43,041 nt of DNA from a virus: the IMG/VR virus record IMGVR_UViG_3300048837_000454, positions 1 through 43,041 of that record, one strand, 5' to 3'. Shown piece by piece: positions 1-43,041 of this stretch (position 1 is the stretch's first letter; each line of letters starts with the position of its first letter). The notes beneath the pieces are model-generated. The model was not told the DNA's origin, made no database searches, and worked only from the letters and a program-made list of their open reading frames with translations. A program made the translations under genes and the position numbers.

Positions 1-114
1 GCGCCGCGCGAAATATGGATACCGACTTACGGCACAGATAGCCTGTTTGATGATTGGTTTGCCGACCCTGATATGGCGTGCGAGGATGATGTCAAATACA
101 TCCGCGCCGATATT
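1..114. repeat. Arm 1 of a long inverted repeat
   Basis: Bases 1-114 match the reverse complement of 30758-30871 with only a few substitutions, including an uninterrupted match of more than 40 bases at the start. The match is within gene A and its inverted copy. Weaker matches continue through the following genes (495-650 with 30351-30506, and 1819-1881 with the start of 29161-29271). The arms flank the whole virion and lysis block. Confidence 0.85.
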
Positions 115-498
115 GTGGAGCACGAAAGGACAGCGGCAATTGAGGCTGAGGCCGCAGTGTGGCTGAAAGGCGTTAATCACCTGATAGACAAGCAGACAGA
201 GCTAGACGCCGAGATCCGCCGCCTGGAAGACATCATCGCGCAGATGTCAGATGAGGTGGTCGATGCGTGGGAAGCGGGCGAGGAGGGACAGAATGATACA
301 AGAAGATACCAAACGCTCACGATTGTGCAGCCGCCAGGCCGTCAATATTTGGCAACGCTAAACGGTTGCCGCGTGTACCTGAACGGCAAAGAACTGAGCG
401 TGTCAAATATTGAAATCCGCGCAGGCCACGACAGATTAACCGTGGCCGTTATTACGATGCCGGTGCATCTGGTTTGGGTTGATGAGGAGGTAGCATGA
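1..498 (+). CDS. Early coiled-coil protein A, 5' end cut by the window edge
   Basis: The frame is open from base 1 and stops at 496-498. The visible protein begins APREIWIPTYGTDSLFDDWF, followed by a helical stretch (AEIRRLEDIIAQMSDEVVDAWEA). An inverted copy at 30503-30886 has a full start (MDVDN before APREIW), so only about five codons are missing here. The first 114 bases are nearly identical to the reverse complement of 30758-30871. The C-terminal 70 residues (from QNDTRRYQTL) are not shared with that copy, so the two proteins are chimeras with different tails. The stop overlaps the next gene's ATG. No enzymatic domain is recognised; it is probably an early accessory protein. Confidence 0.75.
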   Translation, partial: APREIWIPTYGTDSLFDDWFADPDMACEDDVKYIRADIVEHERTAAIEAEAAVWLKGVNHLIDKQTELDAEIRRLEDIIAQMSDEVVDAWEAGEEGQNDTRRYQTLTIVQPPGRQYLATLNGCRVYLNGKELSVSNIEIRAGHDRLTVAVITMPVHLVWVDEEVA

Positions 499-650
499 AC
501 CCTATCCCAGCCCTGCTACTCGGTATTTTCTCCGGCCTTGTCGTGTCGGCATTGTTAGCCGTTGCCGCCGCCATGTTGCACGGCCGGTGTGAACAAAGCG
601 AGTACGTGCTGATGCTTGAGGAATATGACGGCGAGTGGGAGGGGAGATGA
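495..650 (+). CDS. 51-residue single-pass membrane protein B
   Basis: ATG at 495 overlaps the stop of the preceding gene (ATGA). The protein starts MNPIPALLLGIFSGLVVS and has one hydrophobic segment (about residues 5-28), followed by a short acidic tail (EYVLMLEEYDGEWEG). An equally long copy on the other strand at 30351-30506 differs at few residues and shares exact nucleotide runs longer than 30 bases. Such strong conservation in two genomic places supports a real gene despite its size. Function is unknown; a small inner-membrane accessory protein is the only inference. Confidence 0.7.
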   Translation: MNPIPALLLGIFSGLVVSALLAVAAAMLHGRCEQSEYVLMLEEYDGEWEGR

Positions 651-838
651 CAATCTTAGAATTCGTCGGCATTTTGGGTCGCATTGCACTGTTCAGCGCG
701 TTCGCGTACTGTTTTTGGTGCAATCACACGCGCAGTTCTGACAAGTTTAAATCTAGGATTAATCTGTTCGGGCTTGCCTCTGCCCTTGTTGTGGTTGTGT
801 CAAGTGTGGCATTGTTGATTCTGGGAGTTAATCAATGA
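647..838 (+). CDS. 63-residue two-pass membrane protein C
   Basis: ATG at 647 overlaps the previous stop and is preceded by a strong Shine-Dalgarno (GGAGGGGAG). A GTG 12 bases upstream is in frame but less likely. Two hydrophobic segments are visible (about residues 5-25 and 42-60), separated by a charged loop (RSSDKFKSR). This gene is absent from the otherwise syntenic inverted cassette at 29161-30886, so it was gained here or lost there. No family is recognised. Confidence 0.6.
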   Translation: MTILEFVGILGRIALFSAFAYCFWCNHTRSSDKFKSRINLFGLASALVVVVSSVALLILGVNQ

Positions 839-1467
839 CGCGCACATTTGAAAGCCGTCTGGAACGTATCCAAAACGCGCGCCAGATCGAACAGCGAGAA
901 CGCGCGGCCGGGAGTGTGGTCCGATACGCGGCGTGGTTCACGGTCGGCGTTGCGATGTTCTTCCTCGGCTTGCTTGGCACACCGTTTGCTTCACTGCCGT
1001 GGTGGCTGCTGTACGTGCTGGCCATGTACGCGATTGCGCACGGCACGATGGGCCTTATCATGTTTGTGCCGTTGGCCCGGCAGCAGGTCGATACCGATGA
1101 GGTGGCGTATACCCTGCACGATGAGAGTGCGCCCGGTCAGGCTCGGCTGTTCGTGCAGGATGCGCCGCAGCATATCACGGTCGGCGATCTCGGCATCACG
1201 AACCGCGAGCGGCTGATGATTGGCTACACAATGGAGCGCATCGGCTGGCGCTGGAGCCGTGACGGCGTGCTGAAACCGGCAAGCATCACGAACTACGCGG
1301 CGCGGTACGGTGCTATCAATGAGGCCGTGCGGCAAGCCGGGATGGTACGGCCGGATGGGTACATACGGGATGAGTTCCGCGCGTGGTGGACTTCCCCGAC
1401 CCCAACGATTGTGGACATTTCGACGGCCGACGGCAGCGACGACGACCGGTCGTCAGGGGGTAACTAG
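835..1467 (+). CDS. 210-residue two-pass membrane protein D
   Basis: ATG at 835 overlaps the previous stop. A basic, helical N-terminus (RTFESRLERIQ) is followed by two membrane segments (about residues 30-48 and 55-75) and a soluble C-terminal domain of about 130 residues. A diverged copy on the minus strand (29698-30351) has the same order of parts and shared motifs (RTFES, PWW, GLVL/GLIM near the second membrane segment, DLG, WYWSR/WRWSR). The two copies differ far more than the flanking small genes do. Function is unknown; it is probably a membrane-anchored early protein. Confidence 0.7.
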   Translation: MTRTFESRLERIQNARQIEQRERAAGSVVRYAAWFTVGVAMFFLGLLGTPFASLPWWLLYVLAMYAIAHGTMGLIMFVPLARQQVDTDEVAYTLHDESAPGQARLFVQDAPQHITVGDLGITNRERLMIGYTMERIGWRWSRDGVLKPASITNYAARYGAINEAVRQAGMVRPDGYIRDEFRAWWTSPTPTIVDISTADGSDDDRSSGGN

Positions 1468-1468
1468 T

Positions 1469-1822
1469 ATGATTTGCCCGCATTGTGGCGAGGATATACA
1501 GATACGCGGGTCGGCTTACGACCGGCATGTGGTGACGTGTGGCAAGCTGCCGGAAACGGATGTGCTGCTGCGCATGGTCAAACGTGGGCGCGGTTTTGAT
1601 GACATCGGCAGGCAGTACGGCGTTTCCGGCAAGACGGTCAGGCGGCGCGTGTTTATGGCTGATCCGTTTGCTTATCAGCCCAAAGCGGCGTGGGCCAGCG
1701 GTTATGGCGAGGGTCATTGCACGCGCTGCGCTATCCTGTTGTCGTGTGCTGAGGCGATGCCTGCGCATGATGGCTGGTGTGCGTTATGCGCGGCTGAAAT
1801 GGCAGAAGTGGAGATGGCATGA
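1469..1822 (+). CDS. Zinc-finger/HTH protein E
   Basis: The start ATG at 1469 follows an AGGGGG ribosome site. The 117-residue product has an N-terminal CPHC...H...C finger-like pattern (residues 3-27). A helix-turn-helix stretch follows in the middle (DDIGRQYGVSGKTVRRRV), then a C-terminal zinc ribbon (CTRC ... CALC). The minus-strand copy at 29273-29701 has the same finger-HTH-ribbon order. The architecture suggests a DNA-binding regulator, but no target is evident. The stop overlaps the ATG of the next gene. Confidence 0.7.
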   Translation: MICPHCGEDIQIRGSAYDRHVVTCGKLPETDVLLRMVKRGRGFDDIGRQYGVSGKTVRRRVFMADPFAYQPKAAWASGYGEGHCTRCAILLSCAEAMPAHDGWCALCAAEMAEVEMA

Positions 1823-1998
1823 AATACCGCATTACAGTGACAACGGAGATCGAAGACGTGGCAAAGCGGTTCGCAACGGCCGAGGATGTGCAGAATGAAC
1901 TGGCGCGGTTCGTTGTCTGGAACCGGGCGGCGTTTGCTGACAAGATGCGCGTGAAGGTCGTGGAGGTAGACGATGAAAGCCAACCCGCGCATGAGTGA
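1819..1998 (+). CDS. 59-residue conserved small protein F
   Basis: ATG at 1819 overlaps the previous stop. The product begins MKYRITVTTEIEDVAKRFAT and ends with an acidic VVEVDDE tail. The copy at 29161-29271 matches the first 21 residues almost exactly and then jumps to VVEVD, lacking the middle 26 residues. That pattern supports translation of both. The predicted fold is a small alpha/beta protein; no function is known. Confidence 0.65.
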   Translation: MKYRITVTTEIEDVAKRFATAEDVQNELARFVVWNRAAFADKMRVKVVEVDDESQPAHE

Positions 1999-2200
1999 GC
2001 AGACGCGGCTGGCGATTGAGCACGTGCTGACGCGCGGTTGGTATCTGGCGCTGGAAAGTGAACGGCCGACGGGACGGCCGTCACGTAAGAAGTGGACGGT
2101 GTGCGATAAGGACGGCCGGATTGTGGCGTTTGGCGCGACGGCCGAACGCGCGATGTTCAGGGCGTGGGAGGCTTATGCTTTTGAAACTATCGGCGCGTAA
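1973..2200 (+). CDS. 75-residue conserved protein G (paralogue of 41045-41260)
   Basis: ATG at 1973 has a GGAGG site seven bases upstream and overlaps the previous gene by 26 bases. The core EQTRLAIEHVL plus a C-terminal ERAMFRAWEAY recurs in the 71-residue protein at 41045-41260 (EQTRLAIEHVL, EQAVFKAWMGY). Alignment of the two N-termini (MKANPRMSEQT with MNNPKMTEQT) supports this start over the ATG at 1991. The middle looks like a short beta-rich domain. Function is unknown. Confidence 0.65.
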   Translation: MKANPRMSEQTRLAIEHVLTRGWYLALESERPTGRPSRKKWTVCDKDGRIVAFGATAERAMFRAWEAYAFETIGA

Positions 2201-2210
2201 ATGGTACAAT
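2181..2210 (+). promoter_or_regulatory. Candidate promoter before the terminase genes
   Basis: TTGAAA (2181-2186) and TACAAT (2205-2210) are separated by 18 bases. A start point near 2217 would place the transcript start almost on the ATG at 2219, giving a leaderless or near-leaderless message. It could drive the terminase and late operon. This is pattern evidence only. Confidence 0.4.
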
Positions 2211-2218
2211 GTATCAGT

Positions 2219-2425
2219 ATGGACGAACCTTTAACCGCAACGTTTCGCGCAACTATCCCGCCTATCATGTCTGGTATCAAGACGGGCGGCGATGGTATGC
2301 GCGTGCAATTCGACGTGCCTGAAAGCGACATGGGGGAAGCCGTGAAGCTTCTGGCGATGCGTGGCATGGTGTTGCGGGTGACGGTGGAGCAGTATAAGCG
2401 CGACGATGATGAGCGCTGGGGTTGA
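2219..2425 (+). CDS. 68-residue protein of unknown function before TerS
   Basis: Two in-frame starts are possible: ATG 2201, immediately after the previous stop, and ATG 2219 (MDEPLTATFR). Neither has a ribosome site. The later one is chosen because it sits just after the -10 box of a candidate promoter. The protein is alpha/beta in character, with a central DVPESDMGEAVKLLAMRG stretch and a charged tail (KRDDDERWG). No family is recognised. Its position directly before the small terminase gene suggests a late-operon leader gene. Confidence 0.55.
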   Translation: MDEPLTATFRATIPPIMSGIKTGGDGMRVQFDVPESDMGEAVKLLAMRGMVLRVTVEQYKRDDDERWG

Positions 2426-2435
2426 CCTATAAGAC

Positions 2436-2786
2436 ATGTCAACTATTGCAGAATTAGAACAGGCGATTAAGGACAAGCGCGGGAACCTTGCAGCGGTTGC
2501 GCGTCAATTTGGCGTATCTCGTCAGGCGGTACACAAGCGCGTCAAGAAAAGCGCCCGCCTTGAAGACGCCTATCACGAAGCCAAAGATTCTATGCTGGAC
2601 AATGCAGAGCTTGAGCTTTACGAGCAGGCGTTAAGTGGCAACACATCGGCCCTTATATTTCTCCTTAAGACACAAGGCAAGGGCCGCGGCTACACCGAAC
2701 GCACGGAGATAACCGGCGCGGATGGTGCGCCCGTCAAGATTGCATTTGTAGACGTGGTGAGGCCAGATGACAGTGACGCAGACTAA
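2436..2786 (+). CDS. terS: Terminase small subunit
   Basis: The 116-residue protein has an N-terminal helix-turn-helix (LAAVARQFGVSRQAVHKRVK, about residues 18-37). A helical oligomerisation region and the ending seen in many small terminases follow (FLLKTQGKGRGYTERTEITG). Small terminase recognises the packaging site and loads the large subunit. It overlaps the large subunit gene by 20 bases, which fits coupled translation. A second, different TerS-like gene lies at the right edge of the window. Confidence 0.85.
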   Translation: MSTIAELEQAIKDKRGNLAAVARQFGVSRQAVHKRVKKSARLEDAYHEAKDSMLDNAELELYEQALSGNTSALIFLLKTQGKGRGYTERTEITGADGAPVKIAFVDVVRPDDSDAD

Positions 2787-4128
2787 AGCACCGGCGCTTT
2801 ACACGGTCGAGGATGGCCGTGTACGGCTGTTCCCGCATCATGGGCAAGTCAGGGCGCTGGATACCGATAAGCGCTTCGTGGTGGTGCTTGCAGGCACGCA
2901 GGGGGGCAAGACATCGTTCGGCCCGTGGTGGCTATTCAGGGAGATACAGCAGAAAGGGCCGGGCGATTACATCATCGTGACGCCGACTTTCCCACTACTG
3001 AATCTTAAGGCGCTGCCTGAGTTCCTGCGCGTATTTGAAACGCTGTTCGGGCTGGGCAGTTACAACAAGTCAGATAAGGTATTCCGTTTCGACGCGCTGG
3101 GTGAAATCAGGACATGGGGCAAGGAACAGGAAACGGAGACGCGCGTCATTTTCGGGCACGCGCAAGACCCTGAATCGCTGGAAAGCGCCACGGCTAAGGC
3201 GGCGTGGCTTGACGAAGCCGGACAGAACAAGTTCAAACTTGCCAGTTTCGATGCCGTCATGCGCCGTCTGTCACTGTCACAAGGGCGGGTGCTGATTACG
3301 ACCACGCCGTACAATTTGGGCTGGATTAAACAAACGTTCTGGGACAGGCAGCACGAACGGGATGACGTGGAGCTTATCCGTTTTGACAGCACGGAGAACC
3401 CGGCGTTTCCTCAAGATGAAATGGATAGGGCGCGGCGTGACATGCCACGCTGGAAGTTTGACATGTTCTATCGGGCCATGTTCACGCGGCCCGCGGGCAT
3501 GATTTACGATTGCTTTGATGAGGCGATCCACAAGGTGAAGGCGTTCCCCGTACCGGACGACTGGCGGCGTTACATGGGCCAGGACTACGGCGGGGTGAAT
3601 ACGGCGGCCGTTTACATCGCCCAGGAGCCGGGCGAGAACGGCCGTTATTTTGCCTACCGCGAATATTGGCATGGCGGGCGCACGGCGAACGAACACAAAG
3701 AGGCCATGCTGGTCGGCGAGCCGGGCGTACCGATGGCATACGGCGGCGCGGCAAGTGAAGACCACTGGCGCCTAGAGTTCTCGGCTGCTGGGCTATACGT
3801 GGGCAAGCCGCCCGTGTCAGCCGTGGAGCTTGGCATCAACCGCGTCTATGGTGCAATCAAGCGTGACGAGTTCTTTGTGATGGACACTTGCCCGATGCTG
3901 CTGGACGAGCTGCTAAGTTATTCGCGCAAGCTCGATGAAATGGGGCAGCCGACAGAAGAGATTGCCGACAAAAACACATATCACCTGCTGGACAGTTTGC
4001 GCTATGTTGGCTCGCGCCTATGGGACGGGGTTGCAGGGCAATCATTGCCCAAGACGCAGCCGGAGCAGGAATCGCGCTGGGCGGTGGGTGACGATGCGCC
4101 GCGCGCGGGAAGGTGGAGGCGCTATTGA
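2767..4128 (+). CDS. terL: Terminase large subunit
   Basis: This 453-residue protein is the DNA-packaging ATPase-nuclease. A Walker A motif (GTQGGKTS, residues 43-50), a Walker B (AAWLDE, 145-150) and a coupling motif (ITTTP, about 177-181) mark the ATPase half. GQDYGG (about 271-276) supplies the first acidic residue of the RNase H-like nuclease, and a later Asp is in LLDSLRY. Length is usual for the family. The start is the ATG at 2767 inside the end of terS. Confidence 0.93.
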   Translation: MTVTQTKAPALYTVEDGRVRLFPHHGQVRALDTDKRFVVVLAGTQGGKTSFGPWWLFREIQQKGPGDYIIVTPTFPLLNLKALPEFLRVFETLFGLGSYNKSDKVFRFDALGEIRTWGKEQETETRVIFGHAQDPESLESATAKAAWLDEAGQNKFKLASFDAVMRRLSLSQGRVLITTTPYNLGWIKQTFWDRQHERDDVELIRFDSTENPAFPQDEMDRARRDMPRWKFDMFYRAMFTRPAGMIYDCFDEAIHKVKAFPVPDDWRRYMGQDYGGVNTAAVYIAQEPGENGRYFAYREYWHGGRTANEHKEAMLVGEPGVPMAYGGAASEDHWRLEFSAAGLYVGKPPVSAVELGINRVYGAIKRDEFFVMDTCPMLLDELLSYSRKLDEMGQPTEEIADKNTYHLLDSLRYVGSRLWDGVAGQSLPKTQPEQESRWAVGDDAPRAGRWRRY

Positions 4129-4162
4129 TGGTTGATCGCGATTACAGTGTATTGAGGGTGAA

Positions 4163-5593
4163 ATGGGAAACAGACGAAGCCTGACGAACGATATTGGCAG
4201 CACCGGACTCGGCGAGACGTGGGGGCAGGTGCAGGATGACTTTTTGCGGGAATGGCGCGGCCGCGAGAAGGTGCGCAATATTGACGAGATGCTGCGCAAC
4301 TCGCCGGTGGTCGGCGCGCTGCGGCTGGCGATTGAGATGCCCATCCGCGACATTGACTGGTATTTTGTGAGCGACGAGGGGGATGAGGATCCGCGCGTGC
4401 AGCTGCTCAATGATGCCTGGGCGAATATGACGCACTCATGGCCGGATCATCTGGTGGAGGCGCTGCTGATGGCGTTCTACGGCTGGTCGATGTTCACGAT
4501 CACCTATGAGCGAGTGGGCGGGCGGGTGTTGTGGCGCAAGTTCAAGATGTTGGGCCATGACACGGTGCAACGCTGGCTCATCGCAGACGACGGCGGGCTG
4601 GAGGGGGTGCAGCAGTGGCCGCATCTGTGGCCCGCGCCAATTCCGATTGAGCGCATGGTGCTGTATCGTTTTCGCAAGACGCGCAACAATCCGGAGGGTG
4701 AGAGCATCCTGCGCCCGGCGTGGCAGCCGTGGTATTACCTGAAGAACATTCAGCAGGTAGAGGCTATCGGCATCGAGCGCAATCTGGCGGGGATGCCGGT
4801 CATCTATCCGCCGATGGGCGCGGACATGAGCGACGGCAGCGACGACAAGACGCGCGCGGAAAGGATGATACGCAATATCCGGCGAGATGAGCAGGCGGGC
4901 GTGGTGATGCCTGCGCCGAAGGGCGAGGGCGACCATCTGCGCTGGCGGCTGGAATTGCTCTCTCCAGCCGCCCAGGGGCAGGTCACGGACACGGACACGG
5001 TGATCAGCCGCTACGAGAAGCGCATCCTGATGTCAGCGTTGGCGCAGTTCCTCATGCTGGGACAGGACAACGTGGGCGCGCTGGCGACGTTTGCGGGAGC
5101 GAACGATTTCTTCACGATGGCGGTGAACAGCATCGCCGACAATATTGCGGACACGTTCAGCAAGTACGCGGTGACGCGGCTGCTTAAGCTAAACGGGATG
5201 GACCCGGACGGCGTGCGGCTGATGCATTCCCCGGCGGGCAGCATCGGCATTGAGGCCGTGGCGCAGTTCCTCCAAGGCGCGGGGGCGTTCATTACGTGGA
5301 CGGCGGATGATGAGGCGTGGCTGCGCGGTCTGGCGCGGCTGCCGGAGAAGGACGCCGCGGAACTGGAGGGGTTGCGCGAGGTGGAGGCTGAGCGCAAGGC
5401 GGAGCGCGTGCGCGCGTTGCAGGAGGCGATGCAGCAGCGCCCGGCCGTGGAGGCAAACACGGCGCACTTTGTGGCAGACAGACATCCGCAAGACGATGAG
5501 CTGCAGCGGATAGAGCGCAAGTGGGCGCGCACGGCCGCGGCGTTCTTCCAGCGGCAGCAGGCCGAATTGCTGGAGGATTTGGACGATGCCTAG
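4163..5593 (+). CDS. Portal protein (Mu gp29/DUF935-like)
   Basis: The 476-residue protein follows TerL after a 34-base gap. Its N-terminus has the portal pattern of residue runs around MLRNSPVVGALRLAIEMPI. A central NNPEGESILRPAWQPWYY resembles the GES...RP...W motif of Mu gp29-type portals. A helical, charged C-terminus (from about 400, AELEGLREVEAERKAERV) could be the crown or barrel. Portals form the dodecameric DNA channel at one capsid vertex. Order (TerL-portal-gp7) is standard and raises confidence. Confidence 0.85.
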   Translation: MGNRRSLTNDIGSTGLGETWGQVQDDFLREWRGREKVRNIDEMLRNSPVVGALRLAIEMPIRDIDWYFVSDEGDEDPRVQLLNDAWANMTHSWPDHLVEALLMAFYGWSMFTITYERVGGRVLWRKFKMLGHDTVQRWLIADDGGLEGVQQWPHLWPAPIPIERMVLYRFRKTRNNPEGESILRPAWQPWYYLKNIQQVEAIGIERNLAGMPVIYPPMGADMSDGSDDKTRAERMIRNIRRDEQAGVVMPAPKGEGDHLRWRLELLSPAAQGQVTDTDTVISRYEKRILMSALAQFLMLGQDNVGALATFAGANDFFTMAVNSIADNIADTFSKYAVTRLLKLNGMDPDGVRLMHSPAGSIGIEAVAQFLQGAGAFITWTADDEAWLRGLARLPEKDAAELEGLREVEAERKAERVRALQEAMQQRPAVEANTAHFVADRHPQDDELQRIERKWARTAAAFFQRQQAELLEDLDDA

Positions 5594-6365
5594 ATGGTCT
5601 GACATGGCCTGGTGGCGTTTGCAGCGGCAGTTGTTCGCGCAGGAGATGACGGAGCCGGTGATGGAGGTGCTGCTGATGGGCGGCGCCCAGGGCGCGAATC
5701 TCATGCCGCCGGGGCTTGATGTGCTGGTGGATTGGGATGTGTTCAACCGGGACGCGCTGGAATGGATGAGGCGCTATCTGGCGGTTGATCCGCTGCCGGG
5801 CATGGGTGACGGCCAGATGTACACGCTGAACCAGGTGAACGAGGTTTCGCGGCGGCAAACGGTGGATGAGATTGAGTTCTGGATTCGTGAGGGGCAGGCG
5901 CTGCCGGTGCTGCAAGAGCGGCTCGCGCCTATCTACGGCAAGGAACGCGCCAAGAGGATTGCCGTCACTGAGGTGACGCGGGTGTACTCTGAGGGCAACC
6001 ACATGGCGTGGAAGGCCAGCGGCATCGTTAACGGCCTGCGCTGGATGACGGCGAAGGATGAGCGGGTGTGTCCTATCTGCGGCGCGCTGAACGGCACGAT
6101 TGTGGACATTGAGGGCGGCTGGACGTTTACACCGGAGATGCTGGCGCAGAATCCGGAGCTGGAGCGCGCGCTGCGTAATCCGCAGTCGATACGGCGGCCA
6201 CCGGCGCACGTGGGCTGCCGGTGCTGGTTGCAGCCGGTCATTTTTGAGGCGTATGACCCGGCCGAGTTGGAGCGGCAACGTTTTGGGGCTGCGTGGTACA
6301 AGCGCTGGTACGAAACGTATGGGGTACGGCAGATCGTGCCGGTGGAGATGTTCAATGCCGGTTAG
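5586..6365 (+). CDS. Minor head protein, SPP1 gp7/Mu gpF family
   Basis: This 259-residue product overlaps the portal gene by 8 bases. Its C-terminal half has the family hallmark: IAVTEVTRVYSEGNHMAW, then DERVCPIC, then a HVGCRC motif near residue 217. Members of this family sit inside the procapsid near the portal and help head assembly or DNA delivery. Four paired cysteines (CPIC, CRC) could bind metal. Confidence 0.9.
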   Translation: MPRWSDMAWWRLQRQLFAQEMTEPVMEVLLMGGAQGANLMPPGLDVLVDWDVFNRDALEWMRRYLAVDPLPGMGDGQMYTLNQVNEVSRRQTVDEIEFWIREGQALPVLQERLAPIYGKERAKRIAVTEVTRVYSEGNHMAWKASGIVNGLRWMTAKDERVCPICGALNGTIVDIEGGWTFTPEMLAQNPELERALRNPQSIRRPPAHVGCRCWLQPVIFEAYDPAELERQRFGAAWYKRWYETYGVRQIVPVEMFNAG

Positions 6366-6798
6366 CATGACGATTAAGACGAACCCGCCGGATTTGTTTC
6401 AGCGGTTTGAGCGATATCCGCAGCGGCTGGATGACGAATTGCAGACGGCGATGGACAAGGCGATGCTGCATATGCAAGGCAGCATCCCGGAGTATCCGGC
6501 GCAGAATCCGGCCAGCAGCTATGAGCGCACGGGCACGTTGGGGCGGACGTTGGGGCTGGGGGGCAGCAAGGCCGATACGTACCAGGTCAAGCGGCTGGGC
6601 GCGGGCAGCTACGAGGGGCGCATCGGCACGCGCGTCTATTATGCGCAGTATGTGATCGGCGAGGGCACGCAGGCGCGCAAGGTGGCTCAATCCGCGCCGT
6701 GGTGGACGATGAAGGATGTGGCGGAGAAGGCGCAAGAGGGTATTGTGCGCATCTTCGAGAACATGGCCGAGAAGTTGGTGAGCTGGTTGGATGGGTGA
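6355..6798 (+). CDS. Tail completion/virion morphogenesis protein (HK97 gp10-like)
   Basis: ATG 6355 overlaps the preceding gene and has GGTGGAG seven bases upstream; the ATG at 6367 has no ribosome site. The 147-residue protein has a C-terminal part with RIGTRVYYAQYVIGEGTQA, resembling the YAxYxExGT segment of HK97 gp10 and Mu gpG-type proteins. A final amphipathic helix follows. Such proteins join head and tail. Placement right after the gp7 gene is Mu-like. Confidence 0.65.
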   Translation: MPVSMTIKTNPPDLFQRFERYPQRLDDELQTAMDKAMLHMQGSIPEYPAQNPASSYERTGTLGRTLGLGGSKADTYQVKRLGAGSYEGRIGTRVYYAQYVIGEGTQARKVAQSAPWWTMKDVAEKAQEGIVRIFENMAEKLVSWLDG

Positions 6799-6806
6799 TT
6801 GAAACA

Positions 6807-7106
6807 ATGAAAATGACCGTGAGCTTTGATATCGACCCTATGCATGCTGGGGACTTTGCTTATCTGTTCGAAATTCTTGAGGGAGAGCCAGGGGTCGTGT
6901 ATCTTGGCAGAAAGAATCCGTTTGATTATTGGCTTTCTATGGCTGTTATAAATGGTCGAGTACCTGAGGAAAACGGATATCAGGAACTTCGCGGAATACT
7001 ATTAAACATCATACCAAAGCTTGATCTGGCTATTGAAGAAGAAAACGAAGAACTCGCACGGTTCAAAGAACTGCGCGATCAACGGATAGCGATGAATGAA
7101 CGATAG
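6807..7106 (+). CDS. 99-residue acidic protein, inserted low-GC gene
   Basis: The ATG at 6807 lacks a clear ribosome site. The product is acidic with a helical end (DLAIEEENEELARFKELRDQR). Its DNA is visibly richer in A and T than the genes around it, and it sits between two head-assembly genes where no extra protein is expected. It looks like a recently gained accessory gene (moron). No family is recognised. It overlaps the next gene by 11 bases. Confidence 0.6.
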   Translation: MKMTVSFDIDPMHAGDFAYLFEILEGEPGVVYLGRKNPFDYWLSMAVINGRVPEENGYQELRGILLNIIPKLDLAIEEENEELARFKELRDQRIAMNER

Positions 7107-7308
7107 CGAAAGCGATTTTACGCCGCAGGAGAAGGCGGCGAGTGTTGTCTGGCGGCTGGCGCATGGGGACGGGGTGACGGTGCGCGACGTTGCGGATGAC
7201 ATGTGCATCACGCGGCAGGGAGCTTATCGCCTGCTGTGCACGGTCAGCCGCGTGGTGCCGATCACGCCGGATTCCAGCGGCGTGTGGCGCAGGTTCGACA
7301 GTTCATAA
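7096..7308 (+). CDS. 70-residue HTH protein
   Basis: The product has a predicted helix-turn-helix (VTVRDVADDMCITRQGAYRLL, about residues 28-48). The rest is short and ends in WRRF. It overlaps the acidic gene before it, and both precede a terminator-like hairpin, so the two may form an inserted regulatory unit inside the head genes. The DNA target is unknown. Confidence 0.6.
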   Translation: MNDSESDFTPQEKAASVVWRLAHGDGVTVRDVADDMCITRQGAYRLLCTVSRVVPITPDSSGVWRRFDSS

Positions 7309-7378
7309 CATGTAAACGGCACGTTGTCACCTATACCGTATCCTGTAACCGTGGGGGAATCCTCGGTTGGCAGTGAGC

Positions 7379-7407
7379 AGAGCCGGGGCAATTCCCTGGC
7401 TCTTTTT
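7379..7407 (+). terminator. Rho-independent terminator-like hairpin
   Basis: AGAGCCGGG and CCCTGGCTCT pair around a short loop with one bulged base, and are followed by TTTTT. The hairpin lies 70 bases after the HTH gene and just before the protease/scaffold gene. It may reduce read-through into the very highly needed capsid genes or end transcription of the inserted pair. The rest of 7309-7415 shows no convincing gene. Confidence 0.55.
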
Positions 7408-7415
7408 GTTGGGGT

Positions 7416-8399
7416 ATGGCTATGGGTGAATCAACTTACTTACTTGACAGCTATGTCTTCACGCAGGCCGGAGAACCATTCCGGCTGTTTCCGTTTGGGC
7501 AGCTGGTCAAAGACGGCAAGGTGCGCGAGATAACACGCGAGCTTGCGGCCATGTTCAAACTGCCCCATTTCCGCCCACCGATCAAGCTGGGGAGCCACAA
7601 AGACGAGACGCGTGCCGGAGGTCACATTGTGGGCCTTGAGGTGCGTGAGGACGGCCTGTACGCCATTCCCGAATTCACAGACGAAGGACGCGCCGCCATG
7701 GAGCGCGGCGATTACCGCTATCACAGCCCGGAGATTATCTGGGAGGGGTGGCTGGAAGACCCGACAACGGGCGATCCGATTGAGGGGCCGTTGATTATTG
7801 GCGATGCGCTGCTGCATACGCCGCATTTGGGCGAGGCGGCGGCGCTCTATAGAGTGGAGATAGGAGACGAGACTATGACCACACATGATGACATGGTTTC
7901 GGTTTCCCTGCTGGAGCGGCTACGCGATTTCTTTGCGGCTCCGCAACATGAGCAGGAGCCGGAACCGCAAGTGATGACGCAGACGATTGAGCCGCCTGAA
8001 CCGGTAGAAACGTTTGCGGCCGAGTACCAGGCGGCACAAGCGCAGGTTGAGCAGTTGACGGCGCGATTGGCTGAGGTGCAGCAAGCACAGGCGCGCGGCG
8101 AGCGCATTGCGCACCTCGCGGCAGAGCTGGCGACGCTGGATGACGCGGAACTGTGCGAGACGTTGGCGGATCTGCCGGAAGAAACGGCGGCACTGTTGAC
8201 GGCCAGATTCAAGGCGCTTGCGGCACAGGCAGATGCTTCCGGGTTGACCGAGGATGTGGGCGATGCCGGGGTTGATGTGCCGGGGACGCCTGCTGACAGA
8301 TTCAACGCTGCGGTGGATGCAGAGGTTGAGAAGGGCATGGACCGCATGACGGCCGTGCGCAAGGTTCTGGCTGAACAGCCGGACATTTTGAAGGAGTAG
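7416..8399 (+). CDS. Capsid maturation protease with scaffold domain (Mu gpI-like)
   Basis: The N-terminal half matches the phage Mu I-protein pattern: FKLPHFRPPIKLGSHKDET, AGGHIVGLEVREDGLYA and DYRYHSPE. The C-terminal part is an acidic linker followed by a long coiled coil (about residues 195-245, AEYQAAQAQVEQLTARLAEV), as in assembly scaffolds. An internal ATG at 7875 has GGAG eight bases upstream and could give a free 174-residue scaffold, as Mu gpZ is made from gene I. ATG 7422 is an alternative main start. It lies directly upstream of the cement and capsid genes. Confidence 0.8.
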   Translation: MAMGESTYLLDSYVFTQAGEPFRLFPFGQLVKDGKVREITRELAAMFKLPHFRPPIKLGSHKDETRAGGHIVGLEVREDGLYAIPEFTDEGRAAMERGDYRYHSPEIIWEGWLEDPTTGDPIEGPLIIGDALLHTPHLGEAAALYRVEIGDETMTTHDDMVSVSLLERLRDFFAAPQHEQEPEPQVMTQTIEPPEPVETFAAEYQAAQAQVEQLTARLAEVQQAQARGERIAHLAAELATLDDAELCETLADLPEETAALLTARFKALAAQADASGLTEDVGDAGVDVPGTPADRFNAAVDAEVEKGMDRMTAVRKVLAEQPDILKE

Positions 8400-8403
8400 A
8401 GAG

Positions 8404-8766
8404 ATGGCAAATATGGGGCAAGTTATCCATATTCCCGGTCTGGTAGCGGGCGCTGCCCTGACTGCCCAGCAGTACAAGGCGGTCAAGTTTGCCAGCACGG
8501 CCGGTGAAGTGATCGCGGCGTCAGCCGTTGGCGGCGCGAATATTGGCATTTTGCTGAATGATCCAGCAGACGGCGAGGCGGCCGAGATTGCCGGTGCGGG
8601 CAGTATTGTTCCGGCGATTGCGGCAACGTCCACGATTGCGCAGGGCAACTATGTTGCTCCGAACAGCACCGGATTGATCAACACGTCTGTGCAGAAGTTC
8701 GGCATCGCTCTGGAAGCATCCGGCGCGGTTGGCGACATCATCACCGTTCAGGTGCTGGTCTTTTAG
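8404..8766 (+). CDS. Capsid cement/decoration protein (DUF2190-like)
   Basis: The 120-residue protein begins MANMGQVIHIPGLVAGAALT and has the small beta-barrel pattern of DUF2190 cement proteins: repeated Gly/Ala turns, IGILLNDPADGEAAEIAGAG, and GDIITVQVL at the end. These proteins bind the outside of the capsid and stabilise it. The ATG follows GAGAG at good spacing, and the gene stands between protease/scaffold and capsid genes, the usual place. Confidence 0.75.
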   Translation: MANMGQVIHIPGLVAGAALTAQQYKAVKFASTAGEVIAASAVGGANIGILLNDPADGEAAEIAGAGSIVPAIAATSTIAQGNYVAPNSTGLINTSVQKFGIALEASGAVGDIITVQVLVF

Positions 8767-8786
8767 CGGGGGTTGAGGAGTAAGAG

Positions 8787-9728
8787 ATGGCACTACCTAC
8801 AGTGAATGATGTTCAAGCGGTTGATCCTGTTCTGCAGAATATGCTGGTGGCATATGCGCAGGCGGAAACCCGCTTTGTGGCGCTGCGCGCGTTCCCGGCG
8901 ATGCCCGTGGACAAGGACAGCGGCACGTATTACCTGTTCGACAAGAAGTACTGGTTCCAGGACGGTCTGCAAGAGCGCGCGCCTGGTTCTGCCTTTGCGC
9001 GCGGCGGGTTCGGTGTGAGCACGGCGACGTTCAAGACGGCGCAGTGGGCACGCGAGTTCCCGGTTCCGGATGAAGTGAACGCCAATGCGCAGTTTGATTA
9101 TGACCTGGCTCGCGCCGGGGTGGAGTGGCTGGCGCAGCAATCCTTCATTCGCAAGGAGCGCGCGTTTGCGGCTGATTTCATGGTCACTGGTGTTTGGGGC
9201 ACGACCAACACGAGCGCGACGGACTGGGATGATGGTTCCGGCGTGCCGGTGACGGATGTGCGCACGGCGGCTCGTACCATCAGCGCGGCTACCGGGTACA
9301 GCCCGAACAAGCTGCTCATGGGCGAGATTGTCTATGATGCGCTGCTCGTGAATGCGCAGATCGCCGGACGGTTGCAGTACAGCACGCAAATGACCATGGC
9401 CACGGTAGAGGGCATTCTGGCCGCGGTGCTTGGCATTGATGAGATCCTCGTTTCCCGCGGCAGCTACAACAGCGCCAACGAAGGGCAGACGGCTTCCATG
9501 GCGGCCATTATCGACGACGACGCGTTGTTGATTTACTCGGCTGCGTCGGCGAACGCTCTGACGGCCACGGCCGGCAAGACGTTTGTCTGGAACCCGGGCG
9601 GCGGCGCAGGCGCGCAGTCGATGTATCGCGACGACACGGTTGACAGCACGATTGTCAAGCACAAGGAGCAGTGGGATCAGAAGGTTGTCGCTTCTGACCT
9701 GGGCTACCTGTGGACTGACATCGTTTAA
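8787..9728 (+). CDS. Major capsid protein
   Basis: The 313-residue protein follows the cement gene after 20 bases with an upstream GAGG. It has the features of Mu/HK97-fold coat proteins: an early FPAMPVDKDSGTYYLFDK segment, an E-loop-like region (QWAREFPVPDEVNANAQF), and an AAIIDDDALLIY strand near the C-terminus. Its position after protease/scaffold and cement genes and its length strongly support the call. Confidence 0.88.
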   Translation: MALPTVNDVQAVDPVLQNMLVAYAQAETRFVALRAFPAMPVDKDSGTYYLFDKKYWFQDGLQERAPGSAFARGGFGVSTATFKTAQWAREFPVPDEVNANAQFDYDLARAGVEWLAQQSFIRKERAFAADFMVTGVWGTTNTSATDWDDGSGVPVTDVRTAARTISAATGYSPNKLLMGEIVYDALLVNAQIAGRLQYSTQMTMATVEGILAAVLGIDEILVSRGSYNSANEGQTASMAAIIDDDALLIYSAASANALTATAGKTFVWNPGGGAGAQSMYRDDTVDSTIVKHKEQWDQKVVASDLGYLWTDIV

Positions 9729-9748
9729 GACGGATAGCGTGCCAGGTG

Positions 9749-9793
9749 AGGCAAGGCGGTGCGGTAATGACCCCCCGCCGCCCTGCCTTGCCT
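9749..9793 (+). terminator. Strong hairpin after the capsid gene
   Basis: AGGCAAGG (9749-9756) pairs with CCTTGCCT (9786-9793), and further GC pairs lie inside with mismatches. No T tract follows. It lies 20 bases after the coat protein stop and could stabilise the coat mRNA or lower expression of the glycosyltransferases downstream. Confidence 0.5.
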
Positions 9794-9814
9794 GTCTCGC
9801 TAGGGGGTCAATGA

Positions 9815-10612
9815 ATGCAAGAGTTTGACGGCAGTTGTTACATCGGCGTGGTTGGATCGGACATGATCCCCACCCTGGCGGCGACGAGCATTGTCAGTAT
9901 TGATACGCGAGATGGTGACAGCGGCCCGCATTTTATCACGGCCACGAAAGGGTATGTCGCCCGGCAAGAGCACTTTAACAAGTTCATGAAGAGCGAGCAC
10001 GCGTTTATGCTGCTGCTTGACCATGACATGATTTTCGACCCGGACACGCTGGAACGGCTGCGCAGTCATGGTGCGCCGTATGTGAGCGGGTATTACCTGC
10101 GGCGGCAGTATGCGCCGATGTACTCGGTGTGGTACCGGCCATTTGACGGTCATTGGCCGATGGAGCCGTTTCTGGATGAGCCGGAGCGCGGCAGGCTGTA
10201 CGAGCTTGGCGCAAGCGGTTGGGGCTGCGTGCTGATTCACCGGCAGGTGATTGAGGAGACGCGCGCCGTGCTGAAGGGCGAGCTGGATGTGATCGAGGAT
10301 GACATGGATGTGTGGCCTTACGATCTGGCGGCGGTGCTGCGTGGTGAGGAGCAGTTACGGCCGTTGCGCGGCATCAAGGATCAGATTGTCGGCAGCGACA
10401 TCCGCTATCCGTTTTATGCCAAGGCGGCGGGCTGGACCTTGCACGGCGACCCGGACGTGCGGCCGAAGCACATCCTGGGTTATCCACTGTCGCCGGATGA
10501 TTTCAGCGGGCAGACGCTGGCACACAATGCGCAGCTGAAGGCGAACCACAAGGCCGTGATTGCCGAGCACCGGGAAAAGGTGCAGAGGGTGTTGAGCGAG
10601 GTGGGCGCGTGA
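9815..10612 (+). CDS. GT-A-type glycosyltransferase (GT2-like) in the virion operon
   Basis: The ATG at 9815 follows GGGGG. The 265-residue protein has a nucleotide-sugar region with FMLLLDHDMIFDPDTLERL (about residues 63-81), where DHD fits the DxD metal-binding motif of GT-A enzymes. SGYYLRRQY and GCVLIHRQV complete the common pattern. It is transcribed with the coat protein and followed at once by a second glycosyltransferase (4-base overlap). It could glycosylate a virion protein or the host surface. Confidence 0.75.
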   Translation: MQEFDGSCYIGVVGSDMIPTLAATSIVSIDTRDGDSGPHFITATKGYVARQEHFNKFMKSEHAFMLLLDHDMIFDPDTLERLRSHGAPYVSGYYLRRQYAPMYSVWYRPFDGHWPMEPFLDEPERGRLYELGASGWGCVLIHRQVIEETRAVLKGELDVIEDDMDVWPYDLAAVLRGEEQLRPLRGIKDQIVGSDIRYPFYAKAAGWTLHGDPDVRPKHILGYPLSPDDFSGQTLAHNAQLKANHKAVIAEHREKVQRVLSEVGA

Positions 10613-11460
10613 AGGTGCACATCGTTACCCGCCTGGACAATCACGTTGTCCCGCGCATGGGGCAGTGGCTGGTTGATGAGCACGGCTGGACGATGGGCGA
10701 GGCCGTGGACCCGCGCGCGGATGTGAATTACTTCATGCCGTATCTGTGGTGGACGCTAAAAGAGAACCCTCCCACGGCGACGGCGGCATGGTTTACCCAT
10801 TTCGAGAGCGGCACCAGGTGGAAGGTTGAGAAGTGGCAGGACGCGGCGTGCTTTATTGACATGCCGCTGGTGACGGCGCCGATGTATTACACGATGCTGG
10901 ACCGGGCGCAGAGCATTGCGCCGGGCGTGGACACGGATTTGTTCCGGCCGTTTACGGTGCACCACGAACGGAGTGATGCGCCGCTGGTGGGCACGGCCGG
11001 GATAGGCCAGCCGCGCAAGGGGCCGCGGCTGCTGGTTGATTTGTTTTACAGCGGCGTGCGGGTTGACCTGCGCGTGGTTGGCGCGAACTGGCCGTTTCCG
11101 CACACGTTTATTGCTGATTATTTGATGCCCACGTTTTACAACATGCTGGATGTGTATTTGTGCACGTCGCTGGAGGAGGGCGTGCCGGAGCCGGTGCTGG
11201 AGGCGCTGGCGTGTGATACGCCGGTGGTTGTCCCGGACGGCGTGGGTATTTGTGACCAACTGCCGGAGATGGAAGGGATACGCCATTACAAGCGGGGCGA
11301 CAGCGGCGATATGGTGCGGGCGCTGCGCCTGGCGTTGGATGACCGGCCGCCGTCCGGCTTGCTGCGCGAGGTGGTGATGGGCCAGTACACGATTGACGAC
11401 TGGTGCGCGAGCCATTTGGCGGCGATGGAGATGTTGTTGGATGCCGAGTTATTTGTATAG
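10609..11460 (+). CDS. GT-B-type glycosyltransferase (GT4-like)
   Basis: The 283-residue protein overlaps the previous gene (GTGA). The C-terminal Rossmann domain has the GT4 donor site pattern, VYLCTSLEEGVPEPVLEALA followed by CDTPVVVPDGVGI (about residues 182-214), with the EGVPEPVLEA glutamates. The N-terminal domain is shorter than in typical GT4 enzymes. VDTDLFRPF (about residues 105-113) is the linker seen in this family. It is probably an active sugar transferase paired with the preceding GT-A enzyme. Confidence 0.8.
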   Translation: MKVHIVTRLDNHVVPRMGQWLVDEHGWTMGEAVDPRADVNYFMPYLWWTLKENPPTATAAWFTHFESGTRWKVEKWQDAACFIDMPLVTAPMYYTMLDRAQSIAPGVDTDLFRPFTVHHERSDAPLVGTAGIGQPRKGPRLLVDLFYSGVRVDLRVVGANWPFPHTFIADYLMPTFYNMLDVYLCTSLEEGVPEPVLEALACDTPVVVPDGVGICDQLPEMEGIRHYKRGDSGDMVRALRLALDDRPPSGLLREVVMGQYTIDDWCASHLAAMEMLLDAELFV

Positions 11461-11725
11461 GTGCGTCGATTGCGGGCACCTGGCGGATTATGTGCATGGC
11501 GCGGCGCTGGACCCGCTGATCCATTGTGATGAATGCGGCGGGGTGATGCGCAGGAAGCCGCAGATGGTGCGCGTGACGTGGGGCGGGCCTCCACCGAGCG
11601 CGGGCGGCAAGCATCCGTTGGTGGAGCGGCTGAACGCCACTTATGCCGAGCGCGTTGATGCGTTCGCAAGGAAAAAGGAAGAGCATGTCAAACGTACTGA
11701 AGGTGAAGACGGCGCGAGCGGGTAA
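11441..11725 (+). CDS. FmdB-type zinc ribbon protein
   Basis: The 94-residue protein starts MPSYLYRCVDCGHLADY and has paired cysteines CVDCG and CDECGG, the zinc ribbon pattern of FmdB-type small proteins. A charged helical tail follows (RVDAFARKKEEHVKRTEGE). It overlaps the end of the glycosyltransferase gene by 20 bases. Such ribbons are common in phage head operons, where their role is not known. Confidence 0.65.
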   Translation: MPSYLYRCVDCGHLADYVHGAALDPLIHCDECGGVMRRKPQMVRVTWGGPPPSAGGKHPLVERLNATYAERVDAFARKKEEHVKRTEGEDGASG

Positions 11726-11918
11726 GTTCTTTGGACGGGAGCTGCCGGCGGGCGCGGATGTGACGGACGATTTCAACCCGGATGATATGGCGAGTATGCA
11801 GATGCTGCTGACAAAGGCGGTGAAGTTGGTGCCGGAGAAGGTTGAGGAGAAGCCTGAGCCTGAGGAGAAGGTTGAGGAGAAGCCTGCACCGAAGGCGGCC
11901 AAGAGGGGCAGTAAGTAG
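11685..11918 (+). CDS. 77-residue head-operon protein with charged repeat tail
   Basis: ATG 11685 follows GGAAGAG. The first 50 residues form a small beta-rich segment (VKTARAGKFFGRELPAGADV), and the tail contains a 10-residue tandem repeat, EKVEEKPEPE then EKVEEKPAPK. The matching DNA repeat of about 30 bases could slip and change tail length. It overlaps the previous gene by 41 bases. Function is unknown; it is probably a minor structural or assembly protein. Confidence 0.55.
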   Translation: MSNVLKVKTARAGKFFGRELPAGADVTDDFNPDDMASMQMLLTKAVKLVPEKVEEKPEPEEKVEEKPAPKAAKRGSK

Positions 11919-11920
11919 CG

Positions 11921-12418
11921 ATGGCGCTGGACGGGAACAGCTACGGCGCGTTGAGCGATGTGGCGGCGTTGACGCGGCATTTGCTGGACGGCGAGGCCGG
12001 GTACAGCGAGACGACGACGCCGACGAGCGCGGATGTGGAGAGCATCATGGATCGCGTGTCGGGGGTGTTGAACACGGCGCTGGCGGCGGAGGGGTTCGGC
12101 GTGCCGCTGACGAGTGAAACGGCCGTGCTGGCGTGCGCGCAGTTTGTGGTGCGGCACACGGTGCGCGAGCTGCGCTGGGCTTATCCGCATCTGGGCGTGG
12201 GCGGCGAAGAGGCTACTCCTGAGAGCGATCTGTTTATGCAGGCGGGATATTTTGCAGCGGCGAACAAGACGGCGTTCAAGGCTTTGGGCGAGACGGTGAG
12301 CGAATCGTCGGCGCAGGGCTTGAGCTTTACGGGGCTGCTGACGCACAGTCAGCGCAGCGACCCCGGCAACAAGACGCTGGAACAGCCGAAGTTCCGCCGG
12401 GGGCTTTTCGACGCATGA
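11921..12418 (+). CDS. Head-tail connector/adaptor protein (gp6/gp15-like)
   Basis: The 165-residue protein has an all-helical N-terminus with LSDVAALTRHLLDGEAGY and DVESIMDRVSGVLNTAL, typical of the adaptor ring that binds under the portal. A flexible C-terminal extension follows. It stands between the capsid genes and tail genes, the expected place for connectors. No single motif proves the family. Confidence 0.6.
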   Translation: MALDGNSYGALSDVAALTRHLLDGEAGYSETTTPTSADVESIMDRVSGVLNTALAAEGFGVPLTSETAVLACAQFVVRHTVRELRWAYPHLGVGGEEATPESDLFMQAGYFAAANKTAFKALGETVSESSAQGLSFTGLLTHSQRSDPGNKTLEQPKFRRGLFDA

Positions 12419-12849
12419 GTTACTCCACGGGCGAGGCGGCCGTTCTGGCCCTGGTGAGGGCGCTGGACGGATATGACGGCGAGAACGCCACGCGGGCCGA
12501 TTGGCGGCCGTTGTCACGCGGCAAGGCGCAGCATTTTGCGATCCTGCGGCCGGGCAAGTGGGGGAATGAGCAGCTCGCGGTTTCCGGCAATGTGCGGGCG
12601 TGGCGCACGGTGGTGGAGTGCTGGCGGCGTTATGCGGACGATACGCGGCCGATTGCGCTGCAGGATGATGTGGAGCGGGTTGTGGCGCAGATTGAGCGAT
12701 ACCCGACGTTGAACGGCGCGGTGCTGGACAGCATGGTGACGGGCGGCGGCGAGATGGTGGAGCGTGAGTTAGCCAACGGCTCGGTGTGGGCTGTATGGGA
12801 GGTGTACGTTGACTGGCAAGAAGAGCACAGCGTCAGCTATGCAGAATGA
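12415..12849 (+). CDS. Neck/tail terminator-like protein
   Basis: The 144-residue protein overlaps the adaptor gene by four bases. It is an alpha/beta protein with strands around HFAILRPG, TVVECWRRY and WAVWEVYVDWQ. Size, order (adaptor, then this, then tail tube) and strand pattern fit the tail terminator or second connector. Sequence similarity is not recognisable by eye, so the role is inferred from position. Confidence 0.5.
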   Translation: MSYSTGEAAVLALVRALDGYDGENATRADWRPLSRGKAQHFAILRPGKWGNEQLAVSGNVRAWRTVVECWRRYADDTRPIALQDDVERVVAQIERYPTLNGAVLDSMVTGGGEMVERELANGSVWAVWEVYVDWQEEHSVSYAE

Positions 12850-13012
12850 GGCGAAGGCGGCGCGCCTGGCTGAGTTGAAGCGGACGCTGGCGACATGGCA
12901 AAAGCGCGGCATCTCCGAGACGTACTGGGATGATGAGATTGCGCAGTTGGAGCGTGACCTGGCGGGGGTCGAAGAAAAAGAAGAGGTGAATGATGGCACA
13001 CGAGACAAGTAA
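12809..13012 (+). CDS. Small coiled-coil protein in the tail operon
   Basis: A TTG at 12809 has a strong ribosome site (GGGAGG) six bases upstream and gives 67 residues; the ATG at 12839 gives 57 but has none. The product is almost entirely helical and charged (EAKAARLAELKRTLATWQ, DDEIAQLERDLAGVEEKEE). It overlaps both neighbours. It could be a tail assembly factor; no family is recognised. Confidence 0.5.
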   Translation: MTGKKSTASAMQNEAKAARLAELKRTLATWQKRGISETYWDDEIAQLERDLAGVEEKEEVNDGTRDK

Positions 13013-13412
13013 GGTAACCGGCTTTGCCATTGACAACAGCACGGGCGCGCTGACGGATATTTCCGGCAGCGTGAACAGTGTGACGGCGCAGCGCGGGTTT
13101 GAGGAGTTGGACGACACCGGGCTGGGCGATTCGATTCACAGCCGCGTGCCGGGGTTGGGCATGGCCTCCACTTATGACGTGAACGGCTGGGTGAACAGCA
13201 CGACGCGAACGATTTTTGCGCCGCTGGTGCACAAGGATACCGGCGCGCCGACGAAGACGATCTCGATCAAGGAAGCGACAGGCGTCTATTACAAGGGCGA
13301 GGCGGTTGTTTCCAATGTGACGATGGGCAAGAGTGTCGGCTCGTTGAATACGTGGAGCTGCACCGTAACGGCCGTGGCGGGGCTGACGCAGACCAGCGTG
13401 CTGGGCACATGA
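12993..13412 (+). CDS. Major tail (tube) protein
   Basis: ATG 12993 is favoured over 12990 because GAGG then has normal spacing. The 139-residue protein is beta-rich: an insert-like N-terminus, ITxxRGFEELDDTGLGDS pattern, STYDVNGWVNSTTRTIF, and an end VGSLNTWSCTVTAVAGL typical of tube subunits. It precedes the chaperone and tape measure genes, the standard place for the tube protein. Confidence 0.75.
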   Translation: MAHETSKVTGFAIDNSTGALTDISGSVNSVTAQRGFEELDDTGLGDSIHSRVPGLGMASTYDVNGWVNSTTRTIFAPLVHKDTGAPTKTISIKEATGVYYKGEAVVSNVTMGKSVGSLNTWSCTVTAVAGLTQTSVLGT

Positions 13413-13430
13413 TAGAGAGAGGGGGCAACG

Positions 13431-13733
13431 ATGGCTGAGTTTGAGAGTGAAACGCTGGGCGTTAAGTTCAGCATTCCCGACGCTATCCCGGTGCGCAGCC
13501 AGCTGCTGTTTCGCGGCGGCGTGTGGGGGCGCAAGGGCAGCGACAATTTCATCCGCTTCTGGGAAGGGGCGAAAGAGCTGGTGCAGGCATGGGAATGCGA
13601 GCTTATCCCGGACCCGAAGGAACTGGACCTCGACGAGGCAACTGACCCACGCATTGCCGACATTGTGCAGTACGTGGGGATTGAGACGGCGGGACATATC
13701 ACCAGCCTGGGTGCTGTCCCAAAAAACGGTTAG
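13431..13733 (+). CDS. Tail assembly chaperone, short form (gpG-like)
   Basis: The 100-residue product follows the tube gene after a GAGAGAGGGGG ribosome site. It is mixed alpha/beta and ends SLGAVPKNG at a stop right after the slippery sequence A AAA AAC (13721-13727). In siphophages the gene pair between tube protein and tape measure encodes chaperones that coat the tape measure, with the longer form made by frameshift. Confidence 0.8.
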   Translation: MAEFESETLGVKFSIPDAIPVRSQLLFRGGVWGRKGSDNFIRFWEGAKELVQAWECELIPDPKELDLDEATDPRIADIVQYVGIETAGHITSLGAVPKNG

Positions 13734-14011
13734 CGGCGGTGGTGCAGGCCGCGGTTGACGGCCGGCCATCGCCGGAGCCGGAAGTATGGCTGATGTCGCT
13801 ATGTACAACATTTCATTGCACGCCGTCACAAATGATGGACGAAGACGCGGCGCTCGTATCGCGGATGCTGATGTTCTCAAATGCTTACAGCGCGGTGGAG
13901 CGCGTGCGCAATTTGAAGGGTAAAGATATCCACGGGCTGGACGCGGGCACGGCACGAATTATTGAGGCGCTGAGAGAGGCGGGGGTCTACCAAGGCGGGC
14001 TGAATGGCTAG
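13431..14011 (+). CDS. Tail assembly chaperone, -1 frameshift fusion (gpGT-like)
   Basis: Joining 13431-13727 and 13727-14011 gives about 193 residues. The second part has no good start of its own, is in the -1 frame, and is open straight from the slippery site (KKRLAAVVQAAVDGRP...). Its body (QMMDEDAALVSRMLMF, AVERVRNLKGKDIHG) is helical, as in T domains. It overlaps the tape measure start by 8 bases. The known lambda G/GT design fits this completely. Confidence 0.8.
13721..13727 (+). other. Programmed -1 frameshift site A AAA AAC
   Basis: In the frame of the upstream gene, codons read CCA AAA AAC GGT TAG, so the heptamer fits X XXY YYZ exactly and lies two codons before the stop. GC-rich inverted sequences follow within about 25-60 bases (for example GGCCG...CGGCC near 13747-13763), which could act as a stimulator. 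Confidence 0.85.
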
Positions 14012-16205
14012 CGGTAATTATGTCGATGTCATCATCAGAACAATTGACGAGGGCAGCGAAAAGGCCATGTCTTTTGGCAAGAAGGTCGGGGCGGCGTGGA
14101 AAGAGCTGGCGACGCCGCTGAACCAGACGTTCGATCTGCTGAACAAGGTTGAGGCCGGGGTGGGCGCGGTTTTTGATGCGTTCGAGCAGGGCGCGGAGAT
14201 GAGCCGCGCCCAAAGCCAGTTTGAGAATCTGGCGGAGAGCATTGACAGCACGGCCGATGCGCTGCTGGGGCGGCTGAAGGACGCCACGAAGGGCATGATG
14301 TCCGATGCGGATTTGATCGCGCAGGCGGGGCAGATCATGTCACTGGGGTTAGCCGGAACGGAAGATGAGGTGGTGCGGCTGGCGACGGTGGTGGGCGAGT
14401 TGGGCTGGGATATGAACCAGACCATCCTCACGCTGGCGAATAACAGCAAGATGCGTTTGGACGCGCTGGGCCTGAGCATTGAGGATGTGGACGCGAAGAC
14501 GCAGAAGTTCATTGAAGCCGGCTACGACATGGACAAGGCGTTCGACATGGCAGTGCTGGCGGCGGGTGAAGAGAAAATCGCGCTGCTGGGTTCAGCGGCG
14601 GACACGGCGGCCGGCAAGTTGAAGATGGTGAAAACGGCCGTGGAGAACATGCAGAACGCGTTCATCCAGGGCGCGGCCGAGGGCTTTGCGGACAGTATCA
14701 GCGGTGATGAGCTGGCGACCGGGCTGGGCGACGCGGCAGAGAATGCGGAGCGGTTGGGAACGGCCATTGGTGAGCTGGTGGCCGGGGCGATGCCGATTGC
14801 GGTGAAAATGGCCGAGGGTTTGGCGGAAACGTTATCCGGTATTGGGGAGCTGGTGCAGTTCGACGATACGCTGAAAAGGGCGATGGAAGCGGGGCTAATC
14901 ACCGAGGCCGGAGCGGACGTTGTGGAGAAGATGTACGCCGGAATTACCACGGCGGGAACGGGCGATTCGATTCAGTCTAAAGCCGCGGCCGAGGCGATTA
15001 TCAAGCAGCTTGAGACGGCCATGATTGAACAGGCTAAGCAGTCTGAGGCATGGGAAAAGGCCCAGCAGCAAATGTTCCGCGGCGGCGACAATTCCAACTA
15101 TGCAGCGACGGCGGCTGAGGAGGCCGGAGCGGCGACGGGGGAATGGTTCACGGTTGGGTTCCTCGAAGGCATTCAGACGGGCGGCAACCCGTACACGATG
15201 GGGATTGCGTCACAACAGATAGAAGCAAATCAGGCGGCGGCCGACCTTGCGGCGGAGCAGGCCGAGGCGTATGCGCAGGCGCTTGAGGAGCAGATAGCGG
15301 CGCAAATGGCGCGTAGGGCTGAGACGGGTGACGCGTTCAGCACGGCCTTTGCTGATTTCATGGACCCGGAGACGGCGATTGATTTTAACCAGGTGCTGTA
15401 TGACAGCGCGGACGCGGCGGGGGCGAGCGCGACGGCTTTGGCTACGCTGAAGATTGCCACGGGAGAGCTGACAGAGGAACAGGCGCAGGCTATTCTGCAG
15501 CAGGCGGCGATTATTGATTACGCCGAGAGATTGGGCGAGGCTATTTCGTCCGGGGCGGTCTCGCCGGAGGCTGCTGTTGATGCCTTGCTGGCCTTTCAGG
15601 ACCGGCTTGAGGGCGGTTTTGAGGGCATGGCGCTTGAGTTCGACATTACGCCGAAGATTAATCTGCTGCCGCCGGATGATGTCCAGAATGAGCTTGACCG
15701 CTGGTTCAACGGTGGCGGCGACGGGTTTGTGGCAGCGCAGGACGCGACGATTATGGCCGTGGATGTTTTGCCGGAAATCAATATTAAAGAGGCGGACATT
15801 CAGGACCAGATCAATAATTTCTTCAATGCCGGTGGCGACGGCTTTGTCGGTGAGGCGACGCTGATGGTGCCGATGGAAGCACAGATGACGGAAGAGAATG
15901 TGCTTGCGGCAATCGACGCGGCCACGACGACGATTGCGGGCATCCCGATTGAGCAGCGGCAATTTATGGTGGAGGCCAACCCGGATAATGCCGTGACCGC
16001 GGTGAACACATTTGTGGCCGGGACGCTGGAGCCGCTGGTGAGCACGCCGTATACGACGACGATTGAGGCGGATGTGAGCGCGGCGCTGGCAAATGTGGAA
16101 GCGTTGATCAGCACGATTAGCCGGGTGCCGCGCAAGGTGAACACGGTGTTTACGGCGACGGTGGATGACAGCGTGCAGAATGCGATTAACGCGGTGGGTG
16201 GATAG
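14004..16205 (+). CDS. Tail tape measure protein
   Basis: At 733 residues this is the second-longest virion protein. Long helical stretches rich in Ala, Gln and Glu (for example QIEANQAAADLAAEQAEAYA near residue 410) and the place right after the frameshifted chaperones identify it. Known scaling of about 1.5 angstroms per residue suggests a tail near 110 nm. The C-terminal third contains repeated units with WFNGGGDGF and FFNAGGDGF. No lysozyme or peptidase motif was seen. Confidence 0.88.
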   Translation: MASGNYVDVIIRTIDEGSEKAMSFGKKVGAAWKELATPLNQTFDLLNKVEAGVGAVFDAFEQGAEMSRAQSQFENLAESIDSTADALLGRLKDATKGMMSDADLIAQAGQIMSLGLAGTEDEVVRLATVVGELGWDMNQTILTLANNSKMRLDALGLSIEDVDAKTQKFIEAGYDMDKAFDMAVLAAGEEKIALLGSAADTAAGKLKMVKTAVENMQNAFIQGAAEGFADSISGDELATGLGDAAENAERLGTAIGELVAGAMPIAVKMAEGLAETLSGIGELVQFDDTLKRAMEAGLITEAGADVVEKMYAGITTAGTGDSIQSKAAAEAIIKQLETAMIEQAKQSEAWEKAQQQMFRGGDNSNYAATAAEEAGAATGEWFTVGFLEGIQTGGNPYTMGIASQQIEANQAAADLAAEQAEAYAQALEEQIAAQMARRAETGDAFSTAFADFMDPETAIDFNQVLYDSADAAGASATALATLKIATGELTEEQAQAILQQAAIIDYAERLGEAISSGAVSPEAAVDALLAFQDRLEGGFEGMALEFDITPKINLLPPDDVQNELDRWFNGGGDGFVAAQDATIMAVDVLPEINIKEADIQDQINNFFNAGGDGFVGEATLMVPMEAQMTEENVLAAIDAATTTIAGIPIEQRQFMVEANPDNAVTAVNTFVAGTLEPLVSTPYTTTIEADVSAALANVEALISTISRVPRKVNTVFTATVDDSVQNAINAVGG

Positions 16206-16207
16206 AG

Positions 16208-16624
16208 ATGAGTGCTCTGGCGTATATCTCATCGTTCGACGGGGCGACGATTGTGAACGGGACGACGATGAAGCACCGTTCGCTGCTGCCGCCGACGAGT
16301 GTGGTGTTGAACCGGATTGTTGAGCTGCCGAACGGGACGTTGATGAATTATGACGGGAGCGCGGACCCGGTGCTGGTGCCGGGGGTGGCGCGGCAGCATA
16401 TTGTGATCAGCGGGGCGACGGCCGTGACGCTGTATGACGCGCTGGCGGCGAAGCAGGGGCTGTTGGGCACGATCACGCGCAAGCGGGTTTCCAACGGCAA
16501 CACCTCCACGGCCAGCGGCTTGTGCCTGTCGGTGTCTCCGCTGGAATCGTCCAAGCCGGTGCAGGGCTTTATTGAGGCGGTTATTGAGTTTCGTCTGCTT
16601 GGCGACTGGAGCAGTTGGGCATGA
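16208..16624 (+). CDS. Distal tail-region protein
   Basis: The 138-residue protein sits between tape measure and tail tip genes, where distal tail proteins occur. It is beta-rich (TIVNGTTMKHRSLLPPTSV, QHIVISGATAVTLYDAL) and ends LLGDWSSWA. It is shorter than classical Dit proteins, so the call rests on position. Its stop overlaps the next ATG. Confidence 0.5.
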   Translation: MSALAYISSFDGATIVNGTTMKHRSLLPPTSVVLNRIVELPNGTLMNYDGSADPVLVPGVARQHIVISGATAVTLYDALAAKQGLLGTITRKRVSNGNTSTASGLCLSVSPLESSKPVQGFIEAVIEFRLLGDWSSWA

Positions 16625-19600
16625 GTAATTACGGCGCGGTGCTGGTCTGGTTCTATAATGCGTCGCTGGCGCGGGTGTTCGTGACGCCGGGCGGGACGCT
16701 GACCACGACGGAGCTAGGCAATGACGGGCAGATTGAGGCGCTTTCAGGGCGCTTCCGGCAGCCGTTCAAGCGTATCGGGTGGGGATCGTTTCGCGTGCCG
16801 CCGGCCGAGGTTGACGCCAACTATCCGTTGATTCAGGTGGGCAATATTGCGGTAATGCACCAGGTCGATCCGTGGGCGAGCGCGACGACGCGGCGCATTG
16901 GCGCGTTCACGATTAAGACGGTGCGCATTGTGGTGGAAGACAAGGTGCCGATGTTGGAGATTTCGGGGCCGGGTCTGGAAGATGAATTGGCGCGGTGCAT
17001 TTTCCCGCGGTCGGTTGGTGATGCTGAATATGGCATTCAGGAAATCGGCATTAACTTCGGGGTTGCGTCTGAATATCTGCTGATTGATGACAGCACGAAC
17101 TTTGAAGACGGCGATGATTTGATGATCCGGCCGACTGACACGGGCGCGGCCAAGCTGGGCATCTCGGCGCAGTCGGTTTTATGGCGCGGGGTGCAGGTGG
17201 GTGATCCGGAGGTCAATTTTTACGCCGGAACATGGGACAAAATCAGCGTTGATCCGCCTATCCCGTTCGGGGGCCTGGGCTACGATTATTATCTCATTTC
17301 GACAGACTATCGCACGCCGACGACCTCAGATGTTGACGATGTGATTGATTATGCGGGGTGGGAGTTGACAGTGCAGGGCGGCGGGGCGGGGACGCAGCCG
17401 GGCACGAGCCATCCGGCGGCAATGATGACGGTGTTCGATTTGCTGAATTCGATGTCGGATATTACGGGCGAGTGGTGGCGGCCGAAGCTGCCGGCCAGCG
17501 GGACAGACGGGCCGCTGCGGGAGATTGAGTGGCGGCAGACCAGCGACAACAGCGGGATCACGCTGGTGATGCCGTCACAAGTGAACGCCCTAACCCGCTT
17601 CACGGATGACGACTACGGGATTATCGAGAGTTTCACGCGGGAGTATGACGATAATCGTGTCGGCAAGATTTATGCCACGGGCGGCGGGTCCGGCGGGGAT
17701 GCGATTAGCTTACTGGATTTGCCGGATGGATATGATGTGGGCGCGGGCTGGACGCTGACGCGGGATTATGTAAGCGGCGTGGCGGCGCTGGCTTATAACG
17801 CGACGGTGGCGGCGCTGGCGCCGGTGGTGCGATCGGAGAATGTGAGTTTCCCGAATATCAGCCCGGAGGGTATCAGCGAGGCGGCGCGGGAGCAGACGGC
17901 GATCCAGCTGCTGGACGCGGCGAAGGAATATCTGCTGGCGCGGAATGAGGCGTTCAGGTTCTATAACATTACGGCCGTTTGCCATCGTGATATTCAGGTT
18001 GGGCAGACGATTAATTTTGTGTGGTCGGATGACAAGCTGACGCTGGACAAGTCGGGCTTGTATGTGGTGGAGACGAACGCGCAGGTCGGCGACGACGGGG
18101 TGTATCGTTACGGGCTGGTGTTGTGTGAAGTGCTGGTGCCGCGGATTAAGGGACCGGCATTGCTGCTGGAGATGGTGCGCAGCAGCGCGGGGACGATTCG
18201 CGGGTCAAGTTCGGCGGCCGTGGGCTACCGAACGGCGCCGTCAGGACAAAACCCGGCGAACACGCTGGTGACGATTGCCACGAGTGACCCGGCGGGGGCG
18301 CTGACGCTGAGTGGACAGGCGCTGAGCTTCCGGGCTTATGCCAATGCAGAATCGGGGAGCAAGGTGCTGGCGACGGACGCGCAGGGTGGGGCGCGGCTGA
18401 AGAAGATGGGGTTGGGAACGGCCGTGCCGGACACGGACGGGCATCTGTGGCTGACGGGTGATCTCAAGTTCGACGGGGAGCAGACCATCGGCACGCTTGG
18501 CGCTTCCAAGCTGTGGGTGATGCCGGGCGCGGATTTGGAGCTTAAGCCGACAGGAGACGTCATCTTGCAGCCGCAAGGCGGTGACGTGAACCTATTTGCG
18601 CCGCGTATGACGTTTAATCAGGCGGCGACTGTCAGCAGCACGGCGGGCAATATTTCGCTGCTGCCTGCGGCAGACCTGATTCTTGATCCGGTTGGTGATG
18701 ACGTGCTGGTGGGTGACACGGTGCGCTTACAGAATAACGGGTTTACGGCAGGGTTCTTGGGTAACGGTTGGCGCATTGATGGCGCGGGGAATGCGGAGTT
18801 CAGGACGGTAACAGCGGACGAATTGCACGTGACCATGTTCACGTTTGAACATGCCGTGGCTACGGGGCGTTCTCTATGGATTACACCAGGCGCGAGCAAA
18901 CTGACCCGCGATTTCACGACTCCGGCCAGCATTGGCGGGACGTCGACAATGCATATAGAAGATATTCCTGGCGCGCCCGGCGTGCAGGTGTTCCCGACGG
19001 ATTCATGGGTGATGCTGCGATATTTCCGGCATGATACGGATGGGCATTTTGAGCTATACAACGTGTGGGGGCAGGTGAGCGGCTACGTCAATCTGAGCAA
19101 CAGCAGCGAGCAGTCTTACACCTTTACACTGCGGCGGGGAGAGTTCGTGGAGACGGGGGCTGACAGTTCCGTGGCACGGAGCAAGGTGCTAAAGCGCGGC
19201 GATCCGGTGCTCGGCTTTGGGGCCAGCGGCGACGGCTATATGAGCCTGACGGCGGCTGACCATGAGAGCGACCCGAACTCACCGAACATGCGCATCATGA
19301 CGTGGGCGACTAACCCGTACACGCCCACGAACCGGACGCTGCACGCGCTGATTGGCAATCTGAAAGCGGCAACAGGAACTGAAGAGTACGGGCTGTTTGC
19401 GGGCGATGGGACGGCCAATGACGACCCGCATGTGATTATCAGCGGCTCGACCGCACTGATTAACAATATCCCGTTTGTAATCGAGGATGACGGGGTAAGC
19501 AAGATCAAACTCGACCCAAGCGTGCCAAGCATTGCGGTAGGGGCTTCGTTGCCAAATGCGCCGGACGGCGGAGGTGACGGCTTCTGGGTTGGGCTGGCCT

Positions 19601-20319
19601 ATGGAGCCTACAAACTGCGCATCGGCGGGACTTCGACCAGTGGCCTGCCGCGTATGGTCTATGATGGCGATTCATTGCAATTCAGGAACGGTAACACGAA
19701 TGACCCGCTGATTTCGTTTGATGATGATGGGTCAAGCTACTTTGCCGGCGAAATGACGATTGGCGCTGACGGGAAGATTGTTGCGGACAGGACGTATTTA
19801 AACAGCGATGGCCTAAACATCTTGGCGAATACAGATGATTATTATGCCAGCGGTATTAACTGGTTTTATGAGTCTTCGCCATCGACTCATCTGGGCAAAA
19901 TCTCATTTTCGCGTGAATCAACCACGAATTATATGCGGACATATGTCCAATCTGAGAGTGGACAGAACTCATTTTATGAGATGGATGTCAAGGCTCCTTC
20001 TGACAAATCGAGCACGATATCCTTGATAGCTTATGTGGGTAGTGCCAGCAATTTAGCCAATGTCTATATCTCATCATCTTCGAGCGGCCCCAAAGTGGAG
20101 GTTACTGGCAAACTGCAAGCAAAAAATGGACTCACCCTCGGCAGCGTCACGGCCACGCCGGAGTATGGGCTAATCACCTTCCCCAGCACAGGCGGGACGG
20201 GTTCGGACAAGGTTGCGAACCCGCCGTCGGGCACGGTGAAACTGTTTGAGTATGGGGACAATATGTACATCAAAACTGCGTCGGGCAATGTGTACCGACT
20301 GAACAAGACGGCAATCTAG
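16621..20319 (+). CDS. Large tail tip/fibre protein
   Basis: The 1,232-residue protein begins at ATG 16621, overlapping the previous stop. The N-terminal part (to about residue 500) looks like a tail hub/tip protein with siphon-like beta domains (RIGWGSFRVPPAEVD, VGQTINFVWSDD). The rest is a repetitive beta-rich fibre (LTGDLKFDG, LKPTGDVILQPQGGDVNLF). It ends in a common fibre C-terminus (PSGTVKLFEYGDNMYIKTAS). The DNA around 19800-20120 is richer in A/T than the rest of the gene, suggesting mosaic exchange in the fibre end. It probably contacts the host. Confidence 0.75.
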   Translation: MSNYGAVLVWFYNASLARVFVTPGGTLTTTELGNDGQIEALSGRFRQPFKRIGWGSFRVPPAEVDANYPLIQVGNIAVMHQVDPWASATTRRIGAFTIKTVRIVVEDKVPMLEISGPGLEDELARCIFPRSVGDAEYGIQEIGINFGVASEYLLIDDSTNFEDGDDLMIRPTDTGAAKLGISAQSVLWRGVQVGDPEVNFYAGTWDKISVDPPIPFGGLGYDYYLISTDYRTPTTSDVDDVIDYAGWELTVQGGGAGTQPGTSHPAAMMTVFDLLNSMSDITGEWWRPKLPASGTDGPLREIEWRQTSDNSGITLVMPSQVNALTRFTDDDYGIIESFTREYDDNRVGKIYATGGGSGGDAISLLDLPDGYDVGAGWTLTRDYVSGVAALAYNATVAALAPVVRSENVSFPNISPEGISEAAREQTAIQLLDAAKEYLLARNEAFRFYNITAVCHRDIQVGQTINFVWSDDKLTLDKSGLYVVETNAQVGDDGVYRYGLVLCEVLVPRIKGPALLLEMVRSSAGTIRGSSSAAVGYRTAPSGQNPANTLVTIATSDPAGALTLSGQALSFRAYANAESGSKVLATDAQGGARLKKMGLGTAVPDTDGHLWLTGDLKFDGEQTIGTLGASKLWVMPGADLELKPTGDVILQPQGGDVNLFAPRMTFNQAATVSSTAGNISLLPAADLILDPVGDDVLVGDTVRLQNNGFTAGFLGNGWRIDGAGNAEFRTVTADELHVTMFTFEHAVATGRSLWITPGASKLTRDFTTPASIGGTSTMHIEDIPGAPGVQVFPTDSWVMLRYFRHDTDGHFELYNVWGQVSGYVNLSNSSEQSYTFTLRRGEFVETGADSSVARSKVLKRGDPVLGFGASGDGYMSLTAADHESDPNSPNMRIMTWATNPYTPTNRTLHALIGNLKAATGTEEYGLFAGDGTANDDPHVIISGSTALINNIPFVIEDDGVSKIKLDPSVPSIAVGASLPNAPDGGGDGFWVGLAYGAYKLRIGGTSTSGLPRMVYDGDSLQFRNGNTNDPLISFDDDGSSYFAGEMTIGADGKIVADRTYLNSDGLNILANTDDYYASGINWFYESSPSTHLGKISFSRESTTNYMRTYVQSESGQNSFYEMDVKAPSDKSSTISLIAYVGSASNLANVYISSSSSGPKVEVTGKLQAKNGLTLGSVTATPEYGLITFPSTGGTGSDKVANPPSGTVKLFEYGDNMYIKTASGNVYRLNKTAI

Positions 20320-20329
20320 GGAGATGTCA

Positions 20330-20509
20330 ATGAATAAGCAAATTGTGGCAGTGGTCTATGACACGGGCGAGGTTGAGGTAACAGCGCCGACGAGCATCGG
20401 CGTGCTGCTGGCGGGGTCGGAGCGGCTGCGCCATGCGGTGCAGCAGATGACGGTTTACCCGCCCACGCCGCCGGAACCGGAACAGGAACAGGAGCCGGAC
20501 GAGGAGTGA
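20330..20509 (+). CDS. 59-residue protein with acidic proline-rich tail
   Basis: ATG 20330 has GGGAG six bases upstream; ATG 20324 lies on that site. The N-terminus is beta-rich (KQIVAVVYDTGEVEVTAP), the end is PTPPEPEQEQEPDEE. It overlaps the following GTG start. It is a small fibre-associated or regulatory protein of unknown role. Confidence 0.5.
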   Translation: MNKQIVAVVYDTGEVEVTAPTSIGVLLAGSERLRHAVQQMTVYPPTPPEPEQEQEPDEE

Positions 20510-20814
20510 GCACGGACTGGGCTGACACGGTGATCAGGCTGTTGCCGCAGTGGTTTGTGCTGCTGCAGGCGATGCTGGTGTTTGCCACGGCGGTGCATGC
20601 GTTCCGGCAGCGCGAGGTGTATATCCTGTCGCGCTGGTATCTGCTGGGCATCGGCCTGGTGGTGATTCCGGCGGCGGTGTTTTATCTGGATGCCTCGCTG
20701 ACGGAGCGGACGCTGGCCGAGTATGTCGCTTTGAGCCGGATCAGCCGCGTTTTCTTGTTCGGCATTCTGGGGTCTATCTTGTTGTCGGTTAGCTGGAACG
20801 GGCGTGAACATTAA
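20506..20814 (+). CDS. 102-residue membrane protein, holin-like
   Basis: A GTG start at 20506 overlaps the preceding stop region. Three hydrophobic segments are visible (about residues 12-30, 42-60 and 80-96). It is followed at once by two more small membrane proteins, a common arrangement of holin and antiholin genes between fibre and lysin genes. There is no family motif, so holin is inferred from size, topology and place. Confidence 0.55.
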   Translation: MSTDWADTVIRLLPQWFVLLQAMLVFATAVHAFRQREVYILSRWYLLGIGLVVIPAAVFYLDASLTERTLAEYVALSRISRVFLFGILGSILLSVSWNGREH

Positions 20815-21170
20815 TGGATACGGCAATCATTGTAGCGTTCATCGCGGCGGCCGGGTCAGCATATGCGGTGTGGGCCGGGCGACAGAAGACGAGCGCCGAG
20901 ACCTACGCGGAGATGGCGAAGACGATCAAGGAATTGAACGCAGAGGTGCGCACCTTGCGGGCGGAGATAAGCACGGTGTACGGCATTGTGGACACACTGA
21001 GAGATCGGCTTGACGCGGTTGAGGATGAGGCGAACAGCCTGCGGGACAGGCTGCGCGTGGTCGAAGGCTACTTGCGGCGATCTATCCGACAGCTGCAGAA
21101 AGCGAAGATAAAGCCGGACTTGCCGCAGGAAGCTATTGACCAACTGTTTAAGGGCATTGAAGGAGAGTGA
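20814..21170 (+). CDS. 118-residue membrane-anchored coiled-coil protein
   Basis: One N-terminal membrane segment (DTAIIVAFIAAAGSAYAVW) is followed by a long coiled coil (about residues 25-95, with ELNAEVRTLRAEISTVYG and LRDRLDAVEDEANSLRDRL). ATG 20814 overlaps the previous stop. This topology is known for some holin partners and spanin-like or haemolysin XhlA-like proteins. It probably takes part in lysis; the exact role cannot be read. Confidence 0.55.
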   Translation: MDTAIIVAFIAAAGSAYAVWAGRQKTSAETYAEMAKTIKELNAEVRTLRAEISTVYGIVDTLRDRLDAVEDEANSLRDRLRVVEGYLRRSIRQLQKAKIKPDLPQEAIDQLFKGIEGE

Positions 21171-21171
21171 C

Positions 21172-21474
21172 ATGGAAGATTTATTCTTAGGCGCGGTTGC
21201 GGCCACGGCGTTAATGTCGCTGTTTACGGCGTTGGCGGTGGAGGCTTGGGCCAAACCACTGATCGATAAGTGGGTGAAGGATGAGCAGCTGCACGACTGG
21301 AGCAACAATATTGCGGCGCTGCTGTTCGGGTTGGGCTTTGCCTATCTAGGCGCGTTCATTCTGGATATGTTGGGCTTGCCGCAGCTGATTGCGCAGGCGG
21401 GCTTGCAAGGGCTGGCGGCGGCACTCGGTGCGACATTCGGGTACGACGTTTGGAAGAATCGGCCGACGAATTAG
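21172..21474 (+). CDS. 100-residue holin-like membrane protein
   Basis: The ATG follows AGGAGAG. Hydrophobic segments are seen near residues 3-25 and 47-68, with a weaker third near 72-90 (LQGLAAALGATFGYDVW). The short charged loop between them (KPLIDKWVKDEQLHDW) fits a small phage holin. It is the last of three membrane proteins in a row. Confidence 0.6.
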   Translation: MEDLFLGAVAATALMSLFTALAVEAWAKPLIDKWVKDEQLHDWSNNIAALLFGLGFAYLGAFILDMLGLPQLIAQAGLQGLAAALGATFGYDVWKNRPTN

Positions 21475-21627
21475 GAAATACGGCGCGGCGGTAATTTGCG
21501 GGCATGTTTTGACAATCCAAAATCGTTTGATTTCGCGCGATCTAGATTGCAGGACTACCAGTGAGAGCGCCTAGAGCAGCAACGTTCGCAAGGTTGCGCC
21601 GCGCCGTTTCCACCAAAGCGAGGTGAT
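21475..21627. other. Short non-coding gap before receptor-binding genes
   Basis: No convincing gene is present. A TTGACA lies at about 21514 but no good -10 box follows at 16-18 bases. A small inverted repeat (GCAAC...GTTGC) is near 21583-21601. The gap may hold a weak promoter or mark a recombination boundary before the host-range genes. Confidence 0.3.
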
Positions 21628-22242
21628 ATGTCAGAACTAACATTCAAGGGTTACAAGGATGCGGGCAATCCGGTGCTGTCAGAGGTTGACGGGATCATGT
21701 CGATTGCTTATCGGCCGGGCGAGAGGGCACGGTGGATAAGTCAGAATATGCCTGATTCGCCGGGCGCTGAACATGTCGTGCGTGGCAGCTATCGCGTTTC
21801 ATCAGGCGGGAACGCGCTGCCGGTTATTGTGTTCTGGCGACCGGACGGCAAGACTTATTTGAGCAGTATTAAAGGAGAGGAGCTTACTACTCCGTCTGCG
21901 GAGTTTATGCCGTTCGAGATTGCCTTCGAGGTTCCGGCCAATGCAGGTTCGTGGCGTGTCGATTTACGGGCGTGGACGGGCAGCGGCGTGACCGAGTTCA
22001 GGAATGTGACGTTGGATGAGCAGCCCTTGCCAGACCCGCCCGAACCGGAGCCTGATTTGCCACAGCGTGAGTGGACGGGTTTCATTCGCGGGCGGATGCT
22101 GACTTTGCAGCAGGTCACGACGGCGGAGGCAGAGGCGGTTGATTGGCCGTGTCTGCCTGTGATCGCGGTCGAGTGGGGGGACAATTTGTATCTGACGATT
22201 GTGCAGCCGGAGCCGGAGCCGGAGCCAGATCAGCATGATTAA
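21628..22242 (+). CDS. Tail-associated carbohydrate-binding-like protein
   Basis: This 204-residue protein has GAGGTGAT before ATG 21628. Its first 130 residues have the alternating strand pattern of a jelly-roll module (RARWISQNM, ALPVIVFWRPDGKTYL, GSWRVDLRAWTGSGVTEF). A proline/glutamate linker and a second small domain with LTLQQVTTAEAEAV follow. It is probably a tail accessory protein that binds surface sugar. The family is not certain. Confidence 0.5.
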   Translation: MSELTFKGYKDAGNPVLSEVDGIMSIAYRPGERARWISQNMPDSPGAEHVVRGSYRVSSGGNALPVIVFWRPDGKTYLSSIKGEELTTPSAEFMPFEIAFEVPANAGSWRVDLRAWTGSGVTEFRNVTLDEQPLPDPPEPEPDLPQREWTGFIRGRMLTLQQVTTAEAEAVDWPCLPVIAVEWGDNLYLTIVQPEPEPEPDQHD

Positions 22243-22948
22243 CTATCGTATCGACAACCGCCATCACATTATCGGCGCGGGCGTGCAGGCACACGGCGGC
22301 ATGTGGCCGAGCAGCGCGTCTAACTGGTGGGAGGCCGGCGGGGCGACGGGAGCCGTGGCCGTGTACCAGCCGAAGGGCGCGGCGAGTTATGCGGCCTCCT
22401 TGACGGACTTGAGTGGCAACGGCAACGACGCGACGGAGGTAATGGAAACGCCACCCACTTGGGCAACCGGAACGGGCTGGACATTTGCCGGAGCCGGCGC
22501 ATTGAATACCGGCGTAGCGCCGAGGACTAGTCGCGAATGGTCAGCGTTTGCGCGAGTTAAAAATGTAAACGTAGCTGGAAGCATAACTTACCAGGCCGCA
22601 CTTGGCAGCAGAATTACCAGCGGCGCACGCTTTTACCTAGTCTTTATTAATCCCAACGATTTGAACGCCTCATACGGTCAAGGTTATTTCGCAAATTACT
22701 ATATGGGCGCAATTACTAGCGGCGTTATGGCTATGGCTGGGGCTGATGGTTATAGGGATGGCATCGATGTTGTTGACATTTCTACCTATAACGGGGACAT
22801 CAGTTTTGCGGTTTATATTGGCGCGATGAATCAGGGCGGCACTAGAGTGTACGACCTCTTTGGCGACGTTCTTGCCGTAGCCATCTACAACAACACACTA
22901 GACGCGACTAAGGTGGCAGCAGTTAGCGCGGCGATGGCCGCATTATAA
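22235..22948 (+). CDS. Lectin/LamG-like receptor-binding protein
   Basis: The 237-residue protein overlaps the previous gene by 8 bases. It contains YAASLTDLSGNGNDATEV and GWTFAGAGALNTG, a pattern common in concanavalin-type (LamG) domains that start with a 'sequence-of-new-DATE' strand. The middle is aromatic and rich in Asn and Gly. The DNA at 22540-22860 is less GC-rich than its neighbours. It is probably a host-recognition protein, gained as a module. Confidence 0.55.
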   Translation: MINYRIDNRHHIIGAGVQAHGGMWPSSASNWWEAGGATGAVAVYQPKGAASYAASLTDLSGNGNDATEVMETPPTWATGTGWTFAGAGALNTGVAPRTSREWSAFARVKNVNVAGSITYQAALGSRITSGARFYLVFINPNDLNASYGQGYFANYYMGAITSGVMAMAGADGYRDGIDVVDISTYNGDISFAVYIGAMNQGGTRVYDLFGDVLAVAIYNNTLDATKVAAVSAAMAAL

Positions 22949-22959
22949 GGAGATACAGC

Positions 22960-23271
22960 ATGGCAGACATCGTATACATCAGCACAACGAACCAGAACGG
23001 CGCGGCGGTCATGTCGGCGCTCAACCAGATCGCTTCCGGCATCTACGCGCTGCAAAAGCTCGACGGCTTGCGGGCCAACAGCATCGGCACAAGCGCGGCG
23101 ACACTGGCGGCCAACTTCGGCGTGAGCACCGACGCGCAGGCGCAGGCGCTCAGCGACCGCATCGATGCGTTCCTGCAAGCCTATGAGAGCAACCCGCCGC
23201 AGTGGTTGAGCACGAGTGACCCGTATGTGCTTCTTCGGGACTTGCTGGAAGCCGCAACCTGGGCGCAATAA
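22960..23271 (+). CDS. 103-residue tail-region protein
   Basis: ATG 22960 has AAGGAG upstream. The product is mostly helical (GAAVMSALNQIASGIYALQ, LSDRIDAFLQAYESNP). It lies between two likely tail fibre genes, so a small structural or chaperone protein is possible. No family is recognised. Confidence 0.5.
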   Translation: MADIVYISTTNQNGAAVMSALNQIASGIYALQKLDGLRANSIGTSAATLAANFGVSTDAQAQALSDRIDAFLQAYESNPPQWLSTSDPYVLLRDLLEAATWAQ

Positions 23272-23282
23272 GGAGCTAGAAG

Positions 23283-24206
23283 ATGGCGAGCATGAACCCT
23301 TGCGTTAGGGGGGCGGCGTTTACGATATACGCGGGCATGATTGATTCTGCTGGCGATTCGGTATCGTCGCCCACTATCGTTGCAGGTGACATTAAAATTA
23401 GCAAAGACGGGGGCGCATTCGCCAATCTCGCAACCACGCCGACTGTGGCAAACGGCCTTGTGCCCATCGTGCTTAGTACCAGCGAAACGGACTGCGATGT
23501 GTTCAACGTTCGCTGTGTAGATGCTTCCGGTGACGAATGGATATATCAGGAGTTCAGCGTCTACACATCGGCGCAAACGTTTGACACGACCGACGGCGTG
23601 GCCGACGCAATCAAGGCCAAGACTGACAACTTACCTGCAGACCCGGCAGACGATAGCGACATCGACAGTCAGCTTGCGGCAATCGCGGCTTATGTTGACA
23701 CCGAAGTCGCGGCGATTCTGGCGGCTGTTGACACTGAGGTTGCGGCGATCAAGGCCAAGACTGATAACCTGCCCAGTGATCCAGCCGACCAGAGCGCGGT
23801 TGAAGCGGCAATCACATCGGCTACGTCCGGGTTAGCTACTGCTGCGGCCGTTGCTGACTTGCCCACAAATGCCGAGCTAACGGCAGCCCTCGCCGGAGCG
23901 GATGACGCAACTCTGGCGGCTATCGCGGCTCTGAATGACATCACCGTGGCTGATATATGGGCAGGGCTGGGCGATACGGAAAAGAACGCTATCGCCGATG
24001 CGATCCTGTCACGCAGCGTGGTCAATGTCGAGGATACGGCCGGGGTGCATTCGCTGACTGAGTTGATTCTGGCGGCGTTTGAATCATCTATTGCAGGGAC
24101 GGACTGGACGATTAACCAGACGGATCACACCACTCCGTTTAACGTTCGCTCGGTTACGGTTGACGCGAATGCCGAACCGATCACCGGCGTGCAGGGCGGC
24201 AACTGA
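23283..24206 (+). CDS. Tail fibre-like protein with KTDNLP repeats
   Basis: The 307-residue protein has a beta-rich N-terminus (GDIKISKDGGAFANL). A repeated motif, AIKAKTDNLPADPADDS and AIKAKTDNLPSDPADQS, follows, separated by a short Ala/Asp repeat (DTEVAAILAAVDTEVAAIKA). This repeat type occurs in many phage tail and baseplate proteins. The start has a GGAG site. It is probably a side fibre or baseplate part. Confidence 0.6.
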   Translation: MASMNPCVRGAAFTIYAGMIDSAGDSVSSPTIVAGDIKISKDGGAFANLATTPTVANGLVPIVLSTSETDCDVFNVRCVDASGDEWIYQEFSVYTSAQTFDTTDGVADAIKAKTDNLPADPADDSDIDSQLAAIAAYVDTEVAAILAAVDTEVAAIKAKTDNLPSDPADQSAVEAAITSATSGLATAAAVADLPTNAELTAALAGADDATLAAIAALNDITVADIWAGLGDTEKNAIADAILSRSVVNVEDTAGVHSLTELILAAFESSIAGTDWTINQTDHTTPFNVRSVTVDANAEPITGVQGGN

Positions 24207-24352
24207 TGCGCGACATTCTGAGATGGGTGCTGCACTGGTTCAGCTCAAAGGGGGTTGCCCCGTATGCTGTGTCTGACATTGTTCAGATTCGAGCGGATGC
24301 TGCTGCCAATGTAACAATTCGAGAGACGGCCACGGGTGAGGTGGAGCTATGA
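24206..24352 (+). CDS. 48-residue small protein
   Basis: ATG 24206 overlaps the previous stop and its own stop overlaps the next ATG, so it fits a chain of translationally coupled genes. It begins MRDILRWVLHWFSSKG, an amphipathic segment, and ends in a beta-like stretch (ANVTIRETATGEVEL). Function is unknown. Confidence 0.5.
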   Translation: MRDILRWVLHWFSSKGVAPYAVSDIVQIRADAAANVTIRETATGEVEL

Positions 24353-24660
24353 GTTGGAAAGGAATCCACGCAGACGATTACGGCTGGGTTGGGAAGCTGA
24401 CTTTGCAGCAGGATGGTGTAGCCGTTGATATCAGCGGCTATACCACGCGCAAGTTTCTGCTGCGCGCGCCCGGGGGAACGGTGAAGGAGGTCACGGCTAC
24501 GTTCGACACGGACGGCACGGACGGTGTGTTGAAGTACACGTTCGTGGATGGTGACATCGACGAAGCCGGAGACTGGCATGTTGCGGCGCGGGTGTCGCGC
24601 ACGAGCGTGCAGCTTACGAGCAACTTCGTTGTGTTCAAAGCGGACGCGAGCCTTGACTGA
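24349..24660 (+). CDS. BppU-like baseplate N-terminal domain protein
   Basis: The 103-residue protein resembles the baseplate upper protein N-domain: GWVGKLTLQQDGVAVDISGY near the start, then RKFLLRAPGG, TDGTDGVLKYTFVDGDID and WHVAARVS. In known phages this domain attaches receptor-binding units to the tail. Here it stands alone as a short protein. Confidence 0.6.
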   Translation: MSWKGIHADDYGWVGKLTLQQDGVAVDISGYTTRKFLLRAPGGTVKEVTATFDTDGTDGVLKYTFVDGDIDEAGDWHVAARVSRTSVQLTSNFVVFKADASLD

Positions 24661-24760
24661 CAAGAACAAACGCGGGCAAAAGCCGCGACGTGGTTTTGGC
24701 GCGTGGTTTCGGCGCTGGGCGCAAAAGAAGCCGAAGCCGCGCAAGAGGGGGAAGACTTGA
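24653..24760 (+). CDS. 35-residue very basic protein, possible
   Basis: A TTG at 24653 overlaps the previous stop and the frame ends with TTGA that overlaps the lysin start. The product (TDKNKRGQKPRRGFGAWFRR then KKPKPRKRGK) is extremely basic. No ribosome site precedes the TTG, so translation would depend on coupling. It may be only the leader that couples lysin translation. Confidence 0.35.
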   Translation: MTDKNKRGQKPRRGFGAWFRRWAQKKPKPRKRGKT

Positions 24761-26964
24761 TCGGATTCCATTTGGGCGTGCCCTCGTTTGCGGATGGGCT
24801 GGGCCAGTATCTCGAGACGCTAGCGGCGCACAAGGTGCCGCTATGTCTGGTCGGCGCGGACACGGCCGGGCCGCTGGCTGAGGCGGCGAATATCGCGCGC
24901 GCTTACGGCGTTCCGGCCACTCTGGTCTATCGCAAGACGCGCTATTCGTGGGGTGATGATGTGCCGAATTACGAGGCAGATCCGGACGCGATGGCGCGGT
25001 TGTATTGGGATGAGTTGGAAGCGGCATGGCCGCCGGAGCTAGACAAGAGAACCGTGTATGTGGAATTCCCGAATGAGCCGGACCGGGAGCGTTCGTTTGC
25101 GGTTGGGGCGCTGGCGGTGGCGGCGGCTTATGAGGCGATCCGGCGCGGGTTTCGCTATCTGTCTCCGGCGTGGTCGGCAGGGAATCCGGAGCAGGATGAC
25201 TGGGATTACGCGCCGTGGCTGGAGTATTTCGATCTGTGCGCACGATACCCGGAGCAGTTGGGGGTGAGCGTGCACGAGTACACGCTGGACCCGCAGCAGC
25301 CCATGATTGCGACTGTGCCGTGGCTGATGGGGCGTGTGGCGGCGCTGAATGAGTTGTGCGCGGATTACGGGATAGCGCCGCCGCGGGTGGTGATTACGGA
25401 ATGGGGATGGGGCGCGAATGCAGCGCCGGAAGCAGAAACGGCCGTGGCAGACGCGGTGGCTATGCTGCGCTGGTACCGGCAGCATGCGCCGAACGTGGCG
25501 GGTATGGCGCTGTGGGCGCTGGATAGCGGCTGGCAGTGGAAGAGCCTGAGCCGCACGGTGAACGGTTATATGCGGCCGTTGGCCGAGGCGTTGATCAATG
25601 AGCCGTGGGGGGAAGTTGAGGAGCCGACGATGCCGGATGAGAAGCATAAGGTTGTGATTTACAAGCTGGCGCAGGAGCATGACCGGCTGGCGTGGATGGA
25701 TATTGCGGCGGCGGCGCATGAGGATTACAAGCGCACGCTGACGGCCAGCCATGATGATATGGTGACGATGCTGGCGGCGGGTAACGCGGAGAGTTACGCG
25801 GTGGTGTGGGACCCGGAGGAGGCGAGCCAGGCGCAGGCGGTGCGGGTGCTGACGGACCGGGGTTACCGGTACGAAGCACGCTATACCTCTCCGCTCCCGC
25901 CCGCGCCGCCCGCGTTTGAGCTGACGCACTGGCCCACGGATTTTCGCACCATCACGCAAGCCTTCGGCGCACGGCCTGAAGTGTACCAGCCGTATGGCTT
26001 TCCCGGACACGAGGGAGTTGACATTCGCGCGCTGATGGGCACGCCGTTTTATGCGGCGGCGGCGGGGAAGGTGGTGAAGGTAACGGACCGGCGCGGCGAC
26101 GGCACGCCGAGCAACTATGGCTGGTATGTGGTGCTGGATCATGGCGGTGGCTGGTCTTCGCTGTATGCGCACGCGGCGGCGAATGTGCAGGTGGCGGTGG
26201 GCGACGTGGTGGAGGGAGGGCAGGTGATCGCCACGAGCGGCAACACGGGCAACACGACGGGGCCGCACCTGCACTTTACGCTGAAGCATGCGGGGACGCA
26301 GCTGCCGGACTGGCCGGCGGGGTATGTGGACCCGACGCCGTACCTGGAGAGGGCGGTGTTTGTGGGAGACGGCCGTGATATGGCGCGGTATTTCACGCCG
26401 CCGGCCGGGCAGGAGCGGGGGGACATCGTGACGCTGCGCAATAATTGGGGCGCGGATGATGAGCAGTGCCAGCTGCAGCGGCGGGCCGGTGGCGGCGTCT
26501 TACAGGTGAAAAACGAGCTGTACGAGGCGCGGCGCATCACAGAGGACCGGATATACCTGGATGAGGATACAAGCTCCGGAGGCGGCGAATTTTACCGGAT
26601 TGAGAGCCAGACAGGGTGGCTGCCACGGCGGATGAAGGTCGGGCAGGAATACCTGCGGGTGGAGACGGTGACGTTTCGGGCCATGGATAATTGCCGGGTT
26701 ACGCGCGGGCCGTATACGACGACGAGCGGGCTGCGTTTCGTGCAGGCATGGGATGTTTGGGAGTCGCCACATGGGGTGATGCTGCGGGATGTTGCGCAGC
26801 TGGCCTGGGTGGTGCAGGGGAACGTGGTGGAGCATTACTTATTCGCGGCGGGGCTGGGCCTGGTTGGTTGGCAGAATAACGGCGGGATGCAGTCCGGGGC
26901 GCTGCGGGTTGTGCCGCGCGGTCAGGCGGCGGACCCGTCGCCGCGCCTGGCCCAGTGCCGGTAG
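24757..26964 (+). CDS. Two-enzyme lysin: glycoside hydrolase plus M23 peptidase
   Basis: The chosen start is TTG 24757 with AGAGGGGG six bases upstream; a GTG at 24703 has no site. Residues 1-290 form a TIM-barrel glycosidase with EFPNEP (Glu107, likely acid/base) and ITEWGWG (Glu215, likely nucleophile), a clan GH-A pattern. Residues 290-390 are a linker domain. Residues 390-530 are an M23 metallopeptidase with zinc ligands His418, Asp422 and His506 (GHEGVDI, HLHF) and YAH at 470-472. About 200 more residues of unknown fold follow. The place after holin-like genes fits endolysin, but a virion lysin is possible. Confidence 0.85.
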   Translation: MIGFHLGVPSFADGLGQYLETLAAHKVPLCLVGADTAGPLAEAANIARAYGVPATLVYRKTRYSWGDDVPNYEADPDAMARLYWDELEAAWPPELDKRTVYVEFPNEPDRERSFAVGALAVAAAYEAIRRGFRYLSPAWSAGNPEQDDWDYAPWLEYFDLCARYPEQLGVSVHEYTLDPQQPMIATVPWLMGRVAALNELCADYGIAPPRVVITEWGWGANAAPEAETAVADAVAMLRWYRQHAPNVAGMALWALDSGWQWKSLSRTVNGYMRPLAEALINEPWGEVEEPTMPDEKHKVVIYKLAQEHDRLAWMDIAAAAHEDYKRTLTASHDDMVTMLAAGNAESYAVVWDPEEASQAQAVRVLTDRGYRYEARYTSPLPPAPPAFELTHWPTDFRTITQAFGARPEVYQPYGFPGHEGVDIRALMGTPFYAAAAGKVVKVTDRRGDGTPSNYGWYVVLDHGGGWSSLYAHAAANVQVAVGDVVEGGQVIATSGNTGNTTGPHLHFTLKHAGTQLPDWPAGYVDPTPYLERAVFVGDGRDMARYFTPPAGQERGDIVTLRNNWGADDEQCQLQRRAGGGVLQVKNELYEARRITEDRIYLDEDTSSGGGEFYRIESQTGWLPRRMKVGQEYLRVETVTFRAMDNCRVTRGPYTTTSGLRFVQAWDVWESPHGVMLRDVAQLAWVVQGNVVEHYLFAAGLGLVGWQNNGGMQSGALRVVPRGQAADPSPRLAQCR

Positions 26965-26977
26965 CACAAGGATGGGT

Positions 26978-27796
26978 ATGAAAACTGAGTTGTTTGTGTA
27001 TGTTGGCGACGCGCATGTGAACAGCCGTGTCGGGTTGATGCCGCCTGTGTTCGTGACGAAAGATGGGCAGCAGGAGCGGCATTCGGCCGTGCAGGAATGG
27101 ATCTGGGAGCGCTGGGTGCTGTTCTGGGAGAAGGTGGAACGGCTGCGCAATGATCTGCAGGCGCCGGTGGCGGCCGTGGCGAATGGGGATATGGTGGACC
27201 TCAACAAGCACAATCCGGCGGGGCTGGTGTGCGCGTCGGCGGAGGATGCGCTGGCCATGGCGGAGCAGGCGATGCGCCCGGCGACGGGGCTGGTGGACCA
27301 TTGGCGGATGACGAGGGGGACACCGGCGCATGTAGGTGAGGGATCACATCTGGACGCGTTTCTGGGCCAGCGGCTGGGCGCGGCGGTGAAGTATCATCAC
27401 CGGGTGAAGCTGCCGGCCAGCGGCGTGACGTTTGACGTTAAACACGAGCCGGGGTTTAACAACCGCGTGCCGTGGACGAGGGGCGGCGCGGCGAATCGTT
27501 TGGCGGTGAAGGTGGAGTTGTCTTATCTGCGGCGCGGGCTGCGGCCGCCGGATGTGGCGCTGCGCGGGCATGTGCATAGTCCGCAGGACAGCGGCCAGAA
27601 CAGCCAGGTGCTGACGATTTTCGCGCCGTCGTGGCAGTTGACGGATGATTTTGCGTACAAGATTGGTGAGTTTTTCCCGCTGCCGGTGGGTGGGCTTATT
27701 TTTGAGTGCCGGGGCGGCCGGGTGGCTGATGTGCATTGGGAGTATAGCGAATGGGACGTGGAACCGTGGGAACAGCAAATCGTACCTTTACCGTAG
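26978..27796 (+). CDS. Calcineurin-like metallophosphoesterase
   Basis: The 272-residue protein has the metal-site series of this superfamily: GDAHVNS (residues 10-16), NGDMVD, a GTPAHVGEG segment in the GNHE position, KHEPGF, and GHVHS near residue 190. These bind two metal ions and cleave phosphate esters. ATG 26978 has AAGGA at good spacing. It lies between the lysin and a winged-helix gene, so it may act in host nucleotide or nucleic acid metabolism or envelope phosphate turnover; the substrate is not shown. Confidence 0.8.
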   Translation: MKTELFVYVGDAHVNSRVGLMPPVFVTKDGQQERHSAVQEWIWERWVLFWEKVERLRNDLQAPVAAVANGDMVDLNKHNPAGLVCASAEDALAMAEQAMRPATGLVDHWRMTRGTPAHVGEGSHLDAFLGQRLGAAVKYHHRVKLPASGVTFDVKHEPGFNNRVPWTRGGAANRLAVKVELSYLRRGLRPPDVALRGHVHSPQDSGQNSQVLTIFAPSWQLTDDFAYKIGEFFPLPVGGLIFECRGGRVADVHWEYSEWDVEPWEQQIVPLP

Positions 27797-28053
27797 ATGA
27801 GCTGCTGGCGGCGCTGCAGGGGGCGGCGCGGGTGGATGAGGAGCGGCCGGCGAATGTGTTTCGCACGGAGGAGATCAGTGAGCTGACGGGATGGAGCAAG
27901 AAGAAGGTGGTTGACCTGCTGCGGCGGTTGATTGCGACGGGTGAGGTGACGCTGGTGCAGGCGCCGTGGACGAATATGATCGGGGTGACGATGCCGAATC
28001 ACAAGATGTACCGGTTTAATGGGATTGCGGGGAAGAAACAGCGGCCTGACTAG
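27751..28053 (+). CDS. Winged-helix DNA-binding protein
   Basis: The 100-residue protein overlaps the phosphoesterase by 46 bases with GGGAG before its ATG. It has a winged-helix core: RTEEISELTGWSKKKVVDLL, RRLIATGEVTLVQAPW and a wing-like GVTMPNHKMYRF. It is the last gene of the rightward late block and may regulate late genes. No close family name is recognised. Confidence 0.65.
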   Translation: MGRGTVGTANRTFTVDELLAALQGAARVDEERPANVFRTEEISELTGWSKKKVVDLLRRLIATGEVTLVQAPWTNMIGVTMPNHKMYRFNGIAGKKQRPD

Positions 28054-28074
28054 TCGGGCCAGTCAGACCGCGCG

Positions 28075-28138
28075 CCCAACCATCGAAACGGTTGGGGGAT
28101 GCCGACAGTATATCACATCTGAATAATCATCTGTGATA
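28075..28138. terminator. Hairpin pair between convergent operons
   Basis: CCCAACC (28075-28081) pairs with GGTTGGG (28090-28096), and TATCACA (28111-28117) pairs with TGTGATA (28132-28138). Neither has a long T tract. They lie where the rightward late block and the leftward early operon converge (gap 28054-28259), a normal place for bidirectional termination. The remainder of the gap holds no gene. Confidence 0.5.
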
Positions 28139-28259
28139 ATAACGGTAGACGTAATTATTGTTCAGCGCGGATTTCGCGAATAGCGGGGCGCGGTAGAGAG
28201 AAAACGGCCGTGATGAGAGGCGCTTACTTGATTTAATACGTGTTAGTCGTCATCTAGGC

Positions 28260-28799
28260 TCACTCGCTCCACACGTCATCGTGCAGCCCTTCATATGCCT
28301 TGCCGTATTCGTCCATCGCGTCGCTAACTAAACGAATGGATCTGTCGCTTAGATCGTCGCCGCCCAAAAACTCCAGCATTGCCTCAATGGTGAAGTCCAT
28401 GTATACGGCCGCATAAACGGCAGCATCTTGGCCGCATTCCGGCGCATCGTCCGCCAGGCTCACTGCCTCGCGGCGGATCTCCTGCAACCTTGCCAACGGG
28501 GCGGCGAGCGACATGCGCGGCGAGGCGCCTGCAATCGCGTTGGCGTCATCCCATTCTGCAGCGATGTCATCGAGGCGATCCACAAAATCGGGATGCAGCT
28601 TGGCACAGGACACCAGCGGCCTGGCGGTTGGTGTCGGCGTCGTCTTTGGTGTGCGCGTCGGCCGGATTGCGGGTGTGGATGTGGGCGGGACCTGCGTCGG
28701 CGTGCCGGGGCCAACGGTTGGCGTAACGCGAATGGGTTCGGGTGCGGCACAGGCGACAAGCGCCAAGAGAAGCAGGGTTAATAAGGCAAGACGTTTCAT
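28260..28799 (-). CDS. Phage lipoprotein with Chloroflexota-type linker
   Basis: ATG 28799 has GGGGG upstream. The 179-residue product has a lipoprotein signal (MKRLALLTLLLLALVAC) with Cys17 in a LVAC lipobox. A TPTVGPGTPTQVPPTSTP-like Thr/Pro linker follows, then a helical domain of about 110 residues with two cysteines. Thr/Pro linkers of this style are frequent in Chloroflexota lipoproteins. Such an early surface lipoprotein may block superinfection, but that is inference. It is the last gene of the leftward operon. Confidence 0.75.
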   Translation of the reverse strand: MKRLALLTLLLLALVACAAPEPIRVTPTVGPGTPTQVPPTSTPAIRPTRTPKTTPTPTARPLVSCAKLHPDFVDRLDDIAAEWDDANAIAGASPRMSLAAPLARLQEIRREAVSLADDAPECGQDAAVYAAVYMDFTIEAMLEFLGGDDLSDRSIRLVSDAMDEYGKAYEGLHDDVWSE

Positions 28800-28813
28800 G
28801 ATGACCCCCTTTG

Positions 28814-29164
28814 TCATTGTGATGGTAAGTGTAGTTCAACAGGAACGGCCGTGCCAATGTATTCGGGGTGCTGCATCCAAAACCAGTAGTCCACTTCGGC
28901 GGCGATGGCGTTTTCCTGCATCCAGGCCAGGCCGCCGTCAGCGACGCCCGCGCAGTCGAAGACGAGCGCGTCATAGAGCTTGCCGTCTATGGTAAGCGTG
29001 GCTTCGGCGCCGATGTGATCACAGTCGGCGACGGCGATAAAGAGATCGTAGCTGCTTAGGTCTTGCGGGATCTGCTGGTGGTGCTGGCGGTAGTTGAGCG
29101 TGGCAACGGTGGGGTTAAGGGCGTAGGCAGAGAGGAATCCGGTGATGATGATGGCTGTGGTCAT
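28814..29164 (-). CDS. Secreted protein, possible double-psi barrel
   Basis: The 116-residue protein has one N-terminal hydrophobic segment (TTAIIITGFLSAYAL). A domain with VADCDHIGAEATLTIDGK, YDALVFDCAGVADGG and AEVDYWFW follows, resembling the DxxxIG...I.G...A.V.DCAG....DVY pattern of 3D/RlpA-like double-psi barrels. It would act outside the membrane, perhaps on the wall. The similarity is only by eye. Its ATG overlaps the previous stop. Confidence 0.5.
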   Translation of the reverse strand: MTTAIIITGFLSAYALNPTVATLNYRQHHQQIPQDLSSYDLFIAVADCDHIGAEATLTIDGKLYDALVFDCAGVADGGLAWMQENAIAAEVDYWFWMQHPEYIGTAVPVELHLPSQ

Positions 29165-29271
29165 GAGCCGACCTCATCTGCGTTTGGGTCGGCGTCAACC
29201 TCCACGACCGTCGCGAACCGCTTAGCCACGTCTTCGATCTCCGTTGTCACTGTAATGCGGTATCGTGTCAT
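29161..29271 (-). CDS. 36-residue protein F', shortened copy
   Basis: ATG 29271 has GGGGAGA upstream. The product begins MTRYRITVTTEIEDVAKRFAT and jumps directly to VVEVDADPNADEVGS. Compared with the plus-strand copy (1819-1998), 26 internal codons are missing in frame. It is translationally coupled to both neighbours. It supports the inverted-cassette interpretation. Confidence 0.65.
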   Translation of the reverse strand: MTRYRITVTTEIEDVAKRFATVVEVDADPNADEVGS

Positions 29272-29272
29272 A

Positions 29273-29701
29273 TCAATCTCCCCACGGAAGTGAAACGGCG
29301 CTCTCTAGCCGATATGCTACCTGTTCATAACATTCGACGGCGCTGCGTGATGGTATGTGCTTTTGCGTGCGGCCGGAACACACATCGCACAAGCATTCGC
29401 CAATGCGGATCTCTGCCGGGTTCAAAAGTATGTCACAGCGGCTGCATGTTGGCCCCTGCGGCCCTTGCCTTTTGCCCTTAATGCTGCCCGTGCCACGCGG
29501 TCGAAACCTGTTACATCGACGCAGGCGATTATGCATTGTCGGTCTAGACATGCCATGACGGCGTGCCAACTCTTCAATGCTTGCCCCGGCATTGTACTCA
29601 TCAACCAATGCGCTCGGAGATGGCGCATTAGCGCAAATACTGACATGCCGCGCAAAGCCACCAGGGTCATCCGTTTCAAGCCCACATATTATGCAAATCA
29701 T
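29273..29701 (-). CDS. Zinc-finger/HTH protein E'
   Basis: ATG 29701 has GGGAGGA upstream and overlaps the stop of the membrane protein. The 142-residue product has CIICG...H..IC at the N-terminus, a central helix-turn-helix (SIEELARRHGMSRPTMHNRL), and a zinc ribbon (CSRCDIL ... CDVC). It is the counterpart of 1469-1822. It is a probable DNA-binding regulator with unknown sites. Confidence 0.7.
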   Translation of the reverse strand: MICIICGLETDDPGGFARHVSICANAPSPSALVDEYNAGASIEELARRHGMSRPTMHNRLRRCNRFRPRGTGSIKGKRQGPQGPTCSRCDILLNPAEIRIGECLCDVCSGRTQKHIPSRSAVECYEQVAYRLESAVSLPWGD

Positions 29702-30351
29702 GTCACATCCTCCCAAACGACCGGTCGTTGTCGGTCGGTCTGTCTGTTTTTCGCCACCTTGCGTGTCAGGGCAGGGGAGGCCAGTATGAAGTCTTCACGC
29801 GCCCACGGCGCAACCCTGTCCCGCCCGCCCTCGCTTTCCAGCGCGCCTACCCGCTGCATCTCGGCGCGCATGTCACTATACCGGCTTGTAATATTCGTGA
29901 TATTTTCCTCGCTGGCCTTGCCGCTGATAATGTTGCGGCTCCAGTACCAGTTGGCGCGTTCCAGCCTGTCAGCAACCAGCATCGCCTCATGGGCGCTTAA
30001 GCCCAAATCGGTCAAGCGCAGCGTCTGCCCGTCATGCTGAACGATTTTGATCTGCCGTGGCTTGTCCTCGCCGCTGTACACGCGCTGCACCAACTCATCA
30101 GCGGCGATTGGCTGCATATACATCGGCACATACAGCACTAGCCCGACAGTGCCATAAAGGCAGAAAATAAGCGACAAGACGCTAAAGGCAATCCACCATG
30201 GCAGCGGGTCAAGCGTCACGCCGTAGATAATCAGCAGCATGCCAACGCCCAGCACTACAGATGAGCGCACAATGCGCTCTGCCGCAACCTCTCGCAAGCG
30301 CAGCCGCTGTTCGCTGGCATAGCGTTGGGTCGTGCTTTCAAACGTGCGCAC
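29698..30351 (-). CDS. Two-pass membrane protein D'
   Basis: A GTG at 30351 fused to the previous stop (TAGTG) gives VRTFESTTQRYASEQ, matching the start of the plus-strand copy (MTRTFES). An upstream ATG at 30366 is less likely. The 217-residue protein has two membrane segments (about residues 32-50 and 55-75) and a soluble C-terminus with LTDLGLSAHEAMLVADRLE and WYWSR. It is more diverged from its copy than the flanking small genes are. Confidence 0.7.
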   Translation of the reverse strand: MRTFESTTQRYASEQRLRLREVAAERIVRSSVVLGVGMLLIIYGVTLDPLPWWIAFSVLSLIFCLYGTVGLVLYVPMYMQPIAADELVQRVYSGEDKPRQIKIVQHDGQTLRLTDLGLSAHEAMLVADRLERANWYWSRNIISGKASEENITNITSRYSDMRAEMQRVGALESEGGRDRVAPWAREDFILASPALTRKVAKNRQTDRQRPVVWEDVT

Positions 30352-30506
30352 TAGCTGCCCTCCCACTCGCCGTCATAATCCTCAAGCATCAGCACATACT
30401 CGTTCTGTTCGCAACGGCCGTGCAACATGGCGGCAGCAACGGCTAACAATGCCGACACGACAAGGCCGGAGAAGATACCGATTAACAGGGCCGGGATAGG
30501 GTTCAT
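30351..30506 (-). CDS. 51-residue membrane protein B'
   Basis: This is the same length as the plus-strand copy (495-650) and nearly identical in protein (MNPIPALLIGIFSGLVVS, tail EYVLMLEDYDGEWEGS). It overlaps the preceding stop by four bases. Conservation in two opposite operons supports expression and a useful function. Confidence 0.7.
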   Translation of the reverse strand: MNPIPALLIGIFSGLVVSALLAVAAAMLHGRCEQNEYVLMLEDYDGEWEGS

Positions 30507-30886
30507 AGCGCACCTCCGTCAATCGCCTTCAACAGCCGGTCGCCCGTTTTGCGCAGCGCCTCGCTTGTGTTCTGGTACATCTCTTGCCAATATTCGCGCT
30601 CTTCCACAATTTTATGACGTATGGCGTTTAAGCTCTGATACGAAGTCTGCCACTCTACCACCTTGCTTACCGCCTCCTCGCACGCTTCCCACGCATCGAC
30701 CAACTCATCTGACATCTGCGCTATGATGTCTTCCAGGCGGCGGATTTCGGCGCCGGTAATATCGGCGCGGATGTATTTAACATCATCCTCTGAGGCCATA
30801 TCAGGGTCGGCAAACCAATCATCAAATAGGCTATCTGTGCCGTAAGTCGGTATCCATATTTCGCGCGGCGCATTGTCTACGTCCAT
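30503..30886 (-). CDS. Coiled-coil early protein A'
   Basis: The 127-residue protein has GGAGAG before ATG 30886. It starts MDVDNAPREIWIPTYGTDSL, shares the EIRRLEDIIAQMSDELVDAWEA helix with the left-edge gene, and lacks about 30 residues in between. The C-terminus is a different coiled coil (VEEREYWQEMYQNTSEAL). It starts the duplicated cassette in the leftward operon. Confidence 0.72.
   Translation of the reverse strand: MDVDNAPREIWIPTYGTDSLFDDWFADPDMASEDDVKYIRADITGAEIRRLEDIIAQMSDELVDAWEACEEAVSKVVEWQTSYQSLNAIRHKIVEEREYWQEMYQNTSEALRKTGDRLLKAIDGGAL
30758..30871. repeat. Arm 2 of the long inverted repeat
   Basis: This is the inverted counterpart of bases 1-114, nearly identical. Because the arms face each other across about 30 kb, recombination between them could invert the block of virion genes. 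Confidence 0.85.
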
Positions 30887-30897
30887 CTCTCACTCTC

Positions 30898-31203
30898 CTA
30901 AAACGGCGGCGCCTCCAACCCTAACGCCGCATAAGCCTCATCAACGCTTTCGACCACGTACACCGGTAAGTGCGACCAGTCCGCATGGAACCGCTTCTCA
31001 TCCGGCGTCAGCTTCCGGCGGGATGGTGAAAGCGACCCGTCCTTAATCTCGAATAACATGATCTTGCCCGTGAAGCCGACAACCAAATCAGGGAAGCCGC
31101 CGCCGACATCGCCCGTGTCGTGTACCCTGCACCCTGGGATGCGCCGCAGCGCGTCGCGGATTGCCGCGTGATTGCCGTCGCGGCGCTTGCCGTAGCTGCT
31201 CAT
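30898..31203 (-). CDS. VRR-NUC nuclease
   Basis: The 101-residue protein has the VRR-NUC core: GCRVHDTGDVGGGFPDLVVG and IMLFEIKDG, which give the PD-(D/E)xK residues Asp (FPD), Glu and Lys (EIK). Phage members resolve branched DNA or process ends. It lies after the HNH and helicase genes in a replication operon, with a four-base overlap. Confidence 0.85.
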   Translation of the reverse strand: MSSYGKRRDGNHAAIRDALRRIPGCRVHDTGDVGGGFPDLVVGFTGKIMLFEIKDGSLSPSRRKLTPDEKRFHADWSHLPVYVVESVDEAYAALGLEAPPF

Positions 31204-31577
31204 AGCTGCACCTCATCGGCATATGGCGCTGAGCGTTTCATAAGCTCTATCACCATTTGCAGGTGTTCCGTAACGTCGCCAATAGACATATCATTGTCGG
31301 GGAAATGGCGACAAAGAACGTCCATCGCCACAACATACATCCAACCAGGGACAGACTTAACCCACTCGTAATAATTAGGCTCTGTTACATGCCACTCCCT
31401 ATGACAACGTATACACAAAGTAACTAAATTGGAAATATCGTTATCTCCGCCGTCAATAACGGGGACAACGTGATGTACCTGTAAATTGCGAATAGACCCG
31501 CACCGCAAACAACACCCACCGTCTCTTTCAAAAACAACTCGCTTAACGCTTGCCTTTATTTGCACCCTTTCGCTCAT
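31200..31577 (-). CDS. HNH endonuclease
   Basis: The 125-residue protein has an HNH domain: CCLRCGSIRNLQVHHVVPV, then DGGDNDISNLVTLCIRCH, with paired cysteines for a structural zinc. It overlaps the helicase gene by four bases. HNH enzymes in replication operons may act in packaging or as free-standing homing nucleases; here the tight coupling argues for a phage function. Confidence 0.85.
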   Translation of the reverse strand: MSERVQIKASVKRVVFERDGGCCLRCGSIRNLQVHHVVPVIDGGDNDISNLVTLCIRCHREWHVTEPNYYEWVKSVPGWMYVVAMDVLCRHFPDNDMSIGDVTEHLQMVIELMKRSAPYADEVQL

Positions 31578-32890
31578 AGCTGTATCGTCTCCCGTGCCAA
31601 GTTCTTAAACGACATGCGCGGCGCATTCCAGTACAGGCGCGCCGTGCCGGTGGCGCCGTTGCGGTGCTTCGCTATGTTCAATTCAGCCTGATTCGGCACG
31701 TCTGTCGTGTCAGGGTAGTAGGCCTCATCACGATACAGAAACATCACCACATCCGCATCCTGCTCAATCTCACCGCTGTCCCGCAAGTCGCTCAAAATTG
31801 GCCGCTTGTCGTGGCGCTGTTCCACGCCGCGCGATAGCTGCGCCAATGCCAGCACCGGCACGTTAAGCGTCTTCGCCATCTGCTTCAGTCCGCGTGATAC
31901 CTCGCCCACTTCCTGAACCCGATTGCCCAGATTGCGCTCGGCTTGCATAAGCTGCAAATAATCAACCGTCACCAAGTCCAGCGGCCCGCGCATCTGTAGG
32001 CGACGGCAGCGGCTTAGCATGGCCGTGACTGTGTTGGCGGGCGTATCGTCAATGTAGATATTGCGCTGGCTCAATTCCCCAGCCGCGCGCGTGAAGGTCG
32101 TCAACTCCTGTTCGCTGAACTGCCCGCGCTGCAGCTTCTTGAAGTCCAGCCCGGTCGTCAGGCACACGAGCCGCTGCCATATCTGGATTTGTGGCATCTC
32201 CAGATTGAACCGCGCAACCGTCAGCCCCGCCGCCGATACGTGATGCGCTATCGTGCCCTCAAGCGCCGACTTGCCCATGCCCGGCCGCCCAGCCAAGACG
32301 TACAGATTGCCCGGTTGCAGGCCGTCTATAATCCCGTCCACATCGGCCAGGCCGGTCATGATGCCCACGGCCTGGCCACCTGCAGCGTGCCGGGCCAGCG
32401 TCACGTCTAACAGCGCAGACACGCCGTCATGCGCTGATACCAGATCGCCGCCACCTACGCCGTCCGTGATGTCCAGCAACGCTCCCTGCGCCGTGGCCAT
32501 CACCGCCTCAAGGCTGCTGGTCATGTCATAACCCGCCGTCGCTATCGTGCCCGCCGCGCGGATGAGACGCCGCCGCTGGGCAGACGCGGCCACGATGCGC
32601 CCGTAATGCCGCGTGTTGATGCTTGTCGGCACTTCGTTCAGCAGGCCGATAACATACGCCTCAGTTTCTTGGTCGGCAGTGACGGCGCTGCATACGGTGC
32701 GAAAATCAATCGGGATTTGCTTCTCCTGTAGCCCAAGCATGGCCCGGTACAAGTCTTTATTCTTGACGCTGTAAAAATCGGCCGGTGTCAGAAACGGCAC
32801 ATCAAAGATAGCGTCAGGGTCAATCAGCAGCCCGCCTAAGACGGCTTGCTCAGCCGCTATATCGTGCGGAGGCAGTATGTTGTCGCTCAT
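31574..32890 (-). CDS. dnaB: Replicative DnaB-like helicase
   Basis: ATG 32890 overlaps the stop of the preceding gene and gives 438 residues (an in-frame GTG start upstream would add seven). The N-terminal domain begins LPPHDIAAEQAVLGGLL as in DnaB. The RecA-like part has Walker A (AGRPGMGKSAL) and Walker B (LVTVDYLQLM), with the helicase motif LAQLSRGVEQR and SGEIEQDADVV near the end. It unwinds the phage origin as a hexamer. Confidence 0.93.
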   Translation of the reverse strand: MSDNILPPHDIAAEQAVLGGLLIDPDAIFDVPFLTPADFYSVKNKDLYRAMLGLQEKQIPIDFRTVCSAVTADQETEAYVIGLLNEVPTSINTRHYGRIVAASAQRRRLIRAAGTIATAGYDMTSSLEAVMATAQGALLDITDGVGGGDLVSAHDGVSALLDVTLARHAAGGQAVGIMTGLADVDGIIDGLQPGNLYVLAGRPGMGKSALEGTIAHHVSAAGLTVARFNLEMPQIQIWQRLVCLTTGLDFKKLQRGQFSEQELTTFTRAAGELSQRNIYIDDTPANTVTAMLSRCRRLQMRGPLDLVTVDYLQLMQAERNLGNRVQEVGEVSRGLKQMAKTLNVPVLALAQLSRGVEQRHDKRPILSDLRDSGEIEQDADVVMFLYRDEAYYPDTTDVPNQAELNIAKHRNGATGTARLYWNAPRMSFKNLARETIQL

Positions 32891-33765
32891 CCTACCACCG
32901 CCCGCTTCCACGCAAACTCAATATCTTTCGGTGTCATCTTGCGTATATCCTCCCAACGGCCGATGCGGTCTACTATCGGCAGAACGCCCGCCGCTTCCAA
33001 CTCTTGCCGCGCTTCCTGATACGGCCGTGTCATGGCCGAAAGCAGGATGGATACGTCTGGCTTGGATGGCTTGCCCGCGCCGCGCCCCTTGTCCCGCCAT
33101 GTCACAAGTATCTTGCGGACATAGGCCCAGGACTTGCCGTTATGCACCGCCGCTTCATGGATAGCGTCCAATACCATCTGTGCGCCTACCTCATCTATGA
33201 ACGCGCCGATGTCGTCCGCTATCTTCTTGTTGATTGCGCCCGCGCCGCATAGCTGAGCGTAAGCGTCGAAAACGGCGGCGGCGGCTTCTGTATCTGTTCT
33301 GTTCTGTATCTGTTCTGTATCTGTCTCTATAGCGTGACTGAAACGTTTCTGTAACGTTACATCATTCGTTACGTCCGTTTCGGTGTCCGTTACGGCCTTT
33401 TTGCGCTCACGGTAAGCCGCAACGCGGGCGCTGCTGTTATCGCTTTTGTACTGTCGCTTGCCCCAGTTTGGAAGCTCATAGCCGCGTCCAACGGCTAGCA
33501 TGTTAAGCTGCTGGAACGCGCTGATAATCTTGCCGAACGTCACCATGTCCAGCCCTGTCTCAGCCATTATCTCATCCTCCTCAAGCCACAAGTCTTCACC
33601 TAGCATCAGCTTGCCGCGTTCCGGCGAATCGTTCGCAAGACATAGCAGCACAAGCCACACGCCCATGACGGTCGCTTTCGGCTGGCCGCTGATACGCACG
33701 GCGCGAGACATCTTGCGGTCGTTGAGGGCTTCACTGTAGAATCGGAACCAGGGCAAGCTAGCCAT
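32887..33765 (-). CDS. Replication organiser (DnaD-like)
   Basis: The 292-residue protein starts LPWFRFYSEALNDRKMSRAV, a pattern typical of phage replisome organisers with an N-terminal winged helix. The middle is a low-complexity linker (TDTETDVTNDVTLQ). The C-terminus has a DnaD-type helix ending in SWAYVRKILVTWRDKGRG. It precedes dnaB, so it likely loads the helicase at the origin. The linker DNA holds repeats described as an origin candidate. Confidence 0.8.
   Translation of the reverse strand: MASLPWFRFYSEALNDRKMSRAVRISGQPKATVMGVWLVLLCLANDSPERGKLMLGEDLWLEEDEIMAETGLDMVTFGKIISAFQQLNMLAVGRGYELPNWGKRQYKSDNSSARVAAYRERKKAVTDTETDVTNDVTLQKRFSHAIETDTEQIQNRTDTEAAAAVFDAYAQLCGAGAINKKIADDIGAFIDEVGAQMVLDAIHEAAVHNGKSWAYVRKILVTWRDKGRGAGKPSKPDVSILLSAMTRPYQEARQELEAAGVLPIVDRIGRWEDIRKMTPKDIEFAWKRAVVG
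33287..33360. repeat. Short repeats and palindromes, candidate origin
   Basis: Near-repeats of TCTGTATCTGT/TCTGTTCTGTA run from 33287 to about 33327. Perfect palindromes GAAACGTTTC (33340-33349) and GTAACGTTAC (33351-33360) follow. Many phages carry their origin inside the initiator gene. The same GAAACGTTTC core recurs at 41006-41015. Confidence 0.4.
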
Positions 33766-34084
33766 TTATATTTGCTCCGTTCTTATTTATGATCAGGCTC
33801 CCGCAGCGCTGAGGAATCTTGTACTTTCTGGCAAGAACCGAGAAGTCAGGCTCGTTCACCGCGTCCCGCAAAAACTCCTCAACAAACAGCCTCCCCTTGT
33901 ATCCTTTTTGTGGCGGATACTTTTCGTCTTCACAGAGAGAGATCGCTTGCACTATGCGGTGTAAGTCTTCAAACGATGGAATCCATCGCTGCCCCGTTTC
34001 TGCGAACTCAACCACCGCCCATCGCTTGTCCCAGGGAGTGTTGGTAGTTGCCTTAACGGACATCTTCTTTTTGCTGTTAGACAT
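33758..34084 (-). CDS. 108-residue conserved protein of unknown function
   Basis: Starts in frame exist at 34129 and 34084; the latter (MSNSKKKMSVKATT) is chosen because the earlier one overlaps the methylase gene more. The protein contains RWAVVEFAETGQRWIPSFED and a helix-turn-helix-like end (FSVLARKYKIPQRCGSLI). It overlaps the replication gene by eight bases. No family is recognised. Confidence 0.6.
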   Translation of the reverse strand: MSNSKKKMSVKATTNTPWDKRWAVVEFAETGQRWIPSFEDLHRIVQAISLCEDEKYPPQKGYKGRLFVEEFLRDAVNEPDFSVLARKYKIPQRCGSLIINKNGANING

Positions 34085-35141
34085 CTTCGTTTCCCCAAGT
34101 GCTCCAGCCGTCATGTGCCTCTCTTGCAAACAGCTCTATAAATGGCCCTTCGTGTACACGGGCGATATCTGCCCTGAATGCTTCTGGTTTCTTGCTATGA
34201 TTCTCAACCGGCAAAGTTAGAATACTGTCAAGCCTCTCGGACGGATGGAGATTGCCCCCCCGCGTGCCAATGAGAAGAAGCTCGTGATACGTCCTCAGCC
34301 ACCAGCCGATTCCGGGAGCGCGATCCTTGATCCAAACCCGATTAGATTTATACTCAAAGCCCCATGCATCCATCACCCTTAGCGCGTCCGGCAACAGCGG
34401 AACCGTTGCCCACAAATACAACACGCTCGGCGCGTCTGCTATATCACCAACCGGAAGGCCGCAGATTTCTTCTGTTGTCATCGTTGGGTAGTGCTGTGCA
34501 GCGCTTTGCTCAAATCCGCTGTTGTTATATGACCACGGCGGGTCTGCATAAATGATCCTATACTTCCCGGCCATCGGCGGCGGCTCTGTCTTCGTGTCGT
34601 GATTGTGTATTCGCTTGGCTTGCGGGATCGTGATCTCCCCCGCCTTGACTTGCTCGAATAGTTCCGGCGCGTCCTCTGCAAGTCTCTTCGCATCGGACAC
34701 GTAACGGCCACTTACCCCCACGGCTGCGCCAGCCTGATCGCGTGCTTGTCCCTGCTCAAGGGTAGGAAATATTTCCTTACCTTTATTGGCGCTTGCTATG
34801 CTCATGCGCTCCCGCGCCTCGGCCGCAAACATGGGTTCAATATCCACGGCAACACAAGCACACTGCCCCTTGTCCAAGTGCCTGCGCTTCAAGTTCAGCG
34901 ACACGACGAAAGACACAAGCGAACCATGCCCACCCCATGTCCTGAACTGCATTGGCGTGTCTGTCTCTATGCAAGCACGGTGTCTGTTACGGCCGTCCAC
35001 TATCCGGCCGTCTGGGTGCAACCAGATCGGCTCCAGCAGGCCATTGGCGGCGATGTCGGCTTTCAGGTCTTCGTACTCCTGGCCCTGTAACAGTGGGAAA
35101 ATATTAGCGACTTCGTGATACCCGCGTTCTTCTTCTGTCAT
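34077..35141 (-). CDS. ParB-domain/MT-A70 methyltransferase fusion
   Basis: The 354-residue protein has an N-terminal ParB/sulfiredoxin-like domain (ANGLLEPIWLHPDGRIVDGR then NRHRA, residues 32-56), a central HTH-like part (QAGAAVGVSGRYVSDAKRL), and an MT-A70 adenine methylase with YADPPWSY (DPPW at residues 200-203). MT-A70 enzymes make N6-methyladenine. The fusion is a known phage form and may protect phage DNA or regulate it. A candidate promoter and folded leader precede it. Confidence 0.88.
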   Translation of the reverse strand: MTEEERGYHEVANIFPLLQGQEYEDLKADIAANGLLEPIWLHPDGRIVDGRNRHRACIETDTPMQFRTWGGHGSLVSFVVSLNLKRRHLDKGQCACVAVDIEPMFAAEARERMSIASANKGKEIFPTLEQGQARDQAGAAVGVSGRYVSDAKRLAEDAPELFEQVKAGEITIPQAKRIHNHDTKTEPPPMAGKYRIIYADPPWSYNNSGFEQSAAQHYPTMTTEEICGLPVGDIADAPSVLYLWATVPLLPDALRVMDAWGFEYKSNRVWIKDRAPGIGWWLRTYHELLLIGTRGGNLHPSERLDSILTLPVENHSKKPEAFRADIARVHEGPFIELFAREAHDGWSTWGNEDV

Positions 35142-35168
35142 ATCCTATCTGCCCCTTACTTGAGTACA

Positions 35169-35240
35169 CAAAAAGCCACTTCCTTAACTTGTGATGCTTA
35201 GGTCACAACGGGGCAGTCCCGATAAGGAAGTGGCTCTTTG
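35169..35240 (-). promoter_or_regulatory. Three-way folded leader/attenuator before the methylase gene
   Basis: Arms 35169-35186 and 35223-35240 pair over 18 bases with one mismatch. The interval folds into two further hairpins: TTGTGA/TCACAA (35189-35194 with 35203-35208) and CGGG/CCCG (35209-35212 with 35218-35221). Only three bases are left unpaired at the junction. In the leftward transcript the 3' arm runs into TTTTT, like an intrinsic terminator, 28 bases before the methylase ATG. A segment at 35281-35296 can instead pair with 35195-35210, so two states are possible. Confidence 0.6.
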
Positions 35241-35302
35241 TCCACAAGTTTTCGATTATAAGCAAAAAACTGCCCGCAAACGTTGTCACCTAAGCACTTA
35301 TG

Positions 35303-35332
35303 ATTATACCCCAGCCGCGCCCCCTGCGTCAA
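35303..35332 (-). promoter_or_regulatory. Candidate leftward promoter for the methylase operon
   Basis: On the minus strand, TTGACG (35332-35327) and a perfect TATAAT (35308-35303) are 18 bases apart. The transcript would begin near 35296, exactly at the 16-base segment that can pair with the folded leader. This promoter would separate the methylase/replication genes from the upstream regulator genes. Confidence 0.55.
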
Positions 35333-35337
35333 CCAAG

Positions 35338-35511
35338 TCAACGCACCGTCTCCCTCTCCCCACTCAACTCAGCGAGCCTAAGCTGCGCGTTCCTGACGGC
35401 CGTGTACGCCTGCTGGTATCCAGGCGAGCCGGGCGCGCAACGGCGCAGCGCCTGCCGCGCGCGTGCCAGGTCTTTCCGCGTGCGTTCTATCTGTGTATCT
35501 ACTTTATTCAT
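35338..35511 (-). CDS. 57-residue helical protein
   Basis: ATG 35511 has GAGGA upstream. The product (MNKVDTQIERTRKDLARARQ, then GYQQAYTAVRNAQLRLAEL) is a predicted two-helix protein. It sits between the HTH regulator and the methylase promoter. It is a common form of small phage early protein; function is unknown. Confidence 0.55.
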   Translation of the reverse strand: MNKVDTQIERTRKDLARARQALRRCAPGSPGYQQAYTAVRNAQLRLAELSGERETVR

Positions 35512-35578
35512 GGTGTCCTCGCTCTGTTTAATTGTGTATCCTTGCCATGCCTAGACTTGCCCGGCCTTGCCGCGCCTA

Positions 35579-35785
35579 TTATGAATCAGGCGCGCCTGCA
35601 TTTAGAAGACGCGCCTGCATACGCTGCGCACTAAGGATTTCCTGGTCAACCATCTCTTGCACGACGCTCACCGGAATGAACCACTGCCGGTTACGCATGA
35701 CGCCGTGCTTAGCGGCGATGTCCAGCGCCGTTGGCCGGCTGATGGCCAAAATACTTTGAAGCTGTTTAACTGTTATCTCATCCAT
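35579..35785 (-). CDS. HTH regulator beside the divergent switch
   Basis: ATG 35785 (MDEITVKQLQSILAISRPTA) is chosen over the upstream GTG because it starts the recognisable domain. The 68-residue protein has a MerR/excisionase-like helix-turn-helix (LQSILAISRPTALDIAAKHG) and a wing-like RNRQWFIPVSVVQEMV. Its promoter is under the operator it probably binds, so it is a likely repressor or excisionase-type regulator of the switch. Confidence 0.65.
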   Translation of the reverse strand: MDEITVKQLQSILAISRPTALDIAAKHGVMRNRQWFIPVSVVQEMVDQEILSAQRMQARLLNAGAPDS

Positions 35786-35791
35786 ACTGGG

Positions 35792-35820
35792 ATAATAGCA
35801 CCAAATAATAGAGAAGTCAA
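35792..35820 (-). promoter_or_regulatory. Leftward early promoter
   Basis: On the minus strand TTGACT (35820-35815), a 17-base spacer and TATTAT (35797-35792) form a near-consensus sigma-70 promoter. It drives the HTH gene and the genes after it. Its -35 box overlaps the GTCAAGCACTTGAC operator. Confidence 0.65.
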
Positions 35821-35843
35821 GCACTTGACGCCAACTGCTTGAC
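35816..35843. promoter_or_regulatory. Operator between divergent promoters
   Basis: GTCAAGCACTTGAC (35816-35829) is a perfect inverted repeat with a two-base centre. A related half site, CTGCTTGAC, follows at 35835-35843. The two sites cover the -35 boxes of both divergent promoters. A dimeric HTH protein bound here would control both directions. Confidence 0.55.
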
Positions 35844-35867
35844 ATGTGGGGTAAAGTAGTTTACACT
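35839..35867 (+). promoter_or_regulatory. Rightward early promoter
   Basis: Perfect TTGACA (35839-35844), a 17-base spacer and TACACT (35862-35867) lie 42 bases before the first rightward gene. The -35 box is inside the repeated operator half site. Confidence 0.65.
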
Positions 35868-35908
35868 ATAGACAACTTACCAACAGGCACAAGGCACGGA
35901 GGAACACA

Positions 35909-36145
35909 ATGGCAGAACTAGTAGGGTTTTTCGCAGGGCAGGGGTACACGAAGGCGCAAGAGGTCGCGCTTGAGGAGGCGTTTCAACATTGGCTCGCCCT
36001 TGACAACGCCGCCGACCCCTACGCGGACGAAGACAAGAACACCCGCGCGGAGACGGCATGGTCGGAGTTCTCGGCGCTTCGTTTACATTACGAAGATGTG
36101 AACATGCGGGACGACATCGCCCTGAACGCGCCTCCGGGATACTGA
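35909..36145 (+). CDS. First rightward early protein, 78 residues
   Basis: The ATG has GGAGGAACACA upstream, an excellent ribosome site. The acidic, helical product (MAELVGFFAGQGYTKAQEVA) contains AETAWSEFSALRLHYEDVN. As the first gene after a strong promoter it is expected to be highly expressed early, a place where host-takeover or anti-defence proteins are common. No family is recognised. Confidence 0.65.
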   Translation: MAELVGFFAGQGYTKAQEVALEEAFQHWLALDNAADPYADEDKNTRAETAWSEFSALRLHYEDVNMRDDIALNAPPGY

Positions 36146-36146
36146 A

Positions 36147-36227
36147 ATGGAAGACAAAATCATCGTAATCGTAGGCATCTTGTTAGTTTTGTTAGCATGG
36201 GCGTCTTTGCAGGAGAGCGACAAATGA
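36147..36227 (+). CDS. 26-residue membrane peptide
   Basis: The reading frame begins MEDKIIVIVGILLVLLAWAS and ends ESDK, a single membrane segment with charged ends. It begins one base after the previous stop and overlaps the next ATG by four bases. No ribosome site is clear. The coupling supports translation. Confidence 0.4.
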   Translation: MEDKIIVIVGILLVLLAWASLQESDK

Positions 36228-36310
36228 GCATTGTAGGCATGGTGATTGCAAGTGTGGCCCTAATCGTGGCCGTGGCGTTATTTGTAGTTGACAGGTGGGC
36301 AAGACGATGA
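36224..36310 (+). CDS. 28-residue membrane peptide
   Basis: MSIVGMVIASVALIVAVALF is followed by VVDRWARR. AGGAGAG lies upstream of the ATG with good spacing, and both ends overlap neighbouring genes by four bases. It is a single-pass peptide of unknown role, adjacent to another one. Confidence 0.5.
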   Translation: MSIVGMVIASVALIVAVALFVVDRWARR

Positions 36311-36831
36311 CAATGAAAGCATGGCATTTTGTGGGAGAAACTCTGAGAGATGGCCGCCCTGTCCCAGCCGACGGTGAGTGGCTTAAACACGACGGCGAGC
36401 TGGAGATGTGTAAATCAGGATTGCACGCTAGTGTACGCCTAATTGACGCGCTGCAATACGCGCCGGGTAACACCATTTGCCGCGTTGAATTGGACGGCGA
36501 AATTGTCGAAGATGACGACAAGGTAGTAGCCACCCGTCGTCGCATTTTGTGGCGCGTTGACGGTGAGGAGTTACTGCAAGAGTTTGCGCGCTGGTGCGCG
36601 CTGCAATTTATCCACCTTTGGGACGCGCCGGACGTGGTGCGTGAATATCTGGAGACGGGCCGCGAGGATTTGCGGTCTGCGGCAAAGGCTGCGGCAAGTG
36701 CTGCGGCAAAATGGGATGCGGCATGGTCTGCGGCATGGGATGCGGCAAGTGATGCGGCAAGTGATGCGGCAAGGGATGCCCAAAATACCAAGTTGGAGCA
36801 AATGGTGCGGGCAGCAGGACGAGCGAAATGA
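36307..36831 (+). CDS. DUF7666-like protein with Ala/Trp repeat tail
   Basis: The 174-residue protein has a conserved phage pattern: MKAWHFVGETLRDGRPVPAD, HDGELEMCKSGLHASVR and LDALQYAPGNTICRVELDGE (with ALQYAPG as the core). An alpha-helical domain and an Ala-rich repetitive tail follow (KWDAAWSAAWDAASDAASDA). Proteins of this type occur in many phages but no activity is known to me. The start ATG overlaps the preceding stop. Confidence 0.65.
   Translation: MTMKAWHFVGETLRDGRPVPADGEWLKHDGELEMCKSGLHASVRLIDALQYAPGNTICRVELDGEIVEDDDKVVATRRRILWRVDGEELLQEFARWCALQFIHLWDAPDVVREYLETGREDLRSAAKAAASAAAKWDAAWSAAWDAASDAASDAARDAQNTKLEQMVRAAGRAK
36739..36774 (+). repeat. 12-base tandem repeat within the Ala-rich tail
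   Basis: Three GATGCGGCAAGT-like units follow one another, inside a longer imperfect tract from about 36669. They encode DAAS repeats. Slippage could change repeat number without breaking the frame. Confidence 0.7.
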
Positions 36832-37073
36832 ACTGGCAGCTGTGCGCACAAATATGCGCAGACCCGTACCGGTACGCCCACATGTGGCGGCCGCTGCACG
36901 ACGCGCTGGGCATTGCGCCCGGCGACAAAATCCCGCAGGGCGGGCTGACATCGCCGGAGCCTATCGCATTAGGCTGGCTCTCAGTGGCCCGGCAGCACCC
37001 GCAGCAGCGGTACAAAATGCCAGACAACAGGCGCATGTCCGCGCCAAAGCGAGGTGTGAATTGGCTGGGATAA
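36828..37073 (+). CDS. 81-residue early protein
   Basis: ATG 36828 overlaps the previous stop. The product contains ICADPYRYAHMWRPLHDALG and ends MPDNRRMSAPKRGVNWLG. It has many Arg and Trp residues and no recognised domain. It overlaps the next small gene. Confidence 0.5.
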   Translation: MNWQLCAQICADPYRYAHMWRPLHDALGIAPGDKIPQGGLTSPEPIALGWLSVARQHPQQRYKMPDNRRMSAPKRGVNWLG

Positions 37074-37243
37074 AACTGAACGGCACGATACACGCCGACG
37101 CGCAGGGCACATACATGATGTGCGGGCAGAAGCGGGTGCCGGTGAAACTGGTAGACGCGAACGGTAACGAAGTGAAGCCGGAAACGGTAAAGGAACAGAA
37201 CGATGACAAACGCATTACAGACGCAACAGCAATCGGCAATTGA
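37061..37243 (+). CDS. 60-residue early protein, TTG start
   Basis: TTG 37061 has GAGGTG five bases upstream. The product (LAGIKLNGTIHADAQGTYMM, then VPVKLVDANGNEVKPETVK) is beta-rich, like a small OB or SH3-type fold. It overlaps the following gene by 41 bases. Function is unknown. Confidence 0.5.
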   Translation: MAGIKLNGTIHADAQGTYMMCGQKRVPVKLVDANGNEVKPETVKEQNDDKRITDATAIGN

Positions 37244-38117
37244 GCAGGTCGTCATTCAGGGCGACTTGTCGCAGCTTACAGCGGGTCAGCGCGTAGACTA
37301 CTATCGACAGGTGTGCAACAGCGTGGGGCTAAACCCATTTACCAAGCCGTTCGACTATATCAAACTGAATGGCAAGTTGACCCTGTACGCCAAAAAAGAC
37401 GCCACGGATCAGCTTCGCAGCCTGCGCGGTGTATCCATTGGCAAACCTGATATTGAATACCTTGATGATTTGGTAGTCGTGACTGTCACGGCACAGGATG
37501 CCAGCGGGCGTACTGACAGCGACTTGGGTGCTGTAACCATCGGCAACCTGAAAGGCGATGCCCGCGCCAATGCTATGATGAAAGCAATCACGAAAGCGAA
37601 GCGCCGCGTGACACTTTCAATTTGTGGGCTGGGCTGGCTTGATGAAACGGAACTGGAAACGATACCCAGCGCCCAGCCGGTAGACGTAGACACGGAGACG
37701 GGCGAGATTGTAGACGCGCCCACGCCTCAACCAAACGGCAACGGCAAATCAACGAGCCGCCCCATGCCTCCACAGGCGTTGCAAGGCTATCTTCGCAAGG
37801 TGGCCTCTGAGGGGTTGGATAAAGTGGGCACGCAGGCAGACGCGCAGCAGACGGCGTCAACGTTGACAAAGATGGTCGGCGAAGACTTCCGGCACATGTT
37901 TCTTGACTGGCTGTTTGGCGTGAAAAGCACCAAAGAATTGACAGTAGGCCAGCATGCCGCAATCCGGCGGTGGGCCGGTTGGCGCAAAGATAATAATGAC
38001 GAGTGGCATCTGAACGATGACACCGTAAAAGAGGCCGCCTCTGCTTTGCGCCAGGCGCAATTGGACGCGGGTCAGGGCGACCTGTTTGAGGAAGTGAACG
38101 CGGAATTGTTTCCGTAA
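37203..38117 (+). CDS. Probable single-strand annealing/recombination protein
   Basis: The 304-residue protein has the pattern of a widespread phage family: QLTAGQRVDYYRQVCNSVGL, NPFTKPFDYIKLNGKLTLYA, KKDATDQLRSLRGVS, and KGDARANAMMKAITKAKRR followed by VTLSICGLG. The family is found with recombination genes and is thought to act like RecT/Rad52-type annealing proteins; this is the likely but unproven role. The C-terminus is a linker and helical domain. It lies mid-operon in the early region. Confidence 0.65.
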   Translation: MTNALQTQQQSAIEQVVIQGDLSQLTAGQRVDYYRQVCNSVGLNPFTKPFDYIKLNGKLTLYAKKDATDQLRSLRGVSIGKPDIEYLDDLVVVTVTAQDASGRTDSDLGAVTIGNLKGDARANAMMKAITKAKRRVTLSICGLGWLDETELETIPSAQPVDVDTETGEIVDAPTPQPNGNGKSTSRPMPPQALQGYLRKVASEGLDKVGTQADAQQTASTLTKMVGEDFRHMFLDWLFGVKSTKELTVGQHAAIRRWAGWRKDNNDEWHLNDDTVKEAASALRQAQLDAGQGDLFEEVNAELFP

Positions 38118-38169
38118 TAGTACTTAGCGCGCCCCGCCGGTGGCGTCGTAACCGGCAAGGAAGATGGAC

Positions 38170-38349
38170 ATGAAATACCTGAACGTACACTGGATAGCTG
38201 CCGCGCCGGATGACGCAGACGAAGAGGCACTGCGGCTGTGGGCAGCGCAGATCACACCAAACGCCACCACCGGCTTTCACGGCCATGACCAAATCATCAG
38301 TCACATCTGGATCGAACGCGAGGAGGATGGCGATGGCGAGGAAGAGTAA
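38170..38349 (+). CDS. 59-residue acidic protein
   Basis: ATG 38170 has GGAAG at good spacing; ATG 38164 is too close to it. The product has HWIAAAPDDADEEALRLWAA and an acidic tail (EREEDGDGEEE). It overlaps the next gene. No family is recognised; its place before a HicA-like gene does not by itself make it an antitoxin. Confidence 0.5.
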   Translation: MKYLNVHWIAAAPDDADEEALRLWAAQITPNATTGFHGHDQIISHIWIEREEDGDGEEE

Positions 38350-38593
38350 ACCAGACGGGCGTGGCGGCACGAAGCCGGTCAAGGATGACCGTGAGTTTAT
38401 CAGCCGTGCGAGTAAAGGCTGCTGCATCGAAAACGGCAACGGCTCGCACTTCAAAGCGACCCGGCCCGATGGCGACACCATGACGGCGTATTACACGCAC
38501 GGCGACAGGTATCCGCGTGGTATCGGCATCGCCCTCGCAAAGTGGCTGGCCGCGGCTGGGTTGGTGCTGGCCGTGGCGTGGCTGTTCTTTTAG
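38333..38593 (+). CDS. HicA-like domain with C-terminal membrane anchor
   Basis: ATG 38333 has AGGAGG six bases upstream. The 86-residue protein has KGCCIENGNGSHFKATRPDG and TMTAYYTHGDRYPRGIGIAL, resembling the double-stranded-RNA-binding-like fold of HicA toxins (G-SH in the key place). A hydrophobic helix follows (LAAAGLVLAVAWLFF). A membrane anchor is unusual for HicA. The homology is by eye only. Confidence 0.5.
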   Translation: MARKSKPDGRGGTKPVKDDREFISRASKGCCIENGNGSHFKATRPDGDTMTAYYTHGDRYPRGIGIALAKWLAAAGLVLAVAWLFF

Positions 38594-38902
38594 CAATCCC
38601 GGCGGCTGCCAGTCGATAGGCCCGCCGATTGTGCCAGGTGCACGATGCCTACTAGCGCCCTGGCCGATGTCCTAGAGTCTCAATTTCCGGTAGGTGTGTT
38701 TTATCGTTGCGGCGGCGAGGAAGTAAGGTGCTTTGTTTAAAATCTTGGAAAGGTGTGTGTAGAAGTCGGCGCAAAGCCCGCTGCGAATAGAGACAGCGCC
38801 CCCACGCTGGATGTATTAGGGCAATGCGCAACAGCACTCGACCGCCGTGCCCCGCGCCGGACTAGTCAACCCGGCGCGGGGATAGTTAAGTGAGGTATTG
38901 AG
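38594..38902 (+). ncRNA. 309-base gap with strong hairpin, possible structured RNA
   Basis: No credible gene was found on either strand. A perfect 11-base-pair hairpin, CCCCGCGCCGG/CCGGCGCGGGG around a 10-base loop, lies at 38850-38881. Other weaker inverted repeats occur upstream. The gap is by far the longest unassigned one in the compact rightward operon. It could hold a small RNA or a packaging/regulatory site. Confidence 0.4.
38850..38881 (+). terminator. Perfect GC-rich hairpin
   Basis: Eleven consecutive pairs with a 10-base loop, without a T tract after it, lie 21 bases before the next ATG. It may be a transcript end, an RNA-processing site or part of a larger fold. Confidence 0.45.
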
Positions 38903-39103
38903 ATGGACATTACCGAAATCCCAACAAGTGAACTAAAGAACGATCTGACTGAATCGCTGCTCGACATCAAAGTGTGCGAAGTCGCACAGGCGCACAACAT
39001 TACCAGGTACAAAGGCGGCTCGGTAAAGCGTCGGCTAAACGTTAACCGCAAGATTGTCGAAGCGATTGAGGCTGAATTGGCGCGACGTGAGGTGACAAGA
39101 TGA
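38903..39103 (+). CDS. 66-residue helical protein (paralogue of 40763-40981)
   Basis: ATG 38903 has GAGG upstream. The protein shares its plan with 40763-40981: a short start (MDITEIPTSELKNDLTESLL), a central loop, and an RKIVEAIEAELARRE end (counterpart TIAKRLEKEIARRK). It is a two-helix small protein of unknown function, apparently duplicated in the operon. Confidence 0.6.
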   Translation: MDITEIPTSELKNDLTESLLDIKVCEVAQAHNITRYKGGSVKRRLNVNRKIVEAIEAELARREVTR

Positions 39104-39321
39104 ACGAATGGATCGACGCAACGGTTGAACAGCCGAACCCATACGAGGCGGTTTTGGCTCTCGAAGATGGCAAATCATACTGCATTGCTTATGTTGACGA
39201 ACTCTGGACCAAGGGGGGAGCCGTCAAATACAGATGGTGCATTCCCGGCCTGCCACTCGTCGCGCCAAATGTTACGCACTGGATGCCGCTTCCGGAAAAG
39301 CCGGGGAAGGGGACACGATGA
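39100..39321 (+). CDS. DUF551-like protein
   Basis: The 73-residue protein has the DUF551 pattern: WIDATVEQPNPYEAVLALED near the start and VTHWMPLPEKPG at the end. Members are widespread in phages and of unknown function. Overlaps of four bases at both ends indicate coupled translation. Confidence 0.7.
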   Translation: MNEWIDATVEQPNPYEAVLALEDGKSYCIAYVDELWTKGGAVKYRWCIPGLPLVAPNVTHWMPLPEKPGKGTR

Positions 39322-39551
39322 ACGACTGGACCTTAGCCAGCGACGCCCTTCCTCCCGAACGCGCAACCATCGAAGCCCGCATCGTTAATGAAGACGGCAG
39401 CCTTTACGGCGATGTGATCTGTGAGCGGATTGGCGATTACTTGTTCTACTGCGGCATCGGGCAGGTGGTAGTGACGGCAAGCTCACCGGCGTTTGCGCAG
39501 TGGCGGTTCAGTGACGGCGCGGATGCAAGGGAGGACAACGATGATCTTTGA
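39318..39551 (+). CDS. DUF551-like second protein
   Basis: The 77-residue product begins MNDWTLASDALPPERATIEA, with an acidic end (DGADAREDNDDL). The start resembles the previous DUF551-like protein in style but lacks the HWMPLP end. It is a probable diverged relative. Function is unknown. Confidence 0.5.
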   Translation: MNDWTLASDALPPERATIEARIVNEDGSLYGDVICERIGDYLFYCGIGQVVVTASSPAFAQWRFSDGADAREDNDDL

Positions 39552-39873
39552 ATCGCTCTGGGATTCAGCCAAGCGGGGTGAGCTGCTCCTGGTCGATGGT
39601 GGCTTCTGCCACTGGCATCTACGCCGCGACGGCCAGCTCACCATCCGCGAGATAATCAGCACGCGGCCCGGCGCTGGCTCGGAGATGCTGCGCGTGCTGA
39701 AACGCACGCCGGACGCGACGTGCCTGTTTGCCAAATGCCCTGCCGATTTGGCCGCTAACGATTGGTACGCGCGGCGCGGGTTTGTGGACAAGGGGACAGA
39801 AACGACACGAAACGGCCGTGTGCTGAGACTGTGGCGGTATCCGCTACAAGGCAAGCGGGAGAGCAACTCATGA
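39541..39873 (+). CDS. GNAT-like acetyltransferase
   Basis: ATG 39541 overlaps the previous gene. The 110-residue protein matches a compact GNAT form known from phages: DGGFCHWHLRRDGQLTIREI, GAGSEMLRVLKR as the acetyl-CoA loop, and CPADLAANDWYARRGFVDKG near the end. It is shorter than usual GNATs. The acceptor is unknown; related phage enzymes have been linked to modified bases or host proteins. Confidence 0.65.
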   Translation: MIFESLWDSAKRGELLLVDGGFCHWHLRRDGQLTIREIISTRPGAGSEMLRVLKRTPDATCLFAKCPADLAANDWYARRGFVDKGTETTRNGRVLRLWRYPLQGKRESNS

Positions 39874-40084
39874 CACGACACCGACTCTACAAACCCCGCC
39901 GCACCAAACCGGCAACGCACTGCCAACACTGCGGCGTCAAGCGGCCGCCGAATCGGCTGTACTCGTACATTGACGGTAACAATGCCGCGATTACGGCACG
40001 GCCGGTAGCCCGGATTTGTGCTTTGAGTGTTACGAGCGGCAATATGGCCCGCAGGAACGGCCGTCGCAGGAGATGGAGGATTGA
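39870..40084 (+). pseudogene. Zinc-ribbon gene split by a frameshift
   Basis: ATG 39870 gives MTRHRLYKPRRTKPATHCQH with CQHC. Around 39978-39995 the coherent reading moves to the -1 frame, giving DYGTAGSPDLCFECYERQYG and ending at 40082-40084, just before the next ATG. In the original frame the protein becomes a random-looking Arg-rich sequence fused to the next gene. A one-base change (real or a sequence error) explains this. Confidence 0.55.
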
Positions 40085-40085
40085 C

Positions 40086-40532
40086 ATGAGCGATCACGAA
40101 AACGACACGCCGCCCGAAAGAATCTGGCTGCAATGGTATCAGGAGTATCAAGTGAGTTACGACGACGACAACGAGATAGAAATAGTCAGCGCCACACCGC
40201 CGCTCGTGGCCAATCATCCGGACGACAGGACGTGGTGTGACGAGCCGGTGCATGAGCATGACATTGCGTATGTCCAGACGGCCGTGCATGACGCGGAGGT
40301 TGCGCGGCTGCGAGAGCAAATCGATGCGCAAGCCGCCGAGATTGCGCGGCTGCGGCTTATTGCCAACGGCACGGACGACGGGCGGTTACACGCCATTGCC
40401 CGCCTGATTGCCGAGTTGCAAGAGGTCGAGGCACGCGCCAAAAGGCACGACGACATGACCAAGGCCAAACCGGCCGATGTTGTTGCCGATCTGAAAGCGC
40501 AGATCGCGCAAATGCAAGAGGTGGCAAAATGA
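40086..40532 (+). CDS. Coiled-coil early protein with ERIWLQW start
   Basis: The ATG has AGGAGATGGAGG upstream. The 148-residue protein begins MSDHENDTPPERIWLQWYQE, contains TWCDEPVHEHDIAYVQTAVH, and has a long coiled coil (EVARLREQIDAQAAEIARLR). It is similar in plan to proteins A and A' (REIWIPTYG start plus coiled coil). This is a common phage early protein type, of unknown function. Confidence 0.6.
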   Translation: MSDHENDTPPERIWLQWYQEYQVSYDDDNEIEIVSATPPLVANHPDDRTWCDEPVHEHDIAYVQTAVHDAEVARLREQIDAQAAEIARLRLIANGTDDGRLHAIARLIAELQEVEARAKRHDDMTKAKPADVVADLKAQIAQMQEVAK

Positions 40533-40750
40533 TCTATATCTATCTGGCAAGCTTCGTCGAAGGTATTGCGGTCAGGCAGCTATTGGAATTATTACTGCCT
40601 ATTACTTTAATTATGGCGTGGCTGAGTTTGGCTTATGGTTTGCGCAACAGCACCCACGCTATTGCCCGCGCCATCTTGTGGCTAACGGCCGCGGTGTTGC
40701 TGGTATTTTCCCTGGTTGTATTGCGGTGGCCTACAGGATTGCCACATTAA
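40529..40750 (+). CDS. 73-residue two-pass membrane protein
   Basis: The ATG overlaps the previous stop. Two hydrophobic segments are visible (about residues 20-37 and 47-65, LWLTAAVLLVFSLVVL). The DNA at 40560-40640 is slightly AT-rich. It has no known family and is a small early membrane protein like those in the other cassettes. Confidence 0.6.
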   Translation: MIYIYLASFVEGIAVRQLLELLLPITLIMAWLSLAYGLRNSTHAIARAILWLTAAVLLVFSLVVLRWPTGLPH

Positions 40751-40762
40751 GACGGGACGGAT

Positions 40763-40981
40763 ATGAATAACTTGAAGGCATTGTCAGATGGTGAATTGCA
40801 GGCTCAGTTGAAGGCGGCGCGCGCTGATATCGAGACGTGCGACAAGGCGATGTTGTACGTCGGGATCACGGCCGAGCAGCTGGGTAAGCTGGAGTATATC
40901 CGTGGCGTGAATGTCACGATTGCCAAGCGGCTTGAGAAGGAGATTGCGCGGCGCAAGGCGAAACGTGAACGGCGGCGGTAG
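40763..40981 (+). CDS. 72-residue helical protein (paralogue of 38903-39103)
   Basis: It begins MNNLKALSDGELQAQLKAAR and ends LEKEIARRKAKRERRR, a very basic tail. The plan matches 38903-39103. No enzymatic motif is seen. Confidence 0.6.
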   Translation: MNNLKALSDGELQAQLKAARADIETCDKAMLYVGITAEQLGKLEYIRGVNVTIAKRLEKEIARRKAKRERRR

Positions 40982-40996
40982 GCAGTCGCACGGATG

Positions 40997-41025
40997 TTCC
41001 AAAATGAAACGTTTCATGTTACAAT
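40997..41025 (+). promoter_or_regulatory. Candidate promoter with palindromic operator
   Basis: TTCCAA (40997-41002), 17 bases and TACAAT (41020-41025) form a possible promoter. The perfect 14-base palindrome ATGAAACGTTTCAT (41004-41017) fills the spacer. A repressor or activator site inside the spacer is likely. The GAAACGTTTC core also occurs in the origin candidate. Confidence 0.5.
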
Positions 41026-41044
41026 GCAGGAGCGTGGGGGGGCG

Positions 41045-41260
41045 ATGAACAATCCGAAGATGACAGAGCAGACACGACTAGCGATTGAGCACGTCCTGCT
41101 ATCCGGCTGGGTGCTGGTGTTTGAACCCGGCAATGGCCCGGAACGCAAGCATCCGCGCTTTGTCGTGATGACAGCGACGGGCGACGTGGTAGCCTCTGCC
41201 AAGACGCAAGAGCAGGCCGTGTTCAAAGCGTGGATGGGCTACATCTTCACCGACGCTTAA
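41045..41260 (+). CDS. 71-residue protein (paralogue of 1973-2200)
   Basis: ATG 41045 follows GGGGGG. The protein begins MNNPKMTEQTRLAIEHVLLS and ends EQAVFKAWMGYIFTDA. It is a clear relative of protein G near the left edge. Function is unknown. Confidence 0.65.
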   Translation: MNNPKMTEQTRLAIEHVLLSGWVLVFEPGNGPERKHPRFVVMTATGDVVASAKTQEQAVFKAWMGYIFTDA

Positions 41261-41298
41261 GTAAGGGCGCGGGTTGTGTTAAAATGGGAAGAGAATAT

Positions 41299-41952
41299 AT
41301 GAGCGAGAAACCAACGATAGCGAATGCCCTGTCTGATTTGCCGCATGTGTCTATTCTGGCACTGGAGCCGTTTCAGGGCGGGTTGAAAGAACTGACGGCG
41401 CGGGAATACGGCAAGCTGAAGAAGTCGCTGCTGGAGAATGGCGTGATTGTGCCGTTCTTCGTGTGGGCTGAAACGGGCAAGCTGCTAGACGGCCACCAGC
41501 GGCGGCGCGTGTTTGAAAGCGAGGGCTGGCAGATGGATGTGCCGGTCGTGTATATCAGCGCTGATAACGAACAGGATGCGAAGCGCAAGCTGCTGGTTAT
41601 AAGTTCGCAATACGGCAAGGTGACGCAAGAGGGCTTCGACGAATTCACGTTCGACCTTGACGATGAATGGATTCTGGACACGGCGCATTTCGACGCGCTG
41701 CCGTTTGTGTTTAGCGGGCTTATGCCAACCGACCCGGCAAATGATGCCAATGCGGAATGGGAGGGGATGCCGGAATTTGAGCAAGAGGATGCATTTGGGG
41801 CGGTTTGTACAATTAAGGTTCATTTCAGAACAGATGATGATATAGGGCATTTTTTTGATCTTCTTGGTCAACCAATGAACCGTGTTTCTATTTGGTTCCC
41901 AGTGCTTGAGCGCGTTAATTTAAAAGAGTTCGTTGCCCATGAGCAATCCTAA
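41299..41952 (+). CDS. ParB-like protein linked to glycosyltransferase
   Basis: ATG 41299 (MSEKPTIANALSDLPHVSIL) has GGGAAGAG upstream. The 217-residue protein has a ParB-type domain (YGKLKKSLLENGVIVPFFVW, LLDGHQRRRVFESEGW). Its C-terminal part (IKVHFRTDDDIGHFFDLLGQ, SIWFPVLE) is like that seen in proteins next to TAGT-type enzymes. DNA of the C-terminal part, from about 41805, is clearly more AT-rich than the ParB half, so the gene may be a junction of two modules. The end overlaps the next gene. Confidence 0.7.
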   Translation: MSEKPTIANALSDLPHVSILALEPFQGGLKELTAREYGKLKKSLLENGVIVPFFVWAETGKLLDGHQRRRVFESEGWQMDVPVVYISADNEQDAKRKLLVISSQYGKVTQEGFDEFTFDLDDEWILDTAHFDALPFVFSGLMPTDPANDANAEWEGMPEFEQEDAFGAVCTIKVHFRTDDDIGHFFDLLGQPMNRVSIWFPVLERVNLKEFVAHEQS

Positions 41953-42799
41953 GTATCCAGTGTATGTCATATCAAAGGGGCGGTGGGAATCACGGTTGAC
42001 GGCTAAGGCGTTAGAACTGAGGAACATCCCCTTTTGGGTTGTCATTGAGCCGCAAGAATACAATCATTATTCTGCCGTTATTCCTGCTAACAGAATATTG
42101 ATGCTACCGTTCAGCAACCTGGGGCAGGGCAGTATACCAGCACGAAATTGGGTTTGGGAAGATTCAATAAAGCGGGGGTATGCCCGTCATTGGATACTGG
42201 ACGATAATATTTATTTTTTCGCGCGGCTCCACAAAAATATAAAATATTATACCGACTCAGGTGCAACCTTCGCGGCTATTGAGGATTGGTGTGATAGGTA
42301 TACAAATGTTGCACTTGCGGGTATGCAGTACGAGCACTTTGTGCCACGCAAAAAAAACCATCCACCAATAATATTTAACACGCGTATTTATTCGTGCATC
42401 CTAATAGACAACGGTCTGCCGTATAGGTGGCGAGGGCTGTATAACGAAGACACAGACTTGTCACTTAGGGCGCTTAAGGGTGGGTATTGTACAGCCCTGT
42501 TTGTCGCATTCCTTGCCAAGAAGGTCTGGACGCAACAAATGAAAGGCGGGAACACTGACGAGCTTTATGCCAAGACGCATGACCGTCTTGAGTTTGCCCA
42601 GTCATTACAGCAGCAACACCCGGACGTTGTGAAGGTCGTCCGTAAATATGGGCGCTGGCATCACCAAGTAGACTATCGGCCATTCAAGGGTAACAAGCTA
42701 ATCCGGCGGCCTGATGTGGAGATACCTCAAGGCGTGAATAACTATGGCATGGTGCTCGTAAACAAGGGCGACGATTCCAACAAATCCAAGAATGAGTAA
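41939..42799 (+). CDS. TET-associated-type glycosyltransferase (TAGT), probable
   Basis: ATG 41939 gives 286 residues. The sequence has the phage TAGT pattern: YPVYVISKGRWESRLTAKAL, IPFWVVIEPQEYNHY, LPFSNLGQGSIPARNWVW, HWILDDNIYFFARL (Asp88-Asp89 as DxD-like site) and RWRGLYNEDTDLSLR (residues 164-177). The family is associated in phages with sugar addition to oxidised bases in DNA. No TET/JBP oxygenase is seen in this window. The gene's low GC content suggests a recent gain together with the end of the ParB-like gene. Confidence 0.7.
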   Translation: MSNPKYPVYVISKGRWESRLTAKALELRNIPFWVVIEPQEYNHYSAVIPANRILMLPFSNLGQGSIPARNWVWEDSIKRGYARHWILDDNIYFFARLHKNIKYYTDSGATFAAIEDWCDRYTNVALAGMQYEHFVPRKKNHPPIIFNTRIYSCILIDNGLPYRWRGLYNEDTDLSLRALKGGYCTALFVAFLAKKVWTQQMKGGNTDELYAKTHDRLEFAQSLQQQHPDVVKVVRKYGRWHHQVDYRPFKGNKLIRRPDVEIPQGVNNYGMVLVNKGDDSNKSKNE

Positions 42800-43041
42800 G
42801 CGGCGATACAAGGCGCAGGATTTTATAGACGCAATCCCCGGCAGTGGTGGCATCATAGCGACTATTGCCAAGCGGGTGGAGTGTGATTGGACTACTGCCA
42901 AGATATGGATCACGGAGAAGCCGACCGTGGCCCAAGCCTACGCCGACGAATGCGAGGCCGTGAGCGACATGGCCGAGAGCGTGCTACTGAAACGCATCCA
43001 AGAGGGTGACGACGCGACGGCCAAATGGTGGCTATCACGCA
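42792..43041 (+). CDS. Second TerS-like protein, 3' end cut by the window edge
   Basis: ATG 42792 overlaps the end of the glycosyltransferase gene. The 83 visible residues (MSKRRYKAQDFIDAIPGSGG) contain a helix-turn-helix (IIATIAKRVECDWTTAKIW). They continue in the phage small-terminase pattern AYADECEAVSDMAESVLLKR, then QEGDDATAKWWLSR. It is not similar to the terS at 2436. A large-terminase gene might follow outside the window, or this is an additional DNA-binding protein. Confidence 0.65.
   Translation, partial: MSKRRYKAQDFIDAIPGSGGIIATIAKRVECDWTTAKIWITEKPTVAQAYADECEAVSDMAESVLLKRIQEGDDATAKWWLSR

What the first reader, a model, noticed from the sequence alone, without database searches (positions are those of the whole stretch)
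35142..35337. Switch-like leader between a TATAAT promoter and the ParB/MT-A70 gene
From the leftward promoter at 35303-35332 the RNA would start with a 16-base segment (35296-35281) complementary, with one mismatch, to 35210-35195. That second segment is also part of a compact three-way fold (18-pair stem 35169-35240 plus two hairpins) whose 3' arm ends in a T5 run. The two structures exclude each other, as in attenuators and riboswitches. The fold also looks like a T-shaped palindrome at the DNA level.
Basis: partly seen in the sequence, partly recalled or inferred. Interest (0 to 1): 0.72.

Follow-up and report, generated by a model that had tools for sequence, protein, structure and literature searches.

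The report
C4-like antisense RNA switch in phage
The stretch before a phage's DNA-replication genes makes an RNA that can fold in two competing ways, one of them a compact cloverleaf-like RNA with the same shape and target layout as the C4/CI antisense RNAs with which phages P1 and P4 silence their own early genes, yet with no detectable sequence kinship to them.

Summary
A near-consensus promoter (TTGACG-18-TATAAT) starts a leader RNA with two mutually exclusive folds. The 5' segment a (35296-35281) pairs with a' (35210-35195), and the pairing extends further: b (35275-35269) pairs with b' (35217-35211). The other fold is a 74-nt three-way RNA (35241-35168). Computed step by step, a:a' wins until the 3' arm of the stem emerges, then the three-way RNA wins.

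A second phage contig, otherwise a mosaic of different genes, carries the same 162-nt block with one substitution. Its downstream gene is unrelated and its promoter hexamers are kept, so this is a portable regulatory leader.

The shape, the collinear upstream targets and the possible second contact at the Shine-Dalgarno match the C4 (P1) and CI (P4) antisense-RNA leaders. P1's own leader shows the same computed switch. Rfam's C4 model does not match, so I call it C4-like, not C4.

Best explanation: an antisense-RNA switch that turns down the leftward replication operon, in cis and probably in trans. Pairing is computed; transcription, processing and effect are inferred. Covariation could not be tested because only two nearly identical copies were found.

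The parts
35303..35332 (-). Leader promoter: -35 TTGACG (35332-35327), 18-nt spacer, -10 TATAAT (35308-35303)
   Evidence: 11/12 consensus match, best of 28000-43041; relative L127 has TTGACC-18-TATAAT at 342-371 although its spacer differs
35281..35296 (-). Target/antiterminator segment a, TGCTTAGGTGACAACG, at or just after the predicted transcription start
   Evidence: 15 of 16 pairs with a'; identical in L127
35269..35275 (-). Target segment b, GGGCAGT, separated from a by TTTGC
   Evidence: 7 pairs with b', collinear with a:a'
35168..35241 (-). C4-like three-way RNA: 19-bp stem 35241-35223/35186-35168 enclosing two hairpins
   Evidence: -38.6 kcal/mol, z -5.4 (79-nt core); strongest of its shape in 2.5 Mb of fetched loci
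35209..35221 (-). Hairpin 1 (CGGG-ACTGC-CCCG); carries b' ACTGCCC 35217-35211
   Evidence: Fold; complementary to b and to the Shine-Dalgarno region
35189..35208 (-). Hairpin 2 (TTGTGA-CCTAAGCA-TCACAA); carries most of a' (35210-35195)
   Evidence: Fold; complementary to a
35149..35157 (-). Shine-Dalgarno AAGGGG (35157-35152) overlapping a second copy of b, GGGGCAG (35155-35149): candidate second target
   Evidence: 7-9 nt complementary to b'; duplex only p about 0.05 against shuffles; the block conserved in L127 ends right after it
34077..35141 (-). First gene behind the leader: ParB-like N-terminus fused to MT-A70 methyltransferase (354 aa)
   Evidence: phrog_12047 ParB-like and PF05063 MT-A70
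31574..33765 (-). Replication genes of the same leftward run: DnaD-like loader (32887-33765) and DnaB-like helicase (31574-32911)
   Evidence: phrog_186/PF09681 and phrog_19/PF03796

Best explanation
This is the leader of the phage's leftward replication operon and works as a C4/CI-type antisense-RNA switch. RNA from the promoter at 35332-35303 begins with targets a and b. While RNA polymerase is still inside the leader, a/b pairs with b'/a'. When the 3' arm of the long stem is made, the 74-nt three-way RNA folds and frees a/b. The three-way RNA is then released by processing or by termination near its 3' end, and its two hairpins pair with a/b of new transcripts. Through hairpin 1 it may also pair with the Shine-Dalgarno of the first gene. 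This stops transcription or translation of the operon, so replication genes are expressed early and then turned down; an incoming phage with the same leader would be silenced too. Shown: the sequence elements, the complementarities, the predicted folds and the preserved block in a second phage. Inferred: transcription, processing, action in trans and direction of regulation.
For: Same fold as P1 C4 and P4 CI: 19-bp stem, hairpins 4 bp/5 nt and 6 bp/8 nt, against 17 bp, 4/4, 6/9 (P1) and 16 bp, 5/4, 6 bp with an 8-nt junction (P4). Same order: promoter, a-b, structured RNA, b at the ribosome-binding site, gene; the P1 annotation lists a1 48255-48261, b1 48269-48276, c4 48343-48419, a2, b2, icd 48470. 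Same collinear pairing and same computed switch: window P(a:a') 1.00 up to 35180 and 0.00 at 35155; P1 leader 19.6 target:C4 pairs, then about 15 C4-stem pairs. In P4 the downstream complement also falls on hairpin 1. 162 nt with one substitution in L127, flanks unalignable, downstream genes unrelated. Architecture absent in 300 shuffles. Replication genes lie downstream, as in P4.
Against: Rfam C4 (RF01695) does not match. No covariation evidence: two near-identical copies only. The second target at the Shine-Dalgarno is statistically weak (p about 0.05) and there is no a2. The 3' flank lacks the CCA-like end that C4 shows, so RNase P release is unsupported. No tyrosine integrase and no clear repressor found, so an immunity role lacks a lysogeny context. 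The P4 computation did not reproduce stem formation in the longer transcript.
Confidence: 0.58

Rival explanations
1. Pure cis attenuator: a:a' is an antiterminator, the long stem with its U5 run is the terminator, and a protein, ligand or ribosome acting on segment a decides. No free antisense RNA.
For: Folds are mutually exclusive and nearly balanced just at the U-tract (P 0.38 against 0.61 at 35165); leader conserved.
Against: A 36-nt three-way loop is unusual for a terminator; the terminator scan finds none there (it covers only loops of 3-8 nt); hairpins show their target complements just as C4 does, which a plain terminator does not need; no Rfam riboswitch match.
Confidence: 0.22
2. DNA element: the palindromes are a replication origin, recombination site or paired operators (16-bp copies at 35195 and 35281 in opposite orientation, one at the start site).
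For: T-shaped palindrome also folds on the + strand; the block sits at a junction between unrelated genes in two phages.
Against: Block is framed by promoter and Shine-Dalgarno; the stem is fully paired only in the transcribed strand (G.U against A.C); no direct repeats in the leader, while tandem 16-nt repeats typical of an origin sit in the DnaD-like gene of both phages; no other copy of the 16-mer in the window within 2 mismatches.
Confidence: 0.12
3. Recently exchanged cassette whose near-identity reflects recombination, with the structure maintained only as a stable 5' cap or terminator and without a switching function.
For: Other segments shared by the two phages are also 96-99% identical.
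Against: The twofold, collinear complementarity is far beyond chance and unneeded for a stability element.
Confidence: 0.08

Closest known systems
C4 antisense RNA of phages P1/P7 (Rfam RF01695) with targets a1b1 (RF03163) and a2b2
   Same: Three-way shape and size, promoter-a-b-RNA-b-gene order, collinear target pairing, second contact near the ribosome-binding site, same computed switch.
   Different: No match to the covariance model; a' lies in hairpin 2 and b' in hairpin 1, whereas P1 has b' in hairpin 2 and a' in the single-stranded junction; junction only 2 nt; first complement 16 nt rather than 7-11; no a2; controls replication genes, not icd-ant.
CI RNA of satellite phage P4 (seqA/seqB/seqC)
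   Same: Same fold; controls a replication operon; complements upstream (seqA-like) and downstream falling on hairpin 1 (literature PMC4825925).
   Different: No sequence match; no isrK/seqA-family element here; host and phage type differ; P4 lysogeny known, none shown here.
Transcription attenuators and riboswitches
   Same: Mutually exclusive folds ahead of a U-run.
   Different: No matching Rfam family; three-way loop instead of a simple terminator hairpin.

Membership tests
C4 antisense RNA (RF01695) | Scores above the family covariance model threshold | tested here: not met
   No match even at E 5-10; the only weak hit in the window is elsewhere, 20.6 bits. Positive controls P1 and P4 score 68.8 and 74.9.
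C4 antisense RNA (RF01695) | Long stem enclosing two adjacent hairpins (4-5 bp and 5-6 bp) | tested here: met
   19 bp; 4 bp/5 nt; 6 bp/8 nt
C4 antisense RNA (RF01695) | Complementary targets a and b in the same leader upstream, pairing collinearly | tested here: met
   16 nt with one mismatch plus 7 nt
C4 antisense RNA (RF01695) | Second target pair downstream, b2 at the ribosome-binding site and a2 just after C4 | tested here: inconclusive
   b copy overlaps the Shine-Dalgarno, p about 0.05; no a2
C4 antisense RNA (RF01695) | RNase P release of a stable RNA of about 77 nt that acts in trans | not testable with these tools
   Needs RNA data; a GGA precedes the stem (GGW is the C4 site in PMC5320573) but the 3' CCA-like end is absent
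P4 CI immunity | Leader precedes the replication operon | tested here: met
   DnaD-like and DnaB-like genes downstream
P4 CI immunity | Temperate or plasmid-prophage life style | tested here: inconclusive
   No PF00589 integrase in the 43-kb record, which may be incomplete; ParB-like proteins present
Riboswitch/attenuator (Rfam) | Match to a known leader family | tested here: not met
   No gathering-level match in the window; only chance-level hits at E<=10
Intrinsic terminator | Short-loop GC-rich hairpin followed by a U-run | tested here: not met
   Not listed by the scan, whose loops are 3-8 nt; the loop here is 36 nt and the U5 lies in the stem base

The most novel reading that the evidence does not exclude
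A C4-type antisense-RNA control circuit that arose independently of, or diverged beyond recognition from, the proteobacterial C4/CI family. It would be in a phage lineage with no sign of lysogeny, as a portable leader that keeps its RNA specificity while the genes behind it are exchanged, so that otherwise different phages share one RNA immunity group.
Probability: 0.3. Interest if true: 0.72.

Novelty: new variant of a known kind. Interest (0 to 1): 0.55.

Why it matters
C4/CI RNAs are among the few known cases where an RNA rather than a protein sets phage immunity, and the recognised family is listed for Proteobacteria and their phages (PMC2864571). A same-shaped, same-laid-out RNA without sequence kinship, in front of a replication operon of an unclassified phage, would suggest that this circuit is a general solution that sequence models miss. 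Two mosaic phages that share the leader but not the next gene make the prediction of shared RNA immunity directly testable.

Tried and rejected
Rfam search of window and leader: no family. BLAST of the leader in phages and plasmids: none. Stem pattern in viral contigs: 0 hits, because the allowed gap (up to 34) was shorter than the 36-nt loop. b-b'-b2 pattern: 13 further hits, none folds like this. 16-mer a: three further hits, none with a partner. Upstream of a full-length ParB/MT-A70 relative in an Actinomycetota MAG: apparently coding sequence, no such leader. Covariance model over 52 loci: only the two known copies and their opposite strands. Capsid relatives of the phage do not carry the leader in the stretches held. 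CRP-like dyad TTGTGA-N8-TCACAA: this is hairpin 2, a single copy, and the spacing is not CRP's. Search for a host through the capsid protein in 396 genomes of the phylum of that MAG: one good hit in a small genome, not followed. Metagenome contigs could not be scanned.

Full report
Setting. The window is a whole virus record of 43,041 bases, a tailed phage with terminase, portal and major head protein on the + strand. A leftward run of replication genes lies behind the leader: ParB/MT-A70, DnaD-like loader, DnaB-like helicase, HNH and a small endonuclease-like protein. No annotated phage has similar DNA at the 'near' setting.

Checking the observation. The minus-strand RNA folds well beyond shuffles. 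The promoter is the best match of the right third of the window. The pairing of the 5' segment is longer than reported: after 16 positions (15 paired) and a 5-nt bulge, seven more pairs follow (b 35275-35269 with b' 35217-35211), giving a duplex of about -38 to -40 kcal/mol against a shuffled mean of -16, with no shuffle in 2000 reaching it. A search for the combined architecture (stem of at least 16 whose inner part has a nearby complement of at least 14) finds one case in the window and none in 300 shuffles. Among 1,040 stems folded from 2.5 Mb of fetched loci it is the strongest of its shape; that scan is blind to stems rich in G.U pairs and missed P1 and P4, so it is a one-sided control.

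The switch. Folding the growing transcript shows a:a' at probability 1.00 from 35190 to 35180. The two folds balance between 35170 and 35165, and the three-way fold is at 0.99 by 35155. These are equilibrium folds of truncated RNAs, not kinetics. The two states are exclusive because a' lies in hairpin 2.

Conservation. A second contig (L127, IMGVR_UViG_3300048835_000061) has the block 35309-35148 with one substitution in 162 nt. Upstream, the small gene is diverged beyond DNA alignment. Downstream the ParB/MT-A70 gene is replaced by a 90-aa gene and a Dam-type methyltransferase. The promoter hexamers are kept at the same 18-nt spacing while the spacer differs. Conservation stops right after the Shine-Dalgarno. 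The single substitution (A at 35298 to G) adds a possible pair to a:a'. Other shared segments are 67-99% identical, several of them 96-99%, so recent exchange is possible, and near-identity alone does not prove selection on the structure. Covariation cannot be judged.

What it resembles. The P1 record lists promoter, a1, b1, C4 RNA, a2, b2 and the first gene in that order. Reading that sequence shows a1 TTGACAG and b1 GTTAGTGC pairing collinearly with the C4 RNA. The present leader has promoter, a, b, three-way RNA, a b copy on the Shine-Dalgarno, and the gene. Predicted folds are superimposable in outline. As a positive control the P1 leader was folded the same way: 19.6 pairs between target region and C4 just before the 3' arm emerges, then 13-15 pairs of the C4 stem with a brief reversal, and finally the stem alone. 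In P4, the upstream complement falls on the 3' side of hairpin 2 and the downstream one on hairpin 1, as here; the P4 run did not show the final stem in the long transcript, which I count against the generality of the calculation. The literature held describes C4 as three stem-loops processed by RNase P, with one loop covering the ribosome-binding site and the other giving specificity (PMC5320573), and P4 CI RNA as terminating transcription of replication genes through seqA and seqC (PMC4825925).

Membership. Rfam's C4 model does not recognise the element though it scores P1 and P4 strongly. The positions of a' and b' in the fold differ. So it is filed as working like C4/CI, not as a member.

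Strand. The DNA palindrome is real, but the long stem is fully paired only in the leftward RNA (one G.U that would be A.C in the other strand), and promoter and Shine-Dalgarno frame the block. Tandem repeats that look like an origin are inside the DnaD-like gene in both phages, which weakens the idea that the leader is the origin.

Judgement. The elements, the complementarity and the fold are solid. That the leader regulates the replication operon by RNA pairing is likely. That a free antisense RNA acts in trans is the best single mechanism but is inferred from anatomy. Whether the phage is temperate is open (no integrase found).

Noticed in passing
41933-42799 (+): TET-associated glycosyltransferase (PF20691, E 2.5e-40), suggesting hypermodified DNA bases in this phage.
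   Followed up: no
33286-33328 and 33330-33359: Tandem 16-nt repeats and a palindrome inside the DnaD-like initiator gene; the tandem repeats recur in L127 2762-2804; likely replication origin.
   Followed up: partly
L127 2041-3201: The relative's DnaD-like protein carries an HNH-like insertion (CVYCG...CKQCN) that splits the match to the window's protein; the window has a separate HNH gene at 31200-31577.
   Followed up: no
35579-35785 (-): Small helix-turn-helix-like protein (HTH_17, E 0.003, below cut-off) behind a second leftward promoter 35820-35792, facing a rightward promoter at 35839: possible regulator at the divergence point.
   Followed up: no
L099/L113/L114 (IMGVR_UViG_3300048590_000200): A very close relative (major head protein 100% identical) whose contig breaks off just before the leader region, so the leader could not be compared.
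   Followed up: yes
35338-35511 (-): 57-aa gene directly upstream of the leader promoter; its diverged counterpart in L127 (107-331) occupies the same place, both of unknown function.
   Followed up: no
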